The notes under the pieces were generated by a model, which saw only the letters and a list, made by a program, of their open reading frames with translations, was not told the origin of the DNA and did no database searches. Positions 1 through 64,000 of a DNA stretch of 64,000 nt are shown here, piece by piece. Positions within the stretch are counted from its first letter, which is position 1. Each line of letters starts with the position of its first letter. The position numbers and the translations under genes are program-made. Origin of the DNA: Beroe forskalii (lineage: Eukaryota > Ctenophora > Nuda > Beroida > Beroidae); the NCBI GenBank assembly GCA_011033025.1, contig WFMF01000092.1:62001-126000 (forward strand), written 5' to 3'.

Positions 1-2547
1 CACTAGATTAATGGTAGTATAAGGGATGTATGTTTGTATGGGATAACCACTGGACTCACTGACTACTGGTAGTGGAACCATTTTTGTGTTTCCTTATGCA
101 TATTCATAGATTGTGAGAATTTTCAGTTTCTAATCAATTGCTTTAAAAAGCTACACTTCATTTAGTTCCTATTAGAAGATAAATATCAGGTTGATTAATA
201 AAAATTCTCTTGGTAAAAACTACATAGTTTTTGATCCAAAATTTTTATGACTCCATGCAAGCATGCAAGCATATGAACTGAATAGATCCACCTGTGGAAA
301 TGCCAAGTCAACTGAAATAACACTGTCAACCTGTAGTTTTCGACTAACTGAAAATGAAACACAACTTAACTTTGTAATTTTTGTAACCAAACAGTAACAA
401 GCTTTCAAGAAATGTGCATTGATCCCTGTTGAGTGTTGGTTCATGGATAGTTAATAATAAACCAAACCATTAATTGTAAAACTGGTTAGTGGGAAACGAC
501 CAGTTAACCTAACCAAAACCGAAACACCGGTTAACCGGGCATTTCCTGCTGGGCAAAACCGAAATCCTCACCAGATTTATTGAGAAATGGTTACTGGTCA
601 TTTGGTACTGGTTAGTGGTTAACTGGTACTTTTTGTCTTATCAAAATCACAACCTAACAATTTACATATTGATTTGTAAAAATTCATAACCAAAGTGAAA
701 TATGGAAGTCATTTCCTAACCCACCGGAACCCACCCACATGGATGCATAATTCACAATCTGTCTTCCCAATATATATTTAACAACTACTGCCTTCAGTTG
801 GCTGCAGTAATATAGCTCCTTGCTTACTTGATTAACCTCCGAATTGCTTTACTAGCACTACCTGACAGGTGTCTTAGCCAAAGATTTCCCGATATTTTAG
901 CTTTCCGTCAACTTTAATCCAATCACTTTGCAGTAAAATCCATCATTTTATCATGTACTTCCAGCTGATGGATGAAATTTCATGATACCCTCGAATTTCC
1001 TAAATACGATCAATTGCTAAATAGTTTTAGTCAGATAGGATCTCACTAAATATATACTTTCACCGTGTTTTATTTAGTTTTACCAGCATCAGTTTGACAA
1101 CCCCACGAGAGCCATCTAGGGTCAGAAGTTAAATCTTGCACAGATTAATTTACTCTGTTAACATGTCATATTATAGCAGTGATGCCCGTATTATAGCTTG
1201 AATGATTCCGCCCGTTGTAATAGTATGTATATAAATATATATCATTCTCTTTGGGAAATAAACTCGCTGGGTATTAAACTGTCATTTGCTCTAATTTCAT
1301 AAAGTTTATTTGATGAACTATGAGTTTACATAATTTGATAGTCGATTTTATGAGCAGTCAGGTTTATATTGAGGTATTTAACTGGTCTAAATGGCAACTA
1401 GCATTTCTGGTGTTTAGTGGCAATCGAGACATGTTGCATTATAATGTGATTTATATTTAAATGTGATTAGGTTTGTACTGCAGATACTGATAGAGTCTTT
1501 GTAGTGCGTTTTGTTTGCTTCTTGTTGCTCTCTTGACAGTTTAACTAACCTTTTCTTACATCAATTCTGATCCAACGATTTGTTTCTCTCTTTGGTTGTA
1601 TAGTCTGATTTACAATCAGACTTACAAGAAAAGATGAATATTAGAACAAGCAATGGGATCAATCTTTTGCCCTCTTCACAGCATTTACTGACCTAGACGA
1701 CTGAGAGAGAATGAGGACTGTCCGCCAGAATTTGGCATATTTCCACCAACAGAAGAGGAATATGTGAATTTGGTTTCAATTTCTCTAGAATATGCTGCTC
1801 TATTTTTATTGACACTGAATCCTATTCAGCTAGCCGTGGCATGATAGCTAAAACCATGAGTGATAAAACGTTTGTCTACAAGCTCATCATCAGGTATGGT
1901 ACATGGTTTCGAGGAATTTCATTATCAATTATAATTCACCATATATTTTGAAATAATTACTATATTCATTCATTTTTCGCCCTCTTATCTTGAAAAGATG
2001 AATATTAGAACAAGCAATTGGATCAATCTTTTGCCCTCTTAACAGCATTAACTGCCCTATATGGAATGAGATAGAAGTTTCCAGGGGAGGCTTCCTATCC
2101 TCATACTTTATTCCATTCCTTAGGCTCGGTTCGCAGACCTTGTCAGCTGATATCATATATTATTTAATTAAATATGTAGTGAGATAGGTATCTGGTGTAA
2201 TGTCTTTCATATCAGTCAGTTGCATCACGACGGCTACAACGCTCTTGCCCTGCTCATGGAACAAATGCTTCTCTCATCTAAAAAGGTACAAGATAAGAAG
2301 ATATGTTATCTTAGGCATTTCAACTTCAGCCTCCCTACTAATCTTAGGACTGTCATTCTGTATCTTTGATAGTTTGATATAATAACAAGAGGCACTTCAG
2401 ATGAGCATGTTCAATTTTTCAAAATTTCAATTCTATCATTCATCCAATTGACCGTACGTTTATTGACTATTCATTGATTTAAAGGAAACCCCCAATGAGT
2501 ATTCTCACATTAATTTAACAGCTTATCAATCACAACTAGAAACCTTA
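1..2547. other. Intergenic AT-rich sequence, no gene seen
   Basis: I find no ORF with recognisable domains and no convincing exon. Short imperfect repeats of GGTTA/AACCGG type occur around 480-620. A roughly 40-bp stretch about rolling GAATATTAGAACAAGC is repeated near 1633 and 1998, together with its downstream CTTTTGCCCTCTT motif, so two diverged copies of some repeat are probably present. Confidence 0.5.
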
Positions 2548-2737
2548 TAATATAGAACTATAGGTCGAAGGAGTAACCTAATACCACATATATGTAGTGA
2601 GCGCGAAGCGCGAACTATATATAGACGCATTATTGGCCGAAGCGAAGCTGAGGTCAATAATGGTTTGTTTTGGACGAGGCGAAGCCGAGTTCAAAACAAT
2701 GTGGTATTAGGTACTCCTGAGACCTATGGTGATATTA
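2548..2737. mobile_element. MITE-like element: terminal inverted repeat enclosing three GAA-looped hairpins
   Basis: The ends are inverted repeats of roughly 40 bp. The outer part is TAATATNNNNNNTAGGTC; the inner part is CCTAATACCACAT (2578-2590) and its exact complement (2699-2711). Between them lie three consecutive hairpins, about 2590-2623, 2628-2664 and 2667-2700, each closed by the trinucleotide GAA in a GC-GAA-GC context. Arms two and three share the consensus GNCGARGC / GCYGAGNTC with mismatches at the same places, so the arms look like copies of one hairpin. I see no ORF and no clear target duplication. It is presumably a non-autonomous DNA element; the superfamily is unknown. Confidence 0.7.
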
Positions 2738-3096
2738 CATGGCGAAACCACAAAAATTAACGCGCTAAAAATACGTAATAACGTGAAAAATAGACTTTGA
2801 CAAGTAGCATACAGCCGTCAGACAGGTTGATGTGTAAATTTACATCCGGCCCGGATCAGAACAATTTAGTGCTAAATCGTTGGTGGTGTGTCTTGCAGGA
2901 AGAATTACAGATTTTGCCATCAACCCACTGCTGTAAATCTTGATAAAGACGTCACCTTGAACATTTTATTCATCGTGGAATGTATAAATTCTATTACCAC
3001 GGAATGCAGATCTATGTTTGTCCCATCCAAATTATGCAAATTCGATTGACACTTAACTGAGTTGCTATCATATAAGAGTATAAGGGTTATAGGTTC

Positions 3097-3145
3097 GTTC
3101 CCGACCCTATAACCCCGGAAAATCCGGGGTTATAGGGTCGGAAAC
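3097..3145. repeat. Perfect-stem hairpin (23-bp arms, 3-nt loop)
   Basis: Arms 3097-3119 and 3123-3145 pair over 23 bp with one mismatch around an AAA loop. A core related to CGACCCTATAACCCC recurs in part at 3160-3190. It is likely a second short foldback element or its core. It contains no gene. Confidence 0.7.
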
Positions 3146-5097
3146 GACCACATAACATGGGGTTATAGGATCTGACCGACCCTATAATATAGAAATACCC
3201 CGATGTATATGGTAGCAAATAAGGGCTTATGAGCCATGTAATATGTAGTAGTCCTTATGTGATGGTGGATCTATTCTATGTTCCTACTTCCTATTTAATT
3301 ATGGTATCGGGATTTGCCACTTTTTTATTTTTTGGAGGTCTTATTTTTGGACAACAGCTGTACAGCCAACTGCCAATGGCATGAATCGAAGAATTCCAGT
3401 ATAATGAAGCCAATTAATGAAGTGTAATTCATAGTTCATTTGCCCGAGACGTAGCTGCAATGGGCAGATCCTCATTTATCGCTTCATCCCTTCTGCCAGT
3501 TCCTTGAGCACTATAACCTTTCGTTTAAATCTGATATTTACGTTTCAATCCGATATACCTAACTCTAAATGTTTAGTTAATTTCACCAAAACTTTCCTCG
3601 TTCAGGTCCAGCCAAGTGACTGTTTAACGCAACTACTGAGCGTTTGCAAGGCTATCTCAACTGCGGACAAGAACTTATTACTTGAAGGTAAGGCGTTTCA
3701 ATCATAGCTGCTCTTAAGATTTGTTATTTAAGAAGTATTAAGTGCATTTAAGCCAGGCATATTTTAACAGCAAGCTACTGAGGACCGACCGTACTTTACC
3801 TCTAAAAGGCTAAAGTACAAATGGGTACGCGGGGTAATAGACTGATAGAGTGAAATTCTTTATATTTATGACTAGTATTTTAGTAATAGTGCGTTCGGAA
3901 AAGATTGTCACTTGCAACTTTCTGGAGAAACGGCTGCCGGGAGTGACTTTTTGATGTCATATTCGTTTTTTTCAGACATTTTTGGATTAAGTCAATCGGG
4001 TTTTACCGATAACTAAGTTTTATTAGCCCATTCTACGGCGGATTCAAATTTCTAATTTTTTGCTCCGCTGTACGAAACTGACCACAAATTTCGTTGTCAA
4101 AGAAAACACGCTATCAACGTACCCAGGAAGTGCGAGGTAATCAAAATGAGGCTGTTGCAGCACACGCGGATGCTAACCGGAACCAATGAACTGTTTTTCG
4201 TCGAGTTGAAATAATGAAACAATCTTAAGGGGGTGCTCTGACCTCAAAAAGGATATGCTCCAGATAGGGCAATTGCAACTTTTGCTCTGACAATTGCCCA
4301 GAAATATAACATTTAAATGACTTGAAATGTTCGGTTATCATGTTAGGCTATTAATTCAGACCCTTCCGCACACGAGACAACCATTTTTAAGATTTTGAGT
4401 TATTTTCTTAACTTCAGAAACGTGTGTGCAAGATGTGTACTGCATTATCGGTTACTGAACTGTTAAATTTGCCACATTTTCCTCTAATCTTTATCAATCA
4501 TACAGGGTTAAATTGTACAGAAATTTGCCCCGAATGTCAACCAATCATCCTATTCTTTAGTTTTGGACCTGAACGCCCTGAATATGTCCTGAATAGTGAA
4601 ATCGGACCAAAAAAACATGGCCTAGGAGATGTAGAATTCGCCATACAGCGGAGCACCTGAAAACAATCAGGAAACTAGCTAGATGACCCACTCAAAAATC
4701 TTCGTTAACACTGAAAATTTGCAATTCAGTCTGGTAGAGACCCTTGTACTCGAATATGTCGAAATTTTGACATATTTGGTCATATTTGTCATTTTATGCC
4801 TGTAGTGACAATCATTTCCGAACGCCCTAATATGACTGGAACTGACATAGTACCATAAATATCAAGCATAAAATTGTTTATATCAACCCTCAAAATCTCC
4901 GACTTGTCAACTGACATGTTTTCTGGTACTTAGATCTGATTGGATAGTTGGTGTCTGAAACTTGACAGTGCTACCTTTGGAGACATATTTAATATCAATG
5001 TAATATGTGAGATATTTATCCTGGGATCTAAATTTTGGGGGTTCGAAAATAAAGATTTGATTGAAAACCCCGGAGGGGCACCACTAAGGGCTTTGAA
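3146..5097. other. Intergenic sequence, no gene seen
   Basis: Only short ORFs without recognisable similarity occur here, and I see no repeats of note. The sequence ends where the LINE 3' terminus begins at 5098. Confidence 0.4.
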
Positions 5098-5537
5098 ACT
5101 TTATTACAATATACGTAAATCCATAATTGCAGAATATCAAAAACAAAGTGAATAAAAAAACTTAAAAAGTGTCGCGCAAACGTCATTAAATTTAAAAGCA
5201 ATACACCTAAACACATACATCATGTTATAAGCATTTTTCAAATTTCGGAAAGATCATCCCACAAAATAAACCGTAGAAATCAAATCAGTTCAAATATATT
5301 TGGTTGAGCTACAAGTATCATATTATTATTATAAATATAATCATGGTGCGTGCGTGTGTGATTACTCGATTATAATCATGGTGGCCGTTCGCCGCGTTTG
5401 TAATTTTGTAATCATTGTCTGTATCGTAGTGGCAGTCAAAAGATGTTTGTGCGTGTGCTCTGCTGTGAATTAGCGATAAAGTCGGTAAATGGTCAGTGAT
5501 AATATGTGTGGTGGTGCAACTATACTTACTTCGTTAC

Positions 5538-8500
5538 CTATTCATTTAGTCCGGCTTGATAAAACTGTGTTTGGTTGCGTTTCCTACTACTTGTTCTGAT
5601 GCCTGGTGTGTTGTGAAGAATGAAGTCAGGCCATGAGTCAGATTCACCTTTATTTTGCTCGCGAAGCGCTGTAAGTTTGAGGCTGTTTTTGTAGATATTT
5701 AGGGAAAGCAGACTGCTTGGAGATGTCGCGTCAATATTAAATTGGCTCATTGCCAACAAGGGGCCTTTAAAGAAGAATGATTTTTTGTAGTTCGGAGAAC
5801 CGTATTTGCTAAGCCATATGTTGTTATTGTCTTCAGTTGTATAAAAAGTGGGAGCGTTATCGGGTATGAGTAATTTTACAGACGAGGGAAGAGATAGAGA
5901 GAAATTTCTTATCCTATGCATTAGTAGCAAGGCGTTATTCGCAATAATTCCATGGACAGTAATAATTTTGTATTCAAAAAAGCTCTCCTTTGTGTGTGCA
6001 GGTAGTTTCCCATCTTTATAAAAATAATTTACATAGCCAGGCATGATTGCGCGCATTGCTTTCTTTTGGCAACGGAATAATAGTTCGATTTGTGATTTTA
6101 AATGAAAAGCCCCATATGAGGGAGCAGTAGTTAAGATGCGATTGCACAAAACTATGGTAAATTTGGATGCGTACGTTCAGAGGTAGCCTTTTTTAATTTT
6201 ATACATAATACCTACGTATCTAGACATTTTGCTCTTTATTGTGGAAATATGCTTGGACCAGTTTAGTTTATCGTCGAGTATAACTCCGAGGAAACGCGCT
6301 TCTTTTTTACGTTCAATACAGGTGCCGCCTATTTTCAGTTCGCGAGTATTTTCGACATCTTTTGATGAAAATATCATGTATTTAGTTTTCTTAAGGTTCA
6401 ATAGCAGACCATTAGAGTTAACCCATTTCTGCAATTCAGATGAGAGATTGTCAAACTTTGCGAGAGCCTCGTCTATAGTTTTGGCCCTGATAAATATGTT
6501 CGCGTCGTCGGCATAGAGTATAAAATGGGCAAATTTCGCTACGTTTGGAATGTCATTTATGTATATTATGAACAGCAGAGGACCCAAAATCGATCCCTGA
6601 GGCACCCCGTATTGTATAGTTTTAGTTGATGATTTGGAATCTTTAATACTAACATATTGCTCTCTTTGATGGAGATATGATTCAAACCATTTCAAGACAA
6701 TGCCTCTAACACCATAGTGTTCTAACTTTTTAAGAAGAATGGAATGCTCAATTGTATCAAAAGCCTTGCTGAAGTCTACGAGAAGGAGGATAGCTACCTC
6801 CTTTTTTGAGAGGGAATCTAAAATAATATTTTGAGCATTTAGTAGAGCATGCTCGCAAGAGCGTCCTGGACGAAATCCATACTGCAATTCGTGTAGTGCA
6901 TCGTTGTTATCTAGGTATTCTAAAAGCCTCTTATGCATTACTTTTTCATATATCTTTGAAAAGCAGCTAAGTAAAGATATTGGTCGGTAATTTTCCACCT
7001 CGGACTTGCTTCCTTCTTTATGTATGGGGATAACTTTTGCTAGTTTTAATGCCTTAGGAAATATGCCCTCGGTGAATGATTTATTGACTAATCTGGCAAT
7101 CGTGTCGGTGAAAGCAAAATTTTCGTTCGCTATTTTAAGTGGATCAATTTTGGTATCCAACGTGGCTTTGTTTTTAAAGCTTTTGATAATCTTATTTACC
7201 TCACTGGAGTTTACAGGTATCAAGTACATGCTGTTTGCTGCGGCTGGAGTATGGCTGAGATAGGTAGTATGTCCCCCAGGGTCAAAAGTTGCATTACCAC
7301 TGTTTGCTTTAGTCTTAAGATTAGCGGCAATGCTAGAGAAATAGTCGTTAAATCTTTCGGCCACGTCAATATTGTTATTTAATAGCTTACCATCCGCGCT
7401 TTTAACTCGAAACTGCTCGTTCCTATAAATTTTGCGACCTAATAGGTTATTGATCATTTGCCACTGTTTTTTAGAATTGTCGCCATACTGTTTAAAGTAC
7501 TTCTTCGTGTACTGCTCTTTCGCTATGTTAACGTGCTTTTCACAGAACTTTTTCATTTTCTTGTGCGCTTCTACGTTTTCAGAAGTGGGAAATTTGACGG
7601 AGAAATGGAAGAGATCGTCTTTTCGTGCTATAGCGTCCTCCAGCCATGGTAAGATCCATGGTTTAGAATTATGCCGTTCATTTTTCCTGCGAGAACGTTT
7701 CGCCTTCAAGGGATATGCGTTATTGTAATGGCCTGTGTAAATTGTTAGAAACTCGTTGAATTGGGCGTTTGCATCGGTATTTTTATCGATTGATTCCCAG
7801 CACTCCTCGTTAATAAGCGATCTAAACTTTTCATCGTTAGCATCATTGAAAATTCTCGTGCTGCAATTTTCTGCTGTTCCGGCCGGCGGATGGGGAAGAG
7901 TGATTTTCGTCGCAGAGGAATTTTTGTCGAGGCAAATTTGGGTTAGGGTTCCGAGGTGATCTGATAAATCTAGTGTTATTATGCTGCTGCTAAGTGTGTA
8001 GTCCAGATTATTAGTATAAACATGATCTATCAGAGTCGCTGAGGTATCAGTGACTCGGGTAGGGCGAGATATTATTTGAACGAAACCATGGTTCGACATG
8101 ATGTTTGTTAGGTCCTGAAAATCTGATGTACTATCATGTTTCAACAGATCCATATTGAAATCGCCTGCCATGACAATGTGCTTTTTCGAATGCCTGTTAA
8201 TTTTATAGAGTACAGAATCAAGTAGAAGGTTGAATGCGTCCGCTTTGCGCGAGGGTGACCGATATATATTCGCGATAACTTTTGTTTTATTAAAGCCTTT
8301 GCAGTTATGCAGCTTGACGAACTGAAATTCTCCGTTTACGTTATCTGGATCGGGGTTTGGATCAAAAATTTCGATTTGGCTTTCTAGTTCAACGACTCGT
8401 TTGTTGATGTAAATTGCCAGGCCACCCCCTTTACAGCTGATTGGATTTTGCAAAATGGGCTCGTGAAAGTTTTCCAGTAAGATATCGCTCATACCGTTGG

Positions 8501-9275
8501 GGAGTTTCTCAGATTTGAATTTTATGCTACCATTTGGGAGTTTCTCGAATCGTAGGTTAGTTTCATTGAACGCGAGTACGTCGTACTTATTGTAGAGATC
8601 TATATCATCTCTAAGTTTCGAAATATTCTTCGCAAGAGATCGTACGTTATGTGAGAAAATGTTGAGCTGGGCAGGGGTGCTGCATTTCACGTGCTTTTGT
8701 TGCTTATATTTGCAGTTAATAAGAAGTTCCGAAACTTCGTTCCACATTGAATTGTGATGCTCTTCATTAGATATGGCGTCTCCTATCATATTTGTGTAAT
8801 GTTCGCGGACATACGGATTATAAGTCTCGTTGTTTAATCGCGCGAAGTCGTCGTAAAGCTCATACAAGTTGACATGGTATCCCGGGATCATCGCTTCACA
8901 ACATGCTATGCAGCCGAGCTCGTTCTTAAAACATTTCGCGTGGACTGTATTATCGCAGTGGTTACATGTTCGAATGTTAGTTTGAGAATAGCAATAGCCC
9001 TTACAACTAGAGCACTGAACTTTGAAAGTGGCTGGTGAGGAGCCTTTTGGTCTTCTGCACGCGTTAATTGGTAAGATTTCAGTTATGCAATCTGTACAAG
9101 TCCATGATATTTTGTTGTTAACTAAGTATTCTGCGTCCGTTTTGGATAAACCTTGACAGCTGAAATGTTTTATCTCATCACATATTGAACAATATAGTTT
9201 AGGTCGATATTTCGGGATTCGCTTGTTACATTTTATGCATTTAGTTTGGCTATGCTTGGTAATCCTTGCGGGCAT
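5538..9275 (-). CDS. LINE ORF2: PHD-like zinc region, EEP endonuclease, reverse transcriptase (one frameshift)
   Basis: The ORF starts at ATG 9275. Residues 1-75 hold a Cys/His array (CIKC, CSIC, HFSC, CTDC) of PHD type. A second cysteine cluster (CSSC, CNHC, HAKC, CIAC) follows at about 85-125. The apurinic-like endonuclease domain spans about 205-450 (SHNVRSL, FNETNL, GDFNMDLL, SDH). The reverse transcriptase lies at about 680-950, with NYRPISLL, LVDFSKAFD, GVPQGSILGP and the catalytic YADD. A cysteine- and tyrosine-rich C-terminal part follows. The frame breaks near 6177 in a run of six A on the coding strand; the plus-strand copy has seven A at that place and stays open, so this is a single-base homopolymer difference. 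The protein copies the element RNA at a nicked genomic target. Length (about 1240 codons) fits CR1-like ORF2. Confidence 0.88.
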
Positions 9276-10154
9276 GATGTATTGGTTTACGCGTTAAATG
9301 AAAAATAAAATAAGATAAAATAAAATAAAAGTAGATACTAAAATAACAAAATGCGAAAAGTCTACTTTAAACTATGAGTGCTGCCGGAGTCGCTCAGCAA
9401 GAGCTGACAGCCCTGTCTGTGAGGAGACTCCGACGACTCCTACTTTAACTAACTAGGATTAAGACCTACAATTATAATAACCTAAGTTGCTAGTTTCTAC
9501 GAATTAATTTAATAGAAGATAATAAGTTTGGGATACTATTACCCAATAAGTATTAAAATTTGTTTTGGTGTTGAGTAAATGTAAATTTAAAGCAAGATAG
9601 AAAGTTGTTGTTTTTTCGCTGTGTAATTATAACGTGCCTGAGCGCCGCAGTTGCCAAAAATCGCTGATCTAACTAGACGCTGGGTGTCTCACCCTCATGG
9701 CCTGTGTGAAGTGAAAATGCTCATGTTATGGTGGGCCTAGTTGATTACGTGGCTATCGATGGCATTGTTCTAGAAGAATTTAGAATGTTTTAATTAGTGC
9801 ACTGCTTAGTGTGAGGTGGCTGTGTGTGACTTTGATGCAATGACCTGCGTTATCATCAAATGATAAGAATATGTAATCTCACTGATAACAAAGAAATAAT
9901 ATTTTAGTTATTATGTGTGATCATGAGCCGGAATATGTCGTGAACAGGCTGATAAAGAATAAAAAATGATGAATATTAAGATTAAGGTGAAAGGAAAAAC
10001 GTCCTAGTGCTGATTTGATAAGTTACTGTTGTTTGTCCGTTGGGTAGTTCTGTTCTAGTGATGTCGTCGGGCCTTAGTATCCTATCATGAGTAACTGTGG
10101 TATAAAAAAGTCAGGATTGAAACACGAAAAACAATTTACAATATATCAAGTAGC

Positions 10155-11851
10155 TCAATCAAAAGAGTTGTACAGAAGCTCGGCGTTAAGGAGCCACCTA
10201 AAGTCTCTGAATCTAGGTGACCCAGAGTGTGGTCTAGTGAGCTTACCAACGGAGCTCACTAGTCCTCTAACCACCAGCCGCTGAACATCAAAACACAAAT
10301 GAATCCCATTACCCTTCCTGTCCCATACAATATCAGGCTGTTCATTAATAATTAGAGCATGCGAGTCATAAAAGCTTAGATTAGGAACATGTTTTGAGAG
10401 GTTGTACATGTAGTCATTAAAAATGTCTATCTCATGGTTAAGCCATGCGCGGTTCTTTGCATGAGTTATGGTGTTGAAAACAAAGTTCGTCTCAGGATTA
10501 TTACTACAACATGACTTCAGTTTATTGTAGATTAAGTCCATGAGGGTATTAGCGGTTTTCCCATACCTGCTCAAATCGTTAACACCACACGACAAAATTA
10601 CAGTGCTCGCATACTCAAACTCGGCCTTAAAATCAAAAATATCGCAAAGTTGGTAACACTCTCGTTTTACACAAGTCACGCCAGGAATCTGTTCAAATAC
10701 TGTCTCAGGAGTCTGTTTAAGTATTGAGTCCGTCAAGAATAACACCCTAGTAGATCTACGTGGTGTGTGGGAGGCGGGTCGGGTGACGGGAGGAACTGGG
10801 GAGTGGGGTGGGGCAGCAGGGGTCGAGTCCAGAAGCTTCCTGAATGTGAGGGAGATGCGGGGTTCACGGATTGTACTGTCCCGGTCAATTCCATGACGCC
10901 AGAGTAGACAGAGCAGTTCTCCAAGGGGATGCAGTGCTCCTTGAGGGGTCCTTTGGTGTTGTACACTTTCAGTGCCCTCGTAGCGCCAAATGAGACAGTG
11001 AAGATGGTGCTGTGGGGGTCAATGGAGGGCTCGTCGTCATGATGGAGGGGTATGGAGACGTTACCGTCCTCGTACAACGTGCAGAGGCACGTGTACTGGT
11101 CCTTGGTCACCCCGAGCTCACTCAACTGTCCAAAGATCTTACTGAAAACTGGCAGATCGGGGTAGGGTTTGGGGTGGTGCGTAACTTTGCCATATCTGTA
11201 AGCCAATGTCCCAAAAAACGAGGTCTTACGTCCACCGGGGTGAGATTGGTTGAAGTCGATGGCCTGTTTCACTTCGTCAAAGGTAATGTCACTTAGAGTC
11301 ACAGGACACACTCTTACCGGACAGGCTTGCTCCGTGTTACCGTCAGTGCACTGCGTCTGGAGTGATGAGGGGCGTGTCTCAGAGGGGAGAGGTGGAGGAG
11401 GGTGTCTGCTGGCGAGGGTCTTGTCCGCTTCCTCCGCTCTCTGACACAGCTTGTTCGCTGCCTCGGTCGCCGTGTTGATAACACTCGTCAGACTGGCGGC
11501 GTTAACAGCCCGCTCCTTAAGCTCTTGCACTGCCGTCGTGGCTGTCTCGAGGGTGGAAGTCAATTTAGTGGTTAATTCCTTAATGTTATGCAGGGCATTA
11601 CTGAACTGAAGAGGAGTTGGATTGAGAAGGGAAGCTTTCAAGGCCTCTCTCTTTGCATCAACGTCACTGGCTTTATGCTTACTATAAGTATACGATGGTT
11701 CAGTGGTAAGCAGGTATTCGTATTCAAACTCAACTTGTGCGTCACTTAGTAGATGTAGTATCTGCAGACAAGTAGTTGTTGAGAACGTGTGTGAGGGATT
11801 CTGCTCTGTACTTTCACTCTGGGACTGCTCTGTTTGTAGGTCATCCGACAT
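10155..11851 (-). CDS. LINE ORF1: AlkB-like 2OG-Fe(II) oxygenase fused to SGNH hydrolase, one frameshift
   Basis: The ORF starts at ATG 11851. Residues 80-160 are alanine- and glutamate-rich and probably helical. An AlkB-like double-stranded beta-helix domain follows: IPLHHDDEP provides the iron-binding HxD, then a GATR segment typical of the family. The distal histidine (RHGID) and the arginine pair (PRISLTFR) lie in the next frame just downstream, so there is one 1-nt frameshift near 10905. The same frame runs on through a proline-rich linker without a stop into an SGNH domain: LTDSI (block I serine), CGVNDL (block III asparagine) and GNGIHL (block V histidine). AlkB proteins oxidatively remove alkyl groups from nucleic acids. 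SGNH esterase domains are known in ORF1 of CR1-group LINEs; an AlkB partner is unusual to my knowledge. Roles in retrotransposition are inference. The frameshift may be natural or a sequence error. Confidence 0.75.
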
Positions 11852-14824
11852 CGTCTATCAAGATGCAGTAGATTTGGCGCGCGCGGCGCTCAGTCACAAG
11901 AGAGATTTATTACACACGAATGGTAGAAAAGATTGCGAGAAGTGAATGGTAGAAAAGATTGCGAGAAGGTAATGTTTTTCGAATGTCCCCCAAATTTCTC
12001 GTCACAAATTTATGAGTTTCCTCTCGAGGATTTTCCCTTTTTATCCTCACTTTTATCCCCCTTTTCCAATCTACCATCTCTGATCGTGGCCTCACTTATG
12101 CAGTCTCTACAGTGAAGAAGTAAGCTTGACAGATTAGACTTTTCAGCTTATCCACTTCAACTGCCACCATCACATGTGTGCAGTAACTCAAAGGCTAAAA
12201 TCTAACTTATCCACAAAGTCTCTGATGCAGTTGGTGTCCATGTGGGTACAGATCAAGTACACCCACTCAACATCAATCAGACAAGCACAGCGGGGGAGGT
12301 AAATAAAGCGCCTGCACACGGGAATAATAGACAACAAGAATTGTGCGGGCAGGCGCAATTCTTGTTCTGAGGAAATTAACCCGATTAGGTACTCGGCGAC
12401 TTATTGGTTAGAACATGGTCCATGGATTATTATCATTTGTCCAACTGTCCAATGAGCGTGTGATGCTTTGGGTGTTCCGAAATATAATCTAAAATTCACA
12501 TATTATTTTAAAGCTGGATCCCGGTACCCGGTTAATTTCATCCACGAAACAACAATCACGTGATCTTGTTTCACGTGACGTCATCAGTTGGAAACTTGCC
12601 AATATCGTGGTGTCAGAGAGATTGAGGCAACTGAAAAGCACCTCTGTACCTAAGTATCGAGAGTGTGTAATGAGATTACCTGACTTTTTAATTGGTGACA
12701 GGACACCATCAGTTAGCTCAGCTAAGGGTACTATTTACTACGGTCCTTTTATCTCATAGGTTGCTCGCGAGAACCCTGCAATTTCATTGGCTCAGCCGTA
12801 ACCTGGCCACTTAATACAGTTTAGCTGGACGTTTCAAAGTGTATTTGTTTACAAAATTTTATTAATAGCTGTGGAGTGTATTTGTAGGCCGCAATCCGGT
12901 GTTAGAATGTCAGTGAACATCATTAGCCTCATCCAATGAGTGTCATTGTTAAAGTACCTTATAAGTTTCATTTTATTTTACAATCTCCTTGGAGAAGGTA
13001 TTCAATATTTAATAGCACTAATTAAATTCCTTTTCAGAACACACAGATTTTATAAAGGAGTATTTATAATTCGGAGAAATAATGCAGCTTATAAAAGGCA
13101 GGCTGTATAATCCGGTAATCGAGTGAATTATCGGTTTAAACCGCTTGTAAAGCACAAGTTTAATGGAAGTGTTTTTTGACTGAAAAAACTGAAGAGTAAA
13201 ATTTTTTACAGAGATAGAAACCTGAAAGATGGATTCAGGGATTTTGAGGAATCCATTATCCAAGGTTTTACATTATATAAAAGATTGTATATAAAGGTCG
13301 ATTTGATGACAATTTCTAAGTCCTACGGGTGAACTAATACGCCGCAGACATTAGTTAGTTGATTGCTTGCCAACTTACACCAACTACTCTGCGCCTTGTT
13401 ACCATGTCTTCAGTCTGTAAACTGTGTAACCTGATAGAATGGAGTTGAAGGTGCACGACTGGTAAATAGCAAGTTTAATAATTCTTGTTAGGGTTCTCGG
13501 GTCTATATCAATTAGCAGGTTCACTCGTCACATTCAGATCACCTGACTCAGTCAAATCACTCGCCAGAATCTAAAAACGTGCTCTAACTTCTAGTTTCAC
13601 TTTTCCATGATGCTAAGGGGCCATCTATAACTGACGATAGCATCTCACCAAATATTTAGTCCCCAGAATGGTCCCCAGTAGCAATCTCACTCACGCAAAA
13701 GTAGTTATTACGCTAAGGGTTCATCCGAGAACCAAGTCCGCATTTTATCGGCAGTATTTATCGTACCCAGTAGCAAAGGTAGTTACATTTCCCTGAAGTA
13801 AAAACCAACTTTTCCTTCATTAAATCTAGGCCTTAACTCCGAAACATGTGAGTAGTAACCAGATTGATAGGTGCGCAGGGCAAATAGGCAGTTCATGTGA
13901 TGACGTCATTATCATTTAGCAAAGTGGTACGTTAATAACGCTTCTATGGACGTTGAACTGTCTAATTTCACGCATAGCAAGGGGTGAGCTGGTTAGCTGG
14001 TTTTAAGAGCTGACAGAAAAGCATTGGTTTAACGGTGAGCGCCTGAAAGGACTTATTGCCCGCTGTGATCGACTAGCTCTAATAACTTTAATACTTTAAT
14101 TACTTTCTCGCTCTATACTCCCTTAATTGCTGCTTAACCTGCGAAAGTCCCTGATATATTGGTTCGAATTCCGGAGATCTAAACGATATTAGGAAAAACT
14201 TGTAAAATTTCGAGTCAGTATATTCCCGTTTAAATCCGACCCCACGCACTAAAAACAGGCGATTTAACGTCAGAAACTCACCACTTTGTGGTATGACAAT
14301 GACGTCATTCTAACCGCATCTTAATAATACGATGTACATAAACGGGGGTAGCAAGCGAGGCAGCTGTAAACTGCTTGATGTCTAGCATGCTCTAGACATG
14401 CCCAATATAATCAGTCTAGGAGATTGAGAGGGAGAGGGTTAGAGCAGTACCATTCAGTCTGACATACTGGAGTAGTTTATGAAGGAGCGCGAGAGGGGAA
14501 TATAATAGGGACGGTGAAACGCCACTTTTGGTCCGTGTTAAGTTCTGATACTAACCTCACTATACCTGTTATATTCTTGGTGTATCCCTGAATGTCAACT
14601 CTGTGGAAACAGCTCTTAGAACGTCTACTCTAGCGAGAAAGGGTCTAGCTATAGCCACTAGTTGGAAGTTGGTGTCACGTTGTACCATTTAACAGCATGG
14701 TAATAGCCTCACTCTCAAGTGCCATATCGGAGTGTAACGCAAAGGAGTTACCCAGTGACATTTGAGAGATCTAAGGCAAAGTTCAGGTGGTGGTGGTGAT
14801 TGGTGGTGAAAGTGCGACATTTGA

Positions 14825-14915
14825 CCCCCCGACATTACATCCCCCGACAGTACATCCCCCGACATTACATCCCCCGACAGTACATCCCCCGACACTTGAC
14901 CCCCCGACACTTAAA
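14825..14915. repeat. 15-bp minisatellite, about six units
   Basis: The unit CCCCCGACATTACAT alternates with CCCCCGACAGTACAT. That alternation suggests a 30-bp higher-order unit. Confidence 0.8.
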
Positions 14916-16684
14916 ACATAAAAGACATGTAGTTGCAAGCAATTCCAGCCAGGAAGGTGTCAGTAGAGATATAATAGACACACTATATTTGAAATCTGCC
15001 AGTTATGAAGTATGTTCATTCGCGCACTGACCATTTAGAGATTCAGAGTTTAATTTACTGTTTTTTTCAACGTAGACGAAATAACTTTAACCAAATCATA
15101 GGAAGTTATAGAGAAAATTAAGTACTTTTCATGAACAACTGAACTTTGAACCGCACAGTGTTCAAGTCACAGTCACAGGGGGAATTAAGCGCCAACATAA
15201 GGGAACAACGCAAAACAAGAAATGCGCCGGCAGGAGTAATTCTTGTTTGCACCCGTTTTACGCATTACCGTTGTTACGGCGGACAGTGTGGTTTTAGTAT
15301 TCGCACTTGATTTTCCGACCATTCCAGGCGTCTAGGTCTTACAGAAAAAAAAAACTTAAGGTAGGATGAACTTTTAAACCAGATCCTGATCGTCTTGATG
15401 GTCTCCATTCAATTTTCTAAAGGACTCAGGGGTTTTTGCTCGATTTGTGGAAGTTATTTGCCCACGTCTCCAAACCACCAACTCTGTTTCACCCAGAAGT
15501 CGGGTGGGCGCCTGGTTATTAGACCTCACGCGCTCTGGAAATGGGACTGTTTCCTACCATTACCATTCTAAACTATGACAATGAATTCATATTGTGAAAT
15601 TGACTCCCCACTACAAGTGTGTTGTGAAGGTTGTCACGTTTAGGATCAAAGGGAGTATTCCCTGGCAGTTCCTGTGGGCCTGTCAGGAGTTGTAATGAAG
15701 CGGGACGCAAAGCACAATGGAATTATTAGAAGCTGTGTAATAATTAGTCAAATAGCACTAGATATTGCCGGAGAATCACGTCAAAGCTACTCCCAGGTAA
15801 TCATTCCATTATTCGGGTACTATGTCCACCCTGGATAGGATGCGACCCTGCTTCAATTCAGACTTTGAAAACTGTTTAAACTTTTTTCGAAACATATCTA
15901 AAAGTCGTATCTCTTTTTAAATTTTTTGCAAAAGAGCTACGATTTTTGATATTTTATGAAAGTTTGGAAAACAATCAAAAAATCTCGAAACCATTCAGCA
16001 CAATAAACATTGACCCAAACCTTCACCAGTGCAAAATCCAATTCACCCCTATTATATATCACGGAATAAATCTTCCGACTTCTAAGACTAAGAAATTAAC
16101 TAAAAATATCCTGAGTACCTTAGGAGGTTTATTAACAAAGGTAGTAATTTGGGGATTTTTCAGAAAAATGCCCATTTTTCACACACCATGACAGTTCAAA
16201 ATGACGTCATTATCATATGTTAACAAGAGTAATGATTGAGAAAATACCCATATTTCCAACTTACCAAAATTTGAAACACCGAAATTTTATCCCATATAAA
16301 TACACCTCCTAAGTTAGTCTGCAATTGAAGACTAGTACTAATAATAGTAGCTGCGAGTATAACCTCAATCGTTTACTGACATTAGGGGTTATAAATGCTA
16401 GCCTCCTTTTCGTGCATCACGAGATCAATAAAAAACATCACGATGATTTTGTGAGTCTGGCCTGCTTTTCTTTGACAGGAAGCGTCCCCTTTAAGTAAAT
16501 AGTTGGTTGAGGGGTTTTATGCGGCCCAGATTCCAGAACTTGGATCACATACCTACTCGGTCATAAATGATCAAAATATATGATTCTAACCCAACCTCAG
16601 TCCATTCAAAATCATCATAACATCTAAATCAGCCCTAACTGATCCCGCATTTCAATCAATTCTTAGTGGAGTGGTGGTGAGGAT

Positions 16685-16728
16685 GTTTTTGACAAGGCCA
16701 TTAGGCTTATAATGGCCCTGTCAAAAAC
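16685..16728. repeat. Inverted repeat, 19-bp arms, 6-nt loop
   Basis: The arm GTTTTTGACAAGGCCATTA (16685-16703) pairs with 16710-16728 with one mismatch. It stands alone with no obvious target duplication, and I see no gene nearby. Confidence 0.65.
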
Positions 16729-17879
16729 ACTCCAATCCGGTAATGACATTTAGCGTTTTCACTACAGCAGGGGATTTTATAGGGTTGTCGGAAATAGGAA
16801 TTTCCCCTTAAGTTTACATTGGGGCATTACATTAGCATATTGTCAATTTAACGTTTTACTCGAAGTGTAAATTGGTAAAAATGACAAGATGGCAAATGAA
16901 CTTACCGCTGTCAGAAACAATCGCAACCATTTTATGGTTGAGTAATTGCTTAATTGGGAAAAAGTGAACATATCTTTAGTTCTTTTAACACTTTCAAGTG
17001 TTTAACGTCAATTTGGGAAATGGAATCCCCGAGCTGATGAGTTTGTGGGGGATTTCCTAATACTTTCCTACTTTCCTTAAATGACATGAAGTTCCCTTTA
17101 TTTTAACCATCAGGGCCCGGTGATCTCCGTTCACTACAAAACGTGAACTTAACCGTCTCAGGGCACCCTCAACTTTATCAGGTAGTGAGTGGTGTCAAAC
17201 CAGACAGACGTCAGGCAGACAGTATACTGGATACAGACACTCCTCAATATGTCCCAAATTCGTCACATAGGTATTATGAATCCGCACCGAAATCGCAATT
17301 TGGGTTCATCGTTTTGGTACACTAAATTAAGAAATTATGGCTCAATGACAATTTCTGGTCGCAAAACTTCGTAGAATAGCTCGCATGATGGTTATTCTCA
17401 ATTCTGGCTTAAAGAGCGATGAGCATGGTTTGGAGCAACCATACAGACATTTGAAAACATTGAAAGTCTGATTTCGTTTTGAAGGCTGATCGGAAGTTCT
17501 TCCTGAGCAATTTTGAATCAGGTGTTGGGGGCGGGGGCTTGGTCCATTGGGCATTGAGCAAATATTGGGACCTGTAGGTATATAGATATCTGAAATGTAT
17601 AGCAGTTCAGGAGCATTCTCCTAAAAGATTTAAAATTTTCAATCAATCAGGATTATCGGCTTTATTGGTCAATTAATTGGTTAGACGTGGGACAAATCGT
17701 AAAGCGCATGCAGTAAAGTGACTTTAGTGCGCCGCGCAATGTCCCAAATGTGGACCCACTTCGCGAATTCATAGTTTTATTTGGAGCGCGCAAATCCAAT
17801 ATGCAGTAAAAAGCCAATTGTGTTCCATTTAGTGTGACTATTTCATGGTATGCGCGGCGCAGCGCGTATGAAAATTGGT

Positions 17880-18031
17880 AAGTATAGATTTGGAGATTGC
17901 CGCCGTTGATACCGCAAACAGGAACTGGTCGAATCAAAGCGGAACAAACCGAAACTTTCAGTTTGTTCCGCTTTTATTCGACCAGTTCCTGTTTGCAGTA
18001 TCATCGGCAGCAATCTCCAAATCTATAAGTC
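17880..18031. repeat. Long foldback hairpin, arms about 70 bp
   Basis: Arms 17880-17950 and 17959-18031 are near-perfect complements around an 8-nt loop. Examples are GGAACTGGTCGAAT on the left against ATTCGACCAGTTCC on the right, and ATTTGGAG against CTCCAAAT at the base. It is either a small foldback element or a very recent inverted duplication. No coding capacity. Confidence 0.8.
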
Positions 18032-18727
18032 TGTAAATATTGTCTATCCTATATTCTAGTCCCAGCTATTTCACTATAGCACTATGTGTGGTGGATAGCC
18101 TATCTGCTATCATCTGACTATCTGATGTGATCTTATCAGCTTACTACAGTCTGGGCCCAAATTTTCTCCACGGAAGTACGCTCAAGATCCACTGTCATGG
18201 CCTAATTAGGTGGATGAGCTGATGAGGGTCATGGAGGTCTATGAGTGCACTGGATGCAGATGAGCCTGGATGAGTCCTGAGACTCTGAGAGGTAATGAGG
18301 CTGAAATAGGATCGCAGGGAGACAGGGTAGAAATGTAACTGAGTGGTGAGTGGTAATCTGAGGCTAATTAACTGTAAGTATAATATTATAGCTAGTGACA
18401 AAATGGCAGTGACAAAATGGCAGTGACGAACATGGCAGTATAAATGCTTAAATGAGGGCAATCCGAGAGGAATGGTATTATATCTCTCGGTGTATTTCAT
18501 ATTTAGATATTTCATGATGTGGAATAGTATGAATTTTACAAATGTATGTGATAAGATGGCAGCTTGTTATCTAGCAAGATAAAGATAATTGAGTGCCGAT
18601 TAAATGTTATATTTTATTCTCATTTGCCGTTTAGCAACGTGGGATTTGCGAGTCCTTGGCGCTCTCCTTTGACTTTTTCACTATGACCTGATGTCTCACT
18701 TGTCCTGATGTTTCCTATGTCCTAAAT
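18032..18727. other. Intergenic, no gene; short 15-bp triplication
   Basis: Three near-identical units of about 15 bp (GACAAAATGGCAGT type) occur at about 18398-18442. I see nothing else. Confidence 0.4.
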
Positions 18728-19807
18728 TTGCTTCCTTGGTCCTACTATACTACGCGCTTTCTACGTCCTACTTCACCTTCCTGCAAACCCCACCCCACTT
18801 TAATCTACGTCGTTGCAATAACCGACACAACAATCCACCTGCCCCGAGACGCTGTCTACGCATCCCTGCTCTGCGTATTGACCCACCGACCACTGGGAGT
18901 CCGCAGCTACATTGCCGTGCGCAAGGCGCACCGCGCAGTATGGACCACGCCGGCTGGGAGAGCCCTGCGCCATGCTGTAAAGGGCATGCGCGCCCGCGTA
19001 CATTAACATACTCATAGACAATAGACAGCCTGGTGGGGGAGCGCACCCTGCGGGACATCAAGGAGGAGACGAGGAGGTTCGCAGCTAACCTGGGCCAGCG
19101 TATGGACGACATGGAACAGCACGCCTTCGTCCAAGCTGACATCCCTCTGACCCGTGCACAGAGGAAGGCAACCCGGTTGGAGGTGCGACTACGGATCAAC
19201 GATCTCACGGTGTTCCGAGATTTGAAGAGGTTTCGACGAAATCCTGGAACGGACCAGCTGCCCCTACTCCGCCGGTGCTTCGAGTAGCTCTACAATTATC
19301 TGGTGGAGATTCAGGACAGTTGAGAAAATGAGAAGTGTTAAGGAGGAATTGAAATGCTCCTGACTACATGTCTGAAATCCAGTCTTCAACACACCATGTC
19401 AGAAACACCTCCTCCGAAGTCCCCCATCCATCACTCATTCAGCGACTGCTCCGACCCCCAAGGAACCATAAGACTTTGTTCAGTTCAGCAGGAGTGACGG
19501 AGTGATAGTCCCAGTAGTCCGCCTCTTGGTGAAGTTCTGCAGGAAACAACGTGAGAAGATCCTGGGGGAACTGGAAGTATCCGCTAGGCAGTGTGACTCC
19601 ATGCTCCGTTTCAGGACGATGGTTACCATTTACTATGCAGCATTGGAGGAGCTGGTGAGGAAATCCAGGGCGAAAGTGCGAGGGGTGATGGTAGGGTACC
19701 AGCGGCTAAGAAACATCACCTCCACAGCTGCGGAGAAGAGATCTACACAGTTCGCAGTAGTGCATCGGATCACTCTATGGAGTATTGGACTTGGAGGAAC
19801 TCAGTGA
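18728..19807 (+). pseudogene. GC-rich coding-like patch, unrecognised, probably decayed
   Basis: The GC content rises sharply over about 18780-19270, and several frames stay open on both strands. The most protein-like plus-strand stretch is 19033-19287 (84 codons from a GTG; KEETRRFAANLGQRMDDME, charged and helical), ending in a stop. A second basic stretch is 19502-19807. No domain is recognised, no start codon with a convincing context is seen, and exon borders do not join the two in frame in any way I can defend. A short repeat of TAGGGACTCGTTAC type follows at about 19890-19955. It could be remnants of a gene or of a mobile element. Confidence 0.25.
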
Positions 19808-20225
19808 AGTAGGTGCTCGATGTAGCAGATTCTTCCTTCCGCTGGGATGAAGAAACGAGGAAGTTGCTGTGGAATGTGCTCATCGCTGTTACTAGGGACT
19901 CGTTGCTAGGGACTCGTTACTACTTTACCAGGGACTCGTTACTAGGGACTCGTTGTACTGCACCAACATGTTTGACGCACTGGACGACTGTGTAAAGCTA
20001 ACCAGATTATTTGTAGATTTGTAAAGCTCAATCTGTAACTGTTATAGTATTAACCAATAAAATATCTTTCATGTAGTAGTTAAATATTGTTTCAATGCAT
20101 CTTCTGCGCCAGCAAACATCACTAAATTAGAAACAATAAGAAATTTCGTATTCTTTGATTTTTGAACTAGAAAAAATGTTTAATAGTATCTAATTTTTCA
20201 AAATTAAATGTATTTCTTCTCTTCC

Positions 20226-20793
20226 TCAAATCAGATTCTTTTTTCCTGCACTGGTCTTTATTTGATGGTCCCGGTTGCAGTATGTGCATCTCACGGGAGC
20301 ACTTGCTTTCAAGTGTTGGGCAATGCGCTCAACTCTACTAGACAACGCCTCCAATTGGGATGTCAGAGCATCCACTTGTCTTTTGAGACCCTTCAAGTCT
20401 ACTTCCGGTTCGCATGTAACCACCCTTTTCTGAACAGTCTTTGACTGCACAGCTTTTTTTCTTGAGCTTGTGCAGCTTTTTCAGTTTTTTACGGTACTTC
20501 CTCTTTGAGGACTTGTCGTCCGAGGAGCTGGACGAGTCAGACGTAGAGGATGACAAGGGGCCTTCGGGTTTATCCTCATCTGTGAGGGTTGGCACCGTCA
20601 CTGATACGATATCGGAACTAGTAGTAGCTTGAGACATGGTAGATCTATAAGCTGGAGGAGCTTGAAGAGTCAGAAGAAGATGAAGACGAGGGGCTTTGGG
20701 TTTGGTCTTCATCAGTGAGGGTGGGAACAGTGACTGACACGATGTCAGTACTGGTAGTTGCTTGGGACATGTTGCGATATAGAGACGCTGCAT
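20226..20793 (-). pseudogene. Ser-rich, Lys-rich reading frame with coiled coil and CxxC motif, unrecognised
   Basis: On the minus strand an open frame from ATG 20637 reads MSQATTSSDIVSVTVPT, then a run of serines and a block of lysines. After a change of frame follows a heptad-like segment (LKRQVDALTSQLEALSSRVE) and CTYCNRDH, a partial zinc-knuckle-like motif. The first part is duplicated in tandem: a second ATG at 20770 opens a near-identical N-terminus, period 133 bp. It resembles the tail of a small nucleic-acid-binding protein, possibly from an old mobile element. Function unknown. Confidence 0.35.
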
Positions 20794-20935
20794 TTAAATA
20801 AGGAGGGTTAAGAGTGTGTTTTTTGTTTGTTTAGTAAGGTAAGTTGATAGACTTGTAAAGAAAACATGAACTTGAATTGGTCGTAATGAATTATGCAAGT
20901 TATTTGTAATATTTATGTACATTAATTGATATATT

Positions 20936-21256
20936 TTATGGAAAAGTGTAGCTTAAGTTGAAGAACAAAGTTAAACAAAACATAACAACATGAACTGTAG
21001 AACTGTAACAATATTTTACGATATTGTCTGGAACTGAGCGTGGCAGTAGATCAAGCATGATAGAGTTCCTTTTAACCGCACATGTCAGAATGGTAACGAT
21101 AGATCCAACCTGAACAACTTCCTCATTCATGCTTAACAATACTGACTTCATCTTGTTGAAAGTCATAGTTTCACCGGCCATTCCAACTTTAGCAATAACG
21201 TCATCCTTCCCAAGGTTAGCCCCTTTCACGAGCTTGTATGCTAGCGAGATAGATTC
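20936..21256 (-). other. Open frame, possible exon, unrecognised
   Basis: The minus-strand frame contains KGANLGKDDVIAKVGMAGE and continues for about 95 codons. The base composition is more protein-like than its surroundings. A splice-acceptor-like TCGCTAG lies just upstream on that strand. It sits on the same strand and upstream of the Ser/Lys-rich frame at 20226-20793, so the two may be parts of one unit. No domain is recognised. Confidence 0.2.
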
Positions 21257-21431
21257 CGTATATTCTCAAACTGAGAAAAACCGTGTATAAGAACGAACGC
21301 GACGGTTAAAACTGCCGCAACGTAACTTTTTTGAACCATCAGGCAACAGTGATGATACCCACTCCCAGCGACCCTGTAAAAATTAAAAATCTGATTGATG
21401 AAAGGATGACATACTGATGATACCATTTCAG

Positions 21432-23701
21432 ATGCGTCGTCCCCCTCCAATGTTGGCGAGACAAGTTCAGAAGAGGATTCCAAACAGAAAGCAGACGCAG
21501 CAATCAAGCAACTAGTGGCTCAGAACCACTTCAACACCACCGTTGCTGCTTCTGTTCTGCCAGACACCTCATCCCCAACCACGCCAGTGAGGATTTACTG
21601 CTTTTTCTTTGCCACCGTGAAAACTTTGTCCATTTATTTTCATTCGTAAGGGTATTTCAACGGGAATTATGACGCGTTTCATGACTCATCTTTTCATGAT
21701 TTCCAGGTTCGAGACACGGAGTGTAAATCTCCCTCCACCTCCTCCCAACTCAGTCTCTCCTCCTCTCCCTCACTTTCCTGTCTCCTACCACATGTACCAC
21801 GAGCATGGTTCGTGAAAATTATTGGTTTACTCAATCTTAATATGAGCCAATTTTAAGATATCATTACTGAAAATCATGAAGATGCCAAGATATGGTTTTC
21901 TTTGTCTCTGCCACTTTAATAACTAAGTTCGTCACTCCTTCAGTTCCCCTTCTCCAAAGACTTCTTGTCCGGGGGGTCGCCCCTCCTTCCCCCCTGAGAG
22001 TCTGCTCCAGGACAGAGCATCCTTCCCCGGGGACCCCTCAACCCCAGACCAGATCCTCTCTCCTGACTCCCACCAGATATTCAGCAACAAGAACAGCTTG
22101 GAGGAAGTAGTCAAGGCACTCAGCTCAACACGGCCCCCAAACTCCTGGCCAGGTAGACGGACTGAGTTAATAATAGTTAACTAGTTAAATCATAGTCTGA
22201 ATTATTGTTCAACTAATTGCCATATGATTCACAATGATTTAATCAAATAGTTATTTCATTTAGAATAGTCGAGCAGATTTTGAATACAATTCTTCATTCA
22301 TGCGGGGCCTAAGATTGATCCCTCATTTTGCATGTTAATTGTTTCTAGTTATCCATGGTCATTTAATGTTATCCCCCGACTCCAAGACTCCACCTCATGT
22401 GCTAATGTCCCCCTCTTGCCCGTTAGGGACGCCCCTCTAATGTCACCGGGTCACCCTCTTGCCCGTTAGGGACGCCCCTCTAATGTCACCCTCTTGCCCG
22501 TTAGGGACGCCCCTCTAATGTCACCCTCTTGCCCGTTAGGGACGCCTCTCTAATGTCACCCTCTTGCCCGTTAGGGACGCCTCTCTAATGTCCCCCTCTT
22601 GCCCGTTAGGGACGACTTCCTAATGTCCCCCTATTGTCCGTTAGGGACGCCTCTCTAATGTCCCTCTCTTGCCGTTAGGGACGCCTCTCCTAGGGCCGAT
22701 GAAGCCTACCAACCGACAACACAAGCTCAAGAACTGCCCCGTGTGTAGGAAGGTGCTGGTGGCCTCGTCTCTCTACCTCCACATGAAGGTACACAGCCTC
22801 ATTTTACTACTTAATTATTATCAAATTTTTAGGTTCTTTGCAATGCACCTTAGAAAAGTACCCAAGAGCGGCGTAATACGCCGCACCTCAAAAGGTTGAG
22901 CCACCGCGGTAGGAAAGAAATTCAAAGCACTTTCATGTTACTTGAATTCTTGTCGATCATAAGCATTCGCCTGAATTATTAGTGTTTGACAGTTTAACTC
23001 CCATTTTCCGGTTCTAAAGTTGAATAGCAACCCTTCAGATCCACTCGGGTGAGAAGAACTATCACTGCGAGTTCTGTAGCAAGAAGTTCCTCCTGAAACA
23101 CCACCTCCACTCCCACCTCAAGATATGTCCTAGCAGACGAAACAAGGTAAATCAGAGGATATATCACGACACTACATCTCAAACAATTTATCTGGCAAAA
23201 TGTCAGCATTACGCAACGGTAAGGGTCTGGGTTAGGGTACGGTCAGGGTTAGGGTTTGGGTAAGGGTTATGGTTAGGGTCAGGACAGGGAGATGAAGTGT
23301 CCTGAGATGAGATGTCGCCCACCCCAGCTGATAAACCATCATGATAACGCTTCCAGTGCATTATGTTGCCTTTATTTGTAGTAACTTCAAGTTCATGCTT
23401 ATGCTTATGCTTGAAATCGTTTTTATAAACGCCTTTTCGATAACTTGAATCTAGTTTTACCACTTAAATTTGTGGCAGTGGGTCTTAACCAATCTTTTAA
23501 ATTGTCTCAAATCTCATACAGTAAAATCTTACAGTAACTTTCAATGTTTATTACCAGGGACAGCCGGGAGGTGCAATCCAGGAGAATTGTTTTGATCTCG
23601 GAATGTTGAGCAACCAATCAAAGAATCTGAAAAGGAGGAGGAGGAGGAGGAGGAAGAGGAGCCGTTCCTGGCACTTAGGAAGAATGAAGCAAAACTCATG
23701 A
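21432..23701 (+). CDS. Zinc-finger protein gene, 3' six coding exons (5' end not found)
   Basis: Six exons join in consistent phase with GT-AG introns: 21432-21586, 21707-21807, 21944-22152, 22694-22788, 23039-23146 and 23558-23701 (TGA). The 810 nt encode about 269 residues. Residues 1-153 are rich in Ser, Pro and Thr and probably disordered. Exons 4 and 5 encode two zinc fingers: CPVCRKVLVASSLYLHMKIH (C2H2, split by an intron inside the H-x3-H) and, after the TGEKP-like linker SGEKNY, CEFC...H..HLKIC (C2HC). The last exon encodes a run of arginines (KRRRRRRRKRSRSW), a likely nuclear-localisation or nucleic-acid-binding tail. The first exon begins in phase 1, so at least one upstream exon is missing; I could not place it. 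It is likely a nuclear DNA-binding protein; the family is not recognised. Confidence 0.72.
22401..22693 (+). repeat. 35-bp intronic minisatellite ending at a splice acceptor
   Basis: About eight units of 35 bp, each with CTCTAATGTCACCCTC then TTGCCCGTTAGGGACG. The array fills the end of intron 3 of the zinc-finger gene. The terminal AG of its last, altered unit (CCTCTCCTAG at 22684-22693) is the acceptor of exon 22694-22788. Every unit itself carries a CTAAT branch-point-like box, a pyrimidine tract and a TTAG. Confidence 0.85.
23217..23282 (+). repeat. Degenerate telomere-like repeat (TTAGGG type), interstitial
   Basis: About ten units of GGGTTA/GGGTCA/GGGTAC type, imperfect throughout, lie in the last intron of the zinc-finger gene. 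Unique sequence flanks both sides, so it is not a chromosome end. Confidence 0.6.
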
Positions 23702-25904
23702 TAAGGACGAATCAACATCCATCATAGTCATAAAAGTAGTAAATAGATGAAAAACTAAGTGAAATAATTAAAAAATTAATGTTCGAGTAGCACTGGCAGC
23801 AATTTAAATTCAATATTTGTAGTTAGATAACATTTGGTTTTCAGCAGCTATGGGGAATGCAATGGAACAGTTTATCCTTTTATAGTCTCACGAGAACATG
23901 AATTACTGCCATATTGTGTCAGTTGATTTGAACAACACCGAATCCATTGACCTGGGGCTATGGCCCACAACTAAATGAGGTCCCCTCACCAACTACGTAA
24001 TCAATTTCTGACAAATTTCCAGCTCCATCCTTTTGATAATTTATTGATTCGTAACATCCGAACCATCCTTATTCCCTGCTGCTTGTCCTACCATCATGAT
24101 TCATGCTGACAATTGGTTTCACTGGTCAGAGCTACTCATACGACTTTATGAACAGCCTTCCTTCGAATGATCGGGTGGAATTTGAAAAAGCTCATAATTT
24201 TACAATGATAACAGACCATCCGAAAGTTACCTATCAACAGTATGAACTATTTCAAATGTTTAACAATTAACGTTACTATAAATTGCAGTTTCATAAACCT
24301 TTCTCTTTATTACGTCTTATTAACTTAAGTGGGTTTAATTTGATATATAATTATTCATATTGTTTGTAATTGATCAGTTATCACATGTCATAATCCTGAT
24401 TCATACATAATATTTACTATTGTTCAGACTCTGGGACAAAAGCAGATCAGACCAATTTAATAAATTTTTGTAGATTCCATGGGTTTTTAACGTTTCTTTG
24501 TGCTTTTATGTAAAATTTTTAATGATCAGATCAAATTGAAATATTTGCTGTTATATTATATTATGATTGTTAAGATGTAAATAAAATTATTTATTTAGCT
24601 GTTAATAATATTTTGTAGGTTACATGGTATTCGCTATATTTAAGTGAAAGTGTCATTTCATATCAGATTGATCCTTACCAACGAACATCCGCCAAGAGCA
24701 GTAGAGCTACCTCATAAGACTAAGAGCATTGTTCAACTTCAACCGCCGTTTTGACTTTCGAGACTCTCCAGAAAATAGCACGGCAATTGTAGCTCAAGCT
24801 AGGTGCCAGATAAGGTTTCAGTTTTGATTCGGAAAGATGCTTTCGCTTGATCAATAATATTATTTGTTTAATTAAATATTTGTTGCCAAATTTTCAGGTG
24901 TTTGTCTCCCATATAGCACTGGCTGAGTGACGTCACGGACCTAAACCCAAATCTTTTTGCAAGCCTAAACCTAAGCTGAAGCATGATCCTATTCCGGAAC
25001 TTTTACCCTTAAAGTTGCTCTAAAAATGAAAAAAACCTTGGTTAGGCCTAGGGGAACCCCCTGATTAGGCCTAGGGGAACCTTTTAAGACAAAGTAAACA
25101 AAATCCACTATCCAGGCCTAACCATTACTACCAGTACCCTAACCATTTACCCTAACCTTAAAAGCTCTAGCTGCCCAGAGGCTAACAGTGACGTATTTAC
25201 CTAATGATCAGGAATACTTTCTTGTTATATATGGGAGACTTGACTGTTTTCTTACCAAACACAAACATCTGTTATTGTTGGAGTTAGAATGAAATGAAAT
25301 AACCGACCCTTATTTTAGCCATCAAATATTAGTTAATAGTTATCAAATATTGATGTTAAAAAGCTGATTCTCTTATCGTAATTAAATCATTATGTAATGT
25401 AGGTAGTAGGTGCTAGGTAGGTTCAGGACTCAAAGACTTTATTATGTGACCTTAAAATTAAAGTGATATGAGATTCTTATTTCTAGCTTTAGTGCTCAGT
25501 ACTTCAGTATTTCTTCAGTTAACTTTAATAAGAGTTTAAGATACATGGAAATGAAGATCATACCAATTAGCATTATTAAGTCAGCAATGACATGATCAAT
25601 TTAAAAGTGATAAAATTTGTCCACCGTAGTCAAATCATGATCATGATCATATTGTTTCTGATTCAGTATAATTGTACTCGTACCTGATAAGAGCAAATAT
25701 TACAATTATTATTCCATTAAAGGAAGATTTAAAGGCTCGGATATCAGTAACACGTTTATTCGTCTAGAATATGCACTATTTGTTAGCCAATATTTAGTTT
25801 ACATCTACAATAAATATTGATGAAACAATCGATTTTATTTTGTAACAGAACGCGATGGTTTCACTTTGGTTTGTTGATTAGCGTAATACTAATTGGATCC
25901 AGAT
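23702..25904. other. Intergenic AT-rich sequence, no gene seen
   Basis: No ORF or exon is convincing. Around 25040-25160 there are short direct repeats about GGCCTAGGGGAACC and several CCCTAACC-like words. Confidence 0.4.
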
Positions 25905-27245
25905 TAAACCGGCGCTTGGCAGCCGCTTATGAGTCCTTGTTTGGCGCTAATCACCGCTTGGTAGGCGCTTATCAGGGCTTGATGGTCACTTACCAGTGCT
26001 TACGGCTTTATGGTTGGCGCTAATGAGCGCTTGGTTGGCGTTAATAAGTGCTTGGAAGGGGCTGATCAGTGTTTGACAGGCGCTAATCAGCGCTGGGTAG
26101 GCGCTAGTCAGCGCTTGGCAGGCGCTAATCAGCGTTTGATAGGCGCTTATCAGTGCTTTAAAGGCACTAATCAGCGCTTGGTAGGTGCTAATCAGCGCTC
26201 GCTAGGCCCTATTTCCCTAATCAGCGCTGATTAGCGTCTCTCAAGCGCTGATTAGCGCCTCTCAAGCGCTGATTAGCACCTCTCAAGCTCTGATTAGCGC
26301 CTCTCAAGCGCTGATTAGCGCCTCTCAAGCGCTGATTAGTGCCTCTCAAGCGCTTGGCAGCAGGCAGGCGCTTATCAGCGCTCGGCAGGCGCTGATTAGC
26401 GCCTCAAGCGCTTATCAGCGCTGGCGCTGATTAGCGCTTGATCAGCGCTGAATCAGCGCCTCAGCGCTGATTGGCGCTAATCAGCGCTTGATCGGCGCTC
26501 AAGCGAATCAGCGCCTTGGCAGGCAGCTAAATAGGCACAGCGTTTTGCAGTCGCTAATCAGCATCTGGTAGGCGCTAATCAGCGCTTGGCAGGTGCAATC
26601 AGCACTTGGCAGGCGGAAATCAGCGCTTGGCAGGCGCTAATCAGCGCTGGGTAGGCGCTAGTCAGCGCTGGGCAGGCGCTAATCAGCGTTTGATAGGCGC
26701 TTATCAGTGCTTTAAAGGCACTAATCAGCGCTTGGTAGGTGCTAATCAGCGCTCGCTAGGCCCTAATCAGCGCTTCATAGGCCCTTATCAGCGTTTTGCA
26801 GGCGCTAATCAGCGCTTTGCAGGCCCTAATCAGCGCCTGGTAGGCGCTAATCAGCGCTTGGTAGGCGCCTAATCAGCGCTGATAGGCGCTAATCAGCGTT
26901 GATTAGCGCCTCAGCGCTAATTAGCGCCTCAGCGCTGATTAGGCGCTAATCAGCGCTTGGCAAGCGCTAATCAGCGCTTGGTAGGCGCTAATCAGCGCTT
27001 GGTAGGCGCTAATCAGCGCTTGGCAGGCGCTAATCAGCGCTTGGTAGGCGCTAATCAGCGCTTGGTAGGCGCTAATCAGCGCTTGAGAGGCGCTAATCAG
27101 CGCTTGATAGGCACTAAGAGGCGCTTGGCAGGCGCTTTGCTGTCGCTAATCAGCGTCTGGTAGGCGCTAATCAGCGCTTGGCAGGTGCAATCAGCACTTG
27201 GCAGGCGGAAATCAACACAGGGCAGGCGCTAAATCAGCGCTTGGA
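25905..27245 (+). repeat. 21-bp satellite array with strand flips and internal duplications
   Basis: The unit is 21 bp with core GCGCTAATCAGCGCTTGG. GCGCT and AGCGC within each unit are complementary, so each unit can form a small hairpin. Orientation flips to the reverse complement at about 26222-26470 and again at about 26895-26945. A block at 26064-26214 is repeated nearly exactly at 26627-26780, and one at 26552-26630 recurs at 27134-27215, so the array also grew by block duplication. A few units recur at 27470-27530 after a unique insert. Because the unit is seven codons, frames stay open (a GANQRLV heptad), but I do not regard this as a protein. Confidence 0.9.
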
Positions 27246-27530
27246 GTCTGGATAATTCGAATATAGGGGGAGGGAGAATTCTGGCCAATTGGGACGTTTG
27301 TGGACATGGGGGGGGGAGGGGGGTGGGAGGTCTGCACAAATGCAAACCTTAGCAGCTTAAGGAAATTTGATCGATTTGACGGTACGGTTAATTTCACAGC
27401 TAAGTCGTAAAATTTCGGGCCTAAAATTATGATCCTTGGCAAAAAACGACGTCCTGGGGAGGAGGATTTCTGGCGCTAATCAGCGCTTGGGAGGCTCTTA
27501 AGTCTTATCAGCGCTTGGAAGGCTCTAAGG

Positions 27531-28922
27531 TCCAGTCAGACTCAGCGTCCTTTATGGATTGCCCCTAAACACATCTAGCCCTTTGTGGGTTAGAATCAGG
27601 ATTTTAGGGTCAGGATATTTTTAGGGTTCTCATGTGTCAGGATAGTTAACCTATTTTCAAACAAATAAAACTAGCATTTTAAAACAACTGGATGAATTTA
27701 ACTCTAGTTATAACAATGAATTGTCGCCAGATGGAGTTAAGGGAAAGAGCAACGCTGGTTCTTCAAAACTGACAAATGTTTTTTAACATCATAAAAACTA
27801 TTATTTCGAATTAATTAACAGCTTTCGATAAATTGATTTACTATATAAGCAACTACATAAGAAATTGATTTACCGTACCCGAAATTCTTGTACAGTAAAT
27901 CAATTGCTTACCAAAATTTTCTAGAAGAAAATTCAGGTAGGTTCCGTACATTGCAATTTGTTGAATTCAGATACAGTTTCTGAGCTAAATAGCTAATTTC
28001 ATTAGCTTCTCCACGAAACCGATGACTTTCGATTTAGAATATTACCTCCCATAACTAATGATTAATGACTCAAAATGCTAAAATGGATGTATAATTGTAA
28101 CTTGAGAACATTCACTTGCTACACATCTTGATCTATCATGCATTCAGCACATATTATGACCTTATGACAATCATTCATGGCCATAGAAATAGAATTTTAT
28201 CACTGAAAAACTTGACAGATAGAGATGGAAATGCAACGAAACATTCAGAATAATAAACTAAAATCATAAGTTTGACTTGCTTTTTATAGCTCATCGATGC
28301 AGCTTTTTCCATAGCACATAATTTTTACATTAAATAGTATAATAAACAAAATGATAATCTTTGGCAATAAAACTTTGGAACTTGAAAAGTACCCCACTGT
28401 GTTGTTTTTACAACTTTATAGTCCAGTTTTTACAAGTTTGTAGTCCAGTCAGCCCTGGTTAAGTTCTACAGTCCTCAAAATGTGGATGGTATTTCTACAG
28501 TCTTCACTTCAGTGATAAACTAATGTCATCAACTCATTATAATGGCACACAGAATCCTTTCCGTCCGCATCTCACCGCCAGATCCCATTTCAGTAGTAGT
28601 TCAGTAGCCCAGGAGTAGCCCTGCTCGGTTATTCGGCTTAATAAATCACACTTTTGAGGGGCACCTACATTTTCGTTTCAGAGGCGTTTTAGTAAGGAAT
28701 TTTAAAGAATAACATGAGATATGATGAGGATTCTCATTTACTTTTCAAAGTAAAGGTAAAAGGTAGCTACATTATTTGAAATTCATCTGGGTACATGGGG
28801 AATGTTTATAAAATGAATTTAAGTTATGAAATTTTCAACTATTTACAATTTTTAAGGAAATATTGGACATTTTACTAAATTATCTGGTACAAATAAGCAA
28901 TAAAATTCAGCTACATAAATTT
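27531..28922. other. Intergenic, downstream of LRRC51; no gene seen
   Basis: AT-rich sequence that should hold the LRRC51 3' UTR on the minus strand. I see no other gene or repeat array. Confidence 0.4.
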
Positions 28923-31900
28923 TCAGTCCTCGGTTTTTGCCACTTTCTTACTCATTTTCATCTTCTTACTGCAAAGGGTCTTCCAGTTCTCAGCATCTCT
29001 TCGGTCTTGTTTGGTGACAGAGCTGAAATCGAGCTGCTTCAAGCAGGGCAAAGTCCCGAGGACAAACTGGCGATACCCCTCCAAAGCTTCCAACGGGTTC
29101 CCTGAAAACAAAGGTGGTGAATTAGCCGTACAAACATCTAAAATGTGGGGTTTGTTTGGGATAAACAGAAAATAACTGCACTTAAAAACGAAAATAGAAA
29201 AGCAATAAGCATAGAAACCCTCAAGAGTTTTGGCCACTTTTCGCCATATTTCTCATTTCAAACGCGTCTAAAACTCTTTGAGGATCACAGAAATGAAACG
29301 TTGAATTAAAACTTATCTGATTTCATGAATCGGATCGTTGAATAAGAGTCGCATGATTACAATTACAATTGTTAGTACCTACTCACTTTATTTGATTATC
29401 ATAAGTAACTTGCGTAGATTGATAGCTCCTCATAGATATAAAATTAAAATCGTCTTCTTTCCCATGTAAGGTTAGAGTTCGAAGGTTGGGCAAGGCTGAC
29501 AGTCGTTTAATCTCGTTGAGGGACATCAACTGGTTGCCATGTAGATACAGCGTTGTAAGGCTCTTAAATTCCAGCAAAGTCTGAAATACGCACTCGATTT
29601 AGGGCCAAAAAGGGCAATATTTTGAACTTGTGTGGATTTTATTGATTCACATTATCGTCAGTTAATTGCATAGTTTAATTATCTCATCAATTAATTTGTA
29701 TGCAAGAATAGAAAATGTCAAAACAAACGCGCGTTTTTGAAGAAAAAAGGACGCGCGCTGTTACACTGATGAGTGGCCATGAAAATTTCTAACAGACAAA
29801 ACGCGTCGCGGCATCCAAATATAAAACTGCCGATGTGTGACCGATTCGCTTACATTCACTTGAAATGGCAATTTAGGGAATTTCAAAATATCAACACGCC
29901 ACTGAGGTCTGAGGACACTCAGCTGGAGGTCAATTTTGACAGAGGTTATTTCAGTTTTGTAAAATGTTTTGCAGTCAACATGGACCATGGTGAAAATCGC
30001 CAATTTGGCGGTTATAACCGACTTTCCTGATTCAGGACGGATATTAAGTATCTGAGATTGACTAGTCATTGTGAAGTGCAGTGCGCCGGGTACTTGTGAG
30101 GAAAGTATTTGAGTTACGACTTACGTGCAGACCAAATAATTTTCTGAAGGAGCAATCTGAAATTAGGAAAATCACCATGGCAACGCTGAGCCACTATATC
30201 CCTGTCACATGCTCATTTCCAACTGCCCGCTTTGCTATTTGCTCAAAACTAATAAACTTTGCTAATCGTTTGAACGTTTTGTTGAAAATGAAGATGTCAA
30301 AGACTTTGAAGAAAATGAAGAAATGTTTCAGGAGTAAGAAGAGTGATCGTGTCTATGTCTATGATGAGGAGGTGGAAGCGTATAGGAGGTCTAAGTTTGC
30401 GAGGTTCTACGGGGCGTTGGGGTTCATGCATGTGCCGCGGAGAGAGAAGTATCAGCCTGAGGTTAGGGAGTCTCCACTCCCACTCCCCTCCCGCAGCAAC
30501 AGTGTGGAGGGGGAGGAGTGGGAGGTGGAGGGGGTGGAAGTCCTCACTCTCGAGGGGGACTTGCCACCCCGAACAGAGGAGGGGGAGCAGTGGGATCCCC
30601 TCCCTGTCATAATAGCATGGGAGCACCCAGAAGAACAGATGCCTGTTTTTCTGGACTTTCACTATTTTGACAGGGGTTACTAGTTAGGTTTAGGCTTAGT
30701 TTCATTAGTTTTCATGTTCAAATCAACTTCACAAATTCAGATATTTATGACGACCACACGTGGTCTGATGTCGTTTGAATTTGTTTGGGTTGATTTGAAC
30801 CTGTGCATATTTTTCATGATTATCTAGTTTTATAGTTTTTGTACATAGTTCGACTTGACTGGAACGAAATACAAACATTTATGACGACCAATTGGTCTGA
30901 TGTCGTTTGGTTTTGTTCGAGAAAAGTTGAACTTTTATGCATTAGGTATTTCATATCGTAGTTAGATATCCGTAAACTCTGTTCAACTTGACTCGATCAA
31001 AATTCAAATATTTATGACGACCTAAAGGTCTGATGTCGTTTGATTTTGTGAGAGAAAAGTTGAACCTGGCATATCAATTTGATTGTATACGTTCTTACTA
31101 ACCATACTTTACAGCATACTGGTAAGTATTAACCATAGTTTCAGGGTACTGATGTCCCACTTCAGGTAACCAACTTGCAAGACTCTCATCAGGTAACAAC
31201 ATTTAGTTTTTCAGAATTTTGACATATTTTTCTGTAATATTCTAGTCAAGTGATCAATTTAATTGCAGGAATGTCATTGAATCGTTTTATAATATAAAGT
31301 TCTTCATTATCAACTCTTGACTTATACCAGTTTCATTTCAGGAGTCTACAAGATCCAGACGACCAGCGACACTCAGAGTTTACAAGACGACGAAGAAAGG
31401 AAGAAGAAAGAAGACATCGATTTCAATTTATCAATCATTTCCATCAATTTTTCTGATCACATAAAGCATCACTTTTTAAGAATTTCTAAGGCCATTTCAT
31501 GAACGACTATCACTGTGTTCTGAACATTTGTCAGGGGGTAATCTGATGAAAGGGGTAAAGTTGACAAGGGCAGGGGTCAGTGGGTATTCGAAAAGGTCGG
31601 TTCTGCGCTAACAAGAATCACTTTCGGTTATTAGGACAGGGCTCAGTGGGTCTCTCGATAGGGTCGATTCTGCGCTGATAGGGCAATATTACGTATCCAG
31701 GATTTGAGATGAAGGCATGTAAAATATTTTCAGAGAAGGTTTGCAGATTTCGACAGTTGAATGGCAAGTTAGACCTAATAAGCTATGATAAGAAATTTTC
31801 TTAAGTTGGTGACTATGTAAGGAACTTTTTCAGGGTATGCAACGCATAGTCTGCATACCCTCTGGTTTCGTCACAGAGGCTTCGACTAGAGAACTGACAA

Positions 31901-34760
31901 CTGCATGCGTCGGCACGTCGTCAATTTCTAAGAACAAGATAAGACCAGAGGAAAGGAATCGTGAAGCGTCTGAATGTGAGAATAAGACGGGCGATCCTAG
32001 CGCGAGTGCAAGGGGCCGCAAATTGAAAGAAAAACTGGTGGGGAATATGGAAATTTTCTAAAGCCATAGAGTTGCAAGCATAATATCCAACACAGGCGAA
32101 ATTTTTGAAGATATTAGATTTTTCATTGGAATTTTTAGGCATTTTCAAGGAATCTACCAAAAAACTGAGGGAAAATGTCCTCCCTGCCCCCAAGGAATTA
32201 CAGGCCTGCCAGTGCAGTATACCACCGAAAGAAAGAATTTGGAGCCCAACAAGCCATTTTGAAATTTTCGATTTGGTGACCTAAAACACAGCCGTTTATT
32301 ATTAGTGTGCGTGTTATGAACCAATACTTATACCCCCACAGCTTTAGCGAACGTGGCATATAGTGTCGGGAAGGACCAACAATAAACCCTGAAAATAGCG
32401 TCATTACCAGGGGAGTTGTAACTTATTGATTGCCTACTTGCACAATGGAGATAAATCGTGAAATTGCCACAAAACGTGCATAAACATGCAACACATTGCA
32501 CAATAAAGCAATAAGATCCAATTAATCGAAAGTTTTGAAAGGCTTCAATAAAAGAACAGATGGGTATTCTTAGTCGATGCAATGCTTCCTGAAGGATGTA
32601 AATAAATAGAACTGCCCATTATTGCTATCATCAAAAGAAAAAGAATATCAATGCTTACAAACAGAGAGGTAGTTTGGAAGCTTAGCCGGATAAAGCCACA
32701 AACTGAGCCGAAACCCGGAATTTTTTGTAGAATGTAGAGTGATAGAAAATGTGGTGGAATGAACTTGGATCTTTTTTAAAGTCCATCCGACCTTAAGTTT
32801 TTCTAAAAAACGTCTCAAATAGTCGGAAAATTTAAATTTTAAGTGCAAATGCTGAAATTCTTCCTCATAAAGGGTCAAAATGGGCCGTCAAAATGTCTCA
32901 TTTAGGTCTTGAAAGAAAAAAAGGGTGATTTCGGGGTTTTAACGTCACTAATGTCTCACTAGATCTTGCAGGAATAACCTGGAAATGTTTTAATAAAGTA
33001 ATAACTACTCACATCGTCGAGAATGTGGATGTCGTTGAACGAGAAGTCGAGCCAACTGATAGCCACAGGGTTGACAACCAGTGCTGTCATGGTTGTCATG
33101 AGGTCGTGTAGCTCGTGGATTGCGTTGTTGTTGTACCTCACAGCTGTCACCTCTTCCGTGTACCCCTCCTGAGGTGTGGAATCCTGCTCCCCCTTATTAA
33201 ACAGGGTATTATCACGTTTATAAACTTATAAACGTGCATTATAAACCTCCCCTGCTCCCCCTTATTTACGGGTATTATCAACCTCCCCTGCTCCCCCTTA
33301 TTTACGGGTATTATCAACCTCCCCTGCTCCCCCTTATTTGCGGGTATTATCAACCTCCCCTGCTCCCCCTTATTTACGGGTATTATCACGTTTATAAACT
33401 TATAAACGTGCATTATAAACCTCCCCTGCTCCCCCTTATTTACGGGTATTATCAACCTCCCCTGCTCCCCCTTATTTACGGGTATTATCAACCTCCCCTG
33501 CTCCCCTTATTTTATATCAACCTCCCCTGCTCCCCCTTATTTACGGGTATTATCACGTTTATAAACTTATAAACGTGCATTATAAACCTCCCCTGCTCCC
33601 CCTTATTTACGGGTATTATCAACCTCCCCTGCTCCCCCTTATTTACGGGTATTATCAACCTCCCCTGCTCCCCCTTATTTACGGGTATTATCACGTTTAT
33701 AAACTTATAAACGTGCATTATAAACCTCCCGTCGCAAAAATTACAGTGTAATAATCATTGATATATAGATATATCACAGTAGAAAATTACAGTAGAAAAT
33801 CTTAGTATCAAATTTGCTTATATGAAGAAGCACTCGAAAATGGGCTTCGGTTTTAATTAACAGCTATGTACCTACCTATACAGTATACAGTAGTTTTCAA
33901 TGGGTGATATATCGATAATTTTATCCACGAGAGGGTAATAATATACGTCGGCCAGCCACAACTCCTCTTTTGGACTAAAATAACCGGAATTCATTACAAT
34001 TTCCAGGATTCACCTAAATTTGGTCAAAATGTGACAAACATGATGTTACTTAGCTGATGGAGTTTACCTTCAGTTTAGTTCCTTTCCTTGGCTCCTCCTC
34101 TAGAGAATCTGTGAGGGATTTAAATCAGTAAATTACTAAATAACCTCAAAGAAACATCATTGAATATCAAAGAAACATCATAGAAGTACTGAAGTAAAGA
34201 AATATTTCCGATGTTTCAACTTCAAACAGTCGACCGTCAAGTTCATTCTTGTAGCATTTCAAAACTAATTCGAGCGGTTTTCGAAAGCTTTTTCGTCATA
34301 TCAACGTATGGCTGTATGACATGCAGTAAATCATTCATTTTGAATGAGTTACTTGTCAAAAAGTCAAATGCTACAATACAAGCTGGTATTTTGTAACACC
34401 TTATGAGCTTTATCAATGGCATGTCGAAATTAAAATGCGTTATTAGCAAGGTTTGATGTTTGCAGGATACACCGATACAAGGTCCCATTGCTGTCATTGC
34501 AGATTTTAGGGCCTTTAAAAAAGTAAATGATGAGAAACTGGGATGTAACATAAGAAAATATCTTATTTCTGAAAATTAAGAACTCCGAAAATTAAAAAAT
34601 ATTCTGCTTACTTTTAATTTCATCTGGTTTAGATAATTCAGTTTTCGAATGTCATAATGCGTATTCAGGGTCTGAGAATTACCCTACCTGTGAGTGTGGC
34701 AATGTTTTTGAAGGAGAAGTCCAATGGTGGAGCAACGTTGTTGAGAGTTTTTATTGACAT
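28923..34760 (-). CDS. LRRC51: Leucine-rich repeat-containing protein 51, five coding exons
   Basis: Exons on the minus strand: 34760-34688, 34108-34068, 33168-33013, 29580-29463 and 29101-28923, giving 188 codons, close to the 192-residue human protein. Hallmarks in order: APPLDFSFKNI at the N-terminus (human PPLDYSFRSI), EEEPRKGTKL, AISWLDFSFNDI (first repeat, human AWIDLSFNDL), LTTLYLHGNQL, LRTLTLHGNP, EGYRQFVLGTL and LDFSSVTKQDR. Phases 1, 0, 0 and 1 all match. The exon 4 donor reads GG where GT is expected (29462-29461), with the remaining context AAAG normal. An acceptor lies 6 nt before the ATG (AG at 34768-34767), so an upstream exon or trans-splicing is likely. In vertebrates LRRC51 is a small LRR protein linked to the LRTOMT locus; its function is poorly known. 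Intron 3 (3.4 kb) hosts an antisense ORF and hairpin cluster. Confidence 0.9.
30177..30683 (+). CDS. Orphan ORF, 168 codons, nested in LRRC51 intron 3 on the opposite strand
   Basis: ATG 30177 is the first in its frame and has a strong context (ACCATGG). The product has a short hydrophobic N-terminal part, a lysine-rich basic block (SKTLKKMKKCFRSKK, from about residue 40), then FYGALGFMHVPRREKYQPEV, then a proline- and glutamate-rich acidic C-terminal half ending in FLDFHYFDRGY. No known domain is recognised. The stop lies 33 nt before the first of three hairpins, so one plus-strand transcript may carry both. A splice-acceptor-like TTTCATTTCAG ends at 31341, which may start a further exon (31342 onward). 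A divergent 103-codon frame (30069-29761) begins about 100 nt away on the other strand and is unrecognised. Coding status rests on length, composition and start context only. Confidence 0.4.
   Translation: MATLSHYIPVTCSFPTARFAICSKLINFANRLNVLLKMKMSKTLKKMKKCFRSKKSDRVYVYDEEVEAYRRSKFARFYGALGFMHVPRREKYQPEVRESPLPLPSRSNSVEGEEWEVEGVEVLTLEGDLPPRTEEGEQWDPLPVIIAWEHPEEQMPVFLDFHYFDRGY
30716..30800 (+). ncRNA. Candidate microRNA-like precursor hairpin 1 (85 nt)
   Basis: The basal stem GTTCAAATCAAC pairs perfectly with the last 12 nt. A second helix ACAAATTCA/TGAATTTGT and an apical helix around GACCACACGTGGTC complete an imperfect hairpin. The 3' arm carries GGTCTGATGTCGTTTG, identical in all three copies. 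It has no similarity to a microRNA I can name. See the cluster finding for the comparison. Confidence 0.5.
30848..30932 (+). ncRNA. Candidate microRNA-like precursor hairpin 2 (85 nt)
   Basis: Same length and architecture as hairpin 1, starting 132 nt after it. The basal stem GTTCGACTT/AAGTTGAAC contains a G:U pair that exists only if the plus strand is transcribed, and GAAA/TTTT adds another. The apical loop differs (GACCAATTGGTC) but stays self-complementary. Confidence 0.5.
30981..31065 (+). ncRNA. Candidate microRNA-like precursor hairpin 3 (85 nt)
   Basis: Starts 133 nt after hairpin 2. The basal stem is GTTCAACTT/AAGTTGAAC, with CAAAAT/ATTTTG in the middle and GACC-TAAA-GGTC at the tip. 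The 3'-arm 16-mer GGTCTGATGTCGTTTG is again unchanged. Confidence 0.5.
31570..31690 (+). repeat. Diverged tandem duplication, about 65-bp period
   Basis: Two units share CAGTGGGT, AGGTCG/GGGTCG and TTCTGCGCT in the same order (31570-31613 and 31634-31683). It lies inside LRRC51 intron 3. No gene is visible in the rest of that intron (31690-33012). Confidence 0.5.
33184..33730. repeat. 36-bp minisatellite with interspersed palindromes in LRRC51 intron 2
   Basis: Units of 36 bp (CCTCCCCTGCTCCCCCTTAT then TTACGGGTATTATCAA) occur in blocks of two to four. Blocks are separated by four copies of a palindrome with 11-bp arms (CACGTTTATAA) and a 2-nt spacer, at 33213-33236, 33387-33410, 33554-33577 and 33692-33715. 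The array stops 15 nt short of the exon 3 acceptor (exon begins 33168 on the minus strand). Frames open through it on both strands are by-products of the 36-bp period. Confidence 0.9.
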
Positions 34761-35301
34761 TCTGACCTGAGAAATTAACAAATTATTCTTTTAAATCCTT
34801 AGATCCTGAAATCACTTAATTTGGTAACGCCAGGTTAGGTTTTTAGTTCTAAGGAATGAGTGTTGAATAAATTACCCATTCATTGTTCCTTGCCCTTCTG
34901 ATAGCATCAATTTCATCAAATTTCATTGAATGTGAGAGAAAATTAAAAACTAGATTAATGTGAAAAATCGTGTTAGAAATAACAGATATATTAATTCAAA
35001 TGAAATTCCATATCCCACTGCAGTCCCACCATACCATAAATCACAAATTAATCTGAAATAAATCCACCATAGCATAACTAATTTTATATTACAAACAGGT
35101 TTGAAATAGAAATAGTTTAAATACTGTACCTAGTTACATCTACAAAACATACATCTGACAAATAATGACGAAAAAATTAATTTGGGATCATGCAGATTGC
35201 AAAGTAAACAATTAACATTATTTGCCTTTAATATTCAGTTCTTACTTCTTAATTTAAAGTCAGTGAACAATCACTGCAAAATTTCACTTATAATTACTCA
35301 C

Positions 35302-36317
35302 ATCGACATACTTTGCTCTGAAAAACGATTTAAAACCTTCTAAAAGCACAGCTAAGGACTCCTTCTGTGTCACTGATGAGTTCAAACGCCCCATTTTGAT
35401 CCCCAAATCCGCAAGATTATTCAACTGTACTTCCTCACTGTCCATACCAGGTGCCCCGGATATTATCCTGAGATCTCTGGGAACAAAATACCGCTCTTTA
35501 TTCTTACCAAACAGCACATTATTGAGAGTATCCCCAGCCCCTTCAGGAGACAACTTCAATATATGCCTATAAAACACGAGGACTGCATCCTCAGCCAGTC
35601 AGAGGTGGTGTAAACAAACCCTGGCTCTGATCCAGGAAAGAGCCTCTCCACAACTTCCTCATCTTCGAGAGTGAGAGCTACAGACTGATAAGGTTCTGCA
35701 TGGTAATACCCTGCATCCTTGTTATACCGGTAATCTATCTTGATGAGGTTCCGATGTCGGAGTGTGGAGACAACCTCCTCCTTGCTTTGGGTTGTGGTGT
35801 GAGTTATGAGGAACTGGTGGGGCTGGAGAGAGACATCACGCTGCAGAACTTGGTACTGATTAGCAGGGATACACACAACCACCACATCACATTGCTCAAC
35901 AACCAGGCTATTGTTGGTGCACACAGTAACTCCAGCCTTTGCCAGGTCATTGAGTTTATCAGGCTGAAATGTTGAAACAGTTATGTCTTGTGGTATGCAA
36001 GCCACATGGTGTAGCAGGGTAGAAATAATGTGTCGAGCTAGGCGACCTCCTCCTATAAATCCCACTGACACCCTATTCTTGGATGTTGTGCCAGGTCTCA
36101 GAACCTCAGCTGATGTGGCATAGTGAGTTATTGTGTTGAGCATGCCAACAAGGTATGTTGTGTGAGCAGCTGCATGGAGCAACAGTTCAAAGGAGCGCTT
36201 CCTCAAGGGCAGGAGGGCTTGTTCTGATTCATTGAGACTTGAGTTGAATTGGAGAGAGGGCAGACCATGGGTTATGTCACTTTCTGCTGCTACTCTTATC
36301 ATGCTGAGAGTATTCAT
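35302..36317 (-). CDS. NOXRED1: NOXRED1-like NADP-dependent oxidoreductase domain protein (one frameshift)
   Basis: ATG at 36317. Residues about 80-110 form a dinucleotide-binding Rossmann start (VSVGFIGGGRLARHIISTLL, GxGxxA-type), followed by ISVSTFQPDKL-like and DVVVVCIPANQY strands, as in pyrroline-5-carboxylate reductase relatives. The C-terminal part (WLEDAVLVFYRHIL, then LLEGFKSFFRAKYVD) matches the helical end of the vertebrate protein. About 339 codons, against 359 in human. The frame is broken once near 35598 (one base missing after TGGCT), which may be a sequence error or an inactivating change. The coding part is a single exon ending at a consensus donor (GAT|GTGAGT at 35302). No stop follows in frame before that donor, so the transcript continues; the nearest in-phase acceptor is that of LRRC51 at 34766. 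The substrate is unknown. Confidence 0.75.
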
Positions 36318-36874
36318 GATTTAGCAAAAAATGATACTTTTTACTGAAAATCTTTCATAAACTCAAAAGAAAAGATGCTCAGCAAAGCCCCCAAGCTTAT
36401 CATAATCCCAGAATCCAGGCATTAAGGCATCTGCAAAAAATCAGTCTTAAGTATTGTTACCTGATATCTAACCAAAACTACCTCAGCTAGCATGATGGCT
36501 TCTTGCGGATATTCAACAGTAAGTTATCTGTGTGGATTGTAACACTGGTAACAGGAATATTTTTATTTCCTGGTTTGGTTCACCAGTTTTGGAGTGCTAG
36601 TTGTTTGATACCATTCACATTTCTGTTGCTTTTGTTGATACAATGTTCCTGTAGAAGGAAATGTGGGAGACAGTTCATCTGTTGGAGAGTGGGGGTTTAG
36701 CTGGGCGGTTAGCTAAACTGGAGCTTTGGATGGCTACCAAGGCAGCAGAGGCAAACAAGCCAGCAGTGGGAACAGGAGAGAGCAGCAGGCACGTCAGTGG
36801 TGAGTCCAGGGGAGGGGAGGAGATGGCGGATAATGAGGATGCTGTGAAGGGGAGGGAGCAGCATGTGACTCTTA

Positions 36875-36882
36875 CCTTCAGA
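36875..36882. repeat. Target site duplication, left (CCTTCAGA)
   Basis: This is identical to 39183-39190 and abuts the GGCTAAAAAATGGG terminus of the foldback element. Confidence 0.85.
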
Positions 36883-39182
36883 GGCTAAAAAATGGGTGGA
36901 ATCAACTCCGCGGCGGACCCGCTGCGGACCCGGTGGACCCGCTGCGGGTCCGCCGCGGACTCCACTAAAGTCCACCAGGAAAATTTTTTGGTGGACTTTG
37001 GTGGACCCGCAGCGGACTTTTCGAAACTCCGCCGCGGAGTGGTGGGTCCGCTGCTATGGTCCGCTCGGGCTCCGCCCGGCGCACTGGTGGACAGTCCACC
37101 GAAAAAGTCCACCTAAAAAGTCCACCAGGGAAAAGTCCGCCGTGGAATGGAGTCCACCGTGGAGTTTTTGTCCACCGAGACTCCACCAGCGGACTCCACC
37201 AGCGGACTTTTGGTCCACCAGCGGAGTCCACAGGTGGAGTCCACCAGCGGAGTCCACCGGTGGACAAAAACTCCACCAGCGGAGTCCACAGGTGGAGTCC
37301 ACCAGCGGAGTCCACCGGTGGACAAAAACTCCACCAGCGGAGTCCTCTCGCGGACTCCACCGGACGAGTCCGACTCCACTTTTGATCTGATTGGAATTTT
37401 TTGATGCGGTAAAAAAGTATTCAATCAATATGAATTTAACATGTGCTTAAAAATACTTTAACGAGGTGCTGCGTAACAGCGCCAAGTGAGTTGTGTATTT
37501 GAAGGCCCAACGGGCCTGCTAGTCTTTATATATAACTAGAAAGGCCCGTTGGGCCTGCTAGATAATACAGGACCAAATAATAAGCTCTCAAAAAAGTTTA
37601 TGAAGGAGCAGAATTTACCATTATTCGTTGGTTACTTTTAGTCATGCTGGACCGTGCAAGTTTTGATCATTATAATTTGCTTTTATGATGAATTTAAATC
37701 TGAAAATTAAAACCGATGATCGTACTCATACTGAACGTTGAATCAAAGCATTGATTTACGCCAAGAGCAGTATTCAATATCGCAATGAGCTATGCCCAAA
37801 TTCGATTCAGTTTGATTTTGATTTTGTTCAATCTTAAACTGCTGTAAATTCACATTTTTCCGTTACCATCAACTAGCATTGATTTAAATCGACCGACGTC
37901 TGTCACAAATATTTGGAGAGATGCTAACGGAAATAGCCTCCACGATGCCATCCATACCCGTTCTCTATTTTCAGATCTTGAATTTCAAATGAAAAACAGT
38001 AAACACGTCGTTCTTTCAGACGCTAAACCGCAGCAATATACAACGTATCAGAAAGCACTCGCATAGAACTGATCATAATCTGCACGTGCAGAATATCTGT
38101 ATCCATAGCAACGGCGCCGACTTAGCCCAGCTTTAGCCTTCGTTTCTCTTGATATTTTCTTGGCAAGCTCAGATTTAATTGTATACGGAAGCACAGACAA
38201 ACATTATTCACGTGTGACTTCACTTTTATATAAGATTTGGTAAGAGTATGGATTTTGTGTCGGCGTGTGTGTGGATTATTGTGTCGGCATCATGGATAAG
38301 AATGGGGAAACCGTGTGTATGGGCACTGCGTCGGCGTGTGTGGATTTTGTGTCAGCGTGTGTATGGGTAATTGTGTCGGCATTATAGAATAGAATGGGAA
38401 AACCATGTATGGGCACTGTGTCGATGTGTGTATGGATTTGTGTCGGTATGCACGTGCAGATAGTGGGAAATGCTTGCGTTGCTATGGTAATATGAGAAGG
38501 GTGTGAATTTCATTTCTGGCTTTGTTGATTTTGTTGCGCTACTCCACTGAACAACTTTGGTTCTGATTCGAATTTTTCGATGCGGTAAACAGTTTTTTTT
38601 TTTTAATTAATTTGAACTGTTTAGGTTCTAAATTGGCGAGTGTGATGCTGCGTAGCAGCGCCGAACGGGCCTGCTACTGCTAGTAATTAGTAAATTGAGA
38701 AATTGGAACAAAATTTGTACATAAACTGAGCGGAGTCCATTGGAGGACTCCACCCGGCGGAATCCACTGAGCGGAGTCCACTGGCGGAGTCGAGTCCACT
38801 GTGAGTCGAGTCCACTGGTGGAGTGGAGTCCACCAGTGGACTCCACTGGTGGAGTCCGCCAGTGGACTCGACCAGTGGACTCCTCGCCGGTGGAGTCCAC
38901 TGACTCAAGCGGACTTACCTCCACAATTATTTTTTTCCCTGGTGGACTTTTTTTGGTGGACTTTTTCGGTGGACTGTTCACCAGTGCGCGTATGGAGCCC
39001 GAGCGGACCAAGAGCGGACCCACCACTCCGCGGCGGAGTTTCGAAAAAGTCCGCTATAGGGTCCACCAAAGTCCACCAAAAAATTCCTGGTGGACTTTAG
39101 TGGAGTCCGCGGCGGACCCGCAGCGGGTCCACCGGGTCCGCAGCGGGTCCGCCGCGGAGTTGAGTCCACCCATTTTTTAGCC
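36883..39182. mobile_element. Foldback DNA transposon, 2.3 kb, long GC-rich inverted repeats
   Basis: Both ends begin GGCTAAAAAATGGGTGGA and continue as inverted repeats of about 500 bp (36883-37380 and 38700-39182), largely tandem variants of CCACCAGCGGAGT. An 8-bp duplication (CCTTCAGA) flanks it exactly. The middle (37390-38690) is AT-rich and has no transposase. Long tandem-repeat termini with 8-bp duplications are the layout of foldback elements such as the sea urchin TU and some P- or hAT-related families; which one applies cannot be decided here. Many overlapping ORFs in the repeats are artefacts of their composition. Confidence 0.85.
37385..38690 (+). repeat. Interior of the foldback element: direct repeats with Helitron-like ends
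   Basis: TCTGATT(G/C)GAATTTTT with GATGCGGTAAA occurs at 37385 and 38552. GCTGCGTARCAGCGCC and CGGGCCTGCTA follow at 37469-37521 and 38648-38680. A GC hairpin GGCCC-AAC-GGGCC followed two bases later by CTAG lies at 37504-37522 and again in partner form at 37543-37561. The rest (37570-38540) holds no gene. Confidence 0.4.
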
Positions 39183-39190
39183 CCTTCAGA
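39183..39190. repeat. Target site duplication, right (CCTTCAGA)
   Basis: Matches 36875-36882. Confidence 0.85.
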
Positions 39191-39700
39191 GATGAGGACA
39201 CACCCCAGGCAGTTCAGAGCGGTTCATTTCTCATTACGAGCTGGTGAGGGATATAAACCTGGAGAGGGGTGTTCGGGTGTGGACAAAGCCGTCTTATCGT
39301 GCTCTGATGCTGCAAATGGCATTGAGTGTCCAGCAGCAGATTACTTAAAACAAGAAGCCTCAAGCCAGAATGCTAAACCCATGTGTGAAGAATGATGAAC
39401 AGATACTGGAGAGACTAAGGGCAAAGTAATTCAAAATGCAGCAGTTAAGTTACACATCATTGCCTTTGAGACCGCTTCTCAGAAAGAGGGAGAACCATTC
39501 GGGGAATACATGGTCAGACTGCAGAATTTTTCGAGAAACAGGGCCATTTGGTGTTGCAGTTTCTGAATAGAGCTTGAGACAGGGATGTTAGAGAAGCACT
39601 GGATGAAGAACAATACAACAATGAAGAGCTATGAAGAAATCAGCTGAAGCAGTAGTGAACACAAAGAAAGCTTCAAGAGCTACATGAAAGGTAAGTGGTC

Positions 39701-40479
39701 CAGTGCATATATCTGCATCAGGGAGTATCAATAGCTTCCACCCCAATCTTAAGCGAGGAGCGGTCAAGGAAACTAGACATATTATGATATAAGAGAAGGC
39801 AAAAGTAATGACTCCACTTGTATAATTGGTTCTGTCAGTAGATTCCTCTGGCAGGGGTGAGTGTGTGATGGTATGCTGACCCATTCATTGTGGCTGCTAG
39901 ATCCAGCAGCTTAACCTCAAACCTGCAAGACCAAGACAGCAAGATATGTTGCTTGCTTCATGGTAGCACTGCAGGAGAGTGGCAGTAAAGTCACAAAGAA
40001 ATCATTTGACTCAGCACATGTTTGCAAGGTAGGGCCAGACAGGAACCAGGCCGACTGCAAGGAAGCAAGGTATTAGAAGAAGGTAGAAAGAAAGAATGGA
40101 GCATCAGCCTCAACAACTGGCTTGATGGTTATAAAATGACAATCCATTCACTTCAAAAAATTTTACTGAGAGCATGAGGGAGGATGCTATTCAACATTAC
40201 TAAATGTATGTTAAATGAATTTCAAATAATAATAAAATTATTTTCTTACCATCTTACTGTGCACAACATGAATCAGTTTCGGATCGAAAGTGCTACATGC
40301 AAATGTTGACCATTTCACTCATAAAACCATTTGTAAATGTTCATAATGAATACCAAAATTTGCATGGATACAGTTTGTGGCATAAGATAAGACAGTGTCT
40401 GTAAAAATTTAAAGCATTTTTATCCAAAAATTGTTCACTTTGCGCCTACCGCGATTAACCTCATGTCAGACAGGCAACG
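39701..40479. other. Intergenic, no gene seen
   Basis: No convincing ORF, exon or repeat is visible. Confidence 0.4.
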
Positions 40480-41000
40480 CAACGTCCGTCGAGCCGCGCG
40501 CGCGTAAGTGGTAGTTAGATGAATTAGGGACGCGCCCACCGACCGAAGGCGTCAGACAACGTTTGACAATGCAATGGTTACGCGCATAGAGTGCTCGACG
40601 GATGTTCATTCTGACTGGATATATATGGCTATCAATCCGGGCGAGAGCGCAAATGTGACCGGCCTTACCACATGCTATGTCCCTGTTTGTTTGCGCGCGC
40701 GCCTTTTTTTTTTTATTGAAAAGTCACAAACTTTTGCGTGTCCAACAACGTAAAACGGTCAATACCGGCCCGGCCAAATGTTGCCCTAACCAGGGCCCTG
40801 GTTACGCGCACGGAGTGCGCGGCGCGGCAAGCGCAAGGGGTGTCGTATCGACACCCCTGGTTAGGGGAAGCCAAATGTGAGACGTTGCGCGCTCGGGGTT
40901 GGGTAACACTAACATCCTACGAGCACAAGACGCGCAAATATTGTCAGACGATGTCTGACTCTGACCCGCTGGGCGCTGACGCAAGCCGCGCAGCAGTTTG
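40480..41000. repeat. GC-rich palindromic repeats (CGCGCG-rich; CCTGGTTAGGG family)
   Basis: Dense GCGCGGCGCG words and inverted pairs occur here, for example AGGGGTGTCG and its complement around a TAT loop at about 40838-40860, and CCTAACCAGGGCCCTGGTTA. The same family recurs at 42430-43100, 48715-49040 and 56450-56500. The open frames inside are not protein-like. Confidence 0.6.
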
Positions 41001-41240
41001 CGTCAGTTCGAACAGTACCGTAATACTTATAAATTGATTTGCATGGCAACTTAAAACGAAGTTATAAAATAAAAGGCATAGAATATAACATACAATTACA
41101 AATAGCAACGTATGAAATAAAACAATATTTCATTGCATTCCCGGAACTGATTCATTTCTAAACCATAAACGAAAGGGCATTTTTACATTTTATGCCTTCA
41201 AGTTCCTAAAAAGTCCCCAAGCACGGGAGAGGACCTTATA

Positions 41241-41778
41241 ACGTTTTAGGGCACTCAGGGCACAGGGCACTACGTCAGGGCACCAGGGCACTACGTCAGG
41301 GCACTGATCCTTGAAGTAGTGCCCTGCACAGGGCACTACGTCAGGGCACTGGGCCACCACGTCTATGTTTATTGTTATTGTAAGGATACTATTATGATTT
41401 TATTGTGATGTAGGAGTAAAGTGCAATCTGAAATCGTGTACTAATCTGTAATCGTGTATTCAAAACATACTAGACACCTACACTTAAGACTTCAGTGTTA
41501 TTTTCATAACCTTATTCGTGGTGTGTCCTATTGTTATTTTAAGGCTCTGAAGAAGGACACCAGGGCACCACGACAGGGCACTGGGCCACTACGTTATGTC
41601 TACGTTATCTGATATTGTTCTGAATGGTCTTATTATTGTTGTAAGTATACTATTCTCATTCAACTGTTATTCCAAGGATCTTATTGTTATTGTTGGGTTC
41701 CTATTGTTATTCTAAGAGTCATTCAACGTTGGGGCACTGGGCACTTCGTCAGGGCACTGGCTCACTGGGGCACTATGT
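41241..41778. repeat. GGGCACTACGTCAGGGCACT minisatellite, interrupted
   Basis: Units built from CAGGGCACTACGT cluster at 41241-41360 and, more loosely, at 41558-41600 and 41735-41778, separated by AT-rich sequence. Confidence 0.7.
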
Positions 41779-41783
41779 CTACT

Positions 41784-44700
41784 TAAGGCATTAAGAGGTA
41801 TATATAGCTTGGAAAGAAAAATCACATTCATGGACACTATTTGCCCTCAAAACAGTGCCTTAAATGAGTTTAAAAAACTTACTTCCTATAGGGTATTATG
41901 AAAACTATACATATATCATGACCTCATGAAGTACAACTTATCAATAATAAATAAATAAAATAAATTAACAAAATAAATAAAAGGATCCAGGATTGAAACA
42001 TAGAAAGAAGAAAACCTGTGAATGACAGATTATAAGCAGCTACCTTATACAGGACCAGAGCTAACCAAAAACTGTTCTTTCAATGGTAAAATAGGCTGAT
42101 GTAGACAGAAACTCAAACAACAATAAAGTCTTTCATTAATATAATTTAAAAGATAGAAACGATTGGTATTCCTCACCCAGATCCTTGGATAGGTACATTA
42201 AAGGGAATAAGTGGAAGAAGACTTGGTTAGATAAACTTGGAAGCAAGAAGGAAATGTGTATGAAGTGATTTGTTGGTACTTCATATGAAGTCAGCTATCA
42301 ATGCTGACATAATTGGTCAGTTTTGGATGAAAACTGAGAAACTACTATGAACGTACGGCGCGGCGCCATTTTCCTGGATGGTCGTTTTGAGGTCAAATCG
42401 CACGTCAAACGACCAACTTTAGTGAAATAGGGCCCTGGTTTGGCGGACTTGCCCGCCTCTCGTGCGCGAAACCAGGGCGCTGGTTAGGGCAAGCCCTAAC
42501 CAGGACCCAGGTTACACGCACGGAAGTTTCATGGGTAAATTTATACCCAATCGTCAGAAGACAAGTAACATGAAAATGTAAAACGAATCTTTTATTTCGA
42601 TTTATTGTCAACTTTAACGATTGATTTTATAAAGGAGTAGATCAGGATCATTTTGCCACTATTTTGCGGTTATTTGCCTTCTGAATGATTGGTTGCGAAT
42701 TTACCCAAGAAACTTAAAATAAAGATTGATTAACTGAAGCTTTTGATTTGCGGAACTTGGTACTATTAAGGGTATTATAAAATGTTATGACAACCCCTTT
42801 TCTTCCCCAAACCAGGGGCGTCGCGCCGCGTGCGCGTTTCCTTAATGCCCAACAACCAGCGGTTGCCGCGCGCGTACCCGTGCGTGCGGAACCAGACACG
42901 CGTTAAATATATATCCCTTGTTTGCGTTGCGCGGCGCGCTTCCCCAAACAGGGCAGGGAAAGCGCCGCGCGCACTAACTGTTTGCGTTGCGCGGCGCGCT
43001 TCCCCAGAACAGTGAAGTTGTAGGAAGCGCCGCGCAAGGGGGTAATACACTCAACCTTCCATGCGGCTATGGAGCTAGGGAACAAGGGCGCTGGTTAGGG
43101 AGAGGCGAGGTAGACAGGAATGATTAGTAAGGACTGGTTAGGGCTATGGTTTTGGTTGTTTAGATAAGTTTAGAAAAATTGACTTTAGATCCAGATGTCA
43201 CTCAAAGCCATCTACATGGACATATCTAAAAATATAGATAAAGCTAGGGAACAACTAAATATTGACCATTCAAACATGATTCAAGTCATTAGGGGACCAG
43301 TAAAACACATTATTCTTCAAATGAAGTTGATCAATTGACTGATTTTCATTTGACGACTGACTTAATTAATTAATGATTCTACTTAGTTATACACACAGTA
43401 TAACCTGCCCCCCTTATTGTGAGCCTAAATGAACAATTTATATCAAAACTATTATCCTCATGCTAAAGCATACCATGTTATTCTAAAAAAATAAATTAAC
43501 TAAAAATGTTATTTACAAGGTTTGAAAAGTTAAAAGTTTAAATTGAGTTATTTAACCCATTGTCAAAACATGAGTCAATTAAATTGTTAAACAAAATATA
43601 CAAAAAACTTTTGAAAAATTTATCAACTAACTCATTCTGCTTGATAAACTAATTAGCCTGCTCTTTTGAGCCCATCGAACAATAAACTAAGGAACAAAGT
43701 AAATGTAAAATATGCAGTTGCACACCTGTGCCCTTTGAAACCAACTATTCAAAAGTAAATGTTAAAAAATGAATGTTTAAAAGTTAAAAGCAATACTGGA
43801 ATCATTTTTAAATTGATCAAAATACATAGTGCCCAATATACAGAAACAATACCATGAAATACTTTATATCAACAAAACAAGATCAAAAAATTGTTTTCTG
43901 ATGGACATGTCATCTGAAAATATCACCTAAGATGAAAGTTAACTTAGCCTTTTGCAACAAGATAACGATTTCTGAGTGCTATAACCTCAGCACTGTATTC
44001 CTGATATTCAAAAAGTTTATGATACACATTTAAATCCCAAGGCAACATTCCAAGCAAATTGGGGCATGAGAGAATTTTTGTCATATTGCAAAACAGAATG
44101 CACAAAGTTTTGAAAACGTAGGCATCTTGTGTAAAATGTTTAATCCCGAAATATCGACCTTTAAACTATATATTGTTCAATATGTGATGAGATAAAACAT
44201 TTCAGCTGTCAAGGTTTATCCAAAACGGACAAGAATACTTAATTAACAACAAAATATCATGGACTTGTACAGATTGCATAACTGAAATCTTACCAATTAA
44301 CGTGCAGAAGAAGACAAAAGGCTCCTCACCAGCTACTTTCAAAGTTCAGTGCTCTAGCTGCAAGGGCTACTGCTATTCTCAAACATTCGAACATGTAACC
44401 ACTGCGATAATACAGTCCACGCGAAATGTTTTAAGAACGAGCTCGGCTGCATAGCATGTTGTAGCTTTGATGATCCCGGGATACCATGTCAATTTGTATG
44501 AGCTTTACGACGACTTCGCGCGATTAAACAACGAGACTTTTAATCCGTATGTCCGCGAACATTACACAAATATGATAGGAGACGCCATATCTAATGAAGA
44601 GCATCACAATTCAATGTGGAATGAAGTTTCAGAACTTCTTATTAACTGCAAATATAAGCAACAAAAGCACGTGAAATGCAGCACCCCTGCCCAGCTCAAC

Positions 44701-45760
44701 ATTTTCTCACATAACGTACGATCTCTTGCGAAGAATATTTCGAAACTTAGAGATGATATAGATCTCTACAATAAGTACGACGTACTGCTCGGTTCAATGA
44801 AACTAACCTACGATTCGAGAAACTCCCAAATGGTAGCATAAAATTCAAATCTGAGAAACTCCCCAACGGTATGAGCGATATCTTACTGGAAAACTTTCAC
44901 GAGCCCATTTTGCAAAATCCAAACAGCTGTAAAGGGGGTGGCCTGGCAATTTACATCAACAAACGAGTCGTTGAACTAGAAAGCCAAATCGAAATTTTTG
45001 ATCCAAACCCCGATCCAGATAACGTAAACGGAGAATTTCAGTTCGTCAAGCTGCATAACTGCAAAGGCTTTAATAAAACAAAAGTTATCGCGAATATATA
45101 TCGGTCACCCTCGCGCAAAGCGGACGCATTCAACCTTCTACTTGATTCTGTACTCTATAAAATTAACAGGCATTCGAAAAAGCACATTGTCATGGCAGGC
45201 GATTTCAATATGGATCTGTTGAAACATGATATGTACATCAGATTTTTCAGGACCTAACAAACATCATGTCGAACCACGGTTTCGTTCAAATAATATCTCG
45301 CCCTACCCGAGTCACTGATACCTCAGCGACTCTGATAGATCATGTTTATACTAATAATCTGGACTACACACTTAGCAGCAGCATAATAACACTAGATTTA
45401 TCAGATCACCTCGGAACCTAACTTAAATTTGCCTCGACAAAAATTCCTCTGCGGCAAAAATCACTCTTCCCATCCGCTGGCCGGAACAGCAGAAATTGCA
45501 GCACGAGAATTTTCAATGATGCTAACGATGAAAAGTTTAGATCGCTTATTAACGAGGATGCTGAGAATCAATCAGTAAAAAATACCGTGCAACGCCCAAT
45601 TCAACGAGTTTTTATCAATTACACAGGCCATTACAATAACGCATATCCTTGAAGGCGAAAACGTTCTCGCAGGAAAAAAATGAACGACATAATTCTAAAC
45701 CATGGATCTTACCATGGCTGTCTCTGCGAAAAGACTCTCTTCCATTTCTCGGTAAAGGTG
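41784..45760 (+). repeat. Segmental duplication, copy 1
   Basis: Begins AAGGCATTAAGAGG and matches 48048-51370 in the same order: AT-rich part, GC-rich palindromic repeats, AT-rich part, then LINE ORF2. Copy 1 shows many single-base gaps relative to copy 2, often in homopolymers, and has about 340 bp (43803-44140) that copy 2 lacks. Confidence 0.85.
44125..45760 (+). pseudogene. LINE ORF2 5' fragment (copy B1)
   Basis: Matches the PHD-like region and endonuclease domain of the LINE at 5098-12110, from PKYRPKLYCSIC to shortly after RRKNERHNSKPWILPWL. It is 5'-truncated like copy B2 and lacks the reverse transcriptase. Open pieces are 44467-44841 and 44871-45257. Several small indels break the frame, increasingly so towards 45760. 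Confidence 0.85.
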
Positions 45761-45894
45761 TCAGTGATACGGATTTTTGGTGTCAATGATCCATTGGATG
45801 TTTCAGTCATCAGCAGATTGTTAGTGTTCAGTAATACGTCATTGGCCAGTTCCAATGATAAATATCTGACTTGTGTCTGTGACACGACAGAATA

Positions 45895-46380
45895 GTGTCA
45901 ATTGGATCCATTTGTTCATTGAACACCATTGGACGTGTCCATTGGATCCATTGCACATTTTTTTCCATTGGATCTAATGGATCACAGTTTGTCCATTGGA
46001 CACAATGGATATTGGACACTTGCACAATAGATCCATTGGACACAATGGTTGCAATGGACTCAATGTGCAATGGATCTAATGGTGTTCATCAGAAACAATG
46101 GATCCAATAGACACAATGGATCCATTGAACAAAAATACCAGATTGATGTCCATCTACCAAAACATGGTGACTGTGTCCATTGGAGCCACTAAGATGGATC
46201 CAATGAACATCCATTGGATCCATTGAACACTGCATTGGACAATTTTTAAATTTTACTGATGGACATCATGTAAACAGATATCCATTGGATGTCAAACTGA
46301 CTGTATGTCCATTGGACATGTCCATTAAACATGATGGATCCAAAGGATCCATTGGACAAAATTCACAACTCTTGTGACCC
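45895..46380. repeat. Short interspersed GGATCCATTG / ATTGGACA repeats
   Basis: Words such as CCATTGGATCCATTG and TCCATTGGACACAATGG, many self-complementary, recur in both orientations without a fixed period. The tract abuts the degraded LINE fragment. Confidence 0.7.
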
Positions 46381-46439
46381 TTTTAACGATATATCAATTG
46401 GAACCAAAATCTATTGGTCTGGAGTCAAAAGTTGATCAA

Positions 46440-48040
46440 ATTATATTTTGCCTCAAAATTCAAATAGACACATCAATTGGCACCAGAAACTAAGTGACAT
46501 TGTCAAAGAAAGCTTACAATGAAATGAATTAAATATTACATAAATCCAGGTTCATATTAATAGCCAGGAAAGTGGACCATCTTGCCTCAAATAGGCATGC
46601 CAAGTGGCACCAAAAACTAAGTAAACTTTTCAGTGAAAATTTACAGTAGACCAGATTGAATATGACATGAAATTAATGTTTATATTGGGCCAAAAAGTTG
46701 GTCAATGCTTTGGCACCTCGAATAGACATATGAAGTGCCACCAAAAACTAGGTAAAATAGGTAAAATAGATTGACAATGACATATTATGTAATTATGTAA
46801 ATACATGTTTATAATTGTGGAGTATAAAGTGGGCAACATTTTGCCTCAAATAGACAGCAAAAAACTAGATAAAAGTTCTAGCAAAGCTTACGATAAAACA
46901 ACAATAAACTTGATAGGAAAATACAGAAGAAACAAGCTTATATTGTGAAGAATGAAGTGAGCTATATTTTGACTCAGACAGACAAATCAAGTGGCATCAA
47001 AAACTAGATGAAATTGCCAGTGAAAGTTTACAATAATGTAGTTTGAAATAGCAAAAATGTATGTCCATATTGTGGGGTATAAGTTAGGCGATTTTTTGTC
47101 TCAACAATGAACAACTACTAGATGAAATTTGCATTAAAACTTGTCAGTGAAAACATCCAATAAATAAGATTAAAACTAACATAAAGTGCATGTCCATATT
47201 GGGCATGAAAATTGGGCAAGGTTTTGCCTCAAATAGGCATGACAAGTGGCATAAAACTAAGAAAAATTTTCAGTGAAAATTTTCAATAAACTAGATTGAA
47301 ATTGGCATATATAATACATGTTCATATCGGGCAAAAAATTGGGCAATGCTTGGCAAGCATTGCTTGCCTCAAATAGACATATCAACTGGCACCAAAAACT
47401 AGGTAAACTAGGTAAATCACATAAATCACATAAAATCACATAAAACTAGTCTTCTTTGTAGAACAAATACAGACTATGGATGGAGCTGCTGGAGAGTTTT
47501 GTGACTTGACTTCTTCTTTGTGAAAGTCAAGCCACAAAACTCTCCAACAACTCCATCCATAATCTTTGATGGTATCCATGAAAGAGTGTCTTCATCAAAG
47601 ATCTAGGCAGATCCAGATAAAGCATAGACACCAAAAATGATATGGTGTAATGAAAGCTAACACTGAGCCACATGGACTTTGCAAAAAGTGAAAACATGTA
47701 CATGGTGGAAATTAACATGAAATACACATTAATATTCTCATACTGGGCATGAAAATTATGCAAATGATTTACCTCAAATAGGCATATCAAGTGGCACCAT
47801 AAACTGTGTAAATTGTTCACTGAAAACTTGCATTAAAATGAATTACAAATATCATAAATATATGTCCACATTGCGAAGTATAAAGTGGGAAATATTTTGC
47901 CTCAAATAGACACCAAAAACTAGGTGAAATTTTCAGCATAAATTAAATTTTGAAAAAATTGAAAACGACAGAAACTACATTTTGTGGAGACAGAATATGC
48001 ATTTTGTAGAGAATGAAGTCGGCAATGAAATGAAAGCTCA
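46440..48040 (+). repeat. Diverged tandem repeat, about 130-bp period
   Basis: Each unit carries TTGCCTCAAATAGACA, then AAGTGGCACCAAAAACTA, then an AGTGAAAATTTACAAT-like stretch and ATGTCCATATTG. Anchors fall near 46450, 46585, 46715, 46842, 46975, 47097, 47226, 47366, 47770 and 47900. The array is interrupted at about 47460-47640 by unique sequence with an inverted repeat (47472-47563). Confidence 0.75.
47472..47563. repeat. Inverted repeat with about 40-bp arms inside the satellite
   Basis: The left arm (GGATGGAG...GAGAGTTTTGTG, 47472-47511) pairs with the right arm (CACAAAACTCTC...CTCCATCC, 47523-47563) with a few mismatches around a 12-nt loop. Confidence 0.7.
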
Positions 48041-48047
48041 AAATAAT

Positions 48048-49761
48048 AAGGCATTAAGAGGTATATATAGCTTGGAAAGAAAAAATCACATTCATGGACA
48101 CTATTTGCCCTCAAAACAGTGCCTTAAATGAGTTTAAAAAACTTACTTCCTATAGAGGTATTATGAAAACTATACATATATCATGACCTCATGAAGTACA
48201 ACTTATCAATAAATAAATAAATAAAATAAATAAACAAAAAATAAAAAAAGGGATCCAAGGATTGAAACATAGAAAAGAAAAAACCTGTGAATGATAACAG
48301 ATTATAAGCAGCTACCTTATACAGGACCAGAGCTAACCGAAAAACTGTTCTTTCAATGGTAAAATAGGCTGATGTAGACGAAACTCAAACAAGCAATAAA
48401 GTCTTTCACTAATATAATTTAAAAAGATAGAAACGATTGGTATTCCTCACCCAGATCCTTGGATAGGTACATTTAAAGGGAATAAGTGGAAGAAGACTTG
48501 GTTAGATAAACTTGGAAGCAAGAAGGAAATGTGTATGAAGTGATTTGTTGGTACTTCATATGAAGTCAGCTATCCAATGCTGACATAATTGGTCAGTTTT
48601 TGGATGAAAACTGAGAAACTACTATGAACGTACGGCGCGGCGCCATTTTCCTGGATGGTCGTTTTGACGTGTCAAATCGACACGTCAAAACGACCAACTG
48701 TTAGTGAGAAATAGGGCCCTGGTTTGGCGGCTTGCCCAAACCAGGGGCGTCGCGCCGCGCACTCCGCGCGTTTCCCTAATGCCTAACCAGCGGCTTGCCG
48801 CGCCGCGCACTCCGTGCGCGAAACCAGGACACGTGCCAAATTCCTATATCCCTGTTTGCGTCGCGCGGCGCGTTTCCCCAAGACAGGGCTATAGGAAAGC
48901 GCCGCGCGCATACACATAACTGTTTGCGTTGCGCGGCGCGCTTCCCCAGAACAGTGGAAGTTGTAGGGAAGCGCCGCGCGCGTACACACACCTAACCTAT
49001 GCGGCTATGCGAGCTTAGGAACAAGGGCGCTGGTTAGGGAGAGGTTAGGTAGATGGTAATGATTAGGGTAAGGGAATTTTGGTTAGGGCTATGGTTTTTG
49101 GTTAAGTTTAGGATAAGCTCTAGAAAATTGACTTTTAGATCTGTGATGTCACTCAAAGCCATCTACATGGGAGACATACCCAAAAATATAGCGCTAGATG
49201 CGCTTGTAGGGAAACAACTAAATATTGACCATTCAAACATGATTCAAGTCATTAGGGACCAGTAAAACACATTATTCCTTCAAATGAAGTTGATCAATTG
49301 ACCGATTTCATTTGATCGACTGACTTAATTAATTAATGATTCTACTTAGTTATACACACAGTATAACCTGCCCCTTATTGTGAGCCCAATGAACAATTTA
49401 TATCAAAACTATTATCCTCATGCTAAAGCATACCATGCTATTCAAAAATAAATTAACTAAAAAATGTTATTTACAAGGTTTGAAAAGTTAAAAAGTTTAA
49501 ATTAGAGTTATTTAACCCCATTGTCAAAACATGAGTCAATTAAATTGTTAAACAAAATATACAAAAAAACTTTTGAAAAATTTATCAACTAACTATTCTG
49601 CTTGATAAACTAATTAGCCTGCTCTTTTTGAGCCCAATGAACAATAAACTAAGGAACAACAAAGTAAATGTAAAAATATGCAGTTGCACACCTGTGCCCT
49701 TTGAAACCAACTATTCAAAAGTAAATGTTAAAAATGAATGTTTAAAAGTTAAAAAGCAATA
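48048..49761 (+). repeat. Segmental duplication, copy 2 (part upstream of the LINE)
   Basis: Homologous to 41784-43803 with clean, longer homopolymers. It contains the GC-rich palindromic family (48715-49040) and AT-rich sequence. No gene is present apart from the LINE that follows. Confidence 0.85.
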
Positions 49762-52700
49762 AATATCGACCTAAACTATATTGTTCAATATGTGATGAGA
49801 TAAAACATTTCAGCTGTCAAGGTTTATCCAAAAACGGACGCAGAATACTTAATTAACAACAAAATATCATGGACTTGTACAGATTGCATAACTGAAATCT
49901 TACCAATTAACGCGTGCAGAAGACCAAAAGGCTCCTCACCAGCCACTTTCAAAGTTCAGTGCTCTAGCTGCAAGGGCTACTGCTATTCTCAAACTAACAT
50001 TCGAACATGTAACCACTGCGATAATACAGTCCACGCGAAATGTTTTAAGAACGAGCTCGGCTGCATAGCATGTTGTGAAGCGATGATCCCGGGATACCAT
50101 GTCAACTTGTATGAGCTTTACGACGACTTCGCGCGATTAAACAACGAGACTTTTAATCCGTATGTCCGCGAACATTACACAAATATGATAGGAGACGCCA
50201 TATCTAATGAAGAGCATCACAATTCAATGTGGAACGAAGTTTCGGAACTTCTTATTAACTGCAAATATAAGCAACAAAAGCACGTGAAATGCAGCACCCC
50301 TGCCCAGCTCAACATTTTCTCACATAACGTACGATCTCTTGCGAAGAATATTTCGAAACTTAGAGATGATATAGATCTCTACAATAAGTACGACGTACTC
50401 GCGTTCAATGAAACTAACCTACGATTCGAGAAACTCCCAAATGGTAGCATAAAATTCAAATCTGAGAAACTCCCCAACGGTATGAGCGATATCTTACTGG
50501 AAAACTTTCACGAGCCCATTTTGCAAAATCCAAACAGCTGTAAAGGGGGTGGCCTGGCAATTTACATCAACAAACGAGTCGTTGAACTAGAAAGCCAAAT
50601 CGAAATTTTTGATCCAAACCCCGATCCAGATAACGTAAACGGAGAATTTCAGTTCGTCAAGCTGCATAACTGCAAAGGCTTTAATAAAACAAAAGTTATC
50701 GCGAATATATATCGGTCACCCTCGCGCAAAGCGGACGCATTCAACCTTCTACTTGACTCTGTACTCTATAAAATTAACAGGCATTCGAAAAAGCACATTG
50801 TCATGGCAGGCGATTTCAATATGGATCTGTTGAAACATGATAGTACATCAGATTTTCAGGACCTAACAAACATCATGTCGAACCACGGTTTCGTTCAAAT
50901 AATATCTCGCCCTACCCGAGTCACTGATACCTCGGCGACACTGATAGATCATGTTTATACTAATAATCTGGACTACACACTTAGCAGCAGCATAATAACA
51001 CTAGATTTATCAGATCACCTCGGAACCCTAACCAAAATTTGCCTCGACAAAAATTCCTCTACGACGAAAATCACTCCTCCGCATCCGCTGGCCGTAACAG
51101 CAGAAAATTGCAGTACGAGAATTTTCAATGATGCTAACGATGAAAAGTTTAGATCGCTTATTAACGAGGAGTGCTGGGAATCAATCGATAAAAATACCGA
51201 TGCAAACGCCCAATTCAACGAGTTTCTAACAATTTACACAGGCCATTACAATAACGCATATCCCTTGAAGGCGAAACGTTCTCGCAGGAAAAATGAACGG
51301 CATAATTCCAAACCATGGATCTTACCATGGCTGGAGGACGCTATAGCACGAAAAGACGATCTCTTCCACTTCTCCGTCAAATTTCCCACATCTGAAAACG
51401 TAGAAGCGCACAAGAAAATGAAAAAGTTCTGTGAAAAGCACGTTAACATAGCGAAAGAGCAGTACACGAAGAAGTACTTTAAACAGTATGGCGACAATTC
51501 TAAAAAAACAGTGGCAAATGATCAATAACCTATTAGGTCGCAAAATTTATAGGAACGAGCAGTTTCGAGTTAAAAGCGGATGGTAAGCTATTAAATAACA
51601 ATATTGACGTGGCCGAAAGATTTAACGACTATTTCTCTAGCATTGCCGCTAATCTTAAGACTAAAGCAAACAGTGGTAATGCAACTTTTGACCCTGGGGA
51701 CATACTACCTATCTCAGCCATACTCCAGCCGCAGCAAACAGCATGTACTTAATACCTGTAAACTCCAGTGAGGTAAATAAGATTATCAAAAGCTTTAAAA
51801 ACAAAGCCACGTTGGATACCAAAATTGATCCACTGAAAATAGCGAACGAAAATTTTGCTTTCACCGACACGATTGCCAGATTAGTCAATAAATCATTCAC
51901 CGAGGGCATATTTCCTAAGGCATTAAAACTAGCAAAAGTTATCCCCATACATAAAGAAGGAAGCAAGTCCGAGGTGGAAAATTACCGTCCAATATCTCTA
52001 CTTAGCTGCTTCTCAAAGATATATGAAAAAGTAATGCATAAGAGGCTTTTAGAATACCTAGATAACAACGATGCACTACACGAATTGCAGTATGGATTTC
52101 GTCCAGGACGCTCTTGCGAGCATGCTCTACTAAATGCTCAAAATATTATTTTAGATTCCCTCTCAAAAAAGGAGGTAGCTATCCTCCTTCTCGTAGACTT
52201 CAGCAAGGCTTTTGATACAATTGAGCATTCCATTCTTCTTAAAAAGTTAGAACACTATGGTGTTAGAGGCATTGTCTTGAAATGGTTTGAATCATATCTC
52301 CATCAAAGAGAGCAATATGTTAGTATTAAAGATTCCAAATCATCAACTAAAACTATACAATACGGGGTGCCTCAGGGATCGATTTTGGGTCCTCTGCTGT
52401 TCATAATATACATAAATGACATTCCAAACGTAGCGAAATTTGCCCATTTTATACTCTATGCCGACGATGCAAACATATTTATCAGGGCCAAAACTATAGA
52501 CGAGGCTCTCGCAAAGTTTGACAATCTCTCATCTGAATTGCAGAAATGGGTTAACTCTAATGGTCTGCTATTGAACCTTAAGAAAACTAAATACATGATA
52601 TTTTCATCAAAAGATGTCGAAAATACTCGCGAACTTAAAATAGGCGGCACCTGTATTGAACGTAAAAAAGAAGCGCGTTTCCTCGGAGTTATACTCGACG

Positions 52701-53434
52701 ATAAACTAAACTGGTCCAAGCATATTTCCACAATAAAGAGCAAAATGTCTAGATACGTAGGTATTATGTATAAAATTAAAAAAAGGCTTCCTCTGAACGT
52801 ACGCATCCAAATTTACCATAGTTTTGTGCAATCGCATCTCAACTACTGCTCCCTCATATGGGGCTTTTCGTGCAAATCACAAATCGAACTATTATTCCGT
52901 TGCCAAAAGAAAGCAATGCGCGCAATCATGCCTGGCTATGTAAATTATTTTTATAAAGATGGGAAACTTCCTGCACACACAAAGGAGAGCTTTTTTGAAT
53001 ACAAAATTATTACTGTCCATGGAATTATTGCGAATAACGCCTTGCTACTAATGCATAGGATAAGAAATTTCTCTCTATCTCTTCCCTCGTCTGTAAAATT
53101 ACTCATACCCGATAACGCCCCCACTTTTTATACAACTGAAGACAATAACAACATATGGCTTAGCAAATACGGTTCTCCACACTACAAAAAATCATTCTTC
53201 TTTAAAGGCCCCTTGTTGGCAATGAGCCAATTTAATATTGACGCGACATCTCCAAGCAGTCTGCTTTCCCTAAATATCTACAAAAACAGCCTCAAACTTA
53301 CAGCGCTTCGCGAGCAAAATAAAGGTGAATCTGACTCATGGCCTGACTTCATTCTTCACAACACACCAGGCATCAGAACAAGTAGTAGGAAACGCAACCA
53401 AACACAGTTTTATCAAGCCGGACTAAATGAATAG
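49762..53434 (+). pseudogene. LINE ORF2, copy B2: zinc region, endonuclease, reverse transcriptase
   Basis: Open pieces are 50083-51528 (second zinc cluster end and endonuclease) and 51743-53434 (reverse transcriptase through the C-terminus, with LVDFSKAFD, GVPQGSILGP, YADD and the end FYQAGLNE). Between them three small differences from the minus-strand copy break the frame: an extra A in a run near 51509, two bases missing near 51576 and one G missing near 51699. All other differences are a few substitutions (for example NPNSCKGG for NPISCKGG). The N-terminal codons are missing, so the copy cannot make full ORF2. Confidence 0.9.
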
Positions 53435-53876
53435 GTAACGAAGTAAGAATAGTAGCACCACCACACATATTATCACTGACCATTTACCGACTTTATCGCT
53501 AATTCACAGCAGAGCACACGCACAAACATCTTTTGACTGCCACTACGATACAGACAATGATTACAAAATTACAAACGCGGCGAACGGCCACTATGATTAT
53601 AATCGAGTAATCACGCACGCACGCACCATGATCATATTTATAATAATAATATGATACTTGTAGCTCAACCAAATATATTTGAACTGATTTGATTTCTACG
53701 GTTTATTTTGTGGGATGATCTTTCCGAAATTTGAAAAATGCTTATAACATGATGTATGTGTTTAGGTGTATTGTTTTTAAATTTAATGACGTTTGCGCGA
53801 CACCTTTTAAGTTTTTATACACTTTGTTTTTGATATTCTGCAATTATGGATTTACGTATATTGTAATAAAGTTTCG
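49762..53876 (+). mobile_element. 5'-truncated LINE (copy B2) of the same family as the one at 5098-12110
   Basis: Starts inside ORF2 (codon about 22) and runs to the 3' terminus AATAAAGTTTC. The match to copy A is near-identical in the coding part and extends through the 3' UTR. The 3' end abuts the coding sequence of an unrelated LINE on the minus strand. No ORF1 is present. Confidence 0.9.
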
Positions 53877-56065
53877 TGAGTTGGATCGTAGAACAAGTGG
53901 AAAATCTATTACTTTTTGGGTCTCAATTAACATTCCCAGTTCCTGAGTAGTGTGCAATGGCTCAATATTATATGGGTCTTCATTAACAAGTCCATTAATC
54001 TCTTCCTTCAATAAGATATCCCATTCTTCACATTGATAAAGTTTCATCATTTTCTCATCATAATAGAAGCTGTTTGGGTTCAATTGCACAAAGAGCATGC
54101 TTCTGATAGATAACTGATTTGTTGAGTTAGATGCTTGGTCCTTGCGTTTAAGTTTCCACAAAAGGAACAATTTAGTTGCATGGATGTGAGGAAAGAATTC
54201 ATGATCAGGTGTTTCTTCAATTTGCATTATCATGGAAGACAGGCAATCCTGCTGAGAGAGGGCCTTTAGTACAAATTTTATGGTGATTATTTTCAACATC
54301 AATTCCAGAGGTGGAATACCAATGAGAACACCTGCAAGATGTTTAGGTGGGTGAAACTGAGATCCAATTATGTTCAATTTAGCTCTGGCAAAGAAACTTT
54401 TGAATGTGTTCATTCTTTTGCATAGCCAAATAGGTGCTACATACATGAGTTTAGTTAGTACAACTGTTTTGAAAAGCAAGGTTAATGTTGCTGTATTGAG
54501 TCCATGTTTTCTGGATGTGTTGCAAGAGACTCGATACCATGCATTCCAACAATTTCTAAGTGTCAAATTAGAATGTTGCTCAAAGTTCAAGCTTTCATCA
54601 AGGGTTATGCCCAACACTTTGCTTTTCAGCACATAACAAAGCTTCCTATTACCAACAAATATTGGAGGTGCATGAGTCAGATCATTTGAGCAGTTTTTAG
54701 GTCGTATGACAACAATTTCTGTTTTTCCTTCATCACAATTAATGATCAACCTCCAGAGCTTACACCAGTTGTGGATATAGTCACAGATCTTCTGCATTAC
54801 TGATGCACATTCTGCAGCATTATCTCCAACCACTGAAACACTCCCATCATCAGCATATTTATAACATTCTGTAAATTCAGATAAACCAAGGGGAAGGTTT
54901 TTTGAGCCTAATAAGTCAGCTATATAAATAATGAAGAGCAAAGGTGAAAGAACTGCTCCTTGTGGCAGTCCAATGAACCCACACTTGCGATGAGGCCCTA
55001 TGTAACCATTGACCTTAAGTTTAACAGATCTAGTGGTCAAAAAGGAGTGAATTAATCTCAGAATTTTACCTTTGACACCATGATGAAACAGTTTTATGAT
55101 GAGGCAAGGAATTGGAACACTATCAAAAGCTTTTTCAAAATCAATCAGGAGAAGGAATGTTGTCATTTTGCGTCTTTTGCCTCATGAAGGGATGATAACA
55201 TCTTAAACAGGTATCTAGATGTATTTTTACCAGGAAGAAATCCTTCTTGTGCATCATCAATTATGTCAAGTAATTTACAATGAGTCCTTAAACGTGATTC
55301 TATGATTCTTTCAAGAATCTTGCCAATGTATGGGCTTATTGTGATGGGTCTATAAGAGCCAGGAGACAAGTAAGACTTTTTATTGGACTTTTTGATAAAT
55401 GTTATGTGTGATGTTGTCCAGGGCCAGACGCCAGATCTCATACAGCTGTTGAAAAGTAGAGCAAGAAACTTGCATGAATTGATGCTAAGGGATTTGAGCA
55501 TTTTAGGGTGAAAATAATCTCCATCTTTGGATTTGCCAGAAGTTTTCTGGGCTTTTATTGCAGCAGTAACTTCGCTCACTGTTATCTCACCATTGATGTC
55601 ATAGTCACTACTGTCCCCATCTGCATTGGCACAAAAATCCTCAGTAATAATGTTTTTTAGCTGGTTTTTAATATCTTCATAGTGCTGCTCATCGAATTGC
55701 TCATTTTCCAGATGCTTACCTGTGAAGAATGTGTCAAACAGTAATTTTTCTTTGTCTCCATTATTAGATAGTATCTTAGCCTGATTGTTACTATGTCCTT
55801 CACAAAGCAAATTTCCAATGAAGTTTTCATCACTAGAAAGGAAGAGACGCTTGTATTGTTTCCAGAACAAAATACTTTCTTTGGTGTTTAATTTTTCTAA
55901 TTTCTTATGGATCCAATCATTTTTTTCTTTGATTAGTGCTTTTTTGAAATCTTCCTTGGATTTTTCTAATGCCATTTTGTTGGATAAAGTTGACTTGAAT
56001 TTGTACATGTCCTGACATTCTCTCAGTGTTTTGGAAAGCTGGGAAAGATTTTCCCTGACTTATTA
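53877..56065 (-). pseudogene. Second LINE: reverse transcriptase ORF, cut at its 3' side by copy B2
   Basis: On the minus strand, 56008-55163 encodes a pre-RT region (KEDFKKALIKEKNDWIHKK) and RT motifs through PGSYRPITISPYIGKILERI and EGFLPGKNTSRYLF. After one frameshift in GGCAAAAGACG, 55166-53877 continues with FLLLIDFEKAFDSV, GLPQGAVLSPLLFI and YADDGSV, then a long C-terminal part. The family differs from the PHD-bearing LINE. The frame runs into the 3' UTR of copy B2, so that insertion removed the end. Open reading starts near 56065; no endonuclease is seen, so it is also 5'-truncated. Confidence 0.85.
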
Positions 56066-56505
56066 TGTTCACCTTTATTTATATTTTCATAATTCTGACT
56101 TTAGATTGGGGGTACCTTGTGAAGGTATGTAATATTAATGAAGCATTAGAATGTGAAATTTTATTCTATCTTGGACACCTTGGATATAAGGTGTGGAAAC
56201 GAAGGATGAAGTTTATTAGCTAATTTTTATAGAATGAATCGTGTTATTTTTATAGTAAAATTGTTATATTATATTATATTATTAAACCTTACGGGCACCT
56301 TAGTCTTTGTCCAGTGTAGTGAATTCAAAGCTCCATCTGGTCAAACTAGATCAAAAGATCAAGTCGACTGTCACTTAAAAGTGCGTTGAGCACATTTGAA
56401 GGCGACTCAATAGAGAGGAAACAACCATAGGTATTTTCAATATTTGCCCTAACCAGTAACCAGCGCCCTGGTTTCGCGCACGCCCCTGGTTAGGGGAATC
56501 TCAAT

Positions 56506-56619
56506 ATGAAAGAAAAAGAAAATTTAGATTTTTGTTTTTCAATTATTTTCATTTTTCTTCCTATGAAAGAAAAAGAAAATTTAGATTTTTGTTTTTCAAT
56601 TATTTTCATTTTTCTTCCT
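56506..56619. repeat. Perfect tandem duplication of 57 bp
   Basis: 56506-56562 and 56563-56619 are identical. Each unit is purine-rich in its first part and pyrimidine-rich in its second, so it can partly fold on itself. Being 19 codons long, it leaves frames open on both strands. Confidence 0.9.
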
Positions 56620-56736
56620 ATCTGCTTTGGGTGTAGATCCACACCCATATATCCACACAAGGGCCTGTTCATAACAGATCATTCACATATTACATTATCA
56701 ATCCCGTGCCAAGAAGAAAGGTATCAATATTTATAC

Positions 56737-57230
56737 TTATTTGAGCTAAAAAGAAATCTTTCTTCAAGACATCAATCTGCAAGACTTTTCTCCAACTCCG
56801 TACTTGAACACCAACATGATTCCTTTAGGTAATGCAATGTGGAGAGCAGTAGGATCTTAATGAGTCACACCAAGATGAGTGGTGTGCAGGCATCTTCAGT
56901 CCAATACCTACCTCAGCTTTCGGGGTGTTTAAATTGCGAGAGCTTTTTATGAGGTAGGCCCCCCAGCAGTCACCCCCTGGTACCAGGGTATAGCACCGTC
57001 AAGTGCAGTGACCACCTGCCTGAATGAATCTGAAACTTGCTCTTTGGTCTTTGTCTTTACTCCAAGCACCAAGAAATTAAGCAACACACTAAGTGAAGAA
57101 GTAGAGGACCGGTGGATGGATCCGGGTCATTTGTGTCCTTTACGTTGCACATTAATGAAATTAATGCGAGTGGCATGCATCCTGATCCAATACTTCATCT
57201 TGAGAGATGCTTCTCCTGAAAATCAGGGTT
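56737..57230. repeat. Duplicated 0.5-kb segment, copy 1
   Basis: From ATTTGAGCTAAAAAGAAATC to CTTCTCCTGAAAA. Copy 2 starts at 57238 and is interrupted. A third partial match to the first 40 bp lies at about 60944-60983, so the segment belongs to a dispersed repeat. On the minus strand a frame reads through it (see 59407-59835); the protein is not recognised. Confidence 0.8.
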
Positions 57231-57237
57231 AAAACAT

Positions 57238-59808
57238 ATTTGAGCTAAAAAGAAATCTTTCTTCAAGACTTTTTTTATTTAAAATCACAAATAGTATACA
57301 CAACAAATTATACATTGTCACTTGCCCTATATAAAATAATTCATGAAACATGAGGATGCCCCAACCAAAAGAATTGAATAATCATAGTTGGATAAAAAAT
57401 AAACATAGTAGAGTCTAACTTGTTGCATATGCTATGAGTGGGGCACGTGCAGAGTAGTCGAAACTACTCTATGCTGCACAATTACGCCCTCAAAATCTTA
57501 AATCACACAGATTAGTTAGTTACATAATTGGTAAGATTGCATTTAAAGTAGATGGTAAAAAATTTATCTTAAAAATATAATAAAATAATGATAAATTACT
57601 TTTATTACTCTGAGTGCTTGAGTGATATAAATCTCTGCAATATTCAAAAAAGATGTATGTGATGTGGGTGGTGAACCTGAACCTGGTGATCCCTATGAAC
57701 ATGATATGAATCCCTTGTATACCTTTTCCCTTTCTTCCTGTTCCTTACCTATCTTCCTGTCCCTTACCCTTATCATAGGAAAGCACATGTTTAGGGATAT
57801 TAACATATTAACCAAAATTAGTCAAATTCACTGTCCGCTTTCATCCAGAGATATTCCTTGAGTTTAGTCTTAAAGGCTGTTAAGCAATTTTCAGATCTTA
57901 TATTCAATGGAACTTCATTCCAAAGTAAAAATGTGTAGAAGTATGAATTTTTAAAAACATCTATTCTAGGTTTTATGGAGCATTCTAATTGAAGTTCATC
58001 AGATGATGACATACTCCTAGTATATCGAGTTAATTTTGGGTCAGGGAGGTGCTTCTTCCTAAGATATTCAGGGATACTTGAAAATGGGCTAGGATGATTC
58101 AACATCTTATAGAACAAGACTAAGTCGTTATAATCAAACTTGTATTTCATTGGCAGGACATCTAGATTCTTTAATTTAAGGTGGTATTCTGATTTGGTAT
58201 AGCTGGAAAAATCTTCACTGAAAACCCACTTAACGGCTCTTTTCTGCATGGCTTCAAACTTATCAATGTTTGTTTTGTGCACTGGCCTCCAAATTTGTGA
58301 ACAGTGCTCAAACTGTGACCGAATTATAGCTAAAAAATAAAATTTTACGTTGATTTGTGTTTCCTATTGAAGGAGCAATTTCTTCTAAGAAGGCCAATTT
58401 TTGACTGGCCTTATTTAGCAATTTTTGTGCTGGGCATTCCATTTTAGAGACGGGACAACTTGCACTCCTAAATCTTTTTCGTTATCTGTAGTCAAGTTTC
58501 GTATCATAGAGATAGTATTCGAAATTACTGCTTGCCTTATTACTTAATTTACAATTGAGAACTTTACATTTATCAAGGTGGGCGCATTTTATTACGTTCA
58601 GCCCACTTTGGAGAGAGCTGATATCTTGTTGCAAGATTACACGATCGTGTTCATTGTTAATTTGCCTAAAGATTTTCATATCATCAGCATAAAGAAGAAT
58701 CTTGGATTTGAGATGTCGATAACCTCAGTTATATCGTTAATAAACAATACAAGAGCAATGGACCTAAAATAGATCCTTGGGGTGTTTAGACAGAACTGGG
58801 GACATGCCTGAGAGAACCATCAATGGATGCACTGTTGCCTTCCTTTAAGATATTCTTTAATGAATCTCAGTAGGTACCCATCAATGCCATAAGAAAATTT
58901 CAGTTTCTCTAAAATTATGTCATGATTTACACTATCAAATGCTTTGCAAAATCGAAATATATAACATCCGTGGAGATTTTGCCATTTAGATTTAACGTAA
59001 GGGTGTCAACGTAATTTATCATTTGTATTTTATTGCATGAGCGATTTGGCAAAAATCCGTGCTGTGGGGTAGAAATTTTGTCCTTACATTTTCATGGAGG
59101 ATATTGTGCAACTTTTTTCAAATATTTTCATTACTAAGCTAGTGAGAGAAATGGGCCTGTAATTTTCAACGTCATCCTTCCTTCCTTTTTTTATGAATAG
59201 GTACTACGTTAGCATTTTTTTTCCAATCCTGTGGCTCTCCAAGCTGGTAAGATTTATTAAAGAGTAGTGCAAGTGGTAAACACAGGGAGCCGGCACAGTT
59301 TTTCAAGATATGCCCACTAATTCCGTCCGGCCCTGGGGCTTTGCTAGGCTTGACATTTTTGCAAGACTTTTCTCCAACTCCGTACTTGAACACCAACATG
59401 ATTCCTTTAGGTAATGCAATGTGGAGAGCAGTAGGATCTTAATGAGTCACACCAAGATGAGTGGTGTGCAGGCATCTTCAGTCCAATACCTACCTCAGCT
59501 TTCGGGGTGTTTAAATTGCAGGAGCTTTTATGAGGTAGGCCCCCAGCAGTCACCCCTGGTACCAGGGGTATAGCACCGTCAAGTGCAGTGACCACCTGCC
59601 TGAATGAATCTGAAACTTGCTCTTTGGTCTTTGTCTTTACTCCAAGCACCAAGAAATTAAGCAACACACTAAGTGAAGAGAAGTAGAGGACCGGTGGATG
59701 GATCCGGGTCATTTGTGTCCTTTTACGTTGCACATTAATGAAATTAATGCGAGTGGCATGCATCCTGATCCAATACTTCATCTTGAGAGATGCTTCTCCT
59801 GAAAAAAA
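57238..59808. repeat. Duplicated 0.5-kb segment, copy 2, split by a LINE
   Basis: The first 33 bp are at 57238-57270; the rest resumes at about 59364-59808. CAAGACT occurs at both junctions. On the minus strand the second part holds an open frame of 142 codons (59835-59407) preceded by a pyrimidine-rich TTTTTTCAG, which could be an exon of an unknown gene or part of the repeat. Confidence 0.7.
57271..59363 (-). pseudogene. Third LINE remnant, reverse transcriptase and C-terminus
   Basis: On the minus strand, 59399-59172 contains KPSKAPGPDGISGHILKN and NVVPIHKK, typical of the RT start. Further RT-like pieces follow in several frames to about 58440, including an ISLTS-like palm segment. 58282-57818 is a clean C-terminal piece (KRAVKWVFSEDF, LWNEVPLNIRS). 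The A-rich 3' tail appears as the T-run after 57270. Many frameshifts make it older than the other LINEs here. Confidence 0.8.
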
Positions 59809-59835
59809 ATTTATACTTGATAATTTAAATTGCAT

Positions 59836-62005
59836 ATTTATCTTTATATTCTACCATTTGCTCATTTGGTATTATTTGACCATGTTTATTTGACTTACTA
59901 TTTTTACTGGCTTTTCAGTGTTTTTATCAATTTTGATATTTTGTCATTGTGGAAGTTAGAATTAATTTTATCACATTGAATAACTTCTTATTTGTTAATT
60001 GTAAAATTGCTTTTTATTAATGTTACTATGGAATGGGCACCGGTGTGAAATGGTGCTAAATAGTTGTTAACATTTGATATTGATCAATTGAGTGTGAGAT
60101 TAGAGATGGTTCAATACCATTATCTCATTATGCTTACTTTTTACTTAACTTTAACCTCTGCTAGCTGAGCCTAAGGCTCCCTGACATATACAATATCAAT
60201 ACTACCAATAGGATATGCTGTGATCTTCTCGGAAATTGAAACTAGATTATCATCACCACCCTGCAACTTGCAATCCCTTATGGAGTGAGACCAAATTGCC
60301 AGGTGCAGCACCTGAGAGGATTCACACACAAGGAGTGCTTTGACCTGAAGATATGATCTATTAAGTGGGAACTGGGAACATGAATTGTTCCCAGTCACTT
60401 TAACTGAGAACAGGTCTAAGAGCAAAGTAGATAAGTCTGTATTTATTAATCAAAACAATGCTGTTATTTTCAATTTCGACTCAGGGGCTGGGGGGTCAAA
60501 GTGTGCACAGAGAACAGGGTCCAGGGGCAGAGCCTCTGTTGGGGGGAGGGGGCTAGGGGCGGAGCCCACAAAGGCAGGGGTCCAGGGGCAGGAGGTTAGG
60601 GGGGGGGGGGTGCAGCCCCTGGGAAATTTTTGGGCATTTCAATGTCTGAGAATGAATTTTGGAATAAAGCCATGATTATGTGATATTCTCCTCAAGAGAG
60701 GGGGGTTGGGTTTGATTAAGTTTGATTATGAGGGGGAGGGAGATGGGTTGAAAATGGCCAAAAATTGATAATGTAATATGTGAATGATCCCTTATATGGT
60801 TGATCAGATTCAGATTTTAGGGATATTCTTAAAAGTATGCTGTGAATATCGATATGTTAACATTAAAGTAACATATTGTTAGCCATGAGCTTAAAATTAC
60901 TATAAACACTATAGGATCTTTTTTATTCATTCCAGTATGATATATTTGAATTAAAAAGAAATCTTTCTTCAAGACATCAATCTCCATAAATATTTCATAA
61001 CTGATAAAACAAATATTGGCGAACCAGGTCTTTGAGTCACACAGGCACACTACCCTTGAGTTGAGCCACCATGCCATCCAGAAGAGAGTCTTTGACTAGT
61101 GTTAGAACTCAAAGAGACTTCAGGTGATAGTAAGTCTTCTTCAATAGTGTGGTGCTGGGCTTACCTCCATTCTGGTATTATTAAATGGAGTCATGATGGG
61201 CTTAGGCGGAGTTAAATATTTTATGAGATTGGTATGAGCATGATATGAGCATGATATTAAATTATTTGTTTCTTTGTTATTATTTTGCCTACTAACTATG
61301 GAGACATGGAATAAAAGTGTTTGAATTCTTATTTTTTGGGTTTTGAACAACCCTTTCTACAACCTGACATGCACACAGCAGTCACTTTAAATCTTTGAAT
61401 GAAATTGTTTTACCATATGATTATGAATAACAAAGAAAGCATTGATCAGTGTTGTGATTCTTACAAGTGTATGAGTGTATGTGAGGATAGTGAGCTGATT
61501 ATAAGAGTTGCCATGGAACCAAAATTAGCTGCTTTCAACACAGTTGTTCCAATTATCTTAATAAAATCAGTTGCAGTCACTTGTGGCCAAAGACTTTTGC
61601 TGTGCTGTTGAAATTGATTGCACCTGTGATCAATATAAGTATACATTTGTGATTGCTGTCATCAGTGATCAGTGTAAGTATTTACTAGTCAGTGATTGCT
61701 GTAACCAGCCATCATTCTCCATGATACACCCTACATTAGCTGCTCAGCAAACACAATCTCTTCACTGCCTACTCTTTCTCATATGAATTGGAAAATATCA
61801 GCCTGTCATGTCTACTTACTCATTGGCTCATAAAACAAAGCTATAATGAAAGTATGAAATAAAACACACCATAAAAAAACTCATTGTCTGTTACATGGCC
61901 CTACATGTTTTTCTATCATTATATTGAATTAGTAATTTTATCACTATTATTCATTTTGAAAATGTGTGGCTAACCTACCTCTATGGTTAAATAGGGTTTG
62001 AACAA
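59836..62005. other. Intergenic, upstream of VPS36; G-rich tract inside
   Basis: No gene is convincing. The stretch 60475-60640 is very G-rich, with hairpin-like CAGGGGC-AGA-GCCTCTG and a run of 12 G at about 60599-60610. A partial copy of the duplicated segment end is at 60944-60983. The VPS36 promoter must lie near the right end. Confidence 0.4.
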
Positions 62006-63112
62006 ATGGATAGGTGGTCATGGCAAGATAAAACAAGCAAAGCTGCTGAGGAAAATCGTGGTAATGTACCTAATGTTCGATTATATGATGGTGAAGATAA
62101 AACAGCATTTGATCAGGGAAACCTAACTATAACAACTCATCGACTATCATGGAGTGATGGTAATCAGTCAATTGAGTTGCCTCTAAAGTTCATTTTAAGT
62201 ATTAAAGCACATAATGCTAAGTTGACCAAAAGTGCAAAACTGGTATTGTCTTTAACTGAACTTAAACACTCCCATCAACCTGGTCCACATAGAAGTAGTC
62301 AGTATGATTATGTTAAACTGTCGTTTACTAAAGGTGGTCATTTGAGAGCTCAAGGATTGATTGAAGGGTGTATACAGGAAAAGAGATGGGAGAAAGGAGT
62401 GATTGCAATCCAAAATAAGCATTCCTCATTAGGCGGTGGACTGGTAAGAATAGAGAGACAGATAGAATCTTCCCGTATTGATACTGATAAAACACTCAAC
62501 ACTGCGTTCAAAGACATAGATGCACTTATGGCAAAAGCAAAAGACATGGTTGACCTTGCAGAGAGGATTGCTTTAAAATTATCTGACAACCAGGCAGAAG
62601 GCAATGAAACAGTTGAGCTAAAGTCACATCTCTTATCAATTGGAATTTCAAACCCTGTAACCAGAGAAACCCATGGGACTGGTACAACCTATCATAAGAG
62701 TTTAGGCAATGAACTTAGTCACATGTTACAAACTCCATTGAAGGAGGTAGGTGGTGTGATGAGCGTGAGTGAGGTTTATTGTAGGTATAACAGAGCTCGT
62801 GGCATGGAGCTTGTTTCCCCTGAGGATGTTGTAAATGCATGTAAAACTCTGTCACCTGAACGTCATGGGATGGAACTGAAAAAGTTTTCATCTGGTGTAT
62901 TGGTTGTTGAAGGTGATAACTTCAAGTCTATCATGGATAGTCTGTTGAGTGTAATTAAAGTTAATGACTGCTGCTCTGCTATTAGTCTCAGTAACCTTAT
63001 GTCAATACCATTATTGTTAGCTAAAGAGCGACTATTAGCTGCAGAACAGCATGGAATTCTATGTCGAGATGAAACTGATGAAGGGATATTCTTTTATGAA
63101 AATCTTTTCTGA
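62006..63112 (+). CDS. VPS36: Vacuolar protein sorting-associated protein 36 (ESCRT-II)
   Basis: A single uninterrupted ORF of 368 codons from ATG 62006, against 386 residues in human. VPS36 is the ESCRT-II subunit that binds ubiquitin and phosphoinositides on endosomes through its N-terminal GLUE domain and links ESCRT-I to ESCRT-III for multivesicular body sorting. Residues 1-135 match GLUE (VRLYDGEDKTAFDQG, TTHRLSW, YDYVKLSFTKGG). A helical linker (IERQIESSRIDTDKTLNTAF) follows. The two winged-helix domains fill 180-368, with the hallmark GISNPVTRETHGTGTTYH, then VYCRYNRARGMELVSPEDVV and LLAKERLLAAEQHGILCRD. All parts are present and no frame problem is seen. The absence of introns is notable, since the vertebrate gene has many. 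Confidence 0.96.
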   Translation: MDRWSWQDKTSKAAEENRGNVPNVRLYDGEDKTAFDQGNLTITTHRLSWSDGNQSIELPLKFILSIKAHNAKLTKSAKLVLSLTELKHSHQPGPHRSSQYDYVKLSFTKGGHLRAQGLIEGCIQEKRWEKGVIAIQNKHSSLGGGLVRIERQIESSRIDTDKTLNTAFKDIDALMAKAKDMVDLAERIALKLSDNQAEGNETVELKSHLLSIGISNPVTRETHGTGTTYHKSLGNELSHMLQTPLKEVGGVMSVSEVYCRYNRARGMELVSPEDVVNACKTLSPERHGMELKKFSSGVLVVEGDNFKSIMDSLLSVIKVNDCCSAISLSNLMSIPLLLAKERLLAAEQHGILCRDETDEGIFFYENLF

Positions 63113-64000
63113 ATGTCAGTTTTAATTGTTGTCATATAGTGATGAAATTCAAGGTATATCTGAACTTGATAGTTTGTATTCTAGTACACTGCATTCAAGT
63201 CCTACCATGCACCTCCTAAGAACCCTTGAATATTATATTTTGCTGCTCCCAATGCTCATGTTGGGTTTTGAATGTGAGCTTGCCTGTAATTGCTGAAATA
63301 TGCATGGTGCGTAATCCCCCATAGAGTGAACCTAATGATTCTTATCAGCAGCACTGTTTGGAATATAATGCAGGATTCGTGATACACATATCATTTGTTA
63401 CACATAATGTGTGTATACTGTATACATGTATACAGTATACTATACCAGTGACAGATATAGCCTCGTAGATTCGGTGAATTGGGCTGCTGCTTGGTTGAAT
63501 GGTATCAGCTGCCAACATGATCTAGTGCTCATACAAGAGATCAGCAAGTCAGCACTGGTATAATGCTCGGGGAAATCCTCACTCATAAAAAAGTAAACGT
63601 GCCAACCTAACCTTGGGTAGATCACTTTTCCGAGTTGCAAGGCTGCATATATCTGCTGATAGGGTGTTTTCTATATCTAGTGCACCAACACAGCATGAGT
63701 TCTACCATACAACACCAGAGAACCCTTGAAATTCAAAGTCTATTCATAAAAGCAGTGAGTACTAATTGAAGTGTTTGTGAGAATTAATATTTTTACCATT
63801 AATCATGTAATTTACTTGAATTGCTGATTACTTGAATTTTAATGCGATAATTGTAACTAAAGTGAAGAAATTAATCTGCTGTAATCATTTGAAATTTTTG
63901 TTATGAAATATCATTATTGGTTTGGTTTAAATTTGTTTCAAAGCAAGCTGTTTATATGGCATTTAAACTTATTTACTCGTATTTCAATGGGTCTCATTTG
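63113..64000. other. Downstream of VPS36; no further gene seen
   Basis: AT-rich, presumably including the VPS36 3' UTR. A perfect 28-bp palindrome lies at 63413-63440. Nothing else is recognised. Confidence 0.4.
63413..63440. repeat. Perfect 28-bp palindrome
   Basis: The sequence reads identically on both strands, centred on ATACATGTAT. It could extrude as a cruciform; there is no sign of a mobile element around it. Confidence 0.85.

Follow-up and report, generated by a model that had tools for sequence, protein, structure and literature searches.

The stretch analysed here, hereafter the window, comprises 64,000 nt of a Beroe forskalii contig. A TBLASTN search with a human LRRC51 sequence as the query gave three matches on the minus strand (32995-33132, E 1e-6; 29461-29577, E 8e-9; 28974-29108, E 1e-10), and an acceptor-like TTTCAG for the minus-strand gene ends at 29581. 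An earlier reading made from the letters alone (the sequence-only reading) had placed a cluster of three plus-strand hairpins inside an intron of this gene. The hairpins do lie in an LRRC51 intron (table 1), but the gene lies on the minus strand and the plus-strand hairpins are antisense to it. Because of this orientation, plus-strand hairpins need a transcript of their own and cannot be derived from LRRC51 pre-mRNA. Candidate polyadenylation signals (AATAAA) for a plus-strand transcript are present at 32381, 32502, 32547, 32601, and 32992.

The array is preceded on the plus strand by a putative open reading frame (ORF) that ends in TAG 32 nt ahead of copy 1 and overlaps a fourth strong hairpin. 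GC content by codon position in this ORF is coding-like (0.52, 0.38, and 0.61), and the codon score leaves the frames unseparated. A Pfam search of the 202-codon frame gave no match at E 0.05, and a pattern search of viral contigs for relatives of the ORF returned 22 stretches, none of which is related. The start codon is in the context ACCATGG, the C-terminal half is acidic by eye, and the ORF as a whole is nested antisense in the LRRC51 intron.

Table 1. Features in and around the hairpin array (window coordinates)
Feature	Position	Strand	Remarks
Hairpin copy 1	30716..30800	+	85 nt, 35 pairs; MFE -34.8 kcal/mol (85 nt)
Hairpin copy 2	30848..30932	+	85 nt, 33 pairs; MFE -32.9
Hairpin copy 3	30981..31065	+	85 nt, 31 pairs; MFE -27.2
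Conserved 3' upper arm, copy 1; candidate 3p small-RNA region	30762..30784	+	23 nt
Conserved 3' upper arm, copy 2	30894..30916	+	
Conserved 3' upper arm, copy 3	31027..31049	+	
Invariant 5' 13-mer ATTTATGACGACC (copies 1, 2, 3)	30743..30755, 30877-30889, 31010-31022	+	
LRRC51 intron holding the hairpins on the opposite strand	29581..32994, approximate, donor not placed	-	tblastn matches and TTTCAG acceptor
Putative ORF	30177..30683	+	168 codons plus stop, within a 202-codon stop-to-stop frame
Fourth strong hairpin	30601..30676	+	39 nt upstream of copy 1; MFE -40.7, MFEI 1.16

All three 85-nt hairpins proposed in the sequence-only reading are present at the starts it gave (30716, 30848, and 30981), in steps of 132 and 133 nt that leave gaps of 47 and 48 nt between the copies, and the 16-mer of the 3' arm and the 5'-arm sequence that it took to be invariant are indeed identical throughout. 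By global alignment, pairwise identity of the hairpins is 75, 76, and 86%. The exact 16-mer occurs three times in the window, and allowing up to three mismatches adds one further match; four such matches were reached by 0 of 100 shuffles. A covariance model trained on the three copies and then searched against the 64 kb (E up to 10, default filters) recovered only these same three loci, with scores of 87-107 bits on the plus strand and 28-37 bits on the minus strand.

Folded individually, each of the three segments forms a single stem-loop of 31-35 pairs that is more stable than expected from shuffled sequences. On the plus strand the z scores of copies 1-3 are -5.57 (computed on 30716-30803, i.e., with three extra bases), -5.65, and -5.01, with none of 200 shuffles as stable in each case, whereas on the minus strand they are -4.70, -3.45, and -4.52, with 0, 1, and 0 of 200 shuffles as stable. 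The plus-strand folds are the more stable by 4.4 to 12.4 kcal/mol, and the MFEI of the three copies is 0.94-1.12. The helix above the internal loop has 4-5 bp and the tip 4-6 nt, and the invariant bases span both sides of this apical internal loop as well as the mini-stem. The 4-nt TGAT bulge that had been drawn in the 3' arm is not part of the best fold, being 1.3-1.5 kcal/mol worse than a structure with small near-symmetric internal loops; a wholly open internal loop is 2.3 kcal/mol less stable than the minimum-energy fold. The predicted differences between these versions of the internal loop are too small to choose among them.

With regard to the strand of origin, for which the plus strand had been claimed, both the fold energies and the mismatches lean to the plus strand; however, the lean of the mismatches is weak, and stable folds are predicted for the minus strand as well. 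When the arms are aligned in a strand-neutral way, the transition mismatches of the three copies read on the plus strand as six G:U and no A:C. Because three of these six are one invariant core pair common to all copies, this evidence is weak. Counting the core pair once gives 4 G:U to 0 A:C, with P 0.06 against 1:1 and P 0.017 against controls, namely 40 other hairpins of the window (G:U to A:C 23 to 45) that include repeated, non-independent minisatellite units and are not centred on 1:1. Inclusion of the fourth hairpin, which contributes three G:U and one A:C in the same type of alignment, gives 7 to 1 (P 0.035 against 1:1, P 0.005 against the same controls). The mismatch count thus weakly favors a plus-strand RNA. 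Copy 2 was said to have two G:U pairs, and it does in the strand-neutral alignment; in the minimum-energy fold it has four, one of them the shared core pair.

We then compared the hairpins with the sequences between and beyond them. Spacer identity ranges from 45 to 63% over six comparisons, of which five are distinct (one sequence pair was compared twice), and shuffled sequences give approximately 51-53%. The spacers after copies 1 and 3 are 63% identical, and only 2 of 200 shuffles were as good; among the remaining comparisons one is marginal (13 of 200 shuffles as good) and the others are ordinary (45, 50 or 54, and 166 of 200). Because the hairpins are alike while most spacer pairs resemble shuffles, the duplications seem to be old and the hairpins to have been retained since. 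This bears on the idea that the array is a functionless remnant of a satellite or of a hairpin-shaped mobile element, which would fit the equal spacing of the copies and the repeat-rich surroundings with their long arrays and the inverted-repeat pair at 36869/39078. Homogenization of a satellite should include the spacers, yet most spacer pairs align no better than shuffled sequences do, only three copies are present in 64 kb, and within the window the unit as a whole is neither homogeneous nor amplified in the manner of an ordinary satellite. A mobile element is opposed by the finding that, among the 25 longest of 118 inverted pairs in 24000-40000, none forms terminal repeats of at least 24 nt flanking the array. 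We consider an origin of this kind very unlikely.

Retention of the fold was assessed by simulation, in which random substitutions were placed outside the core (n = 2000 per test) and the resulting stability was compared with that of the real copy; the number of substitutions was 12, the count observed for copy 2 against copy 3, or was set by us to 20 or 10 for pairs with copy 1. The stability of the real copies 1 and 2 was matched by 0-5 of 2000 simulations in seven tests, and that of the real copy 3 by 56 and 13 of 2000 in two tests. Under this model, the proposal that the fold of the hairpin family has been kept beyond chance is supported. The compensatory changes described in the sequence-only reading also exist, with double compensations at pairs 7/79 and 9/77 (within-copy numbering) between copy 1 and copies 2 and 3 and at one tip pair. 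In copy 1, an apparent further compensation (pair 21/64) depends on the alignment and was dropped. Under random changes in the lower stem the probability of at least two double compensations is 0.105 and that of keeping at least 12 of 14 pairs is 0.012, and in a shuffled-partner control on the alignment 15 of 500 trials equalled the observed covariation. Given the random P of 0.105, which is not significant, and the outcome of the shuffled-partner control, the covariation is real but weak evidence when taken alone. Overall, the hairpins form a genuine family that is probably functional.

Matched changes could also arise without selection on RNA if template switching between the arms, or DNA palindromes as such, maintained the inverted repeats. 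As described in PMC8794818, template switching can create and maintain hairpins and yield matched changes, and other palindromes and minisatellites abound in the window. Once the threefold core pair is reduced to a single count, the strand signal is weak (4 to 0, P 0.06), which is likewise compatible with a process at the DNA level. However, such a process predicts no strand lean at all, arms homogenized in this way would tend to lose the internal loop and the common mismatches, both of which persist in all three copies, and the spacers are far more diverged than the hairpins. Maintenance by DNA-level events is therefore distinctly unlikely in our estimation.

On a hand-gapped structural alignment of the three copies, which are paralogues and include no orthologues, invariant columns make up 21 of 23 positions in the 3' upper arm and 20 of 26 in the 5' upper arm; the tip has one such column out of 6 and the basal stem 18 out of 32. 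The upper arms differ from the tip and basal stem combined (Fisher P 0.001, for regions picked after the alignment was seen), and the 3' arm and the 5' upper arm do not differ significantly (P 0.25). Slow upper arms together with a fast tip and basal stem approximate the saddle profile known from microRNA precursors. PMC4556696 regards a loop that evolves faster than the arms, which is what we find among these three paralogues, as the classic mark of constraint on hairpins that act in trans. The conserved block extends nearly to the 4-6-nt tip, which implies either an unusually small loop or a position of the loop-side GACC/GGTC outside the mature strands. A duplex positioned by its distance from the base would leave the GACC/GGTC beside the tip in the loop.

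Our best, although tentative, explanation is that the array represents a family of plus-strand RNAs kept by selection, most probably as microRNA-like precursors. Tandem duplication of a unit of approximately 132 bp would have given rise to the three hairpins, which would have been kept folded as the spacers diverged, and a plus-strand transcript that is antisense to and distinct from LRRC51 would carry all three. A cut in the basal stem approximately 12-16 nt in from the base would release an apical part of approximately 50-60 nt, and this part would in turn yield a duplex of approximately 22 nt with a 3p strand beginning within GGTCTGATG..., for example TGATGTCGTTTG.... Because the same 3p seed would be present in all three copies, we propose that they would act on the same targets. 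Transcription, processing, Argonaute loading, and targets of the hairpins are steps that we infer. If the hairpins are processed, they would constitute a lineage-specific microRNA family that followed a tandem duplication and in which one seed is common to all members and the 3' end varies.

For animal microRNAs, Table 1 of PMC12594335 gives as limits a duplex of 20-26 nt with 2-nt 3' overhangs, at most seven mismatches, and no asymmetric bulge of more than 3 nt, and asks for at least 10 reads on the duplex with 75% precision. In their minimum-energy folds, all four hairpins accommodate duplexes within the structural limits of this source that leave a loop of at least 8 nt (11, 51, 38, and 36 placements). 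Copy 3 is borderline, with 6-7 unpaired positions in the placements listed, and the fold with the TGAT bulge would violate the bulge limit if the bulge fell inside the duplex. The same structural filter is passed by 110 clusters in the window (both strands, 64 kb), five from the array and 105 outside it, and so the filter carries little weight and structure alone cannot mark these hairpins as microRNAs.

A search of the whole window against Rfam found no family at the gathering score, and the hairpins thus match no microRNA family catalogued there. Within 491 bases that include the array, eight matches with E up to 10 fall below threshold, all of them by a wide margin. The best is to MIR1435, a plant family; it lies on the minus strand at 30906-31006, scores 31.9 bits against a cut-off of 94, and bridges the 3' arm of copy 2 and the 5' arm of copy 3. 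By eye, no CNNC motif lies just downstream of the hairpins. Full-text literature searches with 10-12-nt pieces of the core returned no such hairpin or microRNA family as judged by title or abstract start, those combining LRRC51 with intron and microRNA returned nothing related by title, and a search for paralogous microRNA precursors found none.

In comparison with clustered animal microRNA families made up of tandem paralogous precursors, the array is similar in having stem-loops of 31-35 pairs approximately 132 nt apart, with slow upper arms and a variable but largely paired tip and basal stem. Unlike such families, it has a tip loop of 4-6 nt, is conserved up to the tip, and has no Rfam match at gathering score. 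The microRNA-like family proposed in the sequence-only reading is partly supported: the hairpin family itself, the retained fold, the plus-strand lean, the conservation profile, the duplex placements, and the presence of a fourth hairpin alongside are in its favor, whereas the weak covariation and the unspecific structure count against it.

The main rival to microRNA-like precursors is a set of tandem protein-binding stem-loops, located in a long noncoding RNA or behind the putative small upstream ORF, in its 3' UTR. The invariant apical module, an internal loop capped by GACC/GGUC, would then be the recognition site, with the stems presenting the module and its repetition raising avidity. Invariance on both sides of the internal loop and in the mini-stem is directly accounted for in this way, and copy 1 follows the stop codon of the 168-codon frame at the short distance given above. 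That ORF is only putative, however, and has no Pfam match; moreover, conservation of the 3' arm reaches beyond the internal loop, and no Rfam cis-regulatory family matches at cut-off. The Rfam model of the Pestivirus 3' UTR reaches 21 of 37 bits in copy 1, which we read as chance. We regard protein-binding stem-loops as possible but somewhat unlikely.

It is unlikely, but conceivable, that the array instead contains an undescribed structured RNA module that is repeated three times on drifting stems, is read by a protein, and is part of an antisense transcript inside LRRC51. The module would correspond to an invariant 29-nt apical motif (5' ATTTATGACGACC, 3' GGTCTGATGTCGTTTG) in which the internal loop could form tandem G.A pairs. 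In roX RNA the roX box is found in the 3' arm, and RNAs of this type carry their stem-loops in a stable transcript bound by a helicase complex. PMC6451107 describes this RNA of Drosophila dosage compensation as a series of stem-loops that are joined by single-stranded linkers and have a conserved element, an architecture shared by the array. The copies described here look like direct tandem duplicates, and no roX-type helicase or chromatin link is known for the array. With ATGA in the 5' half of the core and TGAT in the 3' half, tandem G.A pairs of the SECIS or kink-turn type are conceivable, but the helix above the motif has only 4-5 bp. SECIS elements have a long helix II with an apical AA and are preceded by a selenoprotein ORF. 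We rejected a SECIS because of the 4-5-bp helix, the TAG at the end of the upstream ORF, and the lack of any Rfam SECIS match up to E 10. If the hairpins are not processed, they would represent a recurring RNA module that has a sharply delimited invariant core and lends itself to protein pull-down.

The fourth hairpin, which the sequence-only reading had missed, has a z score of -6.15 in the interval 30590-30679 (60 shuffles), and its distance from copy 1 resembles the spacing between the copies. We rejected it as a family member, its local alignment to the copies being no better than that of shuffles. A purine/pyrimidine-rich hairpin at approximately 30471-30531 was set aside: none of the plus-strand 90-nt windows centred there passes z -3, one minus-strand window (30470) has z -3.05, and its Rfam microRNA hits are sub-threshold, the best scoring 23.9 of 77 bits. 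Matches to the core pattern in one viral and one bacterial contig were also rejected as relatives, because hairpin flanks are absent by eye and approximately one to a few matches are expected by chance, an expectation estimated rather than computed for 20 fixed bases with a variable gap.

A tRNA search found none, and the CpG observed/expected ratio is 0.74, which together with the genes present suggests invertebrate DNA. Elsewhere in the window, 119-nt arms at 36869-36987 and 39078-39196 are 92% complementary, lie 2.1 kb apart, and enclose minisatellite-like inverted repeats; the pair looks like a foldback-type DNA transposon. A long intronless Vps36 frame with EAP30 and Vps36_ESCRT-II domains extends from 61991 to 63109 and is possibly a retrocopy or an intron-poor gene. 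Endonuclease/reverse-transcriptase ORFs at 5541-9293 and 49804-53431, on opposite strands and with near-identical C-terminal stretches, are probably recent LINE copies. Minus-strand ORFs at 10158-11854 encode a 2OG-Fe(II) oxygenase domain (E 2.5e-10) and give a GDSL-type match below the cut-off (E 0.02); they are perhaps carried by a mobile element.
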